Of a stretch of DNA of 64,000 nucleotides, positions 1 through 64,000 are shown in pieces; the stretch's first letter is position 1; the number at the start of each line of letters is the position of its first letter. Origin of the DNA: Acetobacterium woodii DSM 1030 (GTDB lineage Bacteria > Bacillota > Clostridia > Eubacteriales > Eubacteriaceae); the NCBI RefSeq assembly GCF_000247605.1, contig NC_016894.1, positions 1-64,000 on the forward strand. The letters run 5' to 3'. The translations under genes and the position numbers were made by a program. The notes under the pieces were generated by a model. That model made no database searches. It had not been told where the DNA came from and worked only from the letters and a program-made list of their open reading frames with translations.

Positions 1-100
1 TTATTTGGCTATTCACATTAAAATAGATTCTCTGTGGATAAGTTAAATCTTTATCCACAACAACACGACTTAAATTTATTAGAAATTGGAGGTTCATTTA
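1..100. promoter_or_regulatory. oriC, dnaA-upstream part: two DnaA boxes
   Basis: Two consensus DnaA boxes face each other here: TGTGGATAA at 33-41 (reverse) and TTATCCACA at 51-59 (forward). They lie directly upstream of dnaA, the usual place for the upstream part of a bipartite Firmicute origin and for DnaA autoregulation. The window starts at 1, so further boxes may lie outside. The dnaA ribosome binding site GGAGG is at 88-92. Confidence 0.8.
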
Positions 101-1456
101 ATGGACACTTCCTTTAAAAAAATATGGGATGCCGCACTTGAAATTATTAAACCGGATATCAGTCCAACCAGTTTTAACACCTGGTTTTTAAAAATAAAAC
201 CGATAAATTACGTCAATAATACTTACTATTTTTTATCTGAGAACGAATTCGAGAAAGGAATTTTAGAAAGTCGGCATATTCCTTTAATTACCAACGCTTT
301 AGCCGAAGTTACCGGAAAAACCGGTCAAGTTAAAATAGTTTTAAAAGAAGAAGATGCGATGATCGCTCAAAACGCCGATTCGCCCAATGTATCAATAACC
401 AATGTCGAAGAAAAAATATCAAATTATCAAAATAACTCCATGAACCCCAAATATACATTCGACAGTTTTGTTATTGGCGAAAACAATCGTTTTGCCCATG
501 CTGCCTGTGTCGCGGTTTCTGAAGCTCCGTCCGAACGCTATAATCCACTTTTTATTTATGGTGGCGTCGGTTTAGGAAAAACGCATTTAATGCAAGCCAT
601 CGGACATTATATTTTATCCTATGCCCCGCATAAAAAGGTCGTTTATGTTTCCTGTGAAAAATTCACCAATGATTTTATTGATGCGATCCAGAACAAAACA
701 AATATTTCTTTTCGCAACAAATACCGCAGTGCCGATATTCTTTTAATTGATGATATTCAATTTTTAGCTAAAAAAGAAGGAACTCAGGAAGAATTTTTTC
801 ACACCTTTAATACCCTTCATCAGGAAAATAAACAGATTGTCATTAGTAGTGACCGTCCCCCTAAAGAAATCCCAACTTTAGAAGAAAGACTGCGTTCTCG
901 TTTTGAAAGTGGCTTAATTACTGATATTTATGCCCCTAATTTCGAAACCAGAATTGCAATTATCCGAAAAAAAGCCGAATCGTTTAGTGACGAAATTCCC
1001 AACGAAGTCTTGAGTTTTATCGCTGATAGCATTCATTCAAATATTAGAGAACTTGAAGGCGCACTAACAACCGTGTTTGCTTATTCAAAACTTCATAATG
1101 CGCCAATTAATCTGGACTCAGCTAAAAATGCCCTTAAAGATATCTTCCGAAAAAAAGATGATATTGTTATCACCAGTGAATATATCAAGGAAGTCACCGC
1201 TAAATATTTTAATATTACCGTTGAAGACATGAATTCAAAAAAAAGAACCCGCTCCATTTCACTCCCCCGACAAGTGGCCATGTATATCACGCGTGAGATT
1301 ACTGATTTATCACTTCCTAAAATTGGTGATGAATTTGGCGGTCGCGATCATTCTACCGTGATTCATGCTTGTCAGAAAATAACTGAAGAAATGACCATTA
1401 ATACCGATTTTAAAAATTTAATCCTCAGAATTGAACGTGAAATTAACGGCAAATAA
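101..1456 (+). CDS. dnaA: chromosomal replication initiator protein DnaA
   Basis: DnaA is the AAA+ ATPase that binds DnaA boxes and opens the origin. The 451-residue product has the N-terminal DnaB-interacting domain (about 1-85), a variable linker, an AAA+ core with Walker A GGVGLGKT (154-161) and Walker B LLIDD (214-218), and a C-terminal box-binding domain containing GRDHSTVIHA. ATG 101 is chosen over the upstream in-frame TTG at 86 because GGAGG (88-92) lies 8 nt before it and overlaps the TTG reading. Flanking DnaA boxes on both sides support autoregulation. Length and motifs are normal. Confidence 0.98.
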   Translation: MDTSFKKIWDAALEIIKPDISPTSFNTWFLKIKPINYVNNTYYFLSENEFEKGILESRHIPLITNALAEVTGKTGQVKIVLKEEDAMIAQNADSPNVSITNVEEKISNYQNNSMNPKYTFDSFVIGENNRFAHAACVAVSEAPSERYNPLFIYGGVGLGKTHLMQAIGHYILSYAPHKKVVYVSCEKFTNDFIDAIQNKTNISFRNKYRSADILLIDDIQFLAKKEGTQEEFFHTFNTLHQENKQIVISSDRPPKEIPTLEERLRSRFESGLITDIYAPNFETRIAIIRKKAESFSDEIPNEVLSFIADSIHSNIRELEGALTTVFAYSKLHNAPINLDSAKNALKDIFRKKDDIVITSEYIKEVTAKYFNITVEDMNSKKRTRSISLPRQVAMYITREITDLSLPKIGDEFGGRDHSTVIHACQKITEEMTINTDFKNLILRIEREINGK

Positions 1457-1630
1457 CTGTGCACATCTTTAGCTGTTATTTAAATAAGTTATCCACAATT
1501 AATACCCTTAAAAATTAGGCCTTTTTTGTTCTATCAACGCCTTTGAAGAGTTATTAACATTATCCACATCCCCTACTACTAATACTATTATTTAATATAT
1601 ATATTTATATATAAAAAGGAGCTATTATTT
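1457..1630. promoter_or_regulatory. oriC: oriC unwinding region (DnaA boxes, DnaA-trios, AT-rich DUE)
   Basis: The dnaA-dnaN gap holds two perfect TTATCCACA boxes at 1489-1497 and 1560-1568. The second is followed by a short C-rich spacer (1570-1573), then a run of TAC/TAA/TAT triplets (about 1574-1594), then almost pure A/T to 1616. That order (box, GC spacer, DnaA-trios, AT-rich stretch) matches the basal unwinding system described for Bacillus subtilis. Together with the boxes at 33-59 this makes a bipartite origin around dnaA. The dnaN ribosome binding site AAGGAG is at 1616-1621. Confidence 0.85.
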
Positions 1631-2743
1631 ATGAAATTTAATTGTTCAAAAGAAAGTTTAATGGCTGCATTAACGATTGCTCAAAAAGCAGTTTCATCAA
1701 AAACAACCTTAACCATTCTGGAAGGAATTCTTTTTAGTGCTGCTGATAATAAATTATTATTAAGAAGTACCGACTTAGAAATTGGTGTTGAAGTCACGAT
1801 TCCAGCAGAAGTTGAAAAAGAAGGCGAGATCGTTTTAACGGCTTCGATTATTGGTGAACTGATTCGTAAAATGTCCGGTTCTGATATTTTCTTTGAAAGT
1901 AATGAAAATCATCAAATTAAAATAGAATGTTTATTATCTAATTTTACGTTAAAAGGATTATCTTCTGAAGAATTTCCTGCTTTTCCAGAAATAATCGATG
2001 ATCATATTTTTTCCATTGATGCCGGCGTTTTAAAAGAATTGATTAAAGGAACTTTATTTTCGGTCGCGACAAATGAAAATATCCCCGTTTTGACTGGGGT
2101 AAAAATAGAACTTCATGCGGATGATATTAATTTAATTGCCTTGGATGGTTATCGTTTAGCACTAAAATCGGGTAAAATCAAAAATAATTTAACAGAAGAT
2201 CTAAGTGTGATCATCCCCTCAAAATCATTGTCGGAAATTAACAAGGTCTTATCAAATTACAGCGGTGATGTGACGGTTAAGTTTTCAAAAAATCAAATCT
2301 TTTTTGAAATGGATAATACCCAGTTTACATCACGTCTTTTGGAAGGCGATTTTATCAATTACAAGCAAATCATTCCGGTGGAAAAAGCAACACAAGTAAA
2401 GATTAATCGGCGTTTGCTTTTGGAAAGTAGTGAACGGGCAGCATTGTTGGCCCGCGAAGGCAAAAATAATTTAATTAAGATGGATTTTAATCAGGATCAA
2501 CTGATTTTAACCTCAAATGCTGATATCGGCGATGTTTTTGAAGTTATTCCGATTGAAAATAGTGGTGAATCACTAAAAATAGCGTTTAACTCTAAATTTT
2601 TAATTGAAGCCTTACGGGTAATTGAAGGCGATGAACTCATGATTGATATGACAACTTCAGTTGGTCCAGGGGTTCTTTTACCAATCGAAGGTAATAATTT
2701 TATTTATTTAATTCTTCCCGTTCGAATCGCCGAAGAGAATTAA
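1631..2743 (+). CDS. dnaN: DNA polymerase III beta subunit (sliding clamp)
   Basis: This is the ring-shaped processivity clamp that tethers the replicative polymerase to DNA. The 370-residue length is typical of Firmicute clamps. The three-domain architecture is recognisable from conserved stretches such as SSKTTLTILEGILF near the N-terminus and the C-terminal LPVRIAE ending, which lines the partner-binding groove. ATG 1631 is preceded by AAGGAG with 9 nt spacing. It follows dnaA across the origin, as in most Firmicutes, and ends before a hairpin terminator. Confidence 0.97.
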   Translation: MKFNCSKESLMAALTIAQKAVSSKTTLTILEGILFSAADNKLLLRSTDLEIGVEVTIPAEVEKEGEIVLTASIIGELIRKMSGSDIFFESNENHQIKIECLLSNFTLKGLSSEEFPAFPEIIDDHIFSIDAGVLKELIKGTLFSVATNENIPVLTGVKIELHADDINLIALDGYRLALKSGKIKNNLTEDLSVIIPSKSLSEINKVLSNYSGDVTVKFSKNQIFFEMDNTQFTSRLLEGDFINYKQIIPVEKATQVKINRRLLLESSERAALLAREGKNNLIKMDFNQDQLILTSNADIGDVFEVIPIENSGESLKIAFNSKFLIEALRVIEGDELMIDMTTSVGPGVLLPIEGNNFIYLILPVRIAEEN

Positions 2744-2788
2744 ATTAAGAATCAAAAGAAGTTTAAAAAAAGAAGTTTAAGGATAGTT

Positions 2789-2826
2789 AAAAAAATCAGA
2801 ATTATCGAAATGATTTTCTGATTTTT
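2789..2826 (+). terminator. intrinsic terminator after dnaN
   Basis: AAAAATCAGAA (2791-2801) pairs with TTCTGATTTTT (2816-2826) around a 14-nt loop. The uninterrupted T tail makes this a plausible rho-independent end for the dnaN transcript. Confidence 0.65.
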
Positions 2827-2855
2827 GAGACTATTTTTTAATTTTATGTTATAAT
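2825..2855 (+). promoter_or_regulatory. probable promoter for the S4/recF/gyrase run
   Basis: A perfect -10 TATAAT lies at 2850-2855, with a weaker -35 TTGAGA at 2825-2830. The 19-bp spacer is longer than ideal. It sits between the dnaN terminator and the S4-domain gene, which opens a tightly packed set of genes. Confidence 0.5.
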
Positions 2856-2965
2856 AGCTTGGTCAGCAGATAAACATATAAAAAATTTAATCATTTTGGT
2901 GCAAATAAAGGGGATTCGTGTAATGCTCTTTCATTTTTGCCAAAAATATAATGCGTGGGGAAAAT

Positions 2966-3186
2966 ATGCAAATAATTGAGATTAACACTGAGTTTATAAA
3001 AATCGATCAACTGCTTAAATATGCCGGTATTGTTGGCAATGGCAGTGATGTAAAATTTATGATTCTCGATGGATTAATTCGGGTAAATGGAGAGTTATGC
3101 ACCCAAAGAAATAAAAAAATAAGAGATGGCGATCTTGTTGAAATAGAAGATTATGAACCCTTGCAAGTAAAAGGGATCACAACGAC

Positions 3187-3205
<19 letters not shown>
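2966..3205 (+). CDS. S4-domain RNA-binding protein (YaaA/RlbA type)
   Basis: This is a 79-residue protein that is almost entirely an S4 RNA-binding fold (IKIDQLLKYAGIVGNG, then VNGELCTQRNKKIRDGD). Genes of this type sit between dnaN and recF in many Firmicutes; B. subtilis YaaA/RlbA has been linked to ribosome assembly. ATG 2966 is preferred over ATG 2951 because GGGGA (2957-2961) lies just upstream of it, whereas 2951 has no ribosome binding site. The last 19 nt overlap recF, so the two are probably translationally coupled. Confidence 0.85.
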
Positions 3206-6232
<3,027 letters not shown>

Positions 6233-6254
6233 TCAAGAAGGAGTAAACAAATAA

Positions 6255-8753
6255 ATGGATGAAATAATTGAATTTGATCGGATAAAATCGATTAATATTG
6301 AAGAAGAAATGAAAACTTCCTATATTGACTATGCCATGAGTGTCATTATAGGTCGGGCTTTACCAGATGTCAGAGATGGTCTAAAACCAGTTCATCGTCG
6401 GATCATCTATGCCATGAGCCAATTGGGATTAACCCCGGAAAAAACCTTTCGTAAGTCGGCCCGTATTGTTGGGGATGTTTTGGGTAAGTATCACCCCCAT
6501 GGTGATTCCTCAGTTTATGATGCGATGGTTCGAATGGCTCAGGAATGGTCGATCCGTTATCTGATTGTTAATGGACAAGGGAACTTTGGTTCCGTTGATG
6601 GTGATAGTGCTGCGGCGATGCGTTATACTGAAGCAAAAATGGGGAAAATAGCCGCAGAACTGCTTCGTGATATCAATAAAGAAACCGTCGATTTTGTTCC
6701 TAACTTTGATGAATCCGAAACGGAACCTTCAGTTCTACCATCAAAATACCCAAATCTTCTAGTTAATGGATCATCTGGGATTGCCGTTGGAATGGCCACC
6801 AATATTCCACCGCATAATCTGGGTGAAATCATTGATGGGACGATTGCGTTTATTGATGATCAGGATATTACCATTGATGAGTTAATGAAACATATTAAAG
6901 GACCTGATTTTCCAACCGCCGGAATTGTCTTGGGAAAATCTGGCATTAAAAGTGCTTATCGTACCGGCCGGGGACGAATTAAAGTGCGTGGTAAAGTTGA
7001 CATTGTGACGACTAAAAAAGGCAAAAAACAAATTGTTATTACTGAAATCCCCTATATGGTTAATAAATCAAAGCTGGTTGAAAAAATTGCCGAACTGGTT
7101 AAAGAGAAAAAAATTGAAGGCATCTCCGATTTAAGAGATGAATCAGACCTGAAAAAAGGGATGTCAATTATTATTGACTTAAAAAGAGATGCAAATGAAA
7201 CGATCATTTTAAATCAATTATATAAACATACCCAATTGCAGGAAACCTTTGGCGTAATCATGCTGGCCTTGGTTAATAATGAACCAAAGGTTCTGAATTT
7301 AAAAGAAATTCTGTTTCATTATATTGAACATCAAAAAGAAATTATCACCAGACGAACAATTTTTGATCTGAAAAAAGCTAAAGCACGGGCACATATTTTA
7401 GAAGGCTTAAAAATTGCCTTGGATCATATCGATGAAGTGATTAAATTAATCCGTGCTGCTGCCGATGGAAAAGTAGCCAAAGAACAATTAATCGAACGAT
7501 TTGACCTGTCAGAAATTCAGGCCCAGGCGATTCTGGATATGCGTTTGCAACGTTTAACCGGTTTGGAACGGGAAAAAATAGAAGAAGAATATAAAGAATT
7601 GATGGTCACTATTGCCGAACTTGAAGCAATTTTAGCAAATGGGCAATTGGTTCTTAATATCATTAAAGAAGAACTTTTAGAAATTAAAGAAAAGTATGGC
7701 GATAAACGTCGAACCTCCTTTGATATTGATGTCGAAGACTTTGAAATTGAAGATTTAATTGAAGAAGAAGAAGTTGTAATCACGATGACCCATATCGGTT
7801 ATGTGAAGCGCATTACCGCTGATAATTACCGATCACAAAAACGCGGTGGAAAAGGTATTACCGCACTGAGCACTCGGGAAAATGATTTTGTTGAACACCT
7901 CTTTACAACAACAACGCATCATTATCTGATGTTCTTTACCAATCTTGGTAAAGTCTATCGATTAAAAGCCTTTGAAATTCCAGAAGGCGGACGTACTGCC
8001 AGAGGAACTGCGATCGTGAATTTGTTGCCGCTTGAAGATGGGGAGCAAATTGCCACCATGATTCCGGTCAAAGAATTCACTGCCGATAAATATTTGATCA
8101 TGGCGACTAAACAAGGGATTATCAAGAAAACCGATTTAACCGAATATGATACCTCCCGTAAAAATGGCATCATCGCTATTAACTTAAGAGAAGATGATGA
8201 GCTAATCAATGTGCGACTGGTTGAACAGGATGAAGAAATTGTCATGGGAACCCAATGTGGTTATGCGATCCGATTTAATTCAGAAGAAGTCCGACCAATC
8301 AGCCGAACTTCCATTGGGGTTCGCGGGATTGATCTACGAGAAGACGACGTCGTTGTCGGAATGGACATTGTCAAAGAAGAATTATTTGTTCTTTGCGTCA
8401 GTGAAAATGGTTATGGCAAGCTGAGTGCATCAGACTTGTATCGTCCGCAAAAACGCGGCGGTAAAGGGGTTCAAACCTATAAAGTCACAAAGAAAACCGG
8501 TGAGCTGGTAGGTTTCTGTGTGATCAGCCGAGATGGTGAAATTATGATGATTAATAACCAGGGCGTGGTCATTAAGTTAGAAGGTAATGATATTACCGCG
8601 GTTGGTCGAAATACTCAGGGTGTACGATTAATGAAATTAAAATCAGACGAATCAATTGCAACTATTTCTAAGGTTTATAAGGAGGATACAGTGGATGTTT
8701 TCGACGATGACGACGAAAATAAAATGACACCCGTAACAACCACTGAAAAATAA
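6255..8753 (+). CDS. gyrA: DNA gyrase subunit A
   Basis: GyrA is the DNA-breaking subunit of gyrase. The 832-residue product has the winged-helix breakage domain with the catalytic-tyrosine sequence AMRYTEAKM, the quinolone-region sequence [17 protein letters not shown] (wild-type serine retained), a long coiled-coil, and a C-terminal beta-pinwheel. The pinwheel carries the GyrA-box QKRGGKG, which is the gyrase hallmark, and a second copy occurs near its end. The acidic tail is common in Firmicutes. The next gene starts 2 nt after the stop. Confidence 0.98.
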
Positions 8754-8755
8754 TA

Positions 8756-9208
8756 ATGGGATCGTTAATCCATATCGATTGTATTCAGGTAAATTGTCTG
8801 GTCAAAGACCAATTCGAAGCCATCACTGTAGCTGTCAATCCTTTGTTGGCGCAGGGATATATTACCGAAGATTTTTTAGATGCCGCGATTGAAAGGGAAC
8901 GCGTTTTTCCCACCGGTTTACCGACAAAAATAGGGGTTGCTTTGCCCCATACTGAAGCTAAATATGTATTAGTGGAAAGTATTTCTATTGTTACGCTAAA
9001 AAATACCGTTGTATTTGCAGGAATGGGGAATCCTAAAGAAAGTGTTCCGGTCCAGATTCTATTTTTACTGGCGATTAATGACCCTGAAAAACAATTGAAG
9101 GTATTACAAACCATTATTACCATTATCCAAAATGAAAAAGTATTACAAAAAATAAAAGATGCAAAAGAACCGCAAACCATTTATAATCTTATTAAGACTT
9201 TTTTATAA
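8756..9208 (+). CDS. PTS IIA component, fructose/galactitol (GatA-like) type
   Basis: This 150-residue PTS_EIIA type-2 protein carries phosphate from HPr to a IIB protein. The active-site histidine is in GVALPHTEAKYV, about one third into the protein, as in GatA and FruA IIA domains. It begins 2 nt after the gyrA stop with no clear Shine-Dalgarno, so translation is probably coupled to gyrA. It is followed by an Rpe-like epimerase and a GatB-like IIB, but no IIC membrane component is present. It may serve a distant IIC or act in regulation. Confidence 0.85.
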   Translation: MGSLIHIDCIQVNCLVKDQFEAITVAVNPLLAQGYITEDFLDAAIERERVFPTGLPTKIGVALPHTEAKYVLVESISIVTLKNTVVFAGMGNPKESVPVQILFLLAINDPEKQLKVLQTIITIIQNEKVLQKIKDAKEPQTIYNLIKTFL

Positions 9209-9243
9209 GTCAGAAAAGCCATCAATAAAGAAAGTGAATTTAA

Positions 9244-9894
9244 ATGAATATTAAAATTGCCCCATCGATGCTAAGTGCAGATTTTGCCAATTTGGAACGA
9301 GACCTCAAAACGATTGAAAAAAATGGCGCCGACTATCTCCATGTGGATATTATGGATGGTCATTTTGTCCCTAACATTACCATGGGTCCCGACCAGGTAG
9401 CACAATTAAGAAAGACAATCGCGATTCCCTTTGATGTTCATTTGATGATCACTGAGCCACTTAAGTATATTGATCGATTTGCCGCTGCCGGAGCCGATAT
9501 TATCACCGTTCACGTGGAATCAGAGGGAGAAATTCAGGCGTGTATTGATGCGATTGTAAATAAAGGTGTTAAAGCGGGACTCGTTTTATCACCAGATACG
9601 CCATTAGAAATACTTGTACCATATCTTGATCAAATCAGTATGATTTTAATTATGTGTGTTTATCCGGGTTTTGGCGGGCAAAGCTATATCCCTGAAAGCA
9701 CCGAAAAAATTAGAGCTTGCCGTCAGTTGATTGGTCATCGCGAGATTGATCTACAGGTTGATGGCGGTATTAATTTCAAGACCTTAAAAGAAGTAATAGA
9801 TGCCGGTGCCAATGTTATTGTATCGGGATCCTGTTTATTTAAAGGCGATATGAAAGATAATATGAGACAATTTAGAAAAATAATCCATGGATAA
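9244..9894 (+). CDS. ribulose-phosphate 3-epimerase family protein (Rpe/AlsE-like)
   Basis: This TIM-barrel epimerase has 216 residues. It shows the family start IAPSMLSADF, the metal and catalytic elements HVDIMDGHFVPN and FDVHLMI, the loop PGFGGQ, and the second catalytic aspartate in LQVDGGI. The residue before PGFGGQ is tyrosine (MCVYPGFGGQ), where typical Rpe proteins have Asn. That, and its position between PTS IIA and IIB genes, leaves room for a ketohexose-6-phosphate substrate as in AlsE. Pentose-phosphate Rpe is the default call; substrate is not settled by sequence alone. Confidence 0.85.
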   Translation: MNIKIAPSMLSADFANLERDLKTIEKNGADYLHVDIMDGHFVPNITMGPDQVAQLRKTIAIPFDVHLMITEPLKYIDRFAAAGADIITVHVESEGEIQACIDAIVNKGVKAGLVLSPDTPLEILVPYLDQISMILIMCVYPGFGGQSYIPESTEKIRACRQLIGHREIDLQVDGGINFKTLKEVIDAGANVIVSGSCLFKGDMKDNMRQFRKIIHG

Positions 9895-9922
9895 ATTCTA
9901 TAGTTGAAAGAGGAAAATTGAA

Positions 9923-10207
9923 ATGAAGCTTATTTTAGTTGCATGTGGAACAGCTTTGGCAACCTCAACAGTGGTAGCCAAAAAGATTGAACAGATTGCT
10001 CAGGAAAATGGCATTGAATGTCGAACCGTTCAAGCTAAAGCAGTGGATGCCTATAAAAAATATCAAGAATTACATCCCGATGCGATTGTCTGTACCTGCC
10101 AGCTGGAAGGCGAAATTACCATTCCGGTTATTAATGGCCGGGCTTTTTTAACCGGAATCAATATCCAAAGCACCATTGATCAGCTAATTGAGATACTTAA
10201 AAAATAA
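9923..10207 (+). CDS. PTS IIB component, galactitol (GatB-like) type
   Basis: This 94-residue PTS_IIB protein has the phosphocysteine P-loop VACGTALATSTVVAKKI at its N-terminus, as in GatB. It would take phosphate from the IIA protein encoded two genes upstream and pass it to sugar bound by a IIC permease. No IIC follows: the cluster ends at a strong terminator at 10281-10315. GAGGAAAA provides a ribosome binding site. Confidence 0.87.
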   Translation: MKLILVACGTALATSTVVAKKIEQIAQENGIECRTVQAKAVDAYKKYQELHPDAIVCTCQLEGEITIPVINGRAFLTGINIQSTIDQLIEILKK

Positions 10208-10280
10208 AAATCTTTAATTAATTAACCAATTTTTCCGTCGGAAAGAGTTTATTGATTTTGATGTTAATAGCGAGTTGGAC

Positions 10281-10315
10281 AAAAAATCACCTTCAAAAGA
10301 GGGTGATTTTTTATA
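10281..10315 (+). terminator. intrinsic terminator after the PTS cluster
   Basis: The stem TCACCTTC (10287-10294) pairs with GAGGGTGA (10299-10306) around an AAAA loop and is flanked by an A run and a T run. It closes the gyrase/PTS transcription unit. Between here and the promoter at 10451 I see nothing else. Confidence 0.8.
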
Positions 10316-10450
10316 TTTAAAATAGCTTAATAATCGGTGAAAGTACGTTCTCAAATAGCAGTGAGTGAGGGAATAAAATCCATTAATATGCGGTTTGTAA
10401 GAAAGATTAAAAGTAGTTTATGCACTTAAAAGAATCATCGTGATTAGCTC

Positions 10451-10479
10451 TTGACTTAAAGTTATTGATAATGTATACT
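10451..10479 (+). promoter_or_regulatory. sigma-A promoter for the riboswitch/nitrogenase-like operon
   Basis: -35 TTGACT (10451-10456), a 17-bp spacer and -10 TATACT (10474-10479) form a near-consensus promoter. It would start transcription about 15 nt before the cobalamin riboswitch. Confidence 0.75.
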
Positions 10480-10496
10480 AGGCATACAATAAAATT

Positions 10497-10662
10497 AACA
10501 ATAGAGGTGGCTAGCATAATGGTGTTGGCATAATAGGGAAACAGGTTAAATTCCTGTACGGTACCGCCGCTGTGTAAGAGGAATTTTTCCATGAATACCA
10601 CTGTTTTTCGGGAAGGTAGGAAAAGTGAGGACGCTTGAGTCAGAAAACCTGCCTTTATTGAT
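10497..10662 (+). promoter_or_regulatory. cobalamin (B12) riboswitch
   Basis: The conserved B12-box elements occur in order: GGTGttggc..., GGGAAacaGGTtaAAtTCC (from 10535), the CCGCCGCTGTG core (from 10564), accACTG...GGGAAGG (10597-10617), and the 3-prime box AGTCAGAAAACCTGCC (about 10638-10653). The class is known to bind adenosyl- or other cobalamins and to switch genes off. The perfect terminator at 10752-10788 downstream suggests transcriptional control of the nitrogenase-like/BtuFCD operon. Confidence 0.93.
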
Positions 10663-10751
10663 GTCTTTTTATTCTGCGTGATTACGGAATAGATCGAAAA
10701 ACAAAGAAAAATAGAGCGTTTTTTTGTTTTTTAACTCAGCAATAAATACGG

Positions 10752-10788
10752 AGCTGCAATTGTCTTAATGACAATTGCAGCTTTTTTT
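10752..10788 (+). terminator. riboswitch expression-platform terminator
   Basis: A perfect 13-bp stem AGCTGCAATTGTC / GACAATTGCAGCT (10752-10764 / 10770-10782) is followed by a T run. It lies between the cobalamin riboswitch and the first gene at 10862, so it is the likely off-state structure. Confidence 0.85.
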
Positions 10789-10861
10789 ATTGAAAAACAG
10801 ATGATTCAAGGACTTGTTCAACTAAGTTTAGTAATGATCTGATAAAAAAAATGGAGGTAGG

Positions 10862-11617
10862 ATGTTGGAAAGAATAGCGATATATGGGAAAGGGGGAATT
10901 GGTAAGTCGACCACGGTGACAAATATTTCGGCGGCTTTAGCCCAAAAAGGACTGACTGTGATGCAGATTGGATGTGATCCCAAATCAGATTCGACCATTA
11001 ATCTAATGGGCGGAAAAAGAATTCCAACTGTGTTAGAGGTCATCCGCGAAAAGGGTAATGAAACAAAGTTGGACGATCTGGTCTCGATAGGAAGCTTTGG
11101 GGTTTTATGCGTTGAAGCCGGTGGACCCAAGCCAGGTATTGGTTGTGCCGGGAGAGGTATCATTGCAGCTTTTGAAAAATTGGAAGCGCTTAAAGCTGAG
11201 GCCTTTTATCAACCAGATATCATTTTATATGATGTTCTCGGCGATGTCGTTTGTGGAGGTTTTGCCATGCCCATTCGGAATGGCTATGCCGATAAGGTAT
11301 GCATCGTTACATCAGGTGAACGGATGTCGCTTTATGCGGCTGACAATATTGTCAGTGCCGTTCGTTCGTATGGATCTCGAGGGTATGCCAGTCTTGGCGG
11401 CTTGATTCTCAATAAAAAAGGAATTGTTAATGAAGAAGGTATTGTTCAGAATGTAGCAGATGAAATTGATACCCAAGTTATCTTTACGATCGAGCGCGAC
11501 AAGCTGGTTCAAGATGCTGAAGCGGTCAATCAGACGGTGATAGAAAAATTTCCCAATAGTACTCAAGCACGGGCTTATCGGCAATTGGCCGATAAACTAT
11601 TTTCAGGAGAAAAATAA
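10862..11617 (+). CDS. nitrogenase-like reductase, iron protein (NifH/BchL superfamily)
   Basis: This 251-residue protein belongs to the NifH/BchL/CfbC ATPase family, which feeds electrons to a partner metalloprotein using ATP. Seen directly: P-loop GKGGIGKST (9-17), the switch region QIGCDPKSDST, and the two cysteines that bridge the subunits' [4Fe-4S] cluster, C95 (GIGCAGRG) and C131 (VVCGGFAMP). It begins a riboswitch-controlled operon with D-like and K-like partners and a BtuFCD-type importer. Absence of nifE/N/B nearby argues against nitrogen fixation. The link to a tetrapyrrole or cobalt substrate is inference. Confidence 0.92.
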   Translation: MLERIAIYGKGGIGKSTTVTNISAALAQKGLTVMQIGCDPKSDSTINLMGGKRIPTVLEVIREKGNETKLDDLVSIGSFGVLCVEAGGPKPGIGCAGRGIIAAFEKLEALKAEAFYQPDIILYDVLGDVVCGGFAMPIRNGYADKVCIVTSGERMSLYAADNIVSAVRSYGSRGYASLGGLILNKKGIVNEEGIVQNVADEIDTQVIFTIERDKLVQDAEAVNQTVIEKFPNSTQARAYRQLADKLFSGEK

Positions 11618-11619
11618 AA

Positions 11620-12912
11620 ATGCGTTTAAACAGATTATCAGAAATTAAAAAAAATCAAGATATTTATGGCGATTCCGCGGCGATTTCCTGCGGCGTATTT
11701 TGTCCGACTTTTGGAGTGGCGGTCTCGGCACCATTAATTAAGGAGGCGGCAGTGATGGTGGTTGGCACCGCGGAATGCACTTGGTATGCCAAAAACAGTT
11801 GCCTTTATCATAGTGAAGATCCCGGATATGACCGCTTTTATTCATGTGTTTTTGAAGATTCCGACATTACTTTTGGGGATCGTGGTGGAATTAAGCAGTC
11901 ACTTCTCAAAATTGCTGAATCTGAAGCAATACAATGTATTTTTCTAGTTAGTACCTGCATTCCAGAAATTATTGGTGAAGATCTGGAGGCGATTTCAAAA
12001 GAAGCACAAAAAATCTGCGGCAAACCAATTTTGCCGGTTCATATTGCTCATTATGATAATAATTGCAATGAATTTGGAGTCGCTATTGCCAGAACCCTTA
12101 GGGTTCAAGGCCGATTAATGAAACCACAAACTGTGAAACCGGGAACTGTTAATTTTTTAGGACGAAATTTTCATGCCGGCACAGCTGGCACACCAAAACA
12201 GTCGGAATTAGCAAAATGTTTGGAACAGGCGGGGGTTACTATTAATCTAATGCTGCCGGATCAATGCTGCATTAAGCAAATTTATGAGGCCCCGGGGGCC
12301 GCCCTCAATATTGTCACCAACGAGGTTGGCCGGGAATTAGCAGAGTATATGCAAAATCAGTTTGGAACACCTTTTGTAGAATTTGAGGCCTCCTTGGATA
12401 TCAATTATATCAGCGCAGGGTATCAACAACTCGAAGAATATCTGGAACTTGACTTAAGTGCGGATTATATGGCGTTACAGCAACAGGCGGAGAGCTTGGT
12501 GGCAGAAGCCCGGCAGGATTTAGCCGGTAAAACATTTATCAATGGCGGCAGACCGCCTGATGCCCTTGAGGTGGCAGCTTTTTTAAGCGCATTGGGAATG
12601 AAACCGATGTTAATCAATGCCTATCGCTTAAATGATAAAAGTGAAGCAAACCGACAATTTATTCTGGAACAGGGGTGCGATCCCTATGTTAACTATGTTG
12701 CCAATCCGAATGCGGCGATGAGTATGCTGACAAAACTGCAGCCGGATTTATATATCGGGTTTGGGAATGGAGACTATCTTCGTCAATTAGGAATCAGCCA
12801 TCTGGAGACGCTGCTGCCGCCGGGAAAAATTGGTTATGAAGCAATTATTCATGTTATTACAGCAATTCAAGCGGCTTTAAAAGGAGGCGATCAAGATGTA
12901 TCTTGTGCGTGA
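11620..12912 (+). CDS. nitrogenase-like component 1, NifD-type subunit
   Basis: This 430-residue protein of the oxidoreductase/nitrogenase component 1 family is the probable catalytic partner of the upstream iron protein. The three cysteines that ligate the P-cluster or [4Fe-4S] cluster in relatives are visible as C24 or C28 (ISCGVFCP), C53 (GTAECTWY) and C113 (STCIPEIIGED). A central LPDQCCIKQIYEAPGAALNIV stretch follows. It starts 2 nt after the H gene, and its end overlaps the K-like gene by 17 nt. It is shorter than NifD and most like the poorly characterised group of nitrogenase homologues; the substrate is unknown. Confidence 0.85.
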   Translation: MRLNRLSEIKKNQDIYGDSAAISCGVFCPTFGVAVSAPLIKEAAVMVVGTAECTWYAKNSCLYHSEDPGYDRFYSCVFEDSDITFGDRGGIKQSLLKIAESEAIQCIFLVSTCIPEIIGEDLEAISKEAQKICGKPILPVHIAHYDNNCNEFGVAIARTLRVQGRLMKPQTVKPGTVNFLGRNFHAGTAGTPKQSELAKCLEQAGVTINLMLPDQCCIKQIYEAPGAALNIVTNEVGRELAEYMQNQFGTPFVEFEASLDINYISAGYQQLEEYLELDLSADYMALQQQAESLVAEARQDLAGKTFINGGRPPDALEVAAFLSALGMKPMLINAYRLNDKSEANRQFILEQGCDPYVNYVANPNAAMSMLTKLQPDLYIGFGNGDYLRQLGISHLETLLPPGKIGYEAIIHVITAIQAALKGGDQDVSCA

Positions 12913-14089
12913 TTATCCAACCCCATCCGATCGCATGGGGTTGTTATGGGCACTTAGCGGGATTCAGGATTTGATAATTGTGGAGTTTGGTCCCGAAGGG
13001 ACAACCCGTTATATGTTAGAAGCTCTTAAGCAGTTTGGGCATGAAGCCCGGGCTACCTTATATACCACCACGATGGATGAAGATGTGGTGATCTTTGGAA
13101 ACGCGGATCGTTTAATTAAGGTTCTTCAGGAAGTTGATCAAAGACATAAGCCGGAGGCGATTATCGTGATGGATTCTTCGGTAGCGTCTGTAATCGGCAT
13201 GGATATGGACGGAATTTGTAAAGAAGCCCAAAATAAAATCGCCGCTAAGCTGTTAGTGGTTAAAGGTGGGGGATTAGGTAAAAGCTGGTCTCAGGGAATT
13301 GTGGCGGGCTTGTCACTATTGGCTGATTTGACCGAGAGCGATGTTGTGGTTGAGAATGGCTATAACCTGATCGGTTGCTGTGCGGATGAGTATAATCACT
13401 TGAGTGAGGCAACGATTATTGAAGAGTTAATGAAAAAGTTATTTGGAATGGAATTATTCTGTAATTTGCCTGGCTCGACAACGATGGGAGAATGTAAGCA
13501 ACTCGGAAAAGCCAGGTTGAATATTGTGATCAGAAGCGAAGGATGTCAACTGGCTGAATGGTTATTCCAGAAGCATCAAACGCCCTATGTTTATTTACGG
13601 CCTTATGGACTGGCCGGTACAAAAAAGTGGGCAGCAGAAATAACAAGGATAACCGGTCTTCCGGCAAACTATGCTGCCTTTGCCGATGAACTTGCGCAGC
13701 TTGAGGAGCAGATAAACAAAATTTGCCGCACAACAATAATCCCTGAGTCAGAGCAGAAAACCGTTGTTTTAAGCGGTCTGGAAGATCCCATGATAGGTCT
13801 GAGTCGTTTTATTATGGATGAACTGAAACTTCCGACCGTTTGTTTTAAAAATAGCTGGTGTAATAAAAGTGACCGTTTGAAATTAACCATAGCACCGCTC
13901 AATTTAAACCCCACCGATGGTGCTAATTATTTTGTAATGGCCGATGGCTTGAGCGTTCGGACCATTGATAACGATGACTGCCTTCAAATTACGCACCCCA
14001 TTATTGATCAGTTGGCCATTCGGCAACCAGGATTAATGGGTTTTTCAGGAGCATTATTTCTGATTAATAAATTGAATCAAACTAAATAA
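12896..14089 (+). CDS. nitrogenase-like component 1, NifK-type subunit lacking cluster cysteines
   Basis: This 397-residue NifK/BchB-like protein would pair with the D-like subunit. The sites that carry P-cluster cysteines in NifK are changed: the GSQGC-like loop reads FGPEGTTRY (31-39) and the STC-x-x-x-IGDD loop reads MDSSVASVIGMD (92-103). The dimer therefore probably holds a D-side cluster completed by a non-cysteine ligand, as BchB/ChlB use an aspartate; E30 or E34 are possible here. The start overlaps the D gene by 17 nt (ribosome binding site AGGAGG inside it), implying tight coupling. Confidence 0.8.
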   Translation: MYLVRDYPTPSDRMGLLWALSGIQDLIIVEFGPEGTTRYMLEALKQFGHEARATLYTTTMDEDVVIFGNADRLIKVLQEVDQRHKPEAIIVMDSSVASVIGMDMDGICKEAQNKIAAKLLVVKGGGLGKSWSQGIVAGLSLLADLTESDVVVENGYNLIGCCADEYNHLSEATIIEELMKKLFGMELFCNLPGSTTMGECKQLGKARLNIVIRSEGCQLAEWLFQKHQTPYVYLRPYGLAGTKKWAAEITRITGLPANYAAFADELAQLEEQINKICRTTIIPESEQKTVVLSGLEDPMIGLSRFIMDELKLPTVCFKNSWCNKSDRLKLTIAPLNLNPTDGANYFVMADGLSVRTIDNDDCLQITHPIIDQLAIRQPGLMGFSGALFLINKLNQTK

Positions 14090-14122
14090 TTACCTAAATA
14101 AAAAAATGAGGAGTTAAAAAGA

Positions 14123-15226
14123 ATGAAAAACAAACGAAAGACTGGCGCCATGATAACGGTGTGCCTATTTTTAATGATGATCTTGGCTGGCTGTTCCGGC
14201 AATTCTGATAAAACCGCTGATACTGACAAAAGTAAGCAAGGTGCAGCGCGTACGATTACCGATCTGGTCGGGAATACCGTGACGCTACCGGCAGCGGCTG
14301 AGCTTAAAAATGTCGTGATTATTGCCCCACCACTATTGTCGACATATATCAGCAATATTAAAAATACCGATAATATTGTTGGTACCAGTGTGGTGGCGTT
14401 AAACGAAATGAATCCGATCTTGCTTGATATCTTTGTGCCAAATAATAAAGAGATCAATACGACGTTTTTAACTGGATATGAATCAAATACGGAAGAATTA
14501 TTAAAATTAGATCCGGATATTATTCTCGTTTATGGAGAAACGCAAAAAAAAGGGTTGCAAAATATTCCGGTGCCGGTTGTTGATTTTTTCATTAAAAATC
14601 AGATAAATGAAGACTGGTCAGTTAAAATTGATCAGTTAATGCGGGAAATATTTGAACTTGATAATAATGATTCATTACAACAGGAATGGGAAACGGCTAA
14701 CCAGAAGGTCGATCAGATCTTAACCGATATAGACAATCAAAAACAAAAGGGTTTAATGATTATGAGTAATACTGGCGATAAAATAACTGTCAGAGGAGCT
14801 GGCTCATATGGTGATGATTGGTTACTAAAAAGTGGATTGACCAATGTGGCCGCAGAATTAAACGGTGACGGACTTGAAGTAACCATGGAACAAATTCTGA
14901 GCTGGAATCCGGATATTATTTATATTTTCCGGGGGTTACCAGCGACTCAGTATCTGTCTGGTTCGATCGCCGGTCAGGATTGGTCCCAAACGCAGGCTTT
15001 TAAAGATGGACGGATTTTTAATACTCCGATTGGTATTATGAATTGGGGTACGCCTTGCGCTGATTCACCATTGATGATCCAATGGCTGGTGAGTAAAAAC
15101 TTTCCCGAAAAAATGAGTTCAGAAGATTTTTCGAAAACCTTAAAAGCCTTTTATGAAAGACGTTATCAGATTAAACTCACTGACGATATGGTTCAATCGA
15201 TTCTTAATCCGAATAATGGAAATTAA
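14123..15226 (+). CDS. ABC transporter substrate-binding lipoprotein, BtuF/FepB type
   Basis: This 367-residue class III binding protein (Peripla_BP_2 fold) is of the type used for cobalamin, haem and siderophores. It has a lipoprotein signal peptide ending LAGC (about residue 24). The domain starts ITDLVGNTVTLP, followed by the family motif LLKLDPDIILVYG and, near the end, ILSWNPDIIYIF. It is the first of three importer genes in the cobalamin-riboswitch operon, which favours a corrinoid, cobalt complex or tetrapyrrole as ligand. Specificity cannot be read from sequence. Confidence 0.87.
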   Translation: MKNKRKTGAMITVCLFLMMILAGCSGNSDKTADTDKSKQGAARTITDLVGNTVTLPAAAELKNVVIIAPPLLSTYISNIKNTDNIVGTSVVALNEMNPILLDIFVPNNKEINTTFLTGYESNTEELLKLDPDIILVYGETQKKGLQNIPVPVVDFFIKNQINEDWSVKIDQLMREIFELDNNDSLQQEWETANQKVDQILTDIDNQKQKGLMIMSNTGDKITVRGAGSYGDDWLLKSGLTNVAAELNGDGLEVTMEQILSWNPDIIYIFRGLPATQYLSGSIAGQDWSQTQAFKDGRIFNTPIGIMNWGTPCADSPLMIQWLVSKNFPEKMSSEDFSKTLKAFYERRYQIKLTDDMVQSILNPNNGN

Positions 15227-15235
15227 GATACTTTT

Positions 15236-16243
15236 ATGAAACAGCTCAGTAAGAACAGTTCTTTTATTATACTTCTAGCAATCTTTCTGGTTGTATTTGC
15301 ATTTGGATCGCTTTTTTTAGGACGGTATTATGTTGAACCGGGGCAAGTTATTCATTTGCTCTGGTCCGGTCTGACCGGAGCCCCTCTGGACAGTGTCGAT
15401 AAAACCGTGGTTTTGGATATTCGGCTACCCAGATTATTAATTGTTATCCTGGTGGGGGCCGGATTATCAATCAGCGGAACCGCTTTTCAAGGGTGTTTTC
15501 ATAATCCTTTAGTTAGCCCGGATGTTCTGGGTGTCAGCGCTGGGGCTGGATTTGGAGCCGCATTGGGAATTTTGTTAACCAATGGGGTTAACGGGATTAC
15601 GGCTGCGATGGCCTTTTTCTTTGGGATTTTAAGCGTCGTTTTAAGTTTGCTGCTTTCTCGGATAAAAAGCGAATCTTCTATTCTGGCCCTGGTTTTATCG
15701 GGGATCATTGTTTCGGCAGTGTTTAATGCTTTAATCTCGTTGGTTAAATTTGTTGCGGATACGGATTCTCAGTTGCCGGCGATTACATTTTGGCTAATGG
15801 GAAGCTTTTCCAATACGACCTATAATGAGCTGGGAAAAATCGTGATTCCGATATTAGCCGGGATTACGGTATTGATTGCCATGCGATGGCGGATTAACGT
15901 GTTGACACTGGGGGATGAAGAAGCCACGACGATGGGTGTCAATCCCCGAAAAATGCGGTTTATTATTATTGCGGCAGCGACCATTATTACTGCAGCATCG
16001 GTGATGGTTGCGGGCATTATCGGATGGGTGGGCCTGATTATTCCTAATTTATGTCGAATGATTGTTGGTTCCGATCATAAATACCTGATGCCAGCATCAT
16101 GTTTATGCGGAGCTGTATTTTTGTTGATTGTAGACTTTATTGCCCGGGTATTAACGCCGTCTGAAATTCCTATCGGTATACTTACAGCAATTATTGGGGC
16201 ACCTTTTTTTGCACTGGTATATAAAAAAACGGAGGGGTGTTGA
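15236..16243 (+). CDS. ABC transporter permease, FecCD/BtuC family
   Basis: This 335-residue, roughly 10-helix permease of the iron-siderophore/cobalamin class has the family sequences LDIRLPRLLIVILVGAGLS, FQGCFHNPLVSPDVLGVSAGAGFGA and, near the end, GWVGLIIPNLCRMIVGSDH. It lies 9 nt after the binding-protein gene, and its TGA is separated by a single nucleotide from the ATPase start. It forms the membrane channel of the BtuFCD-type importer. Confidence 0.92.
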   Translation: MKQLSKNSSFIILLAIFLVVFAFGSLFLGRYYVEPGQVIHLLWSGLTGAPLDSVDKTVVLDIRLPRLLIVILVGAGLSISGTAFQGCFHNPLVSPDVLGVSAGAGFGAALGILLTNGVNGITAAMAFFFGILSVVLSLLLSRIKSESSILALVLSGIIVSAVFNALISLVKFVADTDSQLPAITFWLMGSFSNTTYNELGKIVIPILAGITVLIAMRWRINVLTLGDEEATTMGVNPRKMRFIIIAAATIITAASVMVAGIIGWVGLIIPNLCRMIVGSDHKYLMPASCLCGAVFLLIVDFIARVLTPSEIPIGILTAIIGAPFFALVYKKTEGC

Positions 16244-16244
16244 G

Positions 16245-17015
16245 ATGCGACTGGCAGTAATTAACGGCAGTTATGGTTATCGACGAGAGAAACAAGTGCT
16301 TCAGAAAATTTCTTTTGAACTCGAACAAGGACGGATTATGACCGTTCTTGGACAAAATGGGATTGGTAAAACAACGCTATTAAAATGTATGATGGGTTTA
16401 TTGAAATGGCAGGAAGGGCAAACTCAAGTTGACGGACAAGTCTTTGAATCGATGTTGGAATGTGATGGAATTGGATATGTACCGCAGGCGCATAAAACGA
16501 TTTTTACTTATTCGGTTTTTGAAATGGTCACCATGGGACGAAGTCGTCATGTATCGATTTTTGGAATGCCATCCAAATTAGATCGGGAAAAAGTAATGGC
16601 GGCACTTGAAATTGTTGGGATCTCCCATCTCAAGGATCAGTTATGTTCACAGCTTAGCGGCGGACAATTACAACTGGTTTATATTGCCCGGGCCTTAGCA
16701 AATGAACCCCAAATTTTGATTATGGATGAACCGGAATCTCATTTGGACTTCAAAAATCAGTTCCTGATTTTGAAATTGATTCAGCGCTTGAAGGAAGAAA
16801 ATGGAATTTCCTGTATTATCAATACCCACTATCCCGAACATGCGTTGAGAATTTCAGATCAAACGTTATTGCTGGGCAGAGGGCAGTATGTTTTTGGACC
16901 GAGTCAAGAAATGATCAGTGAGGCAAATATTAAAAAATATTTTGAAGTAAATGCAAAAATCTATACCATTCCCGGTCTAAAGACACATAAAAAAGCTTTT
17001 ACGGTGGTAGATTAA
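16245..17015 (+). CDS. ABC transporter ATP-binding protein, FecE/BtuD type
   Basis: This 256-residue ATPase would power the BtuFCD-type importer. It has Walker A GQNGIGKTT, signature LSGGQLQLVYIARAL, Walker B ILIMDEPESHLD and the switch histidine in NTHYPEHAL. ATG 16245 is chosen because GGAGGGG (16231-16237) precedes it and it starts immediately after the permease stop; an upstream in-frame reading (from 16194) would run inside the permease. The methyltransferase gene follows 25 nt later. Confidence 0.92.
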   Translation: MRLAVINGSYGYRREKQVLQKISFELEQGRIMTVLGQNGIGKTTLLKCMMGLLKWQEGQTQVDGQVFESMLECDGIGYVPQAHKTIFTYSVFEMVTMGRSRHVSIFGMPSKLDREKVMAALEIVGISHLKDQLCSQLSGGQLQLVYIARALANEPQILIMDEPESHLDFKNQFLILKLIQRLKEENGISCIINTHYPEHALRISDQTLLLGRGQYVFGPSQEMISEANIKKYFEVNAKIYTIPGLKTHKKAFTVVD

Positions 17016-17040
17016 AAAGTTAATCATTTAAGGAGAAAAA

Positions 17041-17679
17041 ATGGAAGAAATTAAAAACCAAGTCAGAGCGGTCTGGAATCACCACGCCCCAAATTATGAT
17101 CAAAAACATAACCAGTTTGAAGATCGAAAAATATGGAAACAAATTCTTATTGACCAGATCGGCGATGACAAACAACAAAAAGTGTTGGATATCGGCACTG
17201 GAACAGGTTTTTTAGCAGCGTTGGCGGCTGAAGCGGGATATCATAGTACGGGGGTTGACTTGGCTGAGCGAATGATTGAGCAGGCTAAGCAGAGGGCAAT
17301 CGAACAGGAATTAAAAATAACCTATTTGATTGAAGACTGGAATCAGCTATCCTGTGATGATGCCAGTTTTGATGTGATTGTGAACCGCTGTATCATGTGG
17401 ACGATCTTTACACCGGAAAAAACTCTGGCGGAATGGCGGCGCGTGTTAAAACCTGGTGGTAGGATCTTATGTTTTTGTCCCCAAAATACAAATAACGAAC
17501 AACCGAATCATTATTGTGAAAATATTGAAACAAAATTACCGTTGCGTAATGCCGGCATCGATCAATTAAGTCGGGTACTCAAAGAAAATAATTTTAATCA
17601 AATTGAAATGATCAAATTAAATAATTTAAAATCAGCCAATCTATTTGAAAGTTGGTCATTAATTAAAGGGGTAAAATAA
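17041..17679 (+). CDS. class I SAM-dependent methyltransferase (UbiE/type 11), copy 1
   Basis: This 212-residue Rossmann methyltransferase has SAM motif I VLDIGTGTGFLA (48-59), the acidic motif II residue in STGVDLAERM and motif VLKPGGRILCF. It shares an N-terminal helix (VRAVWNHHAPNYD) and the motif-IV signature NRCIMW (115-120) with three other methyltransferases at 18493, 26319 and 34565, all beside transporters. It is the last gene of the nitrogenase-like/BtuFCD operon. Substrate unknown; a small metal-binding or corrin-related molecule is the contextual guess. Confidence 0.85.
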   Translation: MEEIKNQVRAVWNHHAPNYDQKHNQFEDRKIWKQILIDQIGDDKQQKVLDIGTGTGFLAALAAEAGYHSTGVDLAERMIEQAKQRAIEQELKITYLIEDWNQLSCDDASFDVIVNRCIMWTIFTPEKTLAEWRRVLKPGGRILCFCPQNTNNEQPNHYCENIETKLPLRNAGIDQLSRVLKENNFNQIEMIKLNNLKSANLFESWSLIKGVK

Positions 17680-17690
17680 TCGGCAGCTCA

Positions 17691-17719
17691 TTGAATTATT
17701 TATTGTGATACAGTATAAT
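17691..17719 (+). promoter_or_regulatory. sigma-A promoter for marR
   Basis: TTGAAT (17691-17696), 17-bp spacer, TATAAT (17714-17719). The expected start site falls at or next to the ATG at 17726, so this message may be leaderless. Confidence 0.7.
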
Positions 17720-17725
17720 TTATTT

Positions 17726-18175
17726 ATGAAAGAAGATGTAAATAGCGTAATTGATGAATATATTAAAATGGTCGAGCGAATTGCAAATGGTAAAACCAAC
17801 ATATTGGATTTTGGAGATGATATGGTTTTTTATCGTGGTGAAATTCATATGATCAAAATGATTGGTGATTTTCCGGGAATATTTATGTCAGAAATGGCCA
17901 GAAATTTTAATATCACCCGGGCAGTTGTTTCGAAAACGATAAAAAAACTGGAGGCTAAAGACATTGTTTTTAAACAAATCGACGCAAGTGATAAAAAACG
18001 GATATGCTTATATTTAACCGCAAAAGGAAAAGAAGCTTATCTGGCTCATCAAAACTATCATAACCATTATGACAGTCCGCTTTTTAATTACCTAGATGAA
18101 CTGGAACATGAAAAACTGGTTGTTATTGAGGAGTTTTTAAAGAAAGCAAACCAGTTAATTGAAAACCATTTTTAG
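17726..18175 (+). CDS. MarR-family transcriptional regulator
   Basis: This 149-residue winged-helix regulator has the recognition region MSEMARNFNITRAVVSKTIKKLEAKDIV and the wing with DASDKKRICLYLTAKG, typical of MarR proteins that sense small molecules. ATG 17726 is preferred over an in-frame GTG at 17705, because 17705 lies upstream of the -10 box. No ribosome binding site precedes either, in keeping with a leaderless transcript. It sits between two methyltransferase/transporter units and may regulate one of them; palindromes at 18356-18392 are candidate operators. Confidence 0.85.
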   Translation: MKEDVNSVIDEYIKMVERIANGKTNILDFGDDMVFYRGEIHMIKMIGDFPGIFMSEMARNFNITRAVVSKTIKKLEAKDIVFKQIDASDKKRICLYLTAKGKEAYLAHQNYHNHYDSPLFNYLDELEHEKLVVIEEFLKKANQLIENHF

Positions 18176-18318
18176 AGCGAGTAATAGATAAAAATACATC
18201 ATGATTTTAAATTTAAAACTTAAAATTTAAAAGCTGAGAGCAGCAATGAGCAGTTAATTAAAATACTGAAAAATTAAAAAATATTTAAATTGATAGCATT
18301 TTAGCTTAAAAAAAATAA

Positions 18319-18392
18319 TTGACATTTTGTGATGAGTAGCATAATATAGCTACAAGTATATACTACTATATACAATAATCTTGCAAGATTAT
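18319..18392 (+). promoter_or_regulatory. promoter with two downstream palindromes (candidate operators)
   Basis: TTGACA (18319-18324), 17-bp spacer, TAATAT (18342-18347). Just downstream are an inverted repeat GTATATA-N4-TATATAC (18356-18373) and a perfect 18-bp palindrome ATAATCTTGCAAGATTAT (18375-18392). Their position over the start site suggests repressor binding, perhaps by the MarR protein encoded just upstream. The rest of the gap from 18176 shows nothing else until the RNA element at 18413. Confidence 0.6.
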
Positions 18393-18412
18393 CATAAAAT
18401 GTTTTAATTAAT

Positions 18413-18478
18413 TTAGCCATGAAGGTTGAGTGTTCTGTCGTAGACAGAGCCCAATTTTTGTGGCTCTTTGTTTTTTTT
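18413..18478 (+). ncRNA. structured leader RNA element, copy A
   Basis: A closing stem AGCCAT (18415-18420) / GTGGCT (18460-18465) encloses GAAGGTTGAG, a hairpin TCTGTC-gta-GACAGA (18434-18448) and a pyrimidine-rich stretch, then a T run. The layout matches copies B (34451) and C (37084), with the stem sequence changed but pairing kept. It lies 15 nt before a methyltransferase gene. It could be a small riboswitch, a protein-dependent attenuator or a terminator; I do not recognise a known family. Confidence 0.55.
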
Positions 18479-18492
18479 GAAAGGGGTTAAAA

Positions 18493-19179
18493 GTGGAAGT
18501 CGTTGGTGTAATAAAAAAGATTGAAGCATACTGGGATAAACGTTCGGATACGTTTGATGCAGATCATGATACCGAAGACGTAAAGGCCTGGATGGATTCT
18601 TTAGCGAACCTTTTAGGGCCTGAAACAAATAGAAATGTTTTGGATTTGGGAACCGGAACCGGCTTTCTGGCAAATATGACTGCAAATTTAGGCTATTCAA
18701 CGATCGGGATTGATATTTCAAAAGAGATGATGAATCTTGCGGTCAAACATGCAAAAAATTTGAGATCAGACGCAATTTTTATGGAAGGGAGCGTTTTGTC
18801 GTTGCCATTTATGGATAATACAATTGATTTTATTATTAACGCGCGGTTAATCTGGACACTGATTGAACCGGATGTGGCAATAAAAGAATGGTTGCGAATT
18901 TTAAAACCTGGTGGAAAAATTATGTGTTTCAACCGGATGAAGGAAGGGGTCGGGTTGAATATTGGTAAGGTCAATATTTATGAAGATGAAGAAGTGGATA
19001 AGCAATTAGCCATAAAAGAAGCACGAATGGAAGAACTTCGTGATTTGTTGGAAAGAAACGGGCTGAGCGATGTAAAAATCCAAAAAATTCCCGGTTTGAC
19101 TCGTCCTGGTTATGATTATGATCCATGGTTTGTTTTGATGGGAACAAAAGTATTAACAGAGTGTTCTTTGATCTCATGA
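18493..19179 (+). CDS. class I SAM-dependent methyltransferase, copy 2
   Basis: This 228-residue methyltransferase has SAM motif I VLDLGTGTGFLA (49-60), motif II IGIDISKEMM and LKPGGKIMCF. The N-terminus IEAYWDKRSDTFD resembles copies 3 and 4, and NARLIW (116-121) aligns with the motif-IV signature of the others. Start is GTG 18493 with AAAGGGG 6-7 nt upstream. It opens a six-gene unit with a full SBP_bac_5-type importer and is preceded by RNA element copy A. Substrate unknown. Confidence 0.85.
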   Translation: MEVVGVIKKIEAYWDKRSDTFDADHDTEDVKAWMDSLANLLGPETNRNVLDLGTGTGFLANMTANLGYSTIGIDISKEMMNLAVKHAKNLRSDAIFMEGSVLSLPFMDNTIDFIINARLIWTLIEPDVAIKEWLRILKPGGKIMCFNRMKEGVGLNIGKVNIYEDEEVDKQLAIKEARMEELRDLLERNGLSDVKIQKIPGLTRPGYDYDPWFVLMGTKVLTECSLIS

Positions 19180-19216
19180 AGATTGTCATTAAATGCATTA
19201 GTTGGGAGTGTGGGGA

Positions 19217-20236
19217 TTGAAGGACAAATCGATATTAATTGAGAAAATAGTGAAAAGAATCCTATGGTTTTTGTTGTCAATGTTAATCTTATCAATTGCA
19301 GTTTTTTACTTTGCTCGCTTGGCACCGGGCGATCCACTTCAGTCATATTATGGTGATGCGGTGGAATCGATGACTTCTACAGAACTGGACGCGGCCAGGG
19401 TGCGGTTGGGATTAGATGGTCCCATCGCGTTTCAATATGTAAAATGGATTTCCAATGCCGCGCAAGGTGATTTTGGTTTGTCATTAAAATATAAAATGCC
19501 GGCATTGAATGTGATTACACCATTAATCGGAAATACTTTAATCTTGGGTGGTGTTGCCTATATCCTCGTATTTGCGCTGGCAATAATTTTGGCATTATTT
19601 TGTGCAATGCATGAAGACACGTGGATCGATCGAATTATCTGTAAGGTAGGAACGGCCGCTTATTATATCCCGGCATTCTGGCTGGGGGTTGTATTGGTAT
19701 TGATTTTCAGCGTTAATTTAGGTTGGCTTCCCAGTAGTGGTGCTTATGATATCGGGAAGTCAAATGATCTGCCAAATCGCATCCAACATATGATTTTGCC
19801 GCTGACAGTGATGATACTGAGTCATCTGTGGTATTACGCTTATATGATCCGAAACAAATTATTGGACGAAATTCGCAAAGAATATGTGCTTTTGGCTAAA
19901 TCAAAAGGGTGTACAAAATCAGAAATTGTGATAAAACATTGTTTTCGAAATGTGGCGCCAACGATTGTGAATATTATGGCAATCTCAATTCCCCATGTAT
20001 TAAGTGGTACTTTTATCGCTGAAGCAGTATTTAATTATCCCGGAATCGGGGCCTTATCAGTTACCAGTGCCAAATACCATGATTATAATTTGCTGATGCT
20101 GATTGTGATGATTACCGGGGTGATGGTGGTATCTAGCAGTATTATTGCGCAGTTTATTAATGAAGCAATTGATCCAAGAATGAAATTAACGGAGGTGTCA
20201 GCATGGAAGGAAACTTCTCAGACCAATTCGTTGTAG
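19217..20236 (+). CDS. nickel/peptide-type ABC permease (NikB/DppB family)
   Basis: This is a membrane permease of about 340 residues with six helices. It has the N-terminal sequence FYFARLAPGDP and the cytoplasmic EAA loop EYVLLAKSKGCTKSEIVIKHCFRN, diagnostic of the DppB/NikB family. TTG 19217 is chosen because TGGGAG (19203-19208) sits 8 nt upstream; TTG 19202 is also in frame. Its end overlaps the next permease by 34 nt. It is part of a five-gene importer, order B-C-A-D-F, headed by a methyltransferase. Confidence 0.88.
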   Translation: MKDKSILIEKIVKRILWFLLSMLILSIAVFYFARLAPGDPLQSYYGDAVESMTSTELDAARVRLGLDGPIAFQYVKWISNAAQGDFGLSLKYKMPALNVITPLIGNTLILGGVAYILVFALAIILALFCAMHEDTWIDRIICKVGTAAYYIPAFWLGVVLVLIFSVNLGWLPSSGAYDIGKSNDLPNRIQHMILPLTVMILSHLWYYAYMIRNKLLDEIRKEYVLLAKSKGCTKSEIVIKHCFRNVAPTIVNIMAISIPHVLSGTFIAEAVFNYPGIGALSVTSAKYHDYNLLMLIVMITGVMVVSSSIIAQFINEAIDPRMKLTEVSAWKETSQTNSL

Positions 20237-21108
20237 TCGGAGCTAATTATAAAACTTATCAAGTGAAAGTAAAAAAATTAACCTTAAGGGAAAGGATAAC
20301 CGGCAAACCAATAATATCCATTATTGTGCTTGGTATTATTATTTTAGGATGTGTTTTTGCTGAACAGGTTTACAATCATGATCCTACCAGTTTTTACCTT
20401 GAAAATCTCAATGAACCGCCAGGATCAGAATTTTATTTTGGCACCGATTCTCTGGGACGAGATATTTATTCCATGATCTGGTATGGCGGACGGGTTTCGA
20501 TCTTGATTGGTCTATTGGGGATGGCGATCATTACCGTGATTGGTGTGGTTTATGGTTGTCTTAGTGGAACCGCTAATAAAGAAATTGATTCTATTATGAT
20601 GCGTATTCCAGAGTTGATCAACAGCATTCCGACGCTGCTCCTGATTTTATTATTGACATCAATAATGGGGGCGCAGAATATCTTAAAAATATCATTCGTG
20701 ATCGGGATTACCGGCTGGTGTGGATTGGCACGAATTGTCCGCAGTGAAGTGCGGCAGATTCGTAGCAGTGAATATGTCATTGCAGCCAAATCGATGGGAG
20801 GTGGTTTTTTCCATATCATGAAAAAACATCTAATCCCCAATTTTATATCAACCATTATGTTTGTGGTGGTTTCCAGTATCGGTTTGAGTATGTCAATGGA
20901 ATCGACCCTTAGTTTCCTAGGATTGGGTTTGCCGGTTGATGTGGTCTCCTGGGGGAGTATGCTGTCGCTGGCTAACAAAGCATTATTATCAAATACTTGG
21001 TGGGTAATCATCTTTCCGGGAATATTTCTGATTACGACGTTAGTTTGTATTACCAATATAGCTTATTATTTTAGAAAGGAAACAAATAAACGGGAGAGTT
21101 ATCTCTAA
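20203..21108 (+). CDS. nickel/peptide-type ABC permease (NikC/DppC family)
   Basis: This 301-residue second permease has the DppC N-terminal domain with FGTDSLGRDIYSMIWYGGRVSI and the EAA loop SEYVIAAKSMGGGFFHIMKKHLIPN. GGAGGTG (20191-20197) precedes ATG 20203, and the gene overlaps the B permease by 34 nt. The C-terminus ends soon after the last helix, as is usual. It forms the heterodimeric channel with the preceding product. Confidence 0.9.
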   Translation: MEGNFSDQFVVVGANYKTYQVKVKKLTLRERITGKPIISIIVLGIIILGCVFAEQVYNHDPTSFYLENLNEPPGSEFYFGTDSLGRDIYSMIWYGGRVSILIGLLGMAIITVIGVVYGCLSGTANKEIDSIMMRIPELINSIPTLLLILLLTSIMGAQNILKISFVIGITGWCGLARIVRSEVRQIRSSEYVIAAKSMGGGFFHIMKKHLIPNFISTIMFVVVSSIGLSMSMESTLSFLGLGLPVDVVSWGSMLSLANKALLSNTWWVIIFPGIFLITTLVCITNIAYYFRKETNKRESYL

Positions 21109-21157
21109 TTAAAGAGCTGTTATTTATATAAAATTTGAAGGAGAAAAGGAAGAGCTT

Positions 21158-22741
21158 ATGAGTGTCAAGAAGAAGATTGCTAAATTGCTGGTAGGAGTAC
21201 TTTGTTTAAGTACTATTGTGAGTTTCAGTGGTTGTTCATCAGCATCCGCAGATAAAAAATCAACAGATGGTTCCGATTTATCAAATACATTGGTTTATGC
21301 CGGTGAGGCAGATGAATCGATAAATCCGATTATTAACAAAAGTGAATTGTCGAATATTATATTTTCCGGTTTGATGAAGTATGATGCTACCGGGCAGCCG
21401 ATCGTCGATTTAGCTGAAAGCTACACCTATGATGAAGGATCAATGACCTATACCTTTAAGTTAAGAAACGGTGTAAAGTGGCAAGATGGTGAGCCATTTA
21501 CTGCTCAGGATGTAGTTTTTACTTATGATAAATTGACCAAAGACACGACGTTATCGGCTAGTGTATTAAGTAATTATACAGATATTACCAAGGTTGAGGC
21601 AATCGATGATAAGACGGTCGCAATTACGCTCTCTCAATTTAATGCTGCGATGCTGAATAATTTTACAATCGGCATCATACCTAAACACTTACTTGACGGT
21701 CAAGATCTGACAACGGCATCATTTAATCAAAATCCCGTGGGAACCGGTCGTTACAAATTTGTTGAGTGGGATAAAACTGGGGCAACCATCACGCTTGAAA
21801 AAAACGAAGCTTATTATGATAAAATTCCGAATATCGATCGCGTGGTTTACAAAACAGTGGCTGTAGAAAACACCAAAGCCTTAATGCTAGAATCTGGTGA
21901 AGCTGACCTTGCCTGGTTGAACGCCAATTATGCTGAAAAATTCCGGGGAAAAGATGGCTATACGAACATTGATTTTACAACAGCAGACTATCGGGCGGTA
22001 TCGATGGATTATCGAACGGATTTCTGGATCAATAATAAAGACTCGGTGGGTGTTCTTAATGATGCAATCGACAAAGATGCGGTTGTTAAAAGCGTTTTAA
22101 ATAACGAGGGATGTACTGCTTATAGCCCAATTCAGTTAAATGCGTTTGGCGGAAATACGGCGGCCGATATTTATAGTTATGATTTAAATAAATTTGCTCA
22201 GGAAATGCAGACTTTAGGTTGGGTTAAAGGTGATGACGGTATTTACGAACGAAATGGGCAAAAATTTCACTTTACCATTCAGGTTCGAGATTATGAAGAA
22301 GAACGAATTGACATTGCTAACGTTGTTTCAAAACAGCTTAAAGAAGCTGGTGTTGATATGGAAATTGTATTAGTGACAAAATTTGATTGGAAATCCGGTT
22401 ATAATGGGTTCTTATCTGGTTACGCGGTTGAGTTTGATCCAGATGCATTGTATGCTCAATTTACAACCGATGGCAGTGCTAATACCATGAAATATTCGAA
22501 CCCGGTTGTCGATAATTTATTAACTCAAGCAAGACATGAAAAAGATGTTACAGCTAGAAAAGATCTTTATGGTCAATTTGAGGTTGCTTTCTCGCAGCAA
22601 CCAGCATCTGTTTTAATTGCCTATTTGGATGGAAATTACGTGAGTATCAGTGGACTTAAAGGACTCGATACAAAAAGAGTTCTCGGTCATCACGCTGTTG
22701 GCGTGATGTGGAATATTGAGGATTGGACACTTTCTAAATAA
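21158..22741 (+). CDS. ABC transporter substrate-binding lipoprotein, SBP_bac_5 family
   Basis: This 527-residue family 5 binding protein is of the type that takes peptides, nickel or metal chelates. It has a lipoprotein signal with box SFSGC near residue 26. Family landmarks include GLMKYDATGQPIVDLAESY, YTFKLRNGVKWQDGEPFTAQDVVFTYDKL and NPVGTGRYKF. Unlike the 45882 protein, it lacks the NikA metal-site sequences, so nickel is not indicated. It is placed between permeases and ATPases. A hairpin at 22769-22796 follows and may limit expression of the downstream ATPases. Confidence 0.9.
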   Translation: MSVKKKIAKLLVGVLCLSTIVSFSGCSSASADKKSTDGSDLSNTLVYAGEADESINPIINKSELSNIIFSGLMKYDATGQPIVDLAESYTYDEGSMTYTFKLRNGVKWQDGEPFTAQDVVFTYDKLTKDTTLSASVLSNYTDITKVEAIDDKTVAITLSQFNAAMLNNFTIGIIPKHLLDGQDLTTASFNQNPVGTGRYKFVEWDKTGATITLEKNEAYYDKIPNIDRVVYKTVAVENTKALMLESGEADLAWLNANYAEKFRGKDGYTNIDFTTADYRAVSMDYRTDFWINNKDSVGVLNDAIDKDAVVKSVLNNEGCTAYSPIQLNAFGGNTAADIYSYDLNKFAQEMQTLGWVKGDDGIYERNGQKFHFTIQVRDYEEERIDIANVVSKQLKEAGVDMEIVLVTKFDWKSGYNGFLSGYAVEFDPDALYAQFTTDGSANTMKYSNPVVDNLLTQARHEKDVTARKDLYGQFEVAFSQQPASVLIAYLDGNYVSISGLKGLDTKRVLGHHAVGVMWNIEDWTLSK

Positions 22742-22768
22742 TCAAATGAAATGTTATGAATTTTATAT

Positions 22769-22796
22769 TGCCGGATGTTTTTCAGAATGTCCGGCA
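22769..22796 (+). other. intra-operon hairpin between binding-protein and ATPase genes
   Basis: TGCCGGA (22769-22775) pairs with TCCGGCA (22790-22796). No T run follows, so it is probably an mRNA-stability or processing element rather than a terminator. Such hairpins often raise binding-protein mRNA over downstream genes. Confidence 0.5.
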
Positions 22797-22824
22797 TCAA
22801 TTAATGCGATAAGGAGGGGGATTG

Positions 22825-23838
22825 ATGGAAGAACCAATGCTGCAACTAAAAAATCTATCAGTAAGTTTTGATACGAAAAACGGTGAGGTTGAAGCGGTTC
22901 GAGATGTCAGCTTGTCACTGAATAAAGGCGAAATTTTAGCTATCGTTGGAGAATCAGGATGTGGAAAAACGGTAATGAGCCAATCTGTTCTTAAGTTGTT
23001 GCCAAAAACCTCAAGAATCAAACAAGGGCGCATTATTGTTGACGGAGAAGATATTACGGATTACAAAGAAAAAGACATGCGAAAACTCAGAGGTGGGGTC
23101 TTGTCGATGGTTTTTCAGGACCCAATGACCACACTCAATCCGACGATTCCGATTGGAAAACAAATAACCGAATCAATCATAAAACATAATAAGGTTAGCA
23201 AAGAAGAAGCAAAAAAGCGGGGAATTGAAATGTTGAATTTGGTAGGGATTAACAAACCGGAAGAAATGTTTTCACTCCAACCGCATTTTTTTTCTGGCGG
23301 CATGCGGCAACGTTGTGTACTGGCGATTGCTTTGGCTTCCAAGCCTAAAATTTTGTTTGCGGATGAGGCGACAACCGCGTTAGATGTAACTGTTCAAGCG
23401 AAAATTCTTGATCTATTGCTGGATATTCGCGATAAGACCGGGATTTCAATTGTTTTTATTTCTCATGACTTGGGCGTAGTTGCAAAACTTGCTGATCGTG
23501 TGGCGGTGATGTATGCCGGTAAAATTGTTGAAATTGGCACCGCTGAAGAAGTGTTTTATGACCCGCGACATCCTTATGTCTGGGGATTAATGTCGGCATT
23601 ACCGTCAATGACAAAAACCGGGAAGAGTTTGGCTACGATTCCCGGAGTGCCACCAGTGATGTTAAATCCGCCGCCGGGAGATGCTTTTGCTGTTCGCAAC
23701 AAATTTGCCTTAGCAATTGACTACGACAAAATGCCACCAATGTATCAAATTTCTCCCACACATTATGCGGCAACTTGGTTGCTCGATGAAAAAGCACCAA
23801 AGATTGAGCGACCAATTTTATTAAAAAGGATGGACTAA
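22825..23838 (+). CDS. nickel/peptide-type ABC ATPase (NikD/DppD family)
   Basis: This 337-residue ATPase has Walker A GESGCGKTV, Q-loop VFQDPMTTLNP, signature SGGMRQRCVLAIALASKPKILFADEATTALD and switch FISHDLGVV. The C-terminal oligopeptide/nickel extension is present (HPYVWGLMSALP), but the four-cysteine cluster seen in many DppD proteins is missing. ATG 22825 follows a strong AAGGAGGGG (22811-22819); TTG 22822 directly before it is the alternative. It pairs with the next ATPase. Confidence 0.9.
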   Translation: MEEPMLQLKNLSVSFDTKNGEVEAVRDVSLSLNKGEILAIVGESGCGKTVMSQSVLKLLPKTSRIKQGRIIVDGEDITDYKEKDMRKLRGGVLSMVFQDPMTTLNPTIPIGKQITESIIKHNKVSKEEAKKRGIEMLNLVGINKPEEMFSLQPHFFSGGMRQRCVLAIALASKPKILFADEATTALDVTVQAKILDLLLDIRDKTGISIVFISHDLGVVAKLADRVAVMYAGKIVEIGTAEEVFYDPRHPYVWGLMSALPSMTKTGKSLATIPGVPPVMLNPPPGDAFAVRNKFALAIDYDKMPPMYQISPTHYAATWLLDEKAPKIERPILLKRMD

Positions 23839-23843
23839 CAAAT

Positions 23844-24752
23844 ATGCGTTCAGAAACGATTTTAAGTGTTTCTCATTTGAAACAGCATTTTCAGATTAAT
23901 AAAGATTTCATAATAAAAGCAGTGGATGGGGTTAGTTTTCAGATTGAAAAAGGGGAAGTATTTGGTTTGGTGGGGGAAACTGGTTCTGGAAAATCAACAA
24001 TTGCCCGGACAATCATGGGAATTTATCCGGCAACGCAAGGAGAAGTATGTTTTAAAGGCAATAAGATCTCTGATAAAAAAGTATATCATAAATATAAAAA
24101 TGATATTCATAAAAACATGCAGATCATTTTTCAAGACTCAGCCGCGGCTCTTAATCCAAGAATGACGGTGGAAGAAATTATCATAGAACCAATTATTGTG
24201 AATAAGTTGATCAAGGATAAAAAAGAAATTCAAAAAAAGGTAGCTTCTTTGTTACTGGAAGTGGGACTTGATGACACCGATAAAAATAAATATCCAACAG
24301 AAATATCCGGTGGTCAACGACAGCGGGTTGCCATTGCCAGGTGTTTAAGCACCAGTCCGGATCTCATTATTGCGGACGAACCGATTGCATCACTGGATGT
24401 GTCCATCCAGGCTCAAATCATCACGCTGTTTCAAAAACTTCAGCGAGAGCATGGTTTTTCATTCCTATTAATTGCGCACGATCTTTCCATCATTAAGTTT
24501 ATTTGTGACAAAGTAGGGGTCATGCTCAATGGAAGAATCATGGAGATTGGACCAACGGAAGAAGTTTTTTCAAACCCGACACACCCTTATACGCAATCGT
24601 TGCTATCGGCGATGCCTGTCCCAGATCCAATTTATGAACGAAACAAAGTGTTAATCAATTATGATGTCAGAAGTGCGATTAAAGAAGCCGAAATGGTTGA
24701 ATTATCGCCAAAACACAGTGTTTTAAATAATTTTCAAAGTCTGGTTGTCTAA
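23844..24752 (+). CDS. nickel/peptide-type ABC ATPase (NikE/DppF family)
   Basis: This 302-residue second ATPase has Walker A GETGSGKST, Q-loop IFQDSAAALNPRMTV, signature ISGGQRQRVAIARCL, Walker B LIIADEPIASLDVS and switch IAHDLSII. It starts 5 nt after the D-type ATPase. It closes the complete B-C-A-D-F importer behind methyltransferase copy 2. No clear T-rich terminator follows at once; a weak hairpin AGCTAA/TTAGCT with T run spans 24840-24890. Confidence 0.9.
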   Translation: MRSETILSVSHLKQHFQINKDFIIKAVDGVSFQIEKGEVFGLVGETGSGKSTIARTIMGIYPATQGEVCFKGNKISDKKVYHKYKNDIHKNMQIIFQDSAAALNPRMTVEEIIIEPIIVNKLIKDKKEIQKKVASLLLEVGLDDTDKNKYPTEISGGQRQRVAIARCLSTSPDLIIADEPIASLDVSIQAQIITLFQKLQREHGFSFLLIAHDLSIIKFICDKVGVMLNGRIMEIGPTEEVFSNPTHPYTQSLLSAMPVPDPIYERNKVLINYDVRSAIKEAEMVELSPKHSVLNNFQSLVV

Positions 24753-24916
24753 AAATTGGTGTAATCGTTCAAGGTGGGTTTTAAGTTTTATTGATTGTGA
24801 AAATTATTAAAATAAGATAAATTGCGAAAAGTATCAATAAGCTAATAAGGCTTTTGCTTCTTGAAAGGAGTTAAGTTTTGTTAGCTTTTTTTGAAAATTA
24901 GAAGGGAGGTATTTTT

Positions 24917-25021
24917 ATGAAACATTCTAAAATTAAAAACCTCATCAAAGCTGGTCTTTTAATGGTGTTGGAACTTTTTCTAATCAAGGATTGCAGGGCT
25001 GAAGAAAGTTTATATTTATAA
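24917..25021 (+). pseudogene. relic start of a binding-protein (lipoprotein) gene
   Basis: GGGAGG (24904-24909) and ATG 24917 open a 34-codon frame, MKHSKIKNLIKAGLLMV... ending TAA at 25021. It looks like a signal peptide with a degraded lipobox (KDCRAEES). About 60 bp on, the tail of an ABC ATPase survives (25083-25199), so this is probably the collapsed remnant of another importer cassette. It could instead encode a small peptide, but there is no support for that. Confidence 0.4.
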
Positions 25022-25082
25022 AAAGATGATGGATTATGGTTTAAAAGATCATTATTTTTATGATTAAAGAAAATGAGATTTT

Positions 25083-25199
25083 CATTTAGCAGTGATGGAA
25101 ACTGGCAAAATTGTGGAAATTGGATCGACGAAAGAAGTTTTTAATCACCCGCAACACCCATACACCAAGCAACTGTTGGGGGCTGCGCTTTATATTTAA
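25083..25199 (+). pseudogene. relic C-terminus of a NikD/DppD-type ABC ATPase
   Basis: In frame from about 25089 it reads [12 protein letters not shown], then [19 protein letters not shown], then TAA (25197-25199). This matches the end of the intact ATPases nearby (for example AVMYAGKIVEIG...HPY). There is no Walker A, signature or Walker B upstream, so only the tail remains. With 24917-25021 it marks a deleted transporter cassette. Confidence 0.75.
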
Positions 25200-25255
25200 G
25201 AAAAAACTGAAAAAGTGTTTTTTAGATAAAACTTATATAAAGATAATTTGAATAA

Positions 25256-25274
25256 TTATCCCCCTAGGGGGCTT
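25256..25274. promoter_or_regulatory. G/C-tract palindrome resembling a CsoR/RcnR-type operator
   Basis: CCCCCTAGGGGG at 25260-25271 is a perfect 12-bp palindrome in otherwise AT-rich DNA, flanked by AT and CT. CsoR/FrmR/RcnR family repressors bind short inverted C-tract/G-tract sites of this kind, and a CsoR-family gene is in the window (37783). It lies about 290 bp ahead of the AraC-methyltransferase gene. The assignment is tentative. Confidence 0.4.
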
Positions 25275-25391
25275 GTCGGAAAGAGACGAGACGACTAAAA
25301 TGATAATTAAGTTGGAAAACTCAAAAAAAGGTATTTATTTAAAGTTGAAGATTGATAAAAAAAGGATTGCGATTAATAGAAAGGCAATCGG

Positions 25392-25422
25392 GCTATGTAA
25401 CTAAGAGCGTACATGGCTTTTT
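25392..25422 (+). terminator. intrinsic terminator/attenuator upstream of araC
   Basis: GCTATGTA (about 25393-25400) pairs with TACATGGC (about 25411-25418) with one G-U pair and a 10-nt loop, followed by six T. It lies in a leader-like stretch downstream of the palindrome at 25260 and could end a short transcript or attenuate the araC operon. Confidence 0.6.
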
Positions 25423-25503
25423 TACGTTTCTGAAATGGTGTGAGAGATGACTAAAAGTAAAAATAAATTTAAGTAAGGACAGTGTTTTGATACAATGTCG
25501 ACC

Positions 25504-25532
25504 TTACGATTTTTTATCGATATCGATATAAT
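25504..25532 (+). promoter_or_regulatory. promoter with palindromic operator before araC
   Basis: -35 TTACGA (25504-25509), 17-bp spacer, -10 TATAAT (25527-25532). A perfect palindrome TATCGATATCGATA (25515-25528) covers the spacer and touches the -10 box, a good position for autoregulation. AAAGGAGG stands just before the gene start. Confidence 0.6.
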
Positions 25533-25554
25533 GATAACGAAAAGGAGGAATTGA

Positions 25555-26331
25555 ATGGAGCGAACTTTATTAAAAAAATTGAAGTGGCTGCCTGAAAGCA
25601 TTGAAGAGCAAAATATAATTTATGATTCCCCCAAAAAAGGACGAGATGAATTAGAGTACGTGATCCTAAAATCCGTCAATCTGATTAGACAAAATGAGAT
25701 GGTTCATTTTTATAAGTTAGAACCTGATAGACATATTCCAAAGCATGGACATGATTTTATTGAAGTATTTTATACCTGCAAAGGAATCGTACAGCATATT
25801 ATTCAGGGGAACATCGTGAATGTAAAAAAAGGCGAACTTTTATTTATGAGTCAAAATACTGTACATGAAATTAATCCTGTTTCAGAAGAAGATGTCGGGG
25901 TATATTTCGCGTTTGTTCCAGAGTTCTTTCATCAAATTAACGCCATGATGGAAATAGACAATACGGTAGCAGAATTTATATTCAACAGTTTGCTGGGTAG
26001 CGATAAAAAAACATCGTATTTCCATTTTCAAACAGCGACAAATAAACGGATTCATAATTTAATAGAAAATATGATTGAAATCATTTTAAGCGGCAAGCAA
26101 AGCAGCATGAAGTTGCTCCAAAACACGATGCTGCTTATTTTTTTGGAAATGATTGAGAGTTTTGAGGAATCATATAAAAATGAAATGAAGCAAATCAATG
26201 GTGGAAATGTTATGGAAGTCATAAATTATATTAACCAAAATTATAAAAATGCATCTTTGTCGGAATTGAGCAAAGAAATGCATATTTCCGTAGCATATCT
26301 CAGTCAGATGATCAAAAAAACACAGGGGTAA
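25555..26331 (+). CDS. AraC-family regulator, frame broken inside the HTH domain
   Basis: A cupin sensor domain (PKHGHDFIEVFYTCKG; VKKGELLFMSQNTVHEI) is followed by the first helix-turn-helix (ASLSELSKEMHISVAYLSQMIKK). The zero frame then ends at TAA 26329-26331. The rest of the AraC DNA-binding domain continues in the -1 frame from the A7 run at 26314-26320, and leads straight into a methyltransferase. So this is either a two-domain AraC-methyltransferase made by frameshifting at A7, a sequencing error in the A run, or a recent mutation. Alone, the 258-residue product would lack the second HTH. Confidence 0.75.
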   Translation: MERTLLKKLKWLPESIEEQNIIYDSPKKGRDELEYVILKSVNLIRQNEMVHFYKLEPDRHIPKHGHDFIEVFYTCKGIVQHIIQGNIVNVKKGELLFMSQNTVHEINPVSEEDVGVYFAFVPEFFHQINAMMEIDNTVAEFIFNSLLGSDKKTSYFHFQTATNKRIHNLIENMIEIILSGKQSSMKLLQNTMLLIFLEMIESFEESYKNEMKQINGGNVMEVINYINQNYKNASLSELSKEMHISVAYLSQMIKKTQG

Positions 26332-27278
26332 CCTTTAAAAAATTGCTGCAGGATCGAAGATTTCAAGTTGCTGCTGAACTCATCAGTTTTTCCGATCTGA
26401 CCATACATAGTATTGCAGAAAAAGTAGGTTATGAAAATATCAGTTATTTTTATAAAAAATTTGCAGAGCGTTATAAAATGACACCCAATGAGTATCGGCA
26501 ATATCATCAAAATAGCGACATGAAAGATGAGGAAAAACGGACGTTAATGCAGAATAAGCTGGATCACTATTGGTCAGAACGATCAGATAGTTATAGTAAA
26601 CAGAATCAGAAGCAGTTGGAGAATGAATATCGCGAAAAGTGGAAAAAACTGATTCTTGCACATGTTCCTGAAAAAAGGGATTTAAAAGTGTTGGATATTG
26701 GAACCGGACCGGGGTTTTTGGCAATTTTATTAACCGAGTGTGGCTATGATGTTGTAGCCGTTGATCGGAATAATCAAATGTTGTTGAAGGCGAAAGAGAA
26801 TGCCAGAAAGTATGGCGTAACGGTTGAATTTAAAAAAGTCGGTGATGAGTTGCCGTTTTGCGATAATAGCTTTGATCTGGTTATTTCACGAGATGTTACC
26901 TGGATGTTGTTGCAGCCAGAAAAAATAATGCAGAACTGGTATCAAAAAGTTAAACCGGAAGGAAGACTCCTTTATTTTGATGCAAACTGGTATGGATATC
27001 TAAATGATACAGAAGAGCGAAAAACATATAAACAATTTCGAAAATTTGTAAAAGAAAGAAATGGTTTTATTTATCCTAAAGCACGGGAACTTGAGGCAAT
27101 GGCTTTAAAATTACCGTTAACTTCTGAAGAGCGGCCGCGTTGGGATATTGCTTATTGGCGAAAAAACCGGGTAAAAAAAGTATCCGCCATAACAAAATTA
27201 AATGCGGATATTTATTCAGAGATAGAGCAATTGCAATATTTAAAAACACCTGAATTTTTAGTGGTTGTGGAAAAATGA
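26319..27278 (+). CDS. second half of AraC HTH fused to SAM-dependent methyltransferase, copy 3
   Basis: Read in the -1 frame from the A7 run, this begins NTGVTFKKLLQDRR and completes the AraC domain (LTIHSIAEKVGYENISYFYKKFAERYKMTPNEYRQY). It then runs into a methyltransferase (LDHYWSERSDSYS; motif I VLDIGTGPGFLA; SRDVTW; LLYFDANWY). No normal start exists for the fused part. ATG 26547, with GAGGA at 26529-26533, could start the methyltransferase alone; the only nominal start at the frame junction is TTG 26343. The stop overlaps the next permease by 4 nt (ATGA). Homologous to copies 1, 2 and 4. Confidence 0.75.
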   Translation, partial: NTGVTFKKLLQDRRFQVAAELISFSDLTIHSIAEKVGYENISYFYKKFAERYKMTPNEYRQYHQNSDMKDEEKRTLMQNKLDHYWSERSDSYSKQNQKQLENEYREKWKKLILAHVPEKRDLKVLDIGTGPGFLAILLTECGYDVVAVDRNNQMLLKAKENARKYGVTVEFKKVGDELPFCDNSFDLVISRDVTWMLLQPEKIMQNWYQKVKPEGRLLYFDANWYGYLNDTEERKTYKQFRKFVKERNGFIYPKARELEAMALKLPLTSEERPRWDIAYWRKNRVKKVSAITKLNADIYSEIEQLQYLKTPEFLVVVEK

Positions 27279-28219
27279 AAAGGCTAAAACGGATTTTTTC
27301 AAGTGTGATGCAATCTTTTATTGTTTTAGTCGGGATCACATTGATTACATTTTTCATCCTCCATATCTCACCAGGTAATCCTGCAGAAATATGGTTAACA
27401 GGCGGTGACGGTAATGTCGGTCAGATTTCAGAAGAAGCAATCAAGATTCAGGAAGAAAAAATGGGTTTGGATAAACCCTTTTTAGTTCAGTATGGCTTAT
27501 GGCTGGGGAATGTTATGCAGGGAAACTTGGGAAATTCACTGACAACAGGGCAACCCGTTGTTAATGAGCTAGCGGCCTGCCTTTTACCGACGGTTGCTCT
27601 GGCGACCTTTTCATTACTGATAACCGTCATCATATCAATCCCATCGGGAATATACTGTGCAGTTTACAAGGACGGTCATTTTGATAATATTGTCAGAAGT
27701 TTTTCTTTTTTTGGAATCTCACTGCCTTCGTTCCTTTCAGCATTAGCACTTTTATGGTTTTTTTGTTTGAAACTCAAGTGGTTTCCGGTGATTGCCACGA
27801 TGGATTTTAAAGGCATGTTATTGCCAACCGTTGTGTTTGTGATTCAATGTTCATCAAAACTGACGAGACAGGTACGCGCCGTTATCTTGGATGAGTTGAA
27901 TCAGGAATATGTCAAAGGAGCTTTGGCTAGAGGGGTTAAGGAAAGAACGATTTTATTTTCTCATGTGCTAAAAAATGCGGCAAATCCCATCTTGACTTGG
28001 GTGAGTATTTATCTCGGCGTTTTGCTTGGTGGGGCAGCTATTATTGAAACGATTTTCTCCTGGCAAGGGTTAGGAAAATTGGCGGTGGAAGCGGTGGCCC
28101 GATTGGATTACTTTATGATTCAGGGCTTTGTACTTTGGGTTGCGATTATTTTCTTAGTGGTCAATCTGATGCTGGATATTATCAGTTCAATCATTGATCC
28201 CAGAATAAAAAAGGGCTGA
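27275..28219 (+). CDS. nickel/peptide-type ABC permease (NikB family)
   Basis: This 314-residue permease of the NikB/DppB family has the N-terminus ITFFILHISPGNPAEIWLTGGDGNVGQISEEA and the EAA loop QEYVKGALARGVKERTILFSHVLKN. It starts within the methyltransferase stop (ATGA), so the transporter is coupled to the AraC-methyltransferase frame. It is the first gene of a second B-C-A-D-F importer. Confidence 0.9.
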   Translation: MKRLKRIFSSVMQSFIVLVGITLITFFILHISPGNPAEIWLTGGDGNVGQISEEAIKIQEEKMGLDKPFLVQYGLWLGNVMQGNLGNSLTTGQPVVNELAACLLPTVALATFSLLITVIISIPSGIYCAVYKDGHFDNIVRSFSFFGISLPSFLSALALLWFFCLKLKWFPVIATMDFKGMLLPTVVFVIQCSSKLTRQVRAVILDELNQEYVKGALARGVKERTILFSHVLKNAANPILTWVSIYLGVLLGGAAIIETIFSWQGLGKLAVEAVARLDYFMIQGFVLWVAIIFLVVNLMLDIISSIIDPRIKKG

Positions 28220-28246
28220 CGATTATAAAAGAAAGGATAAAGAAAA

Positions 28247-29059
28247 GTGAAAAGGTCAAGATCATTATCGGTATTACTGGGAATTATTGTCGTTTTATTG
28301 TTTATCGCTCTTTTAGCCCCAGTATTAGCTCCAAATGATCCTAATAAGTCGGACCTGATGGTGGCGCTTCAAGGGGCTAGCAGTCAGTATCCCTTAGGAA
28401 CCGATCCACTGGGGCGCTGTATTTTATCACGGCTACTTTATGGTGCGACGGTATCGATTTTTAGTAGTCTGGCGATCACGGCGTTTGTGTTCATAATCGG
28501 AACATTGATCGGTGTAACGGCCGGATATTGGGGAGGAAAAATTGATGGGGTATTGAATAAATTTATTACTGTCATGCAAGCTTTTCCAAAGTTGATTCTG
28601 GCCATTGCGATTGTTGGGGTATTGGGAGTTGGCATTGGAAATATGATTTTTGCATTATGTATCGTTCAATGGGCCGAATATGCCAGATTATCCCGAAGTC
28701 TGGCGAGAAGTGTCAAGCAACGGACCTTCATAAAATCAGCGAAGATTTGTGGTGAATCGGACTGGCAAATTATGCGACGTCATGTGATCCCAAACGTGAT
28801 TCCCCCTCTGATTGTAAATGCCAGTTTAGGCATTTCCACGATGATTATGGAGGTTGCGGCTTTATCCTATCTGGGGGTTGGGGTGAAATCACCGATGGCA
28901 GAATGGGGAGCGATGTTAAATAGCGGCAAAGATTATCTGCAGACAAATCCTAATCTGGTAGTGATACCGGGATTAGCAATTCTTGTTGTATCGGTGCTCT
29001 TTAATCTGTTTGGAGACAAGTTAAGAGATGCTCTTGATATCAATGAATCTAAAATATAG
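28247..29059 (+). CDS. nickel/peptide-type ABC permease (NikC family)
   Basis: This 270-residue NikC/DppC-type permease has YPLGTDPLGRCILSRLLYGATVSI near the N-terminus and the EAA loop TFIKSAKICGESDWQIMRRHVIPN. It starts at GTG 28247 after GAAAGGATAAAG. The stop TAG lies inside the 11-bp target duplication of a MITE that begins 4 nt later, so the element inserted without damaging this gene. Confidence 0.9.
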   Translation: MKRSRSLSVLLGIIVVLLFIALLAPVLAPNDPNKSDLMVALQGASSQYPLGTDPLGRCILSRLLYGATVSIFSSLAITAFVFIIGTLIGVTAGYWGGKIDGVLNKFITVMQAFPKLILAIAIVGVLGVGIGNMIFALCIVQWAEYARLSRSLARSVKQRTFIKSAKICGESDWQIMRRHVIPNVIPPLIVNASLGISTMIMEVAALSYLGVGVKSPMAEWGAMLNSGKDYLQTNPNLVVIPGLAILVVSVLFNLFGDKLRDALDINESKI

Positions 29060-29062
29060 AAA

Positions 29063-29233
29063 TAGGTAATTGCGAAAGTACCATAAGCTTTGGGCCCAGT
29101 TTTGCACGAAACAATTTCTACACGGTACGGCGGACAGTTCGATGAACTGTTCGCCGACACGTTACGAAATCGTTTGTGGAAACTATACCCAAAGCAACCG
29201 TTGTTCGATGGTTTTTAATTTCGCAATTGCCTA
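29063..29233 (+). mobile_element. 171-bp fold-back MITE, copy 1
   Basis: The ends are TAGGTAATTGCGAAA and, inverted, TTTCGCAATTGCCTA. The two arms are imperfect inverted repeats of each other over their whole length, meeting at a central palindrome (CGGACAGTTC-gat-GAACTGTTCG). Flanks AAATATAGAAA (29052-29062) and AAATATAAAAA (29234-29244) agree at 10 of 11 positions, consistent with an 11-bp target duplication. It has no coding capacity. It lies between a permease gene and the binding-protein gene of the same operon. Confidence 0.85.
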
Positions 29234-29259
29234 AAATATAAAAAAATATGGAGAAGAAA

Positions 29260-30813
29260 ATGAATAAAAAATTAAAAAAACTTATTTCAATTGGTTTAGT
29301 TGCCGCTATGGTAATGGGGGGGATGGGCCTAACCGGTTGTTCAACGGACACCAAGGACGAAGTGGGGACACGAACAGAAGCTGTTTTTGCAGATACGCAG
29401 TGTCCCACTAATCTTGACCCGGCTGAAAGTTGGAATAGCTGGTATACGTCCCGATATGGAATTACAGAAACCTTGTATAAATTGGATGAAAATCTGATTC
29501 CGCAACCATTTTTGGCCGAATCCTGTGAAATGCAAGATGATACAACTTGGATGATTAAGTTAAAAGATGACATCACGTTTCAAAATGGCGAAAAAATGAC
29601 AGCTGAAGCAGTTAAAAAATGCTGGGAACGAACCATGAAAGTCAATGCACGATTAAATGAACTGCTATTTATTGGTTCGATGGAAGCAGATGGTCAGACC
29701 CTAAAAGTAACGACAACGAAACTTGTTCCAGCGTTTGTAAACAGTTTAGCAGAACCGCTGGCGGCTATTATTGATGTATCGAATGAAGAAACAATTGCAA
29801 CAATGCCAATCGGGACAGGACCTTTTAAAGCGGTTAGCTATGAGGTTAAGAAAAAAGCCGTGGTTGAGCGTTATGAAAATTATTGGGGAGGTCAACCCAA
29901 ATTGGAAGGGGCAACCTTCAATGTCATTGCAGATACGAATTCATTGGCAATGGCGCAACAGACGGGTGAGAGCGATTTGTCTGTCAGTATTCCAGGGACC
30001 AGTCTTGAACTATTTAATGATACTGAAAAATATAATGTCGATGGTGTTGCTGGCTCCAGAGGTCAGGTTATTTTTATGAACTTCGATAATATGTTTATTC
30101 AGGACCCTAATGTCAGAAAAGCACTGAGTATGAGTATTGATAAAGAACAATATGCCAAGGTGTTGAATAAAGGTGCTTCTGTGCCTACAAATGGTCTTTA
30201 TCCAGATTTTATGGCTTTTGGAGCGGACCCAGGGGATGGTTACCATTTTGATCTGGAAGCAGGGAAAAAATTATTAAAAGAAGCTGGTTATAGTGATAGT
30301 GATGGTGATGGTATTGTTGAAAAGAATGGTCAAAAACTCACGTTGAGAATGGTAACCTACAGTACTAAGGCTGAATTGAAAAGCTATTGTGAGCAAATGG
30401 CCTCCAGTTTAAAAGAAATGGGGATCGATTTACAGGTTGAAGTTTATGAATCGGTAGCAGAATATCAAAAGAGTGGAGATTTTGATCTCATGATGATCAG
30501 CTTCACCATGACACCGACAGGCGATCCCTTATATTTTGCAAATATTGCCTTTAAAACAGGGGGAAGTAGTAATTATGGACATTATTCCAACAGTAAGGTA
30601 GACGATCTGATCAGTCAGATGAATCAGGAATTTGACGAAAGTAAACGAAATGAAATTGCAAAAGAGATGCAAAAGATTATTTTAAATGATGCCGGTTATA
30701 TCGTTGTTGGACATGCGAAATTTATTTATGTGATGAGCAGTAATGTTAAAGGACTAAGGACAAATCCGTCAGAATATTATTTATTGGATGCGAATGTTTA
30801 TATTGAAAAATAG
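29260..30813 (+). CDS. ABC transporter substrate-binding lipoprotein, SBP_bac_5 family
   Basis: This binding protein of about 517 residues has signal peptide and lipobox GLTGC near residue 27. It shares with the protein at 42144 a distinctive N-terminal block (W-x3-RYG-x2-ETL; then LAES...DDTTWMIKLKDDITFQNGEKMTAEAVKKC), so the two form a subfamily apart from NikA at 45882. ATG 29260 is chosen over 29248 because GGAGAAG (29250-29256) precedes it. A MITE ends 26 nt upstream. The ligand is unknown; a metal chelate or small peptide is likely. Confidence 0.9.
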   Translation: MNKKLKKLISIGLVAAMVMGGMGLTGCSTDTKDEVGTRTEAVFADTQCPTNLDPAESWNSWYTSRYGITETLYKLDENLIPQPFLAESCEMQDDTTWMIKLKDDITFQNGEKMTAEAVKKCWERTMKVNARLNELLFIGSMEADGQTLKVTTTKLVPAFVNSLAEPLAAIIDVSNEETIATMPIGTGPFKAVSYEVKKKAVVERYENYWGGQPKLEGATFNVIADTNSLAMAQQTGESDLSVSIPGTSLELFNDTEKYNVDGVAGSRGQVIFMNFDNMFIQDPNVRKALSMSIDKEQYAKVLNKGASVPTNGLYPDFMAFGADPGDGYHFDLEAGKKLLKEAGYSDSDGDGIVEKNGQKLTLRMVTYSTKAELKSYCEQMASSLKEMGIDLQVEVYESVAEYQKSGDFDLMMISFTMTPTGDPLYFANIAFKTGGSSNYGHYSNSKVDDLISQMNQEFDESKRNEIAKEMQKIILNDAGYIVVGHAKFIYVMSSNVKGLRTNPSEYYLLDANVYIEK

Positions 30814-30822
30814 AGGACCACT

Positions 30823-31770
30823 GTGTTAGAAATCAGAAACTTGTGTATTTCTTATGGAGAAATTCCGGTTGTCAGGAACGTTGAACTGGAAGTTCATCAA
30901 GGTGAGATTGTCGGAATCGTTGGCGAGAGTGGTTGTGGAAAAAGCACCACGCTTGAAACGATTCTGATGTTGAATAAAACTGTAAATGTCACGCAGGGAG
31001 AAATTCTTTTTAAAGGAATGGACATCATAAAAAAAAACAATGAAGAATTGCGAACATTGCGTGGTAAGGATATTGCCATGATTTTTCAAAATGCGCCTTT
31101 GGCGATGGATCCCTTAAAAAGGATTGAACACTATTTTTATGAAACCGTACAGGTGCATCGAAAACATGTCAGCAGACAAGAATGCAAAATAGCAGCCCAA
31201 GCCTTGATGGAAAAGATGGGACTTAAAGATACCGCGCGAATTTTTAAATCGTATCCGTTTGAATTAAGTGGCGGGATGTGTCAGCGCGTTGCTATTGCAG
31301 GGGCGATGATGAATCAACCCGAGCTGATTTTAGCGGATGAACCAACTAGTGCACTGGATGTGATGTCTCAGGCACAGGTGGTCAGACAACTGCAATTGGT
31401 TAGAGATGTATTTAACACGGCGATACTCATAGTATCGCATAATATCGGGGTCATTGCCCATCTTGTTGATAAAGTGGCAGTCATGTATAGTGGCGAAATC
31501 ATTGAATGGGGCAGTAGGGAGGATGTTCTTTTATGTTCAGGGCATCCTTATACCCAGGCATTAATTGAATCGGTTCCTAAAATGAATGGACCGGTTCCAG
31601 AAGGAATTAGCGGCCAACCACCAGAATATGTGATTGATCGACAGGGGTGCGGTTTTGCGCTTCGATGCAGGTATGCAAAGGAAAGCTGTCAGAAAAAAAA
31701 ACCTGAAAAAGTTTATCTTTCTGAGGGGCATTGGATTTTATGTGATATTCCGAATCGAAAGGAAACGTAA
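30823..31770 (+). CDS. nickel/peptide-type ABC ATPase (NikD/DppD family)
   Basis: This 315-residue ATPase has Walker A GESGCGKST, signature LSGGMCQRVAIAGAMMNQPELILADEPTSALD and switch VSHNIGVI. Its C-terminus has the cysteine-rich oligopeptide-HPY extension (GCGFALRCRYAKESC), which in DppD-type proteins can hold an Fe-S cluster. GTG 30823 follows GAGGA. The next ATPase starts one nucleotide after the stop. Confidence 0.9.
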   Translation: MLEIRNLCISYGEIPVVRNVELEVHQGEIVGIVGESGCGKSTTLETILMLNKTVNVTQGEILFKGMDIIKKNNEELRTLRGKDIAMIFQNAPLAMDPLKRIEHYFYETVQVHRKHVSRQECKIAAQALMEKMGLKDTARIFKSYPFELSGGMCQRVAIAGAMMNQPELILADEPTSALDVMSQAQVVRQLQLVRDVFNTAILIVSHNIGVIAHLVDKVAVMYSGEIIEWGSREDVLLCSGHPYTQALIESVPKMNGPVPEGISGQPPEYVIDRQGCGFALRCRYAKESCQKKKPEKVYLSEGHWILCDIPNRKET

Positions 31771-31771
31771 G

Positions 31772-32716
31772 ATGAAGGTGCTGGAAGTAAAAGACCTGGA
31801 AAAAAGTTTCGTGAAAGATAAAAAACGGTTAAAAGCCGTTGGCGGGATTAGTTTTCATATTGAAGAGGGAACCTGTCTGGGGATTGTTGGAGAGAGCGGG
31901 TGCGGAAAAAGTACGACAGCAAATTTAGTGGCCCGTTTATTAAAAGAAGATCGTGGCGAAATTATTTTTTTAGGAACGAAAATAAATACAGAAAAGCGTT
32001 TAAAATGCATCGGAAAAGATGTCCAGATGGTTTTTCAAAATCCCAAGGATTCGTTTAATCCCAGGTTTACTTTACTGGAGTGTGTGATCCAGGGAGCTCA
32101 GTTTTTTAATTTGTATGATCAAAACAAACTGAAAAGTCGGGCATTAGAACTATTAGATTTCGTTGGCTTAAAAGCATCCTATAGTGAGATGCGCATAGGC
32201 CGTTTAAGTGGCGGTGAATGTCAGAGAGCTGCGATTGCGCGGGCACTGATTTGTGAACCGAAACTGATTATTTTAGATGAGGCAACCAGTGCCTTGGATG
32301 TTTCGGTACAGGCGCAGATTATGAACCTCATTTGCCAACTGAAAAATGAACAAAATGTTTCATTTTTGTTTATCACCCATGACTTGGCACTTGCCTCGAC
32401 AATCTGTGATGAGATCGCTGTTATGCGCGCCGGTGAAATTATTGAATATGGTAAGACACATAAAATTTTAAGATATCCCGGGCATCCCTACACCAAGCAG
32501 TTGCTATCGTGTATATTGCCGACAGAAATCAATAGTGGTTATCAAATTCCTGTGATTGATTCGATCAGGGAAAAAACAGAACATGGCTGCAGCTTTTATC
32601 CGTTTTGTTCAAATCCTAAAGATATTTGTTTAAGACAACCACCAAAATTAAAAACAATCAGTGAATGGCATCAAATCGCCTGTCATAATCATTTAATCGA
32701 ACAAAAAACGCTCTGA
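31772..32716 (+). CDS. nickel/peptide-type ABC ATPase (NikE/DppF family)
   Basis: This 314-residue ATPase has GESGCGKST, Q-loop VFQNPKDSFNPRF, signature LSGGECQRAAIARAL, Walker B LIILDEATSALDVS and switch ITHDLALA. The C-terminal cysteine cluster is HGCSFYPFCSNPKDIC. ATG 31772 is used: it begins MKVLEVKDLEKSF and has AAAGGAAACG upstream. A longer frame from 31634 would run inside the D-type ATPase. It closes the second importer. Confidence 0.9.
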   Translation: MKVLEVKDLEKSFVKDKKRLKAVGGISFHIEEGTCLGIVGESGCGKSTTANLVARLLKEDRGEIIFLGTKINTEKRLKCIGKDVQMVFQNPKDSFNPRFTLLECVIQGAQFFNLYDQNKLKSRALELLDFVGLKASYSEMRIGRLSGGECQRAAIARALICEPKLIILDEATSALDVSVQAQIMNLICQLKNEQNVSFLFITHDLALASTICDEIAVMRAGEIIEYGKTHKILRYPGHPYTKQLLSCILPTEINSGYQIPVIDSIREKTEHGCSFYPFCSNPKDICLRQPPKLKTISEWHQIACHNHLIEQKTL

Positions 32717-32769
32717 ATCATGATCAATCTATTCAGGAAGAAATGAAATCCTTCAAAATGTTTTTTATT

Positions 32770-32940
32770 TAAGTAATTGCGAAACTGCCATGAGCTTTGG
32801 GCCCAGTTTCGCACGAAACAATTTCTACACGGTACGGCGGACAGTTCGATGAACTGTTCGCCGACACGTTACGAAATCGTTTGTGGAAATTGCACCCAAA
32901 GCAACCGTTGTTCGATGTTTTTTAATTTCGCAAACGCCTA
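32770..32940 (+). mobile_element. 171-bp fold-back MITE, copy 2
   Basis: Same element as copy 1, with slightly drifted ends (TAAGTAATTGCG...CGCAAACGCCTA). It is flanked by perfect 11-bp direct repeats TGTTTTTTATT at 32759-32769 and 32941-32951, the clearest target duplication in the window. It lies in the gap between the importer at 27275-32716 and the MATE gene. Confidence 0.9.
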
Positions 32941-32968
32941 TGTTTTTTATTGAATAAAAGGGGATAAA

Positions 32969-34330
32969 ATGAAAAATAATAATTTAACAGAAGGGGCTAT
33001 TTGGAAAAAACTGTTATTGTTTGCCTTACCTTTACTGGGAACGAGTTTTATACAGCAGCTTTATAACACCGTTGATTTAATCTATGTAGGTAATTTTTTA
33101 GGAAAAGAAGCTGCTGCCGCGGTAGGGGCCAGTTCGTTATTTGTAACTTGTCTGGTCGGTTTTTTTTCAGGGGTATCGGTAGGCGCTAGTGTCGTGGCAT
33201 CGTATGTTTTTGGAACGGGCGATAAAAAAGAGTTGCAAAAAGTGGTTCATACGGCAATGGGACTGGGGCTTATCTGCGGGATTATTATTATGAGTATTGG
33301 TTTGATTGGCGCTCCTTATTTTTTAAAATTAATCAATACGCCGGATGAAATTATGGGCTTAGCGGTGTCATATATCCGGGTTTATTTTATCAGTATTATC
33401 TCAGTCGTTACCTATAATATGGGTTCGGGTATTATGAGAGCGTTAGGAAATTCCAAAACGCCAATGTATATTCAGCTCATCGGAGGGGTTGTTAATATCA
33501 TCATGGATGGTATTTTTATTGTGGTATTTAAACTTGGGGTTGGGGGCGTTGCTTTTGCAAGCTTGTTTTCACAAAGCGTTGCGGCGATATTGGTATTACA
33601 CTACTTAATGCATCTCGACCATGAATTTAAACTGGAATTAACGAAAATTAAAATTGCTAAAAGATATTTTTATAAAATTCTGAAAATTGGGATTCCAACC
33701 GGTTTTCAAGCGTTGGTGATCACGCTTTCCAACATTTTAGTTCAATATCATGTCAATGGTCTTGGCGTCGATGCCATCACGGCGTTTACGGCCTATTTTA
33801 AGGTAGAGTTATTAATTTATCTCCCGATTCTTGCTATTGGTCAGGCGATTAGCACCTTTACCAGTCAGAATATGGGGGCTGCGAATTATGACCGGGTTAA
33901 AAAAGGAACCAGAGTTTGTATTTTGATGGGAATTGGCATTACCGCAGTGATGAGCACCCTGGTAATATGTTTTGGCAGACAGGCTTTTGGGGCGATTAAC
34001 AATGATCCATCGGTGGTGGCTTATGGCCTTCAGATTATTCGGATTACATTACCTTTTTATTGTTTTTATCTTATTTTGGAAGTGCTGGGAGGAACCATTC
34101 GCGGGGCTGGTAAGGCGATTCCTCCAATGGCGATTATCCTGATTAATATTTGCGTTTTAAGGACGATTTTAGTCTTTGTGATGATGTCTTCGTTCCATGA
34201 TATTCGGGGAATCGCGATTGCTTATCCGATTACTTGGGCGTCAACAGCCTTAGGTATGGCCATCTATTATTGGCGAGGCAACTGGATGGGCGAATTTAAA
34301 CGATTATCGGTCATAAAATCAGAAGTTTGA
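32969..34330 (+). CDS. MATE-family multidrug/metabolite exporter
   Basis: This 453-residue protein of about 12 helices belongs to the MATE (NorM/DinF) family of cation-coupled exporters. Visible family parts are the N-terminal LFALPLLGTSFIQQLYNTVDLIYVGNFLG and the repeat in the second half (LGVDAITAFTAYFKVELL; IRGAGKAIPPMAIILIN). It follows a MITE and precedes methyltransferase copy 4. In this metal-uptake setting it could export a small chelator, but drug or metabolite export is the safe call. AAAGGGG gives a ribosome binding site. Confidence 0.9.
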   Translation: MKNNNLTEGAIWKKLLLFALPLLGTSFIQQLYNTVDLIYVGNFLGKEAAAAVGASSLFVTCLVGFFSGVSVGASVVASYVFGTGDKKELQKVVHTAMGLGLICGIIIMSIGLIGAPYFLKLINTPDEIMGLAVSYIRVYFISIISVVTYNMGSGIMRALGNSKTPMYIQLIGGVVNIIMDGIFIVVFKLGVGGVAFASLFSQSVAAILVLHYLMHLDHEFKLELTKIKIAKRYFYKILKIGIPTGFQALVITLSNILVQYHVNGLGVDAITAFTAYFKVELLIYLPILAIGQAISTFTSQNMGAANYDRVKKGTRVCILMGIGITAVMSTLVICFGRQAFGAINNDPSVVAYGLQIIRITLPFYCFYLILEVLGGTIRGAGKAIPPMAIILINICVLRTILVFVMMSSFHDIRGIAIAYPITWASTALGMAIYYWRGNWMGEFKRLSVIKSEV

Positions 34331-34390
34331 TAGAGCGTAATAAAGGTTTACCGTTATAAAATGCTGATGGGTTTGCGGAGTATAATTTAT

Positions 34391-34419
34391 TTGACATTGT
34401 AAAGGGATTATGAGACAAT
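34391..34419 (+). promoter_or_regulatory. promoter for RNA element B and methyltransferase copy 4
   Basis: TTGACA (34391-34396), 17-bp spacer, GACAAT (34414-34419). A TACATGTATATAC stretch follows, resembling the TATATAC repeats downstream of the promoter at 18319. Confidence 0.55.
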
Positions 34420-34450
34420 AGCATTAAAGTAATACATGTATATACAACAA

Positions 34451-34506
34451 AGTCATGAAGACTTAATTCGATCAGAAGATCGGTTTATTTCGGCATGGCT
34501 TTTTTA
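34451..34506 (+). ncRNA. structured leader RNA element, copy B
   Basis: The closing stem AGTCATG (34451-34457) pairs with CATGGCT (34494-34500). The inner hairpin is CGATC-AGAA-GATCG (34469-34482), and a T run ends at 34506. The core from CATGAAG to TTTCGGC is nearly identical to copy C (37088-37128) while the stem bases differ. It stands 59 nt before methyltransferase copy 4. The long frame that could extend that gene upstream runs through this RNA and is not believed. Confidence 0.65.
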
Positions 34507-34564
34507 TTTGCTAAAAATAATAATGTGTTTAATTGCGAATTTATTTAGGGGGAAAACATTAATT

Positions 34565-35323
34565 ATGGAAAATATTCTTGAAAAAGTGGAAAATTATTGG
34601 GATAAACGTTCAGAAGGTTATTCGGAGGTCAATGTAGAGGAATTGAACAGCTATAAAATGGCGGTCTGGAAAGAACTGATCAATCGGCATAAACCGGCTG
34701 TCATTGGGCGAAAATTAAAAGTTTTGGATATTGGCACCGGACCGGGTTTTTTTGCGATCACCATGGCGTCATGCGGGTATGAGGTAACAGCAGTGGATTA
34801 TACTGATGCGATGCTGCATAAGGCGAAAAAAAATGCCGGATCTTATCAGAATGACATTAAATTTATGCAGATGGATGCTCATTATCTGGATTTTGAGGAT
34901 AATACCTTTGATTTGATCGTCACCCGGAATTTAACCTGGAATCTGGAAAAACCGGAGCAGGCATATAAAGAGTGGCATCGCGTACTAGCTCCGGGTGGCA
35001 GAATGCTTAACTTTGATGCCAACTGGTATTTACATCTTTATGACAAAGAAAAGCGTTCAGAATATTATCAGGACCGGGCTAACTCCGAAAAAGAAGGCGT
35101 TAATGACCATTATATTATCACCGATACTAAAACAATGGAAGAAATCGCTAAAAACCTACCTTTAAGTCGAACCATGCGTCCTCAGTGGGACGCAGCTGTA
35201 CTGATTAATACCGGTTTTAAAAAGGTTATGGTTGAACAGGAAATAGGTGAGCTCGTTTGGAATAAAGAGGAACAGATTAACTATGCATCCACACCTATGT
35301 TTATGATTTTTGCGGAAAAATAA
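34565..35323 (+). CDS. class I SAM-dependent methyltransferase, copy 4
   Basis: This 252-residue methyltransferase has the N-terminus VENYWDKRSEGYS, SAM motif I VLDIGTGPGFFA (53-64), TRNLTW, APGGRM and NFDANWY. It is closest to copy 3, sharing FDANWY. ATG 34565 follows AGGGGG (34547-34552) at 12 nt; an open frame back to 34436 is rejected because it crosses the RNA element and has no ribosome binding site. It has its own promoter and terminator, downstream of MATE. Substrate unknown. Confidence 0.87.
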   Translation: MENILEKVENYWDKRSEGYSEVNVEELNSYKMAVWKELINRHKPAVIGRKLKVLDIGTGPGFFAITMASCGYEVTAVDYTDAMLHKAKKNAGSYQNDIKFMQMDAHYLDFEDNTFDLIVTRNLTWNLEKPEQAYKEWHRVLAPGGRMLNFDANWYLHLYDKEKRSEYYQDRANSEKEGVNDHYIITDTKTMEEIAKNLPLSRTMRPQWDAAVLINTGFKKVMVEQEIGELVWNKEEQINYASTPMFMIFAEK

Positions 35324-35370
35324 AAAGTTGCGGTTTTAATTTTATTAAACTTATAAAAAAGAATAAACCT

Positions 35371-35415
35371 GTGAGGTAGTCATTCTCAGAAGAGAATTCT
35401 GCCTCACTTTTTTTG
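35371..35415 (+). terminator. intrinsic terminator after methyltransferase copy 4
   Basis: GTGAGGTAG (35371-35379) pairs with CTGCCTCAC (35399-35407), with an inner ATTCTC/GAGAAT stem, followed by eight T. Confidence 0.9.
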
Positions 35416-35456
35416 TTTGTTGATATTTAAAATTACTTTCTGAAGATTACACAATT

Positions 35457-35627
35457 TAGGTAATTGCGAAATTAAAAAACATCGAACAATGGTTGCTTTG
35501 GGTACAGTTTTCACAAACAATTTTGTAACGTGTAGGCGAACAGTTCATCGAACTGTCCGCCGTACAGTGTAGAAATTGTTTCGTGCGAAACTGCACCCAA
35601 AGCTCACGGTATTTTCGCAATTACCTA
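35457..35627 (-). mobile_element. 171-bp fold-back MITE, copy 3 (inverted)
   Basis: Same element in reverse orientation relative to copies 1, 2 and 4. It has near-perfect terminal repeats TAGGTAATTGCGAAA / TTTCGCAATTACCTA. TTACACAATT occurs directly on both sides (35447-35456 and 35628-35637), a 10-bp target duplication. It lies just before the McrB-like gene. Confidence 0.9.
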
Positions 35628-35648
35628 TTACACAATTAAAAAGGAGAA

Positions 35649-36983
35649 ATGATGGATAATAGACCAAGTTGGTTCGTAAGTGAATTTTCTGATGGTGGAA
35701 ATCAACAACCATCATGTTTTATTAAAGCCGGTTTTTGGGAAAACGTCCATTCGGATAAATCAAGTGATCTGATTAATGAAATGAAAGTTGGCGATCGCAT
35801 TGCCTTGAAAGCGACCCATAATAAAAAAAACAATATTCCCTTTAATACGAATGGGAAACTTGCTTCAGTTATGGAAATTAAAGCCGTTGGTATTATTAAA
35901 AAAAACGACTATAATGGAAAAAAAATTGATGTCTGCTGGACAAAATTTGATACAGTAAAAGAGTGGTATTTTTTTACATTTATCAGAAGTATCTGGAAAA
36001 TAGAGGCAAATCCTAAAAATTGGATGTCTCAGGAACTTATCGAGTTTACTTTTAACAATAAACCACAGGATATTAAGCGTTTTTTAAAGGAACCCTACTG
36101 GAAAAAGCGTTTTATGAAAGAAATTTTATATGCCGATGAAATTGTGATGGTCTTAAAGCAGTTAGGCGGCGAGGCCCATTTATCCGATATTCAGGATGAA
36201 ATTATGAAAAGAAAAAAAATAACAAATATCGAAAAAAATCCAAATTGGCGGGCGGAAATTAGATTTACCCTACAAAAACTGAGCAGTGATTCCAAATCTT
36301 TTGCTAAAGGTGACGATTTATTTTACCGAAAATCATTTTCAAGTGAGATTTGGGGACTTCGGGAAAAGGTGAAAAAAAAGGTAGCGGCATATTCAAAAAG
36401 GGCCTTTTTAGCTGACGTATTTATGTCTGCAGAAAAATATGATGTGATGGTTGGATTTTTAAAAATTCAAAAAAGTATAATCATCCAAGGTGATCCCGGA
36501 GTTTGGAAAAGTTATTTTGCCAAGCGATTGGCTTATTCGTTATTAAAAGAAAAAGATGAAAGCAGCGTTTTGTTATTCGAATTAAACAATTGGATAGGTG
36601 AAAAAAACTTTGCCGATCATAACCAAAGAGCAAGTGATTTAATGGTAGAGCAATGTGGATTTATTGAGTTTTGTCAAAAGGCGGTAAATGATCCGCACCA
36701 TGATTTTTATTTTATTATCAGTGAAATAAAAAGAGCAAATATAAACCAAATTATGGTTGACCTTTTATTTTTGTTTAAAAGAAATAACGATAGCAAAAAG
36801 TTTCAAAAAATAAAAGCAGAACCGATGAGAACTTGTTATTTGCCGCAAAATTTATATATTATTGGGATGATGGCGGCCAGTGACCAATGGATCAGTGTGA
36901 TTGATCAGAAATTAAAACAACAGTTCCCCATTATTGAAATAGAATCAGTATTTGATAGCAGTAAAAATTCTAAAAATGAATAA
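35649..36983 (+). CDS. McrB-like AAA+ protein with degenerate ATPase motifs
   Basis: This 444-residue protein resembles EVE-McrB type IV restriction ATPases. It has an N-terminal EVE-like module (PSWFVSEF; MKVGDRIALKA), a winged-helix-like middle (about 160-240) and a short AAA+ region. Every key motif is altered: Walker A is GDPGVWKSY (W286 for glycine), Walker B is FIISEIKRANI (serine for aspartate), sensor I is GMMAASDQ for GTMNTADR, and the arginine-finger string reads KLKQQF for ALRRRF. The protein ends right there, and no mcrC follows. Probably a decaying restriction gene or a non-ATPase derivative. Confidence 0.7.
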   Translation: MMDNRPSWFVSEFSDGGNQQPSCFIKAGFWENVHSDKSSDLINEMKVGDRIALKATHNKKNNIPFNTNGKLASVMEIKAVGIIKKNDYNGKKIDVCWTKFDTVKEWYFFTFIRSIWKIEANPKNWMSQELIEFTFNNKPQDIKRFLKEPYWKKRFMKEILYADEIVMVLKQLGGEAHLSDIQDEIMKRKKITNIEKNPNWRAEIRFTLQKLSSDSKSFAKGDDLFYRKSFSSEIWGLREKVKKKVAAYSKRAFLADVFMSAEKYDVMVGFLKIQKSIIIQGDPGVWKSYFAKRLAYSLLKEKDESSVLLFELNNWIGEKNFADHNQRASDLMVEQCGFIEFCQKAVNDPHHDFYFIISEIKRANINQIMVDLLFLFKRNNDSKKFQKIKAEPMRTCYLPQNLYIIGMMAASDQWISVIDQKLKQQFPIIEIESVFDSSKNSKNE

Positions 36984-37083
36984 GTGTGTTTAAAAAAATG
37001 AAGCGAAATAAATTATGATTTCAATTTAATTGACAATGACCAGATATTATGGGAAAATATAAATAATATAAGAAAGTATAATG

Positions 37084-37140
37084 AGGTCATGAAGGCTTAA
37101 TTCGATCAGAAGATCGGTTTATTTCGGCGTGATTTTTTTT
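37084..37140 (+). ncRNA. structured leader RNA element, copy C
   Basis: The closing stem GGTCATG (37085-37091) pairs with CGTGATT (37128-37134) using G-U pairs. The inner hairpin CGATC-AGAA-GATCG (37103-37116) is identical to copy B, followed by a long T run. TTGACA at 37030-37035 may be the -35 of its promoter. No methyltransferase follows: the next element is a cobalamin riboswitch, with no readable gene between. This may be an orphaned leader after a deletion. Confidence 0.6.
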
Positions 37141-37283
37141 TGAAGAAATATTTTTTAGAGTTTTAAAAAAGTCATCGAAGCTGGGAAATTAGTGGAAGAT
37201 ACAGGGGAAAATAGATTAAACATGATTAAACCGTCTTGACAGAAATAACAAATTCTAGAAGCATAATTTTAATTAAATAAATT

Positions 37284-37455
37284 GTTATGAGTGCTGTTGA
37301 ATCGAAATTCAACAGAGAATAGGAAAATGGGTTGAATTCCCATGCTGTCACGCAGCTGTAAGCGAGAAGTTTGATTTCATAATGTCACTGGTGTTTTTGA
37401 CACTGGGAAGGCGAAATTAAGATGATGATCCGTAAGCCAGAAGACCTGCTTATAA
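37284..37455 (+). promoter_or_regulatory. cobalamin (B12) riboswitch
   Basis: B12 elements in order: AGGAAaatGGGTtgAATtCCC (37321-37341), the CACGCAGCTGTAA core (37349-37361), tCACTG...CTGGGAAGG (37385-37411) and GCCAGAAGACCTGCT (37436-37450). A TTGACA at 37236-37241 is the likely -35; the -10 is less clear. A terminator follows at 37537. The next gene is the CsoR-family regulator, with a MITE inserted between. Confidence 0.92.
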
Positions 37456-37536
37456 TACGATTCGTTGTTGACCTACGAGAAAGATAGGTAGATGGATAGA
37501 AGTTTTTTAAGATAGTTTTTATCTTGTGGCGCTTGT

Positions 37537-37573
37537 AACTCCTAGTCTATTTCGTGATGGGGAGTTTTTTTAT
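37537..37573 (+). terminator. riboswitch expression-platform terminator
   Basis: AACTCC (37537-37542) pairs with GGAGTT (37561-37566) around a partly paired loop, followed by a T run. It probably gives cobalamin-dependent premature termination. Confidence 0.7.
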
Positions 37574-37585
37574 TTTTAAATTCTT

Positions 37586-37756
37586 TAGGTAATTGCAAAA
37601 GTGCCATGAGCTTTGGGCCCAGTTTCTCACGAAACAATTTCTACACGGTACGGCGGACAGTTCGATGAACGGTTCGCCGACACGTTACGAAATCGTTTGT
37701 GGAAACTGCACCCAAAGCAACCGTTGTTTGATGTTTTTTAATTTCGCAATTACCTA
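37586..37756 (+). mobile_element. 171-bp fold-back MITE, copy 4
   Basis: A full-length copy with perfect 11-bp flanking repeats TTTAAATTCTT (37575-37585 and 37757-37767). It sits between the riboswitch terminator and the csoR-like gene, so any riboswitch-controlled transcript must pass through this hairpin-forming element. Confidence 0.9.
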
Positions 37757-37782
37757 TTTAAATTCTTTAAAAGGAGGTAAAA

Positions 37783-38124
37783 ATGACCCAGATTAAAAAT
37801 TATACCGATATAAATGAGAACGATTCAACGACTCAAATGGTTAAAATTGACGAAAAAGATCATCACCATACCCATTCAAAAGCGGTCCTAAATCGCTTGT
37901 CAAAAGCGATTGGTCATTTAGAATCGGTTCGGAAAATGGTTGAGTCTGGCCGGGATTGTTCGGAAGTTCTGATCCAATTATCGGCTGTCAAAGCGGCGAT
38001 TAATAATACCGGGAAAATAATTCTTCAAGATCATCTTGAGCATTGTATTGTCAGTGTGGTAAAAGACGGCGACCATCAAGCCATTGAGGAAATAAACAAA
38101 GCCATTAATCGATTTATAAAATAG
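37783..38124 (+). CDS. CsoR/FrmR/RcnR-family metal-sensing repressor
   Basis: This 113-residue all-helical DUF156 protein shows the CsoR-type metal site C59 (GRDCSEVL), H84 and C88 (DHLEHC), the X-His-Cys pattern of Cu(I) sensors. An added His-rich N-terminus DHHHTH (26-31) recalls Ni/Co-sensing RcnR and InrS. AAAGGAGG lies just before ATG 37783. Its place behind a cobalamin riboswitch and ahead of a metal-type importer points to cobalt or nickel; the C-H-C set alone would suggest copper. The actual metal is unresolved. Confidence 0.87.
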   Translation: MTQIKNYTDINENDSTTQMVKIDEKDHHHTHSKAVLNRLSKAIGHLESVRKMVESGRDCSEVLIQLSAVKAAINNTGKIILQDHLEHCIVSVVKDGDHQAIEEINKAINRFIK

Positions 38125-38160
38125 TTATCAAGCAAGACGAAAATGAGGAGGAATAGAGTG

Positions 38161-39114
38161 GTGATAAAAATAGGACATCTAGCGGCCAGGTCTGGGGAAA
38201 AGGTGATGGGATCTATTGGGGTGCCAGAAACGACGATTAAATTACCAGTTACCCTGATCAATGGAAATAAAGCAGGGAAAACCGTTTTAATAACGGGCGG
38301 CGTTCATAATGCGGAGTATACTGGGATTGAAACGGCCATTCGATTAGCTGACGAGATTCAACCGGATGAAATTAGCGGTTGCCTGATTTTGATTCATCCG
38401 GTGAATACCAGCGGTTTTGAAAAGAGAACCATGAGTGTGGTGGCCGAAGATGGAAAAAACTTGAATCGTATTTTTCCCGGTAATCCGAATGGGACAGAGG
38501 GTGATAAGCTCTGTCATTTTCTGGCTACGGCAGTGCTCAGTCAAATTGATTTTTACATCGATCTGCATGCCGGTGATGGTTACGAAAACCTGACCCCCTA
38601 CGTTTATTATCTTGGCGCAGCGGCGCCAGAGGTGGTAGAACAATCAAAAGTTATGGCTCAAAAGGTCAATGTTCGATACCTGGTAAAATCCTTTACGACA
38701 ACGGGTGGGGTTTATAACTATGCCGGTTCCTGTGGGATTCCCAGCATCTTGATCGAGCGTGGCGGTCAAGGAAGATGGTCAGAAGAGGAGGTTAAGCTCT
38801 ATAAAGCCGATGTTAAAAATGTGCTGCGCCATTTAGCGGTGCTTGAGGGGACGGTAAACGCTAATGAATATGAGCAAGTTGAGATAGAAAATGTGATTTA
38901 TGAAAATGCATCAGTCAATGGTTGTTGGTATCCTTATAAAAAAGCCGGAGAAATGATTAAAAAAGGTGAGGAACTAGGGGTGATTAAAGACTATTTTGGC
39001 AAGGTATTGCAAAGCTGTTCGGCAAAATATGACGGTTTGATCCTTTATCAGGTTAGTTCATTATGTATTTTAAAAAATGAAGCGATGGTTGTTTATGGTG
39101 AAGTTGAAAATTAA
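38161..39114 (+). CDS. succinylglutamate desuccinylase/aspartoacylase (AspA/AstE) family hydrolase
   Basis: This zinc-dependent M14-like deacylase of about 317 residues has the zinc ligands in GGVHNAEYTGIE and, further on, DLHAGDG. NLNRIFPG and IERGGQGRW are family landmarks. Such enzymes remove acyl groups from amino acids. AGGAGG (38146-38151) points to GTG 38161 or 38158; ATG 38143 overlaps that site and is less likely. It is 36 nt after csoR and probably co-transcribed. It may trim an amino-acid-based ligand delivered by the neighbouring importer, which is inference. Confidence 0.82.
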   Translation: MIKIGHLAARSGEKVMGSIGVPETTIKLPVTLINGNKAGKTVLITGGVHNAEYTGIETAIRLADEIQPDEISGCLILIHPVNTSGFEKRTMSVVAEDGKNLNRIFPGNPNGTEGDKLCHFLATAVLSQIDFYIDLHAGDGYENLTPYVYYLGAAAPEVVEQSKVMAQKVNVRYLVKSFTTTGGVYNYAGSCGIPSILIERGGQGRWSEEEVKLYKADVKNVLRHLAVLEGTVNANEYEQVEIENVIYENASVNGCWYPYKKAGEMIKKGEELGVIKDYFGKVLQSCSAKYDGLILYQVSSLCILKNEAMVVYGEVEN

Positions 39115-39261
39115 GCTAAAAAAATACAGGCATTATTATTTTACTGAGAAATGAAACAGACCTTCGGATTAAATAAAAAAACAGGTGAGACGGATTGATC
39201 ATATATCAGAAAGAGAAATTAACGGCAGATGAAAGATAAACGATTTAAGAAGGTTTGTGAC

Positions 39262-40176
39262 ATGATTGAATTAAAACAATTAAAATATTTTGTTGTTTGT
39301 GCCGATGTGGGTTCTTTTAGTAAAGCCGCAGAAATATTGTATACCACACAACCGAACGTCAGCAAGGCGATTAAAGCGCTTGAAGAACATCTGGGGTTTG
39401 CGTTGTTTTATCGAAAAAGCCGCGGAATTTTGCTTTCGACCAGAGGGCAGCATGTCTATGAATATGCATGCAAAGCCATTGAAGATATTGAAATGTTGGC
39501 TTCTTTTTCACAAACAGACCGAATTGAACAATTGCAGATCTCCAGTAATCCCAGTGCTTGGATGGCTAACATTTTTGCCGATTTTTATAATCAATTTGAT
39601 GTCGAACGGTTACATTTTCAATTCTATTCAGCATCGGTAGAGGAAATCATCAAAAGAGTGGCCGGTTATCAGGATGAATTGGGTTTTGTTTATGTGATGA
39701 GCAATCAGAATACGGCCTTCCAATATATTCTTAGCCGTAACCATCTGGAATTTGTCGAACTCAAAAAAACTCAGGTGATGCTTTTTTTGGGTCCAAATCA
39801 TCCGCTTTATAGCGCCACCGAAATAAGTGAAGAGGAATTAAAAAAAATCAAATTGGTTCAATGTTATGAGGATGAATTTGATCTCAACAACTATTGGAAA
39901 ATAACCAATTCTCAGGGCAAAGATATGACAACGTTAGAAAGTGTCGTGGTTACCAACAGTAACTGCGTGATGCAGCAGCTGCTGCAGACTAGCGATCTTG
40001 CCAATATCAGCAGTGGTTATATTACGAACCAGGTTGATCAAAAAAAGCTCAAGGCGATTTCGCTCCATGAAAAAGAAAATGTGGTGATGTTTGGCTATAT
40101 TAAAAGATCGGTAGAAGATCTTAGCGATTGGGGGCGCCAATTTGTAGATTTTATTTTGGGGCAACTGGAAAAATGA
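39262..40176 (+). CDS. LysR-family transcriptional regulator
   Basis: This 304-residue LysR protein has the N-terminal winged HTH (MIELKQLKYFVVCADVGSFSKAAEILYTTQPNVSKAIKALE) and a C-terminal substrate-binding domain for a co-inducer. ATG 39262 gives the standard LysR start and has AAGAAGG 8 nt upstream; the open frame from 39229 adds residues not seen in the family. It lies just before an importer operon, from which it is separated by a terminator at 40232. Confidence 0.9.
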   Translation: MIELKQLKYFVVCADVGSFSKAAEILYTTQPNVSKAIKALEEHLGFALFYRKSRGILLSTRGQHVYEYACKAIEDIEMLASFSQTDRIEQLQISSNPSAWMANIFADFYNQFDVERLHFQFYSASVEEIIKRVAGYQDELGFVYVMSNQNTAFQYILSRNHLEFVELKKTQVMLFLGPNHPLYSATEISEEELKKIKLVQCYEDEFDLNNYWKITNSQGKDMTTLESVVVTNSNCVMQQLLQTSDLANISSGYITNQVDQKKLKAISLHEKENVVMFGYIKRSVEDLSDWGRQFVDFILGQLEK

Positions 40177-40231
40177 TTTTTCCAAAGAAAATCATCGGGC
40201 AAAAAAGGATGCTAAATTGGAATAACTATAG

Positions 40232-40263
40232 AACCGCCGAGAGCGATGGTGCGGTTATTTTTT
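40232..40263 (+). terminator. intrinsic terminator after lysR
   Basis: AACCGC (40232-40237) pairs with GCGGTT (40251-40256), followed by ATTTTTTT. It separates lysR from the importer genes starting at 40313. Confidence 0.75.
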
Positions 40264-40312
40264 GATGATCAGATATCAATCGGTGAATGAGGCGAGAAAG
40301 GGATAAGATAAA

Positions 40313-41251
40313 ATGAGAAAATATATCGGTAAACGTTTATTACAACTGATTCCCATTATTCTGGGGATTACATTGTTGTCATTCACGCTGATGCAGACCG
40401 CCGCAGGGGATGCGGTAGATGCCTTGTATGACAATGCCAGCGGTGGCGTATCTGAAGAAATAAAAGCCGAAAAACGGCAGGAATTGGGGCTGGATCAGCC
40501 ATTTATTATTCAATATACATCATGGCTGGGCGGGGTCATCACCGGGAATATGGGGGTCTCCTATATTTCTAATAAACCGGTTTTTGAGACGTTTATTTCA
40601 AAACTGCCGGCGACTATTTTTCTGACGTTAACCTCCATTATCCTGACAGTTCTGATTTCTATCCCTTTTGGCATTTTAGCGGCGGTTCGGCACAACCGAT
40701 TTACGGACTATCTGATTCGGTTTCTCAGTTTTATTGGCAATTCCCTTCCCGGATTTTTTGTTTCATTGTTGCTGATCTATTTTTTGGCACTGCGGCTCAA
40801 GCTGTTTCCCGTGATGGGGACCGGTGGTTTAAAGAGTATTGTTTTACCAACCTTAACCTTGGCGATTGCCATGTCTTCCAAATATACCAGGCAGGTTCGG
40901 ACTACGGTCTTAGATGAATTAAATAAACCTTATGTTCTTGGGGCTCGGGCCCGAGGGGTGCGGGAGCCGGTAGTTTTGTATGCCAGTGTGCTGAAATCCT
41001 CGATGCTGACAATTATTACCCTGCTGGCCTTATCGATTGGATCGTTGCTGGGCGGCACCGCCATTATCGAATCCATTTTTATGTGGGATGGCGTGGGTAA
41101 ACTGGCGGTGGATTCGATTATGATGCGGGACTACCCGATGATTCAGGCTTATGTAATCTGGATGGCGCTTATTTATGTTCTGGTCAATCTGATTACCGAT
41201 TTGCTATATCATTATCTTGATCCCCGAATTCGATTGGAACAGGAGCTTTAA
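40313..41251 (+). CDS. nickel/peptide-type ABC permease (NikB family)
   Basis: This 312-residue permease has the NikB/DppB start LLQLIPIILGITLLSFTLMQTAAGDAVD and the EAA loop KPYVLGARARGVREPVVLYASVLKS. It opens a third B-C-A-D-F importer, two nucleotides before the C permease. It is closest in style to the permease at 27275 (SSKYTRQVR/SSKLTRQVR blocks), matching the relatedness of their binding proteins. Confidence 0.9.
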   Translation: MRKYIGKRLLQLIPIILGITLLSFTLMQTAAGDAVDALYDNASGGVSEEIKAEKRQELGLDQPFIIQYTSWLGGVITGNMGVSYISNKPVFETFISKLPATIFLTLTSIILTVLISIPFGILAAVRHNRFTDYLIRFLSFIGNSLPGFFVSLLLIYFLALRLKLFPVMGTGGLKSIVLPTLTLAIAMSSKYTRQVRTTVLDELNKPYVLGARARGVREPVVLYASVLKSSMLTIITLLALSIGSLLGGTAIIESIFMWDGVGKLAVDSIMMRDYPMIQAYVIWMALIYVLVNLITDLLYHYLDPRIRLEQEL

Positions 41252-41253
41252 CG

Positions 41254-42147
41254 ATGGAGTTGACAACAATTAAAACCGAGTTAATCAAGGTTAAAGCCCA
41301 TCAAAAAAGGCAGGACCGAATCATGATCAAGTTATTTGTTTTTATGGGAATGGTGATATTGCTGCTTTTTATCGCTGCTTTTGCAGCACAGCTAGTGCCA
41401 TACGATCCATATGCTCAGGATCTGATGAGTGCCTTGCAACCACCCAGTCACGAACATCTATTGGGAACCGACCGTTATGGTCGCGATATGTTGTCGCGCG
41501 TGATGATGGGTGGCCAAACGACCATTTATTCAGCTTTGTTGCTGGTCGGGGTGATCACCGTGTTGGGAACCCTGGTGGGGTTGTTTTGCGGGTATCAGGG
41601 CGGGAAAATCGATTCATTGATCATGCGAATATCGGATATCTTTTTGGCTTTTCCCGGGATGGTTTTTGCCATTGCCGTTGCTGGCGTATTAGGCGGTGGC
41701 ATTATCAATGCGGTGGTCGCATTGGCCTGTATCTCCTGGCCAAAGTTTGCCAGGTTGGCCAGAGGACAGGTTTTAGCAATTAAAAATATGCCGTATATTG
41801 CGGCGGCCAAACTTAGTGGTTCACGCCCGACGAAAATTATCTTTAAACATATCCTTCCGAATATAATCGGCCCAATTCTGGTAACCGCAACGCTGGATAT
41901 TGGAACGATGATGATGGAACTGGCGGGGTTGTCTTTTTTAGGGTTAGGCGCGATGCCACCGATCGCCGAGTGGGGATCAATGATGAGTGATGGTCGGAGT
42001 ATGTTACAGACAGCTCCCTGGGTAATTCTAGCACCAGGTTGTGCTATTTTTATAGCGGTGATGTTATTTAATTTATTGGGGGATACGGTCAGAGATGTCC
42101 TCGACCCCAACACCAAAAAAGAAAAATTGAATTGGAGGAGAAAATGA
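41254..42147 (+). CDS. nickel/peptide-type ABC permease (NikC family)
   Basis: This 297-residue NikC/DppC permease has LLGTDRYGRDMLSRVMMGGQTTI and the EAA loop MPYIAAAKLSGSRPTKIIFKHILPN. Its TGA stop overlaps the binding-protein ATG (ATGA at 42144-42147), so the genes are translationally coupled. A short cytoplasmic N-terminal extension precedes the first helix. Confidence 0.9.
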   Translation: MELTTIKTELIKVKAHQKRQDRIMIKLFVFMGMVILLLFIAAFAAQLVPYDPYAQDLMSALQPPSHEHLLGTDRYGRDMLSRVMMGGQTTIYSALLLVGVITVLGTLVGLFCGYQGGKIDSLIMRISDIFLAFPGMVFAIAVAGVLGGGIINAVVALACISWPKFARLARGQVLAIKNMPYIAAAKLSGSRPTKIIFKHILPNIIGPILVTATLDIGTMMMELAGLSFLGLGAMPPIAEWGSMMSDGRSMLQTAPWVILAPGCAIFIAVMLFNLLGDTVRDVLDPNTKKEKLNWRRK

Positions 42148-43700
42148 AAAAGAAAAGTAAAATGTTGACATTAATGTTAACAGGGGTATTGGTGGCCGGG
42201 CTGTTATCCGGCTGTGGAACGGCGGCAAGCACTAAAAGTGCCGAAGAAAAGGTATTTAATTATGGTACGGTTGCCTATAGTGTATCTAATTTAAATGCGG
42301 GATTAAATCCGCATGAAGCCTACTGTGGTTGGTCAGCGCTTCGTTATGGGGTGGGTGAAACCCTCTTTAAATTTAATGAAGCGATGGAACTGGAACCGTG
42401 GCTGGCGACGGATTTTGAACAGCTGGATGATTATACGGTAAAAATTAATTTGCGCGATGATGTAACCTTTTCAAATGGCAAGAAAATGACGGGGGAAGCA
42501 GTCAAAGCTTGTTTGGATGATTTGATTGCGGTTCATGATCGAGCGCCTAAAGATTTACAGATTAAATCAATTACAGCCGATGGACAAAGCATCACGATTA
42601 CTACCGAAATTAAGTCGCCAGCGTTGATCAATTATTTATGTGATCCTTATGGTGTCATTATCGACATGGAAGCAGGGGTGACCGCGGATAAAAATGTAGT
42701 GGGGACAGGTCCTTATGTAGCCAAAAAAGTGACCGATAGCGAAATTAATCTGGAAGCAAATATGAACTACTGGGGTGGCAAACCAAAGGTCGGGACCGTC
42801 AATGTAAAGAGTATTCTCGATGGTGACACCTTGACGATGGCGATGCAAAGTGGCGAAATTGATGCAACTCAAGGGTTGCCTTATGCCAGTCTGGAACTGT
42901 TTGAGAATAATGATGACTATACCATCAGTTCAACCAATACTTCCCGGGTTTATCAGGCGGCATTGAATTACAATTCAGCTGTGATTAAAGATGATGCAGT
43001 TCGGCAAGCAATGGCGATGAGTATCGACAAAGACGGGTTTACCAAGGTGTTATTAAAGGGGAATGGAACGCCGGCGATTGGGCCTTTCCCAGCTAATTTC
43101 AGCTTTGGTGGTGATGCGGTTAAAGCGGCCGATTATGATCTCGAAGGTGCTAAAAAAGTGCTGGAAGCGGCCGGATGGGTTGATACGGACGGCGATGGAA
43201 TCCGGGAAAAAGACGGTCAGAAGTTGTCAATTAAATGGCTGACCTATATTTCCAGACAGGAACTGCCACTGTTGGCTGAATCGGTTCAAGCCTCTTATAA
43301 AGAAGTCGGCATTGATGTTCAGGTTAATGCGACGGACAGTTATAAAGATTTCTTAAAAGCTGGGGATTATGATGTTTTTGCCAACGCTTTTGTCACGGCT
43401 CCAACAGGAGATCCACAATATTATTTTACGACCCATGTTGTTGATGGTTCCGATTATAACAATGGTCATTATCATAATGATAAGGTTGAAGCTTTAGTTG
43501 GACAGTTACGAAATGAATTTGATACCCAAAAACGAAGTGATCTGGCCGTGCAAATTTCACAACAGATTTTAGACGACCATGCTTATATATATGCATCGCA
43601 TTTAAAAATGTCTTTTGTTATGAAAAAAGGTGTAACCGGGTTGACAGCGCATCCCTCCGATTATTATGAAATTACAGCTGATCTTGATATCAATGAATAA
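42144..43700 (+). CDS. ABC transporter substrate-binding lipoprotein, SBP_bac_5 family
   Basis: This binding protein of about 518 residues has signal and lipobox LLSGC near residue 24. Its N-terminal block (W-x3-RYG-x2-ETL, then DDYTVKINLRDDVTFSNGKKMTGEAVKAC) matches the protein at 29260 closely, marking one ligand subfamily distinct from NikA. ATG 42144 follows GGAGGAG (42134-42140). The operon also has csoR, an aspartoacylase-like gene and lysR upstream. Ligand unknown. Confidence 0.9.
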   Translation: MKKKSKMLTLMLTGVLVAGLLSGCGTAASTKSAEEKVFNYGTVAYSVSNLNAGLNPHEAYCGWSALRYGVGETLFKFNEAMELEPWLATDFEQLDDYTVKINLRDDVTFSNGKKMTGEAVKACLDDLIAVHDRAPKDLQIKSITADGQSITITTEIKSPALINYLCDPYGVIIDMEAGVTADKNVVGTGPYVAKKVTDSEINLEANMNYWGGKPKVGTVNVKSILDGDTLTMAMQSGEIDATQGLPYASLELFENNDDYTISSTNTSRVYQAALNYNSAVIKDDAVRQAMAMSIDKDGFTKVLLKGNGTPAIGPFPANFSFGGDAVKAADYDLEGAKKVLEAAGWVDTDGDGIREKDGQKLSIKWLTYISRQELPLLAESVQASYKEVGIDVQVNATDSYKDFLKAGDYDVFANAFVTAPTGDPQYYFTTHVVDGSDYNNGHYHNDKVEALVGQLRNEFDTQKRSDLAVQISQQILDDHAYIYASHLKMSFVMKKGVTGLTAHPSDYYEITADLDINE

Positions 43701-43726
43701 AAAATTCCGATTAAAAGGAAAAAAGC

Positions 43727-44512
43727 ATGCAAGAAACATTACTAAAACTGCAAAATGTCGAAATATCCTATAACGGCGAACCGATGGTTACCAATGTTAA
43801 CCTGGATATGAAAGCGGGTGAGATTCTTGGTATTGTTGGGGAATCCGGCAGCGGAAAAAGTACGTTGATCAAAGCGGCGATGGGTCTTCTGGACCCGGCC
43901 GGTTTGGTTAATAAAGGCGAGATCTTTTATAAGGGACAAAATGTGTTGGAACTTAGTGATGAAAAACTTCGGACGATACGTGGTCCGGAAATGGGGATGA
44001 TTTTCCAGAACTGCGGCAGTGCGTTGTGTCCGATTCGAACCATTGGTGATCAACTTTATGAAACCATGGAGCAGCACGGGTTTAAAGATCGTGAAGCGGT
44101 TAAAAAGCGGGCCGAAAAGCTGTTCAATAAGATTAACCTAAAAGACTGTGACCGAATTTTAAATAGTTATCCCTTTGAGTTATCGGGCGGAATGAATCAG
44201 CGGGTGGGCATTGTGATGGCGATGATTCTGGAGCCGGAACTACTTTTGGCCGATGAACCAACCTCCGCTTTGGATGTAACCGTTCAGGCTCAAGTGATTC
44301 AGGAAATGATGGCGCTGCGGGATGAATTCGGAACTGGGATTGTCATCGTTACGCATAATATCGGGGTGGTTTCTTATATGGCAGATCAGGTGGCAGTGAT
44401 GTGTAAAGGCAAAGTGGTTGAATATGGGAAGACCCGGGATGTCATTGATCATCCCCAGAAAGCATATACCAGAGAGCTGATTCAGGCCGTGCCGAGAATT
44501 CGAAGAGGGTGA
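43727..44512 (+). CDS. nickel/peptide-type ABC ATPase (NikD family)
   Basis: This 261-residue ATPase has Walker A GESGSGKST, signature LSGGMNQRVGIVMAMILEPELLLADEPTSALDVT and switch VTHNIGVV. It is shorter than DppD proteins and lacks the C-terminal cysteine extension, in line with the NikD length. AAAAGGAAAAAAG precedes ATG 43727. The partner ATPase follows after 3 nt. Confidence 0.9.
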   Translation: MQETLLKLQNVEISYNGEPMVTNVNLDMKAGEILGIVGESGSGKSTLIKAAMGLLDPAGLVNKGEIFYKGQNVLELSDEKLRTIRGPEMGMIFQNCGSALCPIRTIGDQLYETMEQHGFKDREAVKKRAEKLFNKINLKDCDRILNSYPFELSGGMNQRVGIVMAMILEPELLLADEPTSALDVTVQAQVIQEMMALRDEFGTGIVIVTHNIGVVSYMADQVAVMCKGKVVEYGKTRDVIDHPQKAYTRELIQAVPRIRRG

Positions 44513-44515
44513 ATT

Positions 44516-45304
44516 GTGAGTGTGATTTTAGAAGTCAAAAACTTAAAAAAAACCTATACGAAAGGAAAACTAAGGTTTCCTGCAGTAGACAACATCAGTT
44601 TTGAAATTCACAAAGGAGAGAGCTTGGCCCTGGTTGGCGAAAGTGGCAGCGGAAAAAGCACGGTGGCTAAAATGATCACCGGGTTAGAGTCAGTTGACCA
44701 GGGTGAGATTTTACTCAATGGAGAAGCCATCACCAGTCTCAAAGGGACAGCTCAGCGGGCCGTTTACCGGGATATTCAAATGGTTTTTCAGATGCCGGTG
44801 GATTCCTTTAATCCCCGGATCAAGTTGGGTGAGGGCATCATGGAAAGTATGATTAACCAGGGTATCAGCCGAACCAAAGCCAGGCTTAAAGCGATCGAAT
44901 ATCTTAAAATCTGTGGGCTGGAAGCAACATTTGCTGACCGCTATCCCCATCAGGTTAGTGGTGGAGAATGCCAGCGGGCGTCGATTGCCAGAGCTATTGC
45001 CATTAAACCGCAATTACTGATTTGTGATGAGGCCACCAGTGCCCTGGATGTGACGGTACAAGCGCAGATTGTCAAACTACTGACGCAATTAAAAAAAGAG
45101 TTAGGGATGTCGCAACTGATGATCTGCCATGATTTGGCTTTGGTACAGGAAGTTTGTGATCGGGTATTGGTGATGCATCATGGTCAGGTGGTGGAACAAG
45201 GTACGCCGGATCAGATTATTATGAATCCCCAGGAAGCATATACCAAAAAATTAATCGCCTCAGTGCTCTTGTTAAATCATGATTGGCATCAAAAGGTATT
45301 CTAA
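44516..45304 (+). CDS. nickel/peptide-type ABC ATPase (NikE family)
   Basis: This 262-residue ATPase has GESGSGKST, Q-loop VFQMPVDSFNPRI, signature VSGGECQRASIARAI, Walker B LLICDEATSALDVT and switch ICHDLALV. It starts at GTG 44516 shortly after GAAGAGGG. It ends the third importer, before a strong terminator at 45369. Confidence 0.9.
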   Translation: MSVILEVKNLKKTYTKGKLRFPAVDNISFEIHKGESLALVGESGSGKSTVAKMITGLESVDQGEILLNGEAITSLKGTAQRAVYRDIQMVFQMPVDSFNPRIKLGEGIMESMINQGISRTKARLKAIEYLKICGLEATFADRYPHQVSGGECQRASIARAIAIKPQLLICDEATSALDVTVQAQIVKLLTQLKKELGMSQLMICHDLALVQEVCDRVLVMHHGQVVEQGTPDQIIMNPQEAYTKKLIASVLLLNHDWHQKVF

Positions 45305-45368
45305 AAAAGAATACCAGATCCAATAAAAGAGGCTTGCGAAAGTAGTTTAACCATGTTAAAATGGCAAA

Positions 45369-45414
45369 CAGAAACAATGAAAGACAAGTGATTGTGTCAT
45401 TGTTTCTGTTTTTT
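45369..45414 (+). terminator. intrinsic terminator after the third importer
   Basis: CAGAAACAATGA (45369-45380) pairs perfectly with TCATTGTTTCTG (45397-45408), followed by TTTTTT. Confidence 0.92.
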
Positions 45415-45483
45415 AGTGTTTTGATTATTTGTTCTTAAAATATCGATTAAGCTGAGAAGATTATTAAATTGAATATGAATGAA

Positions 45484-45652
45484 ACAGGTGCCGACGGTAA
45501 TCCAAAGGATTACAGGTCGGTGAAAAGGGAAGATGGGTGAAAATCCCACGCGGTCCCGCCGCTGTAAGAGAAGAGTTCCTCCAGGAATGCCACCAGAATA
45601 TGGGAAGGCAGGGGGTAATGTTGACGCTTTAGCCAGAAGACCTGCCTGCTTT
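45484..45652 (+). promoter_or_regulatory. cobalamin (B12) riboswitch upstream of nikABCDE
   Basis: The clearest of the three B12 elements. ACAGGTGCCGACGG opens it; GGGAAgaTGGGTGAAAATCCCACGCGGTCCCGCCGCTGTAA follows in order (45528-45567, read as separate conserved blocks). Then come GCCACCAG...GGGAAGG (45589-45608) and AGCCAGAAGACCTGCC (45631-45646). Two terminators follow, one of which reuses the 3-prime end of the riboswitch. It controls nikABCDE by position. Confidence 0.95.
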
Positions 45653-45744
45653 AATTACTCAGTCTCTACGCGTGATAGAGGAGGTGTTTTTTTGCAGGCT
45701 TTTTTTGCGACCTCACTATCTTTTTTGAGATAGTGAGGTTTTTT
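45643..45744 (+). terminator. tandem terminators of the nik riboswitch platform
   Basis: GCCTGC (45643-45648, overlapping the last riboswitch box) can pair with GCAGGC (45694-45699), followed by TTTTTTT, while CTCTA-cgcgtga-TAGAG forms within. A second hairpin CCTCACTATC (45711-45720) / GATAGTGAGG (45729-45738) with six T follows. The first could alternate with the ligand-bound fold. Beyond 45744 a TATGAT at 45813 may be an extra -10. Confidence 0.75.
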
Positions 45745-45881
45745 AATGGAAAAAATACCTCGAAAATACAGATGTAAATTTTTAATTTTGTGATAAAGCT
45801 GAGGTTCTTTGCTATGATGCGCAATGGCATAAAAACTGGAAGTTGATCAAATAAAATAAGTATTTAAGAGGAGAAAAGAAA

Positions 45882-47477
45882 ATGCAGTTAAAAAAGGGTT
45901 TTGCGGTGGTGGTTGCCGCGGTATTGTGTACAGGTATCTTGGCCGGTTGCAGTGGGGCATCGGCAAAAACAGATGTCTCCACCAAGGAAGAATTAAATTA
46001 TGCGTGTACGAAAGATATTCGGGATATTAACCCCCATTTGTATTCCGGTGAGATGTCGGCTCAAAATATGGTTTTTGAAGGGTTGACAAAAAATGAAGGT
46101 GGCGAAGTCAAACCGGCGTTGGCAGAAAACTGGGAAATTTCGGCGGATGGGCTGGAATACATCTTTCATTTGCGAAAAGGAGTCACTTTTACCGATGGCG
46201 CATCTTTTGATGCGGAAGCCGTCAAGCTTAATATGGATGCGATTGTCGGAAATCGGGAGCGTCATGCCTGGTTAGATATGGTCAATGAAATCAAAGAAAA
46301 TGTGGTGGTTGATGAACATACTTTTAAACTGGTGTTAAAACATCCCTATTATCCAACCCTGGTTGAGTTGGGTTTAACCCGTCCGTTTCGCTTTATTTCA
46401 CCTAATTGTTTTGTTAACGGCACGACCAAAGAAGCGGTTAATGGTTATGTTGGCACCGGGCCTTGGGTTTTATCGGAGCATGTTGACAATCAATACGCCA
46501 CCTTCACCCAAAACGAAAATTACTGGGGTGACAAAACTAAGATTAAAACCATCAATTGGAAAGTGATGCCAGATCCCCAGACGATTTTATTAGCTCTTCA
46601 AAACGGTGAAGTGGATCTGCTTTTTGGGGCTGATGGTGATCAAGTTGATTTGGATTCTTATAAAAAGTTGGAAGCCGAAGGCGCCTACAAAACTTATAGC
46701 AGTGAACCAGTCGCTTCCCGAGCGATTCTCATTAACAGTAAATCATCGATCACCAAGGATATTAAAGTCCGGGAAGCAATTGAATATGCCGTTAATAAGA
46801 CCAATATCATTGAGGGGATTTTAAATGGATCGGAAGATCAGGCGGATACATTGTTATCAAAAGGGGTGCCATATTGCAATATTGATCTAAAAACCATTAG
46901 CTATAATCAAGAAAAGGCCGAACAACTCCTGGAAGAAGCCGGTTGGAAGCCAGGGACAGATGGAATTCGGGAAAAGGATGGACAGAAATGTGAAATTACG
47001 CTTTCCTATAATTCTAAAAATGCTCAGGAAGGCACCATCGCTGCCTCAATTCAGGCCGATCTGGCAGCGATTGGGATCAAGATGAATATTCTGGGGGAAG
47101 AAAAACAAGCGTTTCTGGATCGCCAGAAAACAGGTGATTTTGATCTACAGTATTCGTTGTCCTGGGGTACCCCTTATGACCCGCAATCCTATGTTTCTTC
47201 GTGGCGAATTCCCGCCCATGGCGATTATCAGGCGCAGGCCGGACTGGAAAAGAAACAATGGTTGGATGAAACCATTACCAAAATTATGATTGAAGCAGAT
47301 GACAACAAGCGGGCAGAAATGTATAAAGAGGTGCTGACTTATATTAATGACCAGTATGTATATATCCCCATTTCTTATTCAAAAACAAAAGCGGTGGCCA
47401 TCGATGGTTTGAATGGCGTAACGTTTAATGATTCGCAATATGAGATACCATTTGAAAAAATGTATTTTTCCAATTAA
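45882..47477 (+). CDS. nikA: nickel (or cobalt) ABC transporter substrate-binding lipoprotein NikA
   Basis: This 531-residue family 5 binding protein closely matches E. coli NikA along its length. The blocks INPHLYSGEMSAQNMVFE, NRERHAWLDM, TRPFRFISPNCF, SWGTPYDPQSYVSSWRIPAHGDYQAQAGL and EIPFEKM correspond to NikA segments that carry its metal-site Trp, Arg, Tyr and His residues. A lipobox LAGC is near residue 23. GAGGAG precedes ATG 45882. The cobalamin riboswitch in front means cobalt is as likely as nickel in vivo. Confidence 0.92.
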   Translation: MQLKKGFAVVVAAVLCTGILAGCSGASAKTDVSTKEELNYACTKDIRDINPHLYSGEMSAQNMVFEGLTKNEGGEVKPALAENWEISADGLEYIFHLRKGVTFTDGASFDAEAVKLNMDAIVGNRERHAWLDMVNEIKENVVVDEHTFKLVLKHPYYPTLVELGLTRPFRFISPNCFVNGTTKEAVNGYVGTGPWVLSEHVDNQYATFTQNENYWGDKTKIKTINWKVMPDPQTILLALQNGEVDLLFGADGDQVDLDSYKKLEAEGAYKTYSSEPVASRAILINSKSSITKDIKVREAIEYAVNKTNIIEGILNGSEDQADTLLSKGVPYCNIDLKTISYNQEKAEQLLEEAGWKPGTDGIREKDGQKCEITLSYNSKNAQEGTIAASIQADLAAIGIKMNILGEEKQAFLDRQKTGDFDLQYSLSWGTPYDPQSYVSSWRIPAHGDYQAQAGLEKKQWLDETITKIMIEADDNKRAEMYKEVLTYINDQYVYIPISYSKTKAVAIDGLNGVTFNDSQYEIPFEKMYFSN

Positions 47478-47513
47478 TCAGGGGATGATACACAAGAAAA
47501 AGGGAGTAAGACC

Positions 47514-48443
47514 ATGAAACATTACCTTGTCAAAAGGCTCCTATGGATGATTCCGATTTTAATCGGAATCACCTTTTTTGCCTTCGTTTTAATTAATTTA
47601 AGTCCCAGTGATCCGGCGGAGGTGGCCATTCGGGTTAATGAAATCACCCCGACCGCCGAAAATATTGTACAGATGCGGGAACAGTTGGGGTTAGACGATC
47701 CTTTTATGACCCGCTATCTGAGCTGGTTGAGCAATGCCCTGCAGGGTGATTTCGGCAACAGCTATGCCAATAATAAACCAGTTGGGGAAGAAATTGCCAA
47801 GGCTCTGCCGCCGACGCTTTATCTGGCTGGCGTTTCGTTGTTAATTATCGTAATTGTATCGGTGGCAGCCGGGGTTTTATGCGCCATCAGAGAAGACAGC
47901 CTGACTGACAAAATGGTCCGCGGCATTGTTTTTATTGGAACTGCGATTCCCGGTTTTTGGGCGGGCATTCTGCTGATGTGGCTTTTTGCGGTAAAGCTTA
48001 AATGGCTGCCGACAAGCGGAATGACAAGCATGGCTTCGGTGATTTTACCGGCGGTGACCTTGTCACTGGGATATATTGCGACCTATGTTCGGCTGATCAG
48101 GAACAATATGATTCAGAATAAGCGAGAGAATTATGCCCTCTATGGACGGGTCCGCGGTTTGAAAGAACAGACGATTATGAAACATGTTTTTAAAAATTCA
48201 CTGCAAACTTCATTAACCGCCTTGGGTATGTCAATTCCCAAGCTGATTGCCGGAACCGTGGTGATTGAAAACATTTTTGCCTGGCCGGGAATTGGTCGGC
48301 TTTGTGTGACGGCTATCTTTAACCGGGATTTCCCGATGATTCAGGCTTATGTGCTGATCATGGCGGTGCTTTTTGTATTTTGCAATTTATTGGTTGATTT
48401 GGGATCGGTTTGGATCGATCCCCGGAGAAGAAGGGAGGCTTGA
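47514..48443 (+). CDS. nikB: nickel/cobalt ABC permease NikB
   Basis: This 309-residue permease has the NikB-type N-terminus LLWMIPILIGITFFAFVLINLSPSDPAEVAIRVNEITPT and the EAA loop ENYALYGRVRGLKEQTIMKHVFKN. It lies 36 nt after nikA with AAGGGAG upstream. It pairs with NikC to form the channel. Confidence 0.93.
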   Translation: MKHYLVKRLLWMIPILIGITFFAFVLINLSPSDPAEVAIRVNEITPTAENIVQMREQLGLDDPFMTRYLSWLSNALQGDFGNSYANNKPVGEEIAKALPPTLYLAGVSLLIIVIVSVAAGVLCAIREDSLTDKMVRGIVFIGTAIPGFWAGILLMWLFAVKLKWLPTSGMTSMASVILPAVTLSLGYIATYVRLIRNNMIQNKRENYALYGRVRGLKEQTIMKHVFKNSLQTSLTALGMSIPKLIAGTVVIENIFAWPGIGRLCVTAIFNRDFPMIQAYVLIMAVLFVFCNLLVDLGSVWIDPRRRREA

Positions 48444-48444
48444 G

Positions 48445-49341
48445 ATGGTTGGATTTTGGAAGCGGTTTCGAAATGATAATCTGGCTATGGGGGTCAGTTT
48501 TTTTCTCATCATGGTGATTGTTCTGGCTATTCTGGCACCCTTAGTAGCCCCTTATGACCCTACGGCCCAGAACATCGTTGATAAGTTTCAGGGACCGTCG
48601 CTGGCACATTGGTTGGGGACTGATCAATTAGGTCGGGATGTCCTTTCCCGAATTTTATATGGAGGGCGGGTGACGATCCTTGTTTCTGTGATGACGATGG
48701 TGGTGACCATTATCATTGGCACCATACTGGGGGTGATGGCCGGATATTTCAGGGGAATGGTTGATGATGTGATTATGCGGCTTTGCGATATTATGTTGTC
48801 GTTTCCCAGTGAGGTGTTGATCCTGGCGATTGTCGGGATTATGGGAACCGGAATAATCAATATTGTGCTGGCCACGGTGATTGCCAAATGGGCCTGGTAT
48901 GTGCGAATGATTCGCTCGATTGTGATTCAGTTTATGGATAGTAACTACATTCGCTTTGCCAAGGTTGCTGGTTGCTCAACCGGGCATATCATTAGAAAAC
49001 ACCTGTTGGTTGGGGCGATTGGGGAGATTGCGGTACTGGCGACACTCGATACGGCGTCGATTATTCTAAATATTTCGGCACTTTCTTTTCTGGGGCTGGG
49101 GGTCCAGCCACCCACGGCTGAATGGGGAATGATGCTCAATGAAGCAAAAAATGTCATGACCACCAATCCCGGTCAGATGTTGGCCCCGGGGATAGCTATT
49201 TTTATGGTCGTGGCAGCGTTTAATTTTCTCGGCGACAGCATTCAGGAAGCACTTAATCCCAAAATCAATAAGGGCTTAAAGATAAAGCGATATTCTTTAT
49301 TAGATGCCATGCTGGGCCGAAAAAAGGTGGTGACTCAATGA
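48445..49341 (+). CDS. nikC: nickel/cobalt ABC permease NikC
   Basis: This 298-residue NikC permease has HWLGTDQLGRDVLSRILYGGRVTI and the EAA loop SNYIRFAKVAGCSTGHIIRKHLLVG. ATG 48445 is chosen: AAGGGAGG (48431-48438) precedes it and it starts just after the nikB stop. The longer frame from 48373 lies inside nikB. Its stop overlaps nikD (ATGA). Confidence 0.93.
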   Translation: MVGFWKRFRNDNLAMGVSFFLIMVIVLAILAPLVAPYDPTAQNIVDKFQGPSLAHWLGTDQLGRDVLSRILYGGRVTILVSVMTMVVTIIIGTILGVMAGYFRGMVDDVIMRLCDIMLSFPSEVLILAIVGIMGTGIINIVLATVIAKWAWYVRMIRSIVIQFMDSNYIRFAKVAGCSTGHIIRKHLLVGAIGEIAVLATLDTASIILNISALSFLGLGVQPPTAEWGMMLNEAKNVMTTNPGQMLAPGIAIFMVVAAFNFLGDSIQEALNPKINKGLKIKRYSLLDAMLGRKKVVTQ

Positions 49342-50171
49342 GGAGCCTATTGGAAGTTAAAAATCTCCGCGTTACCGATGAACGGGACCGCGATGAAATT
49401 ATCCATGATGTCAGTTTTGCAATAACCGAAAATAGCTGTTTGGGAATTGTTGGAGAAAGCGGCAGTGGTAAATCAATGATTACAAAAGCGTTGCTTGGTT
49501 TAACCAGTCCGTGGCTCAAAAGTCGGGGATCGGCTGTTTTTAATACGCAGGGAAAAGCACTTGAACTGCTAAATCAAGAGGAAAAGATCCTGCGCGACAT
49601 TCGCGGAAAACATATTTGTATGATTTTGCAAGATGCCATGTCGGCGTTTGATCCATTGGGAAAAATTGGGGATCAGATGGCTGAAACATTTGTAGAAAAT
49701 AAAAATTTATCAAAAAAGCAGAGCTTGAAACTGGTAATTGAGGCACTTGAAATTATGAATATCCGGGAGCCGGAGCAAGTGATTAAAAAATATCCCCACC
49801 AGCTTTCGGGCGGGATGCTGCAACGCTGTATGATTGCGACAGCGTTAGCGATGGAACCGGATCTTATCATTGCTGATGAGCCTACTACGGCGTTGGACTC
49901 GATTAATCAGAGTCAGGTAGTGGCGGAATTTAAAATGATCCGAAAAGAAATGGGAACTGCTTTGATTTTTATTTCCCATGATCTGGGGGTGGTTAAACAT
50001 TTATCGGACCGATTGCTGGTGATGAAAGATGGCTGTGCGGTAGAATATGGCGATGCCGAGACGATTTTTAAAACGCCGCAACATGCTTATACCAAGTATT
50101 TGATTGATACCCGAATGGAACTGACCGAGTCGTTTCGAAAGGCTATGAGAAAAGGAGACCATGATGGTTAA
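49338..50171 (+). CDS. nikD: nickel/cobalt ABC ATPase NikD
   Basis: This 277-residue ATPase has Walker A GESGSGKSM, Q-loop ILQDAMSAFDPLGKIGDQM, signature LSGGMLQRCMIATAL, Walker B LIIADEPTTALDS and switch ISHDLGVV. The Q-loop ILQDAMSAFDP is typical of NikD. The start overlaps the nikC stop, and the last 11 nt overlap nikE. Confidence 0.93.
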   Translation: MRSLLEVKNLRVTDERDRDEIIHDVSFAITENSCLGIVGESGSGKSMITKALLGLTSPWLKSRGSAVFNTQGKALELLNQEEKILRDIRGKHICMILQDAMSAFDPLGKIGDQMAETFVENKNLSKKQSLKLVIEALEIMNIREPEQVIKKYPHQLSGGMLQRCMIATALAMEPDLIIADEPTTALDSINQSQVVAEFKMIRKEMGTALIFISHDLGVVKHLSDRLLVMKDGCAVEYGDAETIFKTPQHAYTKYLIDTRMELTESFRKAMRKGDHDG

Positions 50172-50928
50172 GTTACTTGAAATCAAGGATTTAGAAAAAA
50201 GTTATTTAAAGGTCGGCGTCAATTTTGGCGGCGCTCGGGTAAACATTTTAAACGGGGTGAACCTGACCATTGAAGCCGGATCGTGTGTCGGTTTGATTGG
50301 GGAAAGCGGCAGTGGAAAAAGCACCCTCACACGTTTGATCATGGGTCTGGAGAAACCGGATCGGGGCAGCATTTTATTTGAAGGGCTTCCGGCAAAACAA
50401 TGGATTAAAAACAACAAAGGCAAAATGTCGGTAGTATTTCAGGATTATACAGCTTCGGTCAATCCCCGCTATACAGTGGCCGAGGCGATTGCCGAACCTA
50501 TTTACGCCAGCGGCGTGATAACGGATTTAGATCGGCAGATTGAGCGGCTGTTGATGAAAGTGGGGATGGCGCACGAAATCAAACACCGTTATCCCCATGA
50601 ACTCAGTGGCGGTCAGTTACAGCGGGTCTGTATCGCCAGAGCGATTGCCACCAATCCGCGGTTTATTGTGCTGGATGAAGCGATTAGTTCTCTAGATGTT
50701 TCAGTACAATCCCAGATCCTCAAATTGCTCCATCAGTTGCGAGTTGAAATGAACATCACGTATCTGTTTGTCGCGCATGATTTGCAGGCGGTATCTCATC
50801 TGTGTAATAAGATACTTTTTTTGCATCAGGGTCAGATTGTCGAAGCGCTGTATAGTGGTGAACTGGCGAGTGCGAAAAACCAGTACGCCCGGGATTTGCT
50901 GGCATCAGTGATTCCCTTTGAGCGGTAG
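50161..50928 (+). CDS. nikE: nickel/cobalt ABC ATPase NikE
   Basis: This 255-residue ATPase has GESGSGKST, Q-loop VFQDYTASVNPRYTV, signature LSGGQLQRVCIARAI, Walker B FIVLDEAISSLDVS and switch VAHDLQAV. ATG 50161 and ATG 50164 are both possible after GGAGACC. It closes nikABCDE. An imperfect hairpin (TCAGGTTTAT / ATAACCTGA, about 50960-51016) follows; the stretch 50929-51137 holds nothing else I can name. Confidence 0.93.
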   Translation: MMVKLLEIKDLEKSYLKVGVNFGGARVNILNGVNLTIEAGSCVGLIGESGSGKSTLTRLIMGLEKPDRGSILFEGLPAKQWIKNNKGKMSVVFQDYTASVNPRYTVAEAIAEPIYASGVITDLDRQIERLLMKVGMAHEIKHRYPHELSGGQLQRVCIARAIATNPRFIVLDEAISSLDVSVQSQILKLLHQLRVEMNITYLFVAHDLQAVSHLCNKILFLHQGQIVEALYSGELASAKNQYARDLLASVIPFER

Positions 50929-51137
50929 AAGCTGTAAAGAGATAACATCCCGTTTGGTTTTCAGGTTTATTTGGGGGGAGATTTTATCTTTTCCAATTAT
51001 ATTGAGATAACCTGAAGCCATTTTTAGTAATGACGACGTCTGGCGTGGCATTAAACCGGGATGATATCCTCTAAGTATGATATCAAAAGGAAAAAAGAAA
51101 GTGTAAAATTTGGAGATCGAGAGTATTGGCTTTGAAC

Positions 51138-51167
51138 TTGACAAAACGTATCAAGTTATTGTAAAAT
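51138..51167 (+). promoter_or_regulatory. sigma-A promoter for the manganese riboswitch unit
   Basis: TTGACA (51138-51143), 18-bp spacer, TAAAAT (51162-51167). The start site would fall just before the riboswitch. Confidence 0.7.
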
Positions 51168-51176
51168 AATAGTGTT

Positions 51177-51258
51177 AAAAGGGAGTAGTTGTTATACAAA
51201 GTCAACATACTGGTGATTTGTCACCTGGCTTTGTAGCCGATTCTGGTAACGAGACTTT
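51177..51258 (+). promoter_or_regulatory. yybP-ykoY (manganese) riboswitch
   Basis: The family landmarks AAAGGGAGTAG at the 5-prime end and GCCGATTCTGGTAACGAGACTTT at the 3-prime end (two conserved internal loops) are both present, with a GGTGA...TCACC hairpin between. The 3-prime arm GAGACTTT also forms the start of the terminator stem at 51253, which suits the Mn2+-on mechanism known for this class. Confidence 0.92.
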
Positions 51259-51302
51259 TAGCGTAGTTCATTAATGGTGAATTACGCTAAGAGTCTTTTT
51301 AT
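51253..51302 (+). terminator. manganese riboswitch terminator
   Basis: An 18-nt arm at 51253-51270 (GACTTTTAGCGTAGTTCA) pairs with 51278-51295 (TGAATTACGCTAAGAGTC) with few mismatches, followed by seven T. It shares bases with the riboswitch closing stem. Confidence 0.9.
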
Positions 51303-51348
51303 TTTGGAAAAGGTGGCGCTGCTTAAATACGGGTGAAAGGATAAAAAA

Positions 51349-52083
51349 ATGTATTCCAGTTTTATTGCTTTTTTATTTGCGGCGGGAACGGTTGTATTGG
51401 CGGAGATGGGGGACAAAACGCAACTGTTGGCGATGGCTTTTGCGACCAAGTACAAAGCTTCCAAGGTGATGATGGGGGTGTTTATTGCCACCGTGTTTAA
51501 CCATGCGTTAGCGGTGGCGGTAGGAAACTACATTACCCGGTTTGACGGCGCCCAAATTTGGATTCAGGGGATTGCTTCGTTGTCGTTTATATTTTTTGGA
51601 TTATGGACAATTCGGGGTGATAAGTTGGATGGTGAGGAAAATCGCACGACAAAGTTTGGTCCCATTATTACGGTGGCGATTGCCTTTTTTATTGCCGAAA
51701 TGGGGGATAAAACCCAATTAGCTACGATTGCATTGGCGACAAAATTTCCCGGCAGTCCGCTTGGCGTTCTGATTGGAACAACTACCGGGATGTTGATTGC
51801 CGATGGAATTGGGATTATCATCGGCGTGGTTTTATGTCGAAAAATACCGGAACGGACAGTTAAGTTGGTCTCTGCCGGGGCTTTTATGATATTTGGATTT
51901 ATCGGAACTTACCAGGTTGCGGCGCTGCAGCTGCATTGGGAAATAGGAACGATCATTATAGCAATGATTGGCTTACTGATTGCTACTGGCGCAGCTTCTT
52001 ATTATTTGATTAAAAAAGAACAACAATCAGTACAAAGTGAAGAAGCACCATCTTGTCCAGTTAAAAAAGATCATCTAAAATAA
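51349..52083 (+). CDS. GDT1/TMEM165 (UPF0016) family manganese transporter
   Basis: This 244-residue protein of six to seven helices has two internal repeats, each with the cation motif E-x-GDK-T/S (LAEMGDKTQ at 18-25 and IAEMGDKTQ at 116-123). Bacterial members such as MneA export manganese and the family also handles calcium. The Mn2+ riboswitch directly upstream makes a manganese exporter the best call. It ends before a bidirectional terminator shared with the opposite-strand phosphatase gene. Confidence 0.92.
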   Translation: MYSSFIAFLFAAGTVVLAEMGDKTQLLAMAFATKYKASKVMMGVFIATVFNHALAVAVGNYITRFDGAQIWIQGIASLSFIFFGLWTIRGDKLDGEENRTTKFGPIITVAIAFFIAEMGDKTQLATIALATKFPGSPLGVLIGTTTGMLIADGIGIIIGVVLCRKIPERTVKLVSAGAFMIFGFIGTYQVAALQLHWEIGTIIIAMIGLLIATGAASYYLIKKEQQSVQSEEAPSCPVKKDHLK

Positions 52084-52086
52084 AAA

Positions 52087-52145
52087 AAGCTGGGTTGATT
52101 TCAAGATCAGAAAGATCCGTTTAGAAATCTGCCCAGCTTATTTTT
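52087..52145. terminator. bidirectional terminator between convergent genes
   Basis: AAGCTGGG (52087-52094) pairs with CCCAGCTT (52132-52139) with an inner GATTTC/GAAATC stem. An A run on the left and a T run on the right let it serve both strands. Confidence 0.85.
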
Positions 52146-52159
52146 GAGCGCGGGAATTT

Positions 52160-52969
52160 TTATTGTAAACCAAGTCCGGCGACAATCTCGTCAATTCCCG
52201 TTAGAATATAATTGGGACGATAGGGGAATTCATTAATTGTTTCCCGGGTGGACACACCGCTGAGGACTAAAAAAGTAGTTAAACCGGATTCGATCCCGGC
52301 AATGATATCGGTATCCATGCGGTCGCCGATAATAAGGGCATCGTCGCTGTGAACTCCAAGCAGTTTGATTCCGGTACGCATCATTAAGGGATTCGGCTTG
52401 CCGATGTAATAAGCCGCTTTGCCGGTGGCCAGTTCAATCGGAGCGACAAAGGCGCGGCAGGCTGGAACAATACCATCTTCGGTCGGACCCGTTAAATCGG
52501 GATTGGTGGCAATTAGTTTGGCACCTTTTTGAACAAGTTTCACAGCACGAAGAACGCTATCATAATTATAGGAGCGTGTTTCGCCAAAAACAACATAATC
52601 CGGATCGACGTCATTCATCGTAATTTGGACATCATAGAGGGCATTAACCAAACCCGGTTCACCGATAACATAAGCTGAACAGCCAGGCGATTGAGCTTTT
52701 AAAAATTTAGCTGTAGCCAGAGCGCTGGTATAGAAATGACTTTCGTCAATTTCTAAACCCAGCCGGGCGAGTTTTTCTTTTAATTCAATCGGGGATCGTT
52801 CACTGGAATTAGTTAAAAAGAGGAAGTTTTTATCCTCGTTGTAAAGCCAGGTAACAAATTCCTTTACCCCAGGTAATAAGCGATTGCCATGGTAAATGAC
52901 ACCATCCATATCACAGATAAAACCTTTTTTATTTTTAATTAGTTCTAATAACTCTTCATTCATTTTCAT
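52160..52969 (-). CDS. HAD-IIA family sugar/nucleotide phosphatase (NagD-like)
   Basis: This 269-residue HAD phosphatase has motif I DMDGVIYHG (from residue 20), motif II FLTNSS and motif IV GDRMDTDI. The C2-type cap between motifs II and III marks the NagD/PNPase subfamily, which acts on small phosphate esters. The start has AGGAGG directly upstream on the minus strand (52972-52977). It is convergent with the manganese transporter, and its own substrate is unknown. Confidence 0.9.
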   Translation of the reverse strand: MKMNEELLELIKNKKGFICDMDGVIYHGNRLLPGVKEFVTWLYNEDKNFLFLTNSSERSPIELKEKLARLGLEIDESHFYTSALATAKFLKAQSPGCSAYVIGEPGLVNALYDVQITMNDVDPDYVVFGETRSYNYDSVLRAVKLVQKGAKLIATNPDLTGPTEDGIVPACRAFVAPIELATGKAAYYIGKPNPLMMRTGIKLLGVHSDDALIIGDRMDTDIIAGIESGLTTFLVLSGVSTRETINEFPYRPNYILTGIDEIVAGLGLQ

Positions 52970-53203
52970 ACCTCCTTGTTATTTTCATATATTTACAGCA
53001 TTAACATACCCTATTAGAGCATAAATTATCTTAAAAAGAAAGACTTAGTAGTTAAAAAGCTGTAAATTAATGTAAAAAAATGAATTAAAAAAAATTGACA
53101 AGAAAACCGGCAAAAATTTTTCGGGTTAGTATAAGTATTTCCATTAAGAGCTATGATAAACTGAAAGCGTGATAGAAACTTTCAGGAAGGTAGAGGTACT
53201 CAA

Positions 53204-53488
53204 ATGGATACAATATTAAAAAATTATGATGATATGCGGATAATGCGGATGATTAAAAAACAGCTAATTAATTGTGAAGCAACCCTAGAAATTTTAAAAA
53301 AAGAATATGAGGAAAAAGATGATCAGCTTTTGGCCTTGGGAATTAAAAAAGAAATAACTGATCGTTTGGTTGAGGATGAGGAAGTCAATTTATTGGCGGT
53401 GCGGCTGGAAGAATTAAAAAATGAAATCATGGAGATTGAAGAAGATAAAAGCAAAATGGCAGCTTACAATGCTTATACTCGGCGATAA
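53204..53488 (+). CDS. small coiled-coil protein of unknown function
   Basis: This 94-residue, highly charged helical protein (LINCEATLEILKKEYEEKDDQ; RLEELKNEIMEIEEDKSKM) looks like one or two coiled-coils, with no signal peptide or membrane helix. AGGAAGG is 16-20 nt upstream, with a weaker GAGGT nearer. I do not recognise the family. It stands alone between the phosphatase and the thi genes. Confidence 0.6.
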   Translation: MDTILKNYDDMRIMRMIKKQLINCEATLEILKKEYEEKDDQLLALGIKKEITDRLVEDEEVNLLAVRLEELKNEIMEIEEDKSKMAAYNAYTRR

Positions 53489-53508
53489 GGGTAATAAAAA
53501 ATTGTAAC

Positions 53509-53537
53509 TTGACTTTAAAGGGCTAATGTAATAAAAT
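53509..53537 (+). promoter_or_regulatory. sigma-A promoter for the thi genes
   Basis: TTGACT (53509-53514), 17-bp spacer, TAAAAT (53532-53537), directly ahead of the small riboswitch-like hairpin. Confidence 0.75.
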
Positions 53538-53554
53538 CAGATTACTCAATTGAA

Positions 53555-53607
53555 GCACAAAATGGGGTACACCACCAAAAGGGTGTAATCGCATTTTGTG
53601 CTTTTTT
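53555..53607 (+). promoter_or_regulatory. probable HMP-PP riboswitch (thiS motif) with terminator
   Basis: A perfect 10-bp outer stem GCACAAAATG (53555-53564) / CATTTTGTGC (53592-53601) with a T run encloses an ACACC/GGTGT hairpin and conserved-looking GGGGTA and AATCG joints. The thiS motif is a very small Firmicute riboswitch class that sits ahead of thiS and overlaps its terminator, which fits this size, position and layout. Assignment is by architecture, not by a model search. Confidence 0.65.
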
Positions 53608-53645
53608 GCGTTTAAAAAGCTGTTGTTAGAAAGGAGTAATTAAAA

Positions 53646-53840
53646 ATGAAAGTCAATGGAAAAGTGATCACCATAACTCAAAAACAAAATTTAAAAAATT
53701 TTCTGGAAACACATAAATTTGATCTGGCCACCCTTGCGGTGGCACGTAATGGCACGATTGTCCCGAAACCAACGTATGAAACAGTGATGCTTTGCGACGA
53801 AGATACCTTGGAAGTTGTTCGTTTTGTTGGTGGTGGTTGA
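53646..53840 (+). CDS. thiS: sulfur carrier protein ThiS
   Basis: This 64-residue ubiquitin-like sulfur carrier for thiazole synthesis has the required Gly-Gly C-terminus (VRFVGGG, one extra Gly) and the typical VARNGTIVPKP turn. AAAGGAG stands upstream. thiG follows after 437 bp that hold two MITE copies. No thiF adenylyltransferase gene is in this cluster. Confidence 0.9.
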   Translation: MKVNGKVITITQKQNLKNFLETHKFDLATLAVARNGTIVPKPTYETVMLCDEDTLEVVRFVGGG

Positions 53841-53901
53841 AACACTAAGCAGACGGTTAAGATGTGCGCCGGTAATGCTTAATGGACAAAGCTTAGAAAA
53901 A

Positions 53902-54072
53902 TAGGTAATTGCGAAAATGCCGTGAGCTTTGGGCCCAGTTTTGCACGAAACAATTTCTACACTGTACGGCGGACAGTTCGATGAACTGTTCGCCTACACG
54001 TTACGAAATCGTTTGTGAAAACTGCACCCAAAGCAACCGTAGTTTGATGCTTTTTAATTTCGTCATTACCTA
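53902..54072 (+). mobile_element. 171-bp fold-back MITE, copy 5
   Basis: Full-length copy with ends TAGGTAATTGCGAAA and TTTCGTCATTACCTA. No convincing flanking repeat is left (GCTTAGAAAAA versus TTTAAAAGAAT), possibly because copy 6 inserted 10 bp downstream. It lies between thiS and thiG. Confidence 0.88.
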
Positions 54073-54082
54073 TTTAAAAGAA

Positions 54083-54252
54083 TAGGTAATGGCAAAAATG
54101 CCATGAGCTTTGGGCCCAGTTTCGCACAAAACAATTTTTACACTGTATGGCAGACAGTTTGATGAACTGTCCGCCGACACGTTACGAAATCGTCTGTGAA
54201 AACTGTACCAAAGCAACTGTTATTCGATGTTTTTTAATTTTGCAATTACCTA
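54083..54252 (+). mobile_element. 170-bp fold-back MITE, copy 6
   Basis: A more diverged copy in tandem with copy 5 (TAGGTAATGGCAAAA...TTTTGCAATTACCTA). Flanks ATTTAAAAGAA (54072-54082) and ATTTAAATAAA (54253-54263) agree at 9 of 11 positions. It ends 25 bp before thiG. Confidence 0.85.
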
Positions 54253-54277
54253 ATTTAAATAAAAATAAGGAGAGCAG

Positions 54278-55045
54278 ATGAAAGATCAGTTAGTGATTGG
54301 GGGACACCCTTTTAATTCACGGTTTATTTTAGGATCAGGAAAGTTTTCATTGGAAATGGTGAAAGCAGTGGTGGAAAATGGTGGGGCAGAGATCGTAACA
54401 CTGGCACTGAGACGGGCTAATTTAAAAGGGGAAGAAAATATATTGGAATATATTCCTCCCCAAGTAACCTTATTACCAAATACCTCCGGAGCCAGAACGG
54501 CGCAAGAGGCAGTAACAATTGCTCGACTGGCGCGGGAAATCAATTGTGGTGATTTTATCAAAGTGGAAGTAATTAAGGATTCTAAATATTTATTTCCCGA
54601 TAATTATGAAACCATCAAGGCGACGGAGATTTTGGCCAAAGAAGGTTTTATTGTGATGCCATATATGTATCCCGATTTGAATGTTGCCAGAGCGCTGGTT
54701 AATGCCGGGGCTGCGGCGGTGATGCCCTTGGCAGCCCCGATTGGCAGCAATAAAGGACTTTGTACCAAAGAGGTTATTCAAATTTTAGTCGCGGAAATTA
54801 TGGTTCCGATCATTGTTGATGCCGGAATTGGACGGCCATCACAGGCTTGTGAAGCGATGGAAATGGGGGTGGATGCGGTGATGTGCAATACCGCCGTAGC
54901 TACGGCCGAAAACATCCCTTTAATGGCCAAAGCTTTTTGTTTAGCGATTGAAGCCGGCCGAAAGGCTTATCTGGCAGGACTTGGTCGGGTATTGACGGGA
55001 GCGGCAGAAGCGTCGAGTCCGTTAACGGGATTTTTGGAGGAATAG
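54278..55045 (+). CDS. thiG: thiazole synthase ThiG
   Basis: This 255-residue TIM-barrel enzyme assembles the thiazole phosphate ring from DXP, dehydroglycine and ThiS thiocarboxylate. Landmarks are [48 protein letters not shown], the [19 protein letters not shown] phosphate loop and [25 protein letters not shown] precedes the ATG. thiH starts 2 nt after the stop. Confidence 0.96.
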
Positions 55046-55047
55046 CG

Positions 55048-56202
55048 ATGTCAATAAAACGAACGGACCCAATGGTTTATCATAAAGAGATGGAGATGAT
55101 CCCCTCAGATCTGTTGGATAAAGTCTTAAAACATGTGGATAACTATGACTATTTTAACGACACCAAACGCGATGTCGAACAAGCATTGAGTAAAGAGCAA
55201 TTATCCTTCAAAGATTTTGGAGCATTATTATCCCCGGCAGCGACACCATATTTAGAAGAAATGGCAAAAAAAGCCGGGAGCGAAACAAAAAAGCATTTTG
55301 GCAATAATATTTGTCTGTTTACACCGCTTTATATAGCAAATTATTGTGAAAACAACTGTGTATACTGTGGATTTAATTGTAAAAATAAAATTCGCCGCGG
55401 AAAGCTTTCGATGGCTGAAATGGATCAAGAGCTTAAGACGATTGCTAAAACGGGATTAAAAGAAATTTTGATTTTAACCGGCGAATCCCGACATCATTCC
55501 GGGGTTGAATATATTGGGGCCGGCGTTAAACTGGCAAGCAAATATTTTTCAACGGTGGGGATTGAGATCTATCCCTTAAATTCAGATGAATATGCCTATC
55601 TGAGGAAATGTGGGGCCGATTTTGTTTCCGTTTATCAGGAAACGTATAATTGCATAAAATACGAGCAGGTTCATTTAAGTGGTCCTAAACGTGTTTTTCC
55701 ATACCGCTTTTATGCCCAGGAACGGGCCTTAATGGGCGGTATGCGGGGCGTATCTTTTGGAGCGTTGCTCGGTTTAGATGATTTTAGAAAAGATGCTTTT
55801 GCAACGGGGCTGCATGCTTATTTAATTCAGCAAAAATACCCTCATGCCGAAATTGGTTTTTCAACCCCGCGAATCAGACCTTTTATTAATAACGCGGATA
55901 ATAATCCTAACGATGTTCATGAGCGGCAATTACTACAGGTGATGTTAGCGTATCGCTTATTTATGCCATATGCCGGAATTACGATTTCAACCCGCGAACG
56001 GGCTGGTTTTCGGGATCATGTTATTGGGATGGTGGCAACAAAAATTTCGGCGGGAGTGCGAGTCGGGGTTGGCGGACATGAACAGGAAGATAAAGGCGAT
56101 GAGCAGTTTGAGATTTCTGATCCCCGCAGTGTTCCCGCAGTGCACCAGATGATTTTAGCGCGGGGATTGCAACCGGTATATTCTGATTACATTCGGGTAT
56201 AA
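55048..56202 (+). CDS. thiH: 2-iminoacetate synthase ThiH (radical SAM)
   Basis: This 384-residue radical-SAM tyrosine lyase makes dehydroglycine for ThiG. The [4Fe-4S] motif C-x3-C-x2-C is at C100, C104 and C107 (ANYCENNCVYCGFNC). Later landmarks are ILTGESRHHS, YPLNSDEYAYL and ITISTRERAGFRDH. Use of ThiH rather than ThiO points to an anaerobic lifestyle. It lies immediately downstream of thiG. Confidence 0.95.
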   Translation: MSIKRTDPMVYHKEMEMIPSDLLDKVLKHVDNYDYFNDTKRDVEQALSKEQLSFKDFGALLSPAATPYLEEMAKKAGSETKKHFGNNICLFTPLYIANYCENNCVYCGFNCKNKIRRGKLSMAEMDQELKTIAKTGLKEILILTGESRHHSGVEYIGAGVKLASKYFSTVGIEIYPLNSDEYAYLRKCGADFVSVYQETYNCIKYEQVHLSGPKRVFPYRFYAQERALMGGMRGVSFGALLGLDDFRKDAFATGLHAYLIQQKYPHAEIGFSTPRIRPFINNADNNPNDVHERQLLQVMLAYRLFMPYAGITISTRERAGFRDHVIGMVATKISAGVRVGVGGHEQEDKGDEQFEISDPRSVPAVHQMILARGLQPVYSDYIRV

Positions 56203-56315
56203 AAAGCAAACTCGCGATTAAAGAAAAAGTAGTTGTGTAAGATTCGCTAGCTGTTTATAATAAAGAAATATACCGTAAACTTTTAATAATACGGTTATTT
56301 GAAAAGATCGGATTG

Positions 56316-56383
56316 GAAATTGTTTGTGAAAACTGCACCCAAAGCAACCGTTGTTTGATGTTTTTTACTTTCGCAACGACCTA
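56316..56383 (+). mobile_element. MITE fragment (right arm only)
   Basis: The last 68 bp of the fold-back element (from ...TGTTTGTGAAAACTGCACCC to ...CGCAACGACCTA) survive between thiH and thiE. The left arm is missing, so this is a truncated relic. Confidence 0.8.
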
Positions 56384-56409
56384 CCAATAAGATCGAAAAG
56401 GAGAGCAAA

Positions 56410-57030
56410 ATGCTGATTTGTATCACCAACCGAAAATTGTGTCAGGATGATTTTTTGAACCGAATCGATCAATTGGCACAAGGTAAACCTGCTGCAATAA
56501 TGTTAAGAGAAAAAGATTTAGAGCGCGCAGCGTTTCAGGATTTAGCAATTAAAGTTAAAGAAATTTGTGATCAACACCAAGTAAGTTTGATTATCAATCA
56601 GAATTTGGAAATTGCTAAGCAATTAAAGGTCGGAAACATTCAATTATCGATCGAAAAACTGCGCGAAAATAAAGAATTTATTCGTGAATTTGAGCAAGTT
56701 GGGGTATCTGTTCACTCTGTTGATCAGGCCAAAGAAGCTGAAGCAGCAGGGGCCGATTATTTAATCGCCGGTCATGTTTTTCCGACGGAATGCAAAAAAG
56801 GCCTTCCGGCCCGGGGCTTACGTTTTTTGAAAGAAGTATGTGATGCGGTAAAAATACCGGTTTGGGGCATTGGTGGGATTGATCAAAATAATTACAAGGT
56901 GACGCTAATGACCGGTGCAAAAGGTGTTTGCGTTATGAGTGAGGCAATGACCTGTCGCGATCCAGCTGGTTTTAGCCAGCGTTTTACCGTTGGCAAAGAG
57001 CAAACGAGGATGGAGGAGAATCGTTACTAA
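56410..57030 (+). CDS. thiE: thiamine phosphate synthase family protein (ThiE/TenI-like)
   Basis: This 206-residue TIM barrel of the ThiE/TenI family couples HMP-PP and thiazole phosphate in true ThiE. Seen: MLREKDL (usually REKD), LIINQNLEIA (usually IND-x2-A), ADYLIAGHVFPTECKKGLPARGL (usually ...G.VFPT.(S/T)K) and PVWGIGGI. The Asn-Gln at the usual N-D site and the KK loop recall TenI-like proteins, so ThiE is likely but TenI is possible. The stop lies in the loop of a bidirectional terminator. Confidence 0.82.
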   Translation: MLICITNRKLCQDDFLNRIDQLAQGKPAAIMLREKDLERAAFQDLAIKVKEICDQHQVSLIINQNLEIAKQLKVGNIQLSIEKLRENKEFIREFEQVGVSVHSVDQAKEAEAAGADYLIAGHVFPTECKKGLPARGLRFLKEVCDAVKIPVWGIGGIDQNNYKVTLMTGAKGVCVMSEAMTCRDPAGFSQRFTVGKEQTRMEENRY

Positions 57031-57046
57031 CGATTCTCCTTTTTTA
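57014..57046. terminator. bidirectional terminator containing both stop codons
   Basis: AGGAGAATCG (57014-57023) and CGATTCTCCT (57031-57040) form a perfect 10-bp stem. The 7-nt loop TTACTAA holds the TAA of thiE (57028-57030) and, on the other strand, the TAG of the GGDEF/EAL gene (57027-57029). A T run follows on the plus strand. Confidence 0.92.
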
Positions 57047-59861
57047 AGTTTTTGATAAAATCAATCAGCGCTTCTTCGTTTAGAGGTTTGGCGTAATAAA
57101 AACCTTGTGCCGTGGAACAGTTATTTTTGAGTAAGAAATCAATTTGGGCTTCCGTTTCCACCCCTTCAGCAATGACTTTAAGGTTGAAATTTCGTGCCAG
57201 CTCGATAATAACCTTGGCAATGGTACCATTATCGAATTGGGGAATGCCTTTGATAAAAGAACGATCAATTTTTATTTTATCAACAGCAAATTTTTTCAAA
57301 TAACTAAGCGAAGAATAACCGGTGCCAAAATCGTCAATCGAAATCTGGATACCCATGTTATGAAATACGGTTAAAATTGATTCGCATTCTTTCTCGTTAG
57401 CCATTAAAATTCCTTCAGTTATTTCCAGTTCTAAAAGTTTTGGTGGAAGATCGGTTTTGGTTAAGATCGATTCAACTAATTCGTTGATATAGTTTGATTT
57501 GAATTGCAGCATTGAAAGGTTGACCGCAATCGGAATCGCATAATTCAGTGATTCGAGTTTTTTTCCAAATTGACAGGCCGTTAAAAGGACCCATTCGCCA
57601 ATGGGAATAATCAGATTCGATTCTTCGGCGATGGAAATAAAATTGCCTGGGGGAATCATTCCAGTGGGGCTGTTCCAGCGAATCAAGGCTTCCATACCAA
57701 CAATTTCATTGGTGATCATATCGATCTGAGGTTGGTAATACAGAACGAATTCATTATTATTAAGGGCGTTTCTGAGTTTTTGCTGAATTTCATATTTGTA
57801 AATCGAAAGATTATTGATCTCTTTATCATAAAACTCAAAACTTTGTCCTTTGTTTGCTTTAACGGTGTTCAACGCCGAAGCCGCGGTTTTAAGAAGTTTG
57901 GCGTAGTGTTTAGCATCATTAGGGTAAAGGCTGATACCCATGCTGACATCGACAATCAGTTCTTCATCGTTAATTAAAAGTGCCTGGCTCATGTTTTTAT
58001 TTAAGTCAAGGATATATTCATAAAGGCTGTCATTGGAATCAATATGGGTTTTCAGAATTCCAAACTCATCATTACCCAAACGAACCAGAAGATCTTCTTT
58101 AGTGGTTAATTTCGCGAGTCGATTTGCCAAAGTAATGAGCACTTTGTTGCCAAAATCAAAACCTTTAGCTTCATTGATAATTCTGAAATTATCAATGTTA
58201 ATCAGGATTAAGGCATGGTTGGCCGTATGATTGATATCCGAATTAATAAGTTTAGCACCGGATTCATCCAAAAACAGTTTATTATTAAGTTTAGTCAGAT
58301 GATCAAAATATTTTAAATAATAAATGTCTTTTTCGATTTTTTTATGAGCCGTCAGGTTGGTGATATTGCCAATATAAAAATCAAAATCACGATTTTTGAC
58401 GAGACTAATTTTTAAAAAGAGAAAAAGTGTTTCGCCCTGTCGTTGGGTATATTCTATTTCACCGGACCAAACCGGAGTGGATTGCAGACTTTTTAGCAGC
58501 TTATCATTGATCAGAATTTCATTTTCCAGCAAATCGAGGGAATTGAGATCGGCATCAGGTAAGCCGACAATACCGGAAAAAGCGGTATTATGATAGATGC
58601 AAAAAAATTCATCGTTTAGTATAAAGATACCTTCGTCAGTACCGGACAGTAATTCCAGAATGAGTTCCAGCCGAGATTGGATGCCTTTTCGTTTTTCAAC
58701 CTCCTGATTGAGGGTGGCATTGTTGATTTTAATTTTCTCAATATAATCACTGATTCGCTGACTCATTTGGTGGAGTCCATTGGATAAAATGCCAATCTCG
58801 TCTTCGCGGGAACAAAGTATTTCGGGTAAATTAATTTCCTGATCACCATTACTGAAAGTTTCGACGGCCTTAGAAATTGTAATGATCGGTGCAGAAATAA
58901 GATTAGTCATGTTTTTTATAAAAAGCGAGATCAAGATCAATAATAAGAGGGCCAAAAATATAATCGGATAAAAGAAACGGTTTAAGGGGCTTAAGACATC
59001 CGATTTGGGAATGACGGTCACGACGATCCAGTTGGATGAGGCAGTCGGGACATAAGCAATATAGCTGGAATAATTATTGTTCGGATAATCAATGACGCCA
59101 CTGTTGCCCGAAGTAATTTGGTCTTTATAAAGATTCAGATACGCAAAGGAATCATCGGTATTTGCCGCATTGTCAAGCTCCGGTTGATAAAAAATAGAGC
59201 CATCTTTATTGAGTAACAAGGTATAACCATTGTTACTGACCTGATAAGCATCCATCAGTTTATAAAGATCAGAAACCTGCAGGTCGATACCCATCGCACC
59301 AATGACCGTACTATTTTTTAAAATCGGCGTAATGATGGAAACGACCATTTTGTTGGTGACAATATCAATGTATGGGCTGGTGACGGTAATTTTACGGGAG
59401 CGCAAAGCTTCCATATACCAGATTCGGTTGTTCAGGTCATAATCTGGTTGGGGATCAAAGTCATAAGTCGATGAAATAACGTCATTCGATTTGGTAATGC
59501 CGATATAAGCCAGTGAAATATTGGGACTGGAAGATTTAATGGCCTGAAGTTCCTGCGTAACAACCTCAAATAAAGGGTGTTGCCGTTTTTCGGACCGGGT
59601 CGTGAGGTCTTCAGTAATGGCCTGATAGTCCTGGTTTGTTTTCATTTGATTGACAATAGCAATGTTTTGGCCAATGTACTGATCAATTTCGGTGGCAATC
59701 TGTAAAGCATCTTTAGAGAGCTCGCGGGTACTTTCGGCTTCAAAAAAATTACTGGTAAGCCAAACCGAAATAAAGCCAAAAATTGAGAAAGCGGAAACAA
59801 TAAAAACGATCACGATGGTGCCGACACGCCGAATCAGACTTTTTTTAAACCACTGCATCAA
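57027..59861 (-). CDS. membrane dCACHE-HAMP-PAS-GGDEF-EAL protein (probable c-di-GMP phosphodiesterase)
   Basis: This 944-residue sensor has helix 1 (about 14-36), an extracytoplasmic double-Cache domain (40-290), helix 2 (297-315), HAMP (318-370), PAS (400-505), GGDEF (515-680) and EAL (690-940). The GGDEF motif reads GNDEF (596-600), so cyclase activity is doubtful. The EAL domain keeps its catalytic set: MEALIRW (EAL 724-726), VNLSMLQF, LEITE, IDDFGTG, KIDRSF and AEGVE. It should therefore hydrolyse c-di-GMP in response to an external ligand. Gene is convergent with thiE. Confidence 0.92.
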   Translation of the reverse strand: MMQWFKKSLIRRVGTIVIVFIVSAFSIFGFISVWLTSNFFEAESTRELSKDALQIATEIDQYIGQNIAIVNQMKTNQDYQAITEDLTTRSEKRQHPLFEVVTQELQAIKSSSPNISLAYIGITKSNDVISSTYDFDPQPDYDLNNRIWYMEALRSRKITVTSPYIDIVTNKMVVSIITPILKNSTVIGAMGIDLQVSDLYKLMDAYQVSNNGYTLLLNKDGSIFYQPELDNAANTDDSFAYLNLYKDQITSGNSGVIDYPNNNYSSYIAYVPTASSNWIVVTVIPKSDVLSPLNRFFYPIIFLALLLLILISLFIKNMTNLISAPIITISKAVETFSNGDQEINLPEILCSREDEIGILSNGLHQMSQRISDYIEKIKINNATLNQEVEKRKGIQSRLELILELLSGTDEGIFILNDEFFCIYHNTAFSGIVGLPDADLNSLDLLENEILINDKLLKSLQSTPVWSGEIEYTQRQGETLFLFLKISLVKNRDFDFYIGNITNLTAHKKIEKDIYYLKYFDHLTKLNNKLFLDESGAKLINSDINHTANHALILINIDNFRIINEAKGFDFGNKVLITLANRLAKLTTKEDLLVRLGNDEFGILKTHIDSNDSLYEYILDLNKNMSQALLINDEELIVDVSMGISLYPNDAKHYAKLLKTAASALNTVKANKGQSFEFYDKEINNLSIYKYEIQQKLRNALNNNEFVLYYQPQIDMITNEIVGMEALIRWNSPTGMIPPGNFISIAEESNLIIPIGEWVLLTACQFGKKLESLNYAIPIAVNLSMLQFKSNYINELVESILTKTDLPPKLLELEITEGILMANEKECESILTVFHNMGIQISIDDFGTGYSSLSYLKKFAVDKIKIDRSFIKGIPQFDNGTIAKVIIELARNFNLKVIAEGVETEAQIDFLLKNNCSTAQGFYYAKPLNEEALIDFIKNLKKENR

Positions 59862-59975
59862 GACACCAACCTTTCTTTAAAATTAAAAAAAACAAAAATT
59901 TACAACATGTAAAAATTTTTATAGCTGTTATTATTATATCCGAAATCAGAAAAAAATAAAATATTTTTTACCACA

Positions 59976-60004
59976 TTGACAAGAGAATGTGAGTGTGATA
60001 AAAT
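59976..60004 (+). promoter_or_regulatory. sigma-A promoter for the rib operon
   Basis: TTGACA (59976-59981), 17-bp spacer, TAAAAT (59999-60004), close to consensus and just before the FMN riboswitch. Confidence 0.8.
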
Positions 60005-60023
60005 TCAATTAATTGAATATGAA

Positions 60024-60131
60024 GTCTTCAGGGCAGGGATTGTTTCCCTACCGGTGGTATAGCCCACGAGCCGCAAGGCATGATTCGGTGAGATTCCGAA
60101 GCCGACAGTAAAGTCTGGATGAAAGAAGATG
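60024..60131 (+). promoter_or_regulatory. FMN riboswitch (RFN element)
   Basis: The RFN blocks occur in order: TCTTCAGGGCAGGG (60026-60039), CCCTACCGGTGGTA, AGCCCACGAGCC, GATTCGGTGAGATTCCGAAGCCGACAGT (in two parts) and AGTCTGGATGAAAGAAGA (60113-60130). The class binds FMN and represses riboflavin genes. A terminator at 60175 follows. Confidence 0.96.
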
Positions 60132-60174
60132 AAAAAGTGACTGCATATTTATTTATGTTTATCTTTGTCTATAT

Positions 60175-60206
60175 AGCTCTGAAATGTTGATCATTTCAGA
60201 GCTTTT
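60175..60206 (+). terminator. FMN riboswitch terminator
   Basis: AGCTCTGAAATG (60175-60186) pairs with CATTTCAGAGCT (about 60192-60203) around a short loop, followed by TTT. It lies between the riboswitch and ribD. Confidence 0.85.
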
Positions 60207-60293
60207 GTGGGTTAAAGAGATAAATATGTAAAATGGATTAATTGCCTTGAATGAATGTTCAAGGTATTTTTTGGTTTAACGAAAGGAACAGGC

Positions 60294-61382
60294 ATGGAGA
60301 AACATCAATTTTATATGCAGAGGGCCTTGGAACTGGCCATCAAAGGACGGGGACAGGTAAATCCCAATCCCCTGGTAGGCGCAGTGATTGTTAAGGATGA
60401 TGTGATCATCGGTAGCGGTTATCACGAAAAATATGGCGGCTTTCATGCCGAACGTAATGCCTTGGCCGCCTGCACACAGTCGGCTGAAGGGGCAACCCTC
60501 TATGTGACACTGGAACCCTGTTGTCATCAGGGAAAAACACCACCATGTACCGAAGCGATCATCGAGAACAAAATAAATCGAGTGGTAATCGGAGCTAAAG
60601 ATCCTAATCCGTTCGTCAGCGGAAAAGGGATTGAGATACTAAAAAAGCATGGGATTACCGTGATAATAGGGGTTGAGGAAGAAATTTGCCAGGAAATAAA
60701 CAACATCTTTTTTCATTACATCAAAAATAAAACCCCCTATGTGATAATGAAATACGCCATGACCGTGGATGGCAAAATTGCCACTTATAGCGGAAAATCC
60801 CAGTGGATTAGCGGAGAATCGGCTAGGGCTGCTGTCCATCAGACCCGAAGTGAAGTTGCCGGAATTATGGTGGGGGTCAACACTATTTTACAAGACGATC
60901 CCCAATTGACTTGTCGGGTTGAAGGGGGGAAAAATCCCCGCCGGATTATCTGCGACACGCATTTGCGAACCCCGCTGTCATCCAAGATAGTGGCATCGGC
61001 CCGGAAAATACCGACTTATCTGGCTACCTGTTCCCGGGATCAAAAAAAAATAAAACGGTTTGAAATTATGGGGTGTAAAATTTTAGCGGTTTCAAAAAAA
61101 GGGGATCATCTCAATCTCCAAGAACTGATGAAGCAATTGGGAGCGGAAGAGATCGACAGTATTTTGCTGGAAGGTGGGGGGACCCTGAATTTCAGTGCTT
61201 TAAAAAGCGGCATTGTGAATAAGCTTCAGGTTTATCTGGCACCCAAAATATTTGGTGGCGTCGCGGCTAAAACTCCGGTCGAAGGGCCGGGGGTGGAGAT
61301 GCCTTCGGAAGCCTTTCAATTTACAGACAGAAAGATAACGATATTTGGGGACGATATCTGCCTCGAATATCTTAAGAGGTAA
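60294..61382 (+). CDS. ribD: riboflavin biosynthesis deaminase/reductase RibD
   Basis: This bifunctional 362-residue enzyme has an N-terminal pyrimidine deaminase with zinc site H51-A-E53 (HAERNAL) and PCCHQGKTPPC (C76 and C85 region), and a C-terminal reductase (KYAMTVDGKIATYSGKSQWISG; ILLEGGGTLN). ATG 60294 is used because GAAAGGAA precedes it; the open frame from 60255 adds an unlikely extension. It is first in a ribD-ribE-ribBA-ribH operon controlled by the FMN riboswitch. Confidence 0.95.
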   Translation: MEKHQFYMQRALELAIKGRGQVNPNPLVGAVIVKDDVIIGSGYHEKYGGFHAERNALAACTQSAEGATLYVTLEPCCHQGKTPPCTEAIIENKINRVVIGAKDPNPFVSGKGIEILKKHGITVIIGVEEEICQEINNIFFHYIKNKTPYVIMKYAMTVDGKIATYSGKSQWISGESARAAVHQTRSEVAGIMVGVNTILQDDPQLTCRVEGGKNPRRIICDTHLRTPLSSKIVASARKIPTYLATCSRDQKKIKRFEIMGCKILAVSKKGDHLNLQELMKQLGAEEIDSILLEGGGTLNFSALKSGIVNKLQVYLAPKIFGGVAAKTPVEGPGVEMPSEAFQFTDRKITIFGDDICLEYLKR

Positions 61383-61386
61383 GGAC

Positions 61387-62049
61387 ATGTTTACCGGAAT
61401 TATTGAAGAAATTGGAATAATCACATCCGTGGTCAAAGGTCAACGATCTTCCCAGTTATGGGTTCAGGGCGCGGTCATTATGAACGATTTAAAACTAGGT
61501 GACAGCGTGGCGGTTAATGGAGTTTGCCTGACGGTTTCACAATTGACCAGAAATAAGTGGATGGCGGATGTCATGAGTGAGACCCTCAACCGCAGCAATC
61601 TGGGCGATTTAAAAGGTGGTTCTACGGTCAATCTGGAACGGGCGATGCCGGCAAATGGCCGTTTCGGAGGGCATATGGTGGCCGGCCATATTGACGGAAC
61701 CGGGGACGTTTTACAAATTACAAAAGATGAGAATGCGGTGATCTTTGAGATTGGCGTACCTCAGAAAATACGGCGCTATATTATTGAAAAAGGTTCCATT
61801 GCCATCGATGGCATTAGTTTAACAGTCATTGGGATGACCGCCGATAGTTTTAAGGTATCCGTTATTCCCCACACCGTTAAACATACCATTTTAAACACTA
61901 AGAAAGCGGGCGATCTGGTCAATCTGGAAAACGACCTGGTGGGAAAATATATCGAAAGGCTGGTGTTGAATCCACTCCTCAAAACGGAGCGCAACCAGGA
62001 AATGCCCGCTGGTTTGACCATTGATTTTCTGACTGAGGCTGGATTTTAA
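61387..62049 (+). CDS. ribE: riboflavin synthase alpha chain RibE
   Basis: This 220-residue enzyme dismutates two lumazines to riboflavin. It has the diagnostic start MFTGIIEEIG and two lumazine-binding repeats (VAVNGVCLTV...GGHMVAGHIDGTG; IDGISLTVIG...). ATG 61387 has AGGTAAGGAC upstream and lies 4 nt after ribD. The open frame from 61345 overlaps ribD and is not needed. A 154-bp gap without a visible element precedes ribBA. Confidence 0.95.
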   Translation: MFTGIIEEIGIITSVVKGQRSSQLWVQGAVIMNDLKLGDSVAVNGVCLTVSQLTRNKWMADVMSETLNRSNLGDLKGGSTVNLERAMPANGRFGGHMVAGHIDGTGDVLQITKDENAVIFEIGVPQKIRRYIIEKGSIAIDGISLTVIGMTADSFKVSVIPHTVKHTILNTKKAGDLVNLENDLVGKYIERLVLNPLLKTERNQEMPAGLTIDFLTEAGF

Positions 62050-62203
62050 ATGAACGTTAATTTGCAAACTTGAGTTTGTCATAAGGAATAACTTAGTACC
62101 GGCAATTGTTAGATCATGTTGGATGCATCAACAACAGCTTAATAATTGATCGGCACGGCAGTACGGGGTAAAACTTTATAAATTTAGAATAAGAGAGGGT
62201 ACG

Positions 62204-63406
62204 ATGTTTAAATTTAATACCATTGAAGAAGCACTGGAAGATTTGCGAGCCGGAAAAATTATTATTGTGACTGATGATGATGACCGAGAAAATGAAGGCG
62301 ACTTGGTTTGTGCGGCGGAATTTGCCACCACCGAAAATGTCAATTTTATGGCCATTTATGGAAAAGGGCTGATCTGTATGCCGATGAGCGAGAAATTGGT
62401 TAAAAAATTAGCGGTTCCCCAAATGGTGATGGAGAATACTGATAATCATGCTACTGCTTTTACCGTGTCGATTGATCATGTTGATACGATCACTGGCATT
62501 TCGGCCGCAGAACGTTCGGTCACCGCGATAAAATGTGTGGATGAGCAGGCCCGACCGGAAGATTTCCGTCGGCCCGGACATATGTTTCCACTGGTATCCC
62601 GGGAAAATGGGGTTTTGGAACGAAACGGCCATACTGAGGCCACCGTCGATCTGATCAAGCTGGCCGGGCTGAAAGAATGTGGCCTCTGCTGCGAAATTAT
62701 GCGGGAAGACGGCACCATGATGCGAACCCCGGAATTGATCGAATTTGCTCAAACCCATCAGATGAAATTCATTACCATCAAAGATCTGCAGAACTATCGC
62801 AAACAAAATGACCAATTGGTGGAACCGGTGACAGTCACCCAAATGCCGACTAAATATGGCGCATTTATGGCCTATGGTTATATTAACAAGCTTAATGGTG
62901 AACATCATATCGCCTTGGTTAAAGGTGATGTGACGGGTGATAATCCAGTATTGTGTCGGGTCCATTCCGAATGTTTGACGGGTGATGCCTTTGGTTCCAT
63001 CCGTTGTGATTGTGGTGATCAGTTTGGGGCAGCGATGACAGCCATTGAAAAAGAAGGTCGGGGGGTACTACTTTACATGCGTCAGGAAGGCCGGGGGATT
63101 GGACTGATCAATAAGCTTAAAGCCTATGCGCTTCAGGATCTGGGGATGGATACGGTGCAAGCCAATATTGAATTGGGATTCCCGGAAGACATGCGGGAAT
63201 ATTATATTGGGGCTCAGATTTTAAGAGACCTGGGTATAAAACAACTTCGATTACTAACCAATAATCCTAAAAAGATAGACGGCCTTTCGGCCTTCGGGCT
63301 GGAAATAGTAGAGCGGGTTCCGATCCAAATGGAAGCATCCAGCCATGATCTGTTTTATTTAAAGACCAAACAGGAAAAAATGGGTCATATTTTAAATTAT
63401 AACTAA
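62204..63406 (+). CDS. ribBA: bifunctional DHBP synthase / GTP cyclohydrolase II RibBA
   Basis: This 400-residue fusion has an N-terminal 3,4-dihydroxy-2-butanone 4-phosphate synthase ([13 protein letters not shown] at 23-35; HTEATVDL). The C-terminal GTP cyclohydrolase II has zinc cysteines in [19 protein letters not shown] and the loop [12 protein letters not shown]. It supplies both precursors of the pathway. AGAGAGGG precedes ATG 62204. The end is followed by a damaged MITE and then ribH. Confidence 0.96.
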
Positions 63407-63417
63407 AACTTATCCGA

Positions 63418-63484
63418 CCATGAGCTTTGCTGCCTAATTTATACGAAACTGGGCCTAAAGCTCACGGCATTTTCGCAATGACTT
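63418..63484 (-). mobile_element. internally deleted MITE remnant
   Basis: CATGAGCTTTG at the left and GGGCCTAAAGCTCACGGC, then ATTTTCGCAATGACTTA, at the right match the outer arms of the fold-back element, right side inverted, with the centre lost. The arms can still pair (GAGCTTTG/TAAAGCTC). It lies between ribBA and ribH. Confidence 0.6.
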
Positions 63485-63510
63485 AAAAAATTATTAAAAG
63501 GAGAACCAAA

Positions 63511-63978
63511 ATGAATGTATATGAAGGACAATTAGTATCAAAAGGAATTAAAGTGGGGATTGTGGTGGCACGGTTTAATGAGTTTATTGGATCAAAGCTG
63601 TTGGGCGGAGCCATTGATGGCTTAAAGCGTCACGATGTGAAAGAAGCAGATATTGATGTCGCCTGGGTGCCGGGGGCCTTTGAAATTCCGCTGATTGCAG
63701 CAAAAATGGCCAAGTTGGGAAAATACGATGCCATCATTTGTCTGGGGGCGGTAATCAGAGGTTCCACCACCCATTATGATTATGTTTGCAGTGAGGTATC
63801 AAAAGGCGTAGCTCAGGTCGCCCTGCAGTCGGAAATACCCGTTATTTTTGGGGTGTTGACCACCGAAAACATTGAACAGGCGATTGAACGGGCCGGAACC
63901 AAGGCCGGAAATAAAGGTTATGATTGCGCCTTATCGGCCATTGAGATGGTGAATCTGATCAACGAAATCGAAAATTAA
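63511..63978 (+). CDS. ribH: 6,7-dimethyl-8-ribityllumazine synthase RibH
   Basis: This 155-residue lumazine synthase has the substrate sequences [49 protein letters not shown] and [34 protein letters not shown] precedes ATG 63511. It completes the riboflavin operon; the window ends 22 bp later. Confidence 0.97.
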
Positions 63979-64000
63979 AAAAGGACATGATCAAAACAAA

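Follow-up and report, generated by a model that had tools for sequence, protein, structure and literature searches.

A nitrogenase-like reductase encoded with a metal-chelate importer behind a cobalamin riboswitch in Acetobacterium woodii: a possible role in freeing metal from imported chelates

What would a nitrogenase-like reductase be doing in one operon with a metal-chelate importer, behind a cobalamin riboswitch? To our knowledge, those nitrogenase relatives whose function has been established have N2, tetrapyrroles or sulfur compounds as substrates or take part in cofactor building, and among the matches listed by a full-text literature search, outside which most subscription journals lie, no paper dealt with the gene set considered here. 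The set lies on the forward strand of the first 64,000 nucleotides of the Acetobacterium woodii DSM 1030 contig (the whole stretch analysed, hereafter the window), and a preliminary description had given it a near-consensus promoter, a B12 riboswitch and a terminator, all three of which we find. The sigma-70-like promoter TTGACT-17-TATACT is present at 10451..10479 as a match to consensus only; such sites are at least as common in shuffled sequences, so that the call is weak on its own. The riboswitch aptamer (10488..10670) scores 100.5 bits against Rfam RF00174, with a gathering score of 31.5, which places the genes behind it in the cobalamin-riboswitch regulon; a purpose-built riboswitch model, R1, gives it 152.6 bits, the aptamer itself being among that model's training rows. 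The leader further holds an intrinsic-terminator-like hairpin at 10750..10784 (15 pairs and a T run), and the region contains two such hairpins, one per strand on the same stem, against a shuffle mean of 0.3.

Behind the leader stand H, a NifH-family reductase or Fe protein (10862..11617; Fer4_NifH PF00142, 303.8 bits), and two Oxidored_nitro subunits (PF00148), D (11620..12912, 166.5 bits) and K (12896..14089, 165.5 bits), all above the Pfam cut-offs, which makes the three members of the nitrogenase-like superfamily. They are followed by a substrate-binding lipoprotein, F (14123..15226; Pfam Peripla_BP_2), a FecCD/BtuC-type permease, C (15236..16243; FecCD), an ABC ATPase, A (16245..17015, with an ATG start at about 16245; ABC_tran), and a class I SAM methyltransferase, MT (17041..17679; Methyltransf_11, 82.9 bits). 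The tight packing described earlier is real, with a 2-nt gap between H and D and a 17-nt overlap of D and K, but the count of seven genes left out a MarR-family regulator recognised by Pfam at about 17735..18175, into which the transcription unit probably extends: it is 79% identical to the MarR protein of L039, the one close ortholog of the locus in the genus, and there likewise adjoins a methyltransferase (58% identical to MT).

As to the kind of reductase, H, D and K all fall short of the curated NCBIfam cut-offs for Nif, Bch and Cfb. The best match of H is CfbC (333.7 bits, cut-off 402); H scores 322.5 against 394.35 with NifH, 194.3 against 331.2 with BchX and 188.6 against 345.15 with BchL. 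Among the Nif, Vnf and Anf models, D and K come closest to NifE (81.7 and 91.6 bits, cut-off 505.1); D reaches 47.4 of 419.95 bits with BchN, K 81.9 of 490.35 with BchB, and the two 23.5 and 40.9 bits with CfbD (cut-off 268.4). CfbCD resembles the window set in its H component and, probably, in having [4Fe-4S] clusters only, but differs from it by these missed cut-offs and by the two distinct catalytic subunits in the window. In a tree built with Nif and Bch references, without CfbD or Mar sequences, H-D-K form a separate clade, so that the phylogenetic check proposed in the preliminary description places them outside both clades tested; D stands apart from Bch and K adjoins BchZ with weak support (85/75), the branches of BchN, BchB, BchY and BchZ being long and their positions possibly wrong. 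The closest fold to the K model is BchB of the light-independent protochlorophyllide reductase DPOR (Z 37.3), while the D model (pLDDT 90.6) matches BchB and chains of V-nitrogenase and Fe-nitrogenase within about 1 Z unit, and therefore tells little; CfbD and COR chains are absent among the 50 matches listed for each of the two folds. We reject a true nitrogenase because of the model scores, the absent ligands and the tree position, and the other Oxidored_nitro pairs of the genome, at 796-799 kb and 907-912 kb, look like its nitrogenases.

Those ligands were compared in near-full-length rows only, 71 for D and 78 for K, the window included. Three D cysteines, Cys28, Cys53 and Cys113, which we take to be equivalent to BchN C26, C51 and C112, are invariant (71/71). 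None of the 78 K sequences has a cysteine at either of the two P-cluster sites that the comparison covers, the N-terminal site of K lying outside the alignment: position 36 is Thr in 66, His in 11 and Asn in one, and position 95 is Ser in 64, Ala in nine, Thr in four and Gly in one. Thr36 of K presumably falls at about the position of the Asp ligand of BchB. In D, the NifD segment with the cofactor cysteine, QCHRS, aligns with a Cys-free stretch of the profile, the NifD His ligand being outside the alignment. The three kept D cysteines and the Cys-free K sites point to a DPOR/Cfb-like [4Fe-4S] enzyme, and the predicted cofactor type is that of the tetrapyrrole-reducing members, in keeping with the analogy first drawn. 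DPOR (BchLNB) itself shares with the window the H-D-K composition, the D cysteines, the K sites and the K fold, yet the window proteins score far under its models, form their own clade (with the caveat of the long Bch branches) and are encoded with an importer.

The same residues bear on the possibility that H-D-K reduce carbon-sulfur bonds as Mar or Isr does. H-D-K share the superfamily with these enzymes, the methylthio-alkane reductase MarHDK being itself a nitrogenase-like H-D-K system, and one could also cite the group IV-A MarHDK-like genes near corrinoid methyltransferase clusters (PMC10418091, in an excerpt). Mar, however, carries P- and [Fe8S9C]-clusters (as stated in an excerpt of PMC12552129), whose ligands D-K lack at the aligned sites, and the importer of the operon is of the metal-chelate kind. 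On the cluster ligands we reject the Mar type, no radical SAM partner of the IsrB type is found among the operon genes, and we consider a carbon-sulfur reductase of either type extremely improbable.

The importer was earlier called BtuFCD-type. By Pfam, F, C and A are indeed of the FecBCD/BtuFCD kind, but C misses the cut-offs of two BtuC models (226 and 204.6 bits against 461 and 334), no BtuF model is among the NCBIfam matches of F, and neither protein passes a substrate-specific NCBIfam cut-off. Plain B12 uptake is weakened as an explanation by further riboswitch-led BtuC- and BtuF-like genes of the host outside the operon, since with these B12 import alone requires no H-D-K. The window also holds a B12-riboswitch-led NikABCDE-type set at 45469-50928. 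Such importers, with a B12 riboswitch 5' of the genes in C. tetani and D. hafniense and distinguished from Ni-specific ones, belong to another transporter family than F-C-A, and no accompanying reductase is described for them in the part of PMC2667541 available.

The linkage of importer and reductase is deeply conserved among relatives, of which a homologue search listed the best 80 of 151. K is present in 83 of the 88 loci examined, and on the same strand within 7 kb upstream of it we count D in 79, H in 75, C in 67 and A in 66, some contigs ending early; L064, L069 and L122 had been dropped as copies of L042, L041 and L044, and the distant group L049-L051 was left out of this count and kept for the Fur-box and HugZ/ChaN counts. 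The methyltransferase, earlier taken as part of the set, is no core component of the relatives' loci. Other partners recur: a HugZ-like gene lies 3' of K on the same strand in six loci (two of the proteins were scanned, at 131 and 137.9 bits under a cut-off of 240) and ChaN likewise follows K on its 3' side in L079 and L096, sparse heme partners among 83 loci; 26 loci have a flavodoxin gene, the single one scanned being closest to BilS, whose cut-off of 155 it does not reach at 86.9 bits. TonB receptors occur in all six Negativicutes loci, with siderophore receptors above cut-off in L129 and L150, which belong to one clade; one of these two also has a weakly Fes-like esterase, and the L150 neighbourhood has iron permeases by annotation. 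The wider family is often linked to iron, heme or siderophore uptake, so that the corrin substrate first proposed stays plausible for the sublineage of the window and not for the family.

DPOR, COR and CfbCD reduce double bonds of tetrapyrrole rings, and the H-D-K enzymes could do likewise with an imported porphyrin or corrin, loosening its metal, with heme as the substrate in gut members and a corrinoid here. The DPOR-like cysteine pattern and K fold, together with the HugZ-like, ChaN and BilS-like flavodoxin partners, speak for such a macrocycle reductase, as does the restriction of DPOR and CfbCD to [Fe4S4] clusters and tetrapyrrole sites (in an excerpt of PMC12552129), but the siderophore receptors of L129 and L150 and the Fes-like esterase are a misfit for a tetrapyrrole, and we think this version rather unlikely. 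It is also conceivable, if improbable, that the organic part of a metallophore is reduced, or a step in making it catalysed, with the metal untouched. This would suit the siderophore-type partners and the methyltransferases found near importers, four of them homologous in the window, but among the neighbours scanned no siderophore biosynthesis genes were recognised.

The regulation of the relatives separates the window from most of its family. Across the 71 loci with at least 600 bases 5' of H, a B12 riboswitch directly precedes H in only two, the window and L039, and Rfam scans of L039-L053 agree, which rules it out as a family trait; the conservation survey called for in the preliminary description therefore upholds the importer linkage and not the pairing with the riboswitch. 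A short distance 5' of H, L079 carries genes for a TonB receptor and an AP_endonuc_2-like protein, with a second cobalamin riboswitch at their head. Fur boxes (at least 12 of 14 matches) precede 18 of 77 operons, leaving 59 without one at this threshold; for other upstream regions the figure is 17 of 462 (Fisher p 6e-8, not from independent draws since the loci are akin to each other), and for shuffles 0.8% of 1540; an earlier, narrower count gave 9/48 against 36/516. The C. difficile-like loci L040, L056 and L058 score only 11/14, and the main-text passages available from a study of Fur in C. difficile (PMC6311696) do not contain the term "nitrogenase". The window and L039 each score 9/14, the commonest shuffle score, and have no Fur box.

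The two loci also depart from most relatives near the cluster cysteines. D His27 (63/71), K His59 (71/78) and K His38 (62/78) are conserved among the aligned relatives and lie near the cluster cysteines, and all three are exchanged in the window, L039 and L054, the window having D Phe27, K Thr59 and K Arg38 instead. The absence of a Fur box, the riboswitch before H and these changed histidines suggest a cobalt substrate in the window host, which is acetogen-like (two acetyl-CoA synthase matches) and has 33 B12-binding matches, 30 of them above cut-off. A host so rich in corrinoid proteins, the riboswitch in the leader and a methyltransferase gene within the operon would also suit a low-potential activase that, like the ATP-driven corrinoid activase, takes salvaged corrinoid from Co(II) to Co(I) and so enables adenosylation or methyl transfer; the rarity of the riboswitch and the enrichment of Fur boxes across the family argue against it, and we give it little chance.

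The B12-switched set here and the iron, heme or siderophore uptake neighbours of some relatives suggest a putative release of metal from imported molecules. From the gene set, riboswitch, cysteine pattern, clade, partner genes and Fur-box enrichment, all read from sequence, we infer the cluster, the substrate and every chemical step of the following scheme. F, C and A would import a metal complex; H would use ATP to pass electrons to D-K, whose single predicted [4Fe-4S] cluster would sit on the three D cysteines as in DPOR, and by reducing the bound complex D-K would make its metal or macrocycle available to the cell. Many family members would probably act on an iron chelate, either heme or a ferric siderophore, and express the operon in iron shortage; for the window host the likeliest substrate would be a complex of cobalt (corrinoid or other Co chelate), imported when B12 is scarce. 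That H-D-K are an ATP-driven reductase freeing the metal of chelates taken up by the cell, with many members acting on iron and this one on cobalt or a corrinoid, is the reading we tentatively prefer, without calling it probable. The operons for anaerobic heme use (HutW/HmuW with a flavodoxin; HmuS) are similar to some relatives' loci in the flavodoxin and the HugZ-like or ChaN partners, but, as described in part of their literature, have radical SAM enzymes or a de-chelatase in place of nitrogenase-like H-D-K.

Still more tentatively, the family may be a new functional class of ATP-driven nitrogenase-like reductases that free metals from imported heme, siderophores or corrinoids, iron-controlled in many anaerobes, gut species included, and rewired here to a B12 riboswitch with altered near-cluster residues for the salvage of cobalt or corrin rings. 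If true, a family linked to metal-chelate import would add a role to those of the nitrogenase relatives and provide an unrecognised iron route for gut anaerobes, C. difficile included, and the window would represent an enzyme system moved from iron to cobalt control, its Fur site swapped for a B12 riboswitch.

Both the riboswitch-bearing leader and the gene order agree with the preliminary description. An Rfam scan of the window places a Cobalamin riboswitch (RF00174, 100.5 bits) at 10488-10670, preceded by a promoter-like site and followed by a terminator-like hairpin (10750-10784), and downstream of this leader lie seven genes, one pair being 2 nt apart and another overlapping by 17 nt, which according to Pfam encode, in order, a NifH-family reductase (H), two Oxidored_nitro subunits (D and K), a Peripla_BP_2 lipoprotein (F), a FecCD permease (C), an ABC ATPase (A) and a class I methyltransferase. 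The next gene encodes a MarR protein 79% identical to that of L039, the close ortholog locus in the same genus, where it likewise adjoins the methyltransferase; given this identity and shared position, the transcription unit probably comprises eight genes, MarR included.

The proposed linkage of H-D-K to an importer holds in the neighbourhood survey as well. K is present in 83 of the 88 loci compared, window included; within 7 kb of it D is found in 79 loci, H in 75, a flavodoxin in 26 and a divergent upstream AraC gene in 35, while a permease (67 loci) and an ATPase (66) lie within 7 kb upstream on the same strand. The commonest order is H-F-C-A-D-K, often with the flavodoxin added, and a C. 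difficile NifH-annotated gene located two tags from an iron permease in the accessible part of PMC11633334 would agree with the order H-F-C. No description of this operon was found in the literature searched, including the accessible parts of PMC12552129, PMC9147875, PMC11423573, PMC10418091, PMC6311696, PMC11633334, PMC2667541 and PMC7733943.

A close D (65%) occurs in 1 of 18 other genomes of the genus, and D matches at 1e-30 in 6 of 67 genomes of the order and 9 of 391 in the class sample, own genome included in both. A scan of species genomes gave 151 relatives, and the best 80 of these are by record taxonomy 60 Clostridia (two relatives are titled Clostridioides difficile), 5 Negativicutes, a few Tissierellia, one spirochaete, one archaeal and one Bacteroidales MAG, and others. 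FecBCD genes also flank another, distantly related kind of H-D-K set (L049, L050, L051, L151), which further genomes of the genus share with Treponema saccharophilum; no H was found beside D in L051. The ortholog genome carries a further NifH-family gene (G002:C1:787708-788493) about 24 kb from its H-D-K operon.

None of the Nif, Bch and Cfb models listed is matched above its cut-off by H, D or K, and in a 56-row tree D and K each form one clade (97/96 and 100/99), both separate from Nif. The suggested phylogenetic comparison thus yields clades of their own outside Nif, with the Bch rows long-branched in the tree and Cfb compared by model cut-offs. Cys28, Cys53 and Cys113 are kept in all 71 aligned D proteins; the latter two align with NifD cysteines that we take to be P-cluster ligands, and all three presumably correspond to BchN cysteines. 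At the two K sites aligned with Cys53/Cys113-type cysteines, Cys is missing from all 78 aligned proteins (position 36 is T, H or N, and position 95 is S, A, T or G), and D has no Cys where NifD has what we assume to be its cofactor ligand. From this pattern we predict that D and K have a single [4Fe-4S] cluster between them rather than clusters of the P and L types. Cys33 and His36 occur together in the same eleven of the 78 K proteins (L044, L046-L048, L123, L128-L133), as a different possible ligand set. Among the matches listed, the K model (pLDDT 89.9) is closest in fold to BchB (Z 37.3, 3.3 A over 380 residues) versus Z 32.2 for Mar, and the D model (pLDDT 90.6) is tied between BchB (Z 31.5) and a vanadium-nitrogenase chain (30.6). 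A DPOR-like build would suit ring reduction, the main rival mechanism, better than metal release.

Neighbouring genes in relatives bear on this choice. A HugZ-like gene lies 3' of K in six loci, at most 190 bases away in five, with a second K piece intervening in the sixth, L065; the two such proteins scanned reached 131 and 137.9 bits, below the HugZ cut-off of 240. In L079 and L096, K is followed by a ChaN haem-binding protein, above its Pfam cut-off, and then by a TonB receptor gene resembling B12 and hemin receptors, below both cut-offs. TonB siderophore receptors exceed the cut-off of 223.5 in the Sporomusaceae loci L129 (357.9) and L150 (339.6), and L132 carries a relative of the former; L150, which is plasmid-borne, also has iron permeases, an AraC gene and an esterase that weakly resembles Fes (32.4 bits versus 222). 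A TonB receptor gene is thus found within about 11 kb of K in all six Negativicutes loci (L079, L096, L097, L129, L132, L150). Elsewhere K is followed by a Nik-type set (L088) or by MarR-like and methyltransferase genes (L089). Siderophore receptors are poorly matched to ring reduction, and since an imported metal chelate is common to the heme, siderophore and cobalt contexts, we prefer a mechanism in which the metal would be reductively released from the imported chelate.

Regulation points to iron in part of the family. The 250 bases 5' of the first operon gene were searched for TGATAATNATTATCA, which we take to be the Fur box consensus, at a threshold of 12 of 14 matches. This was reached in 18 of 77 operons; among 462 other upstream regions 17 did so, and among 1540 shuffles 0.8%. 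Matches were perfect in 5/77 against 1/462; the p value of 6e-8 overstates the enrichment because the loci are related. A narrower earlier count gave 9/48 against 36/516, with a background that could include the same intergenic DNA. The window and L039 score 9, the most frequent shuffle value, and C. difficile-like loci 11; the term 'nitrogenase' is absent from the accessible part of the C. difficile Fur study PMC6311696. A conserved pairing of the operon with the B12 riboswitch was not borne out: searching 93 sources with our own model (R1) placed one directly 5' of H only in the window and L039, 2 of the 71 loci that carry both K and H and extend 600 bases or more 5' of H. Further matches lie elsewhere in the window (two), distant from the operon in L086 (one) and L150 (three), and in L079, Phascolarctobacterium faecium, where the stretch 909-5204 holds the riboswitch followed by genes for a TonB receptor, an AP_endonuc_2-like TIM barrel (29.4 bits, slightly below the cut-off of 31.1) and an SBP-like lipoprotein, with H coming next. 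The cobamide-remodelling enzyme CbiR belongs to the AP_endonuc_2-like superfamily (PMC7733943, accessible part), and the L079 gene may be CbiR-like.

The host genome, one contig of 4.04 Mb, has 16 Cobalamin riboswitch matches (14 above cut-off), 33 B12-binding matches (30 above) and two acetyl-CoA synthase matches, and we take the host for an acetogen. Its eight Oxidored_nitro matches comprise the operon's D-K and two groups that look like nitrogenase sets, one of four matches (907-912 kb) and one of two (796-799 kb). The first long frames after its other riboswitches are ThiC/BzaB-like, BtuC-like, BtuF-like, precorrin-6A reductase, EutP-like, HemA, NrdG2 and others; HemA and an NrdG2-type activase are such frames across the own genome, L143 and L146. 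Within the window, four homologous SAM methyltransferases (17.0, 18.5, 26.3 and 34.4 kb) lie amid FecBCD- and Nik/Opp-type importer genes, whose SBPs at 21158, 29248 and 42132 are NikA- or Opp-like below cut-offs and that at 45882 NikA above cut-off (602.5 versus 393), and Cobalamin riboswitches at 37272 and 45469 precede the last two importer sets. As PMC2667541, in its accessible part, distinguishes NikABCDE led by a B12 riboswitch from Ni-specific ones, the operon looks to be located in a cobalt-acquisition island (17041-50928). At 25555-27278 an AraC-like gene is apparently split by a stop within its HTH, a second frame holding part of the HTH and continuing into a methyltransferase; at 37272-38143 a 675-base gap separates the riboswitch from an AstE/AspA-type deacylase gene.

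In the D tree the window groups with L039 and L054 in a separate sublineage (100/100), as it does with L039 for K (100/100). All three have lost D His27 (kept in 63/71) and K His59 and His38 (kept in 71/78 and 62/78), the K residues of L054, which is absent from the K alignment, being read separately. Because they are near the cluster sites in sequence, these histidines may line the active site, and their loss, together with the swap of control, suggests that the substrate of this sublineage has changed.
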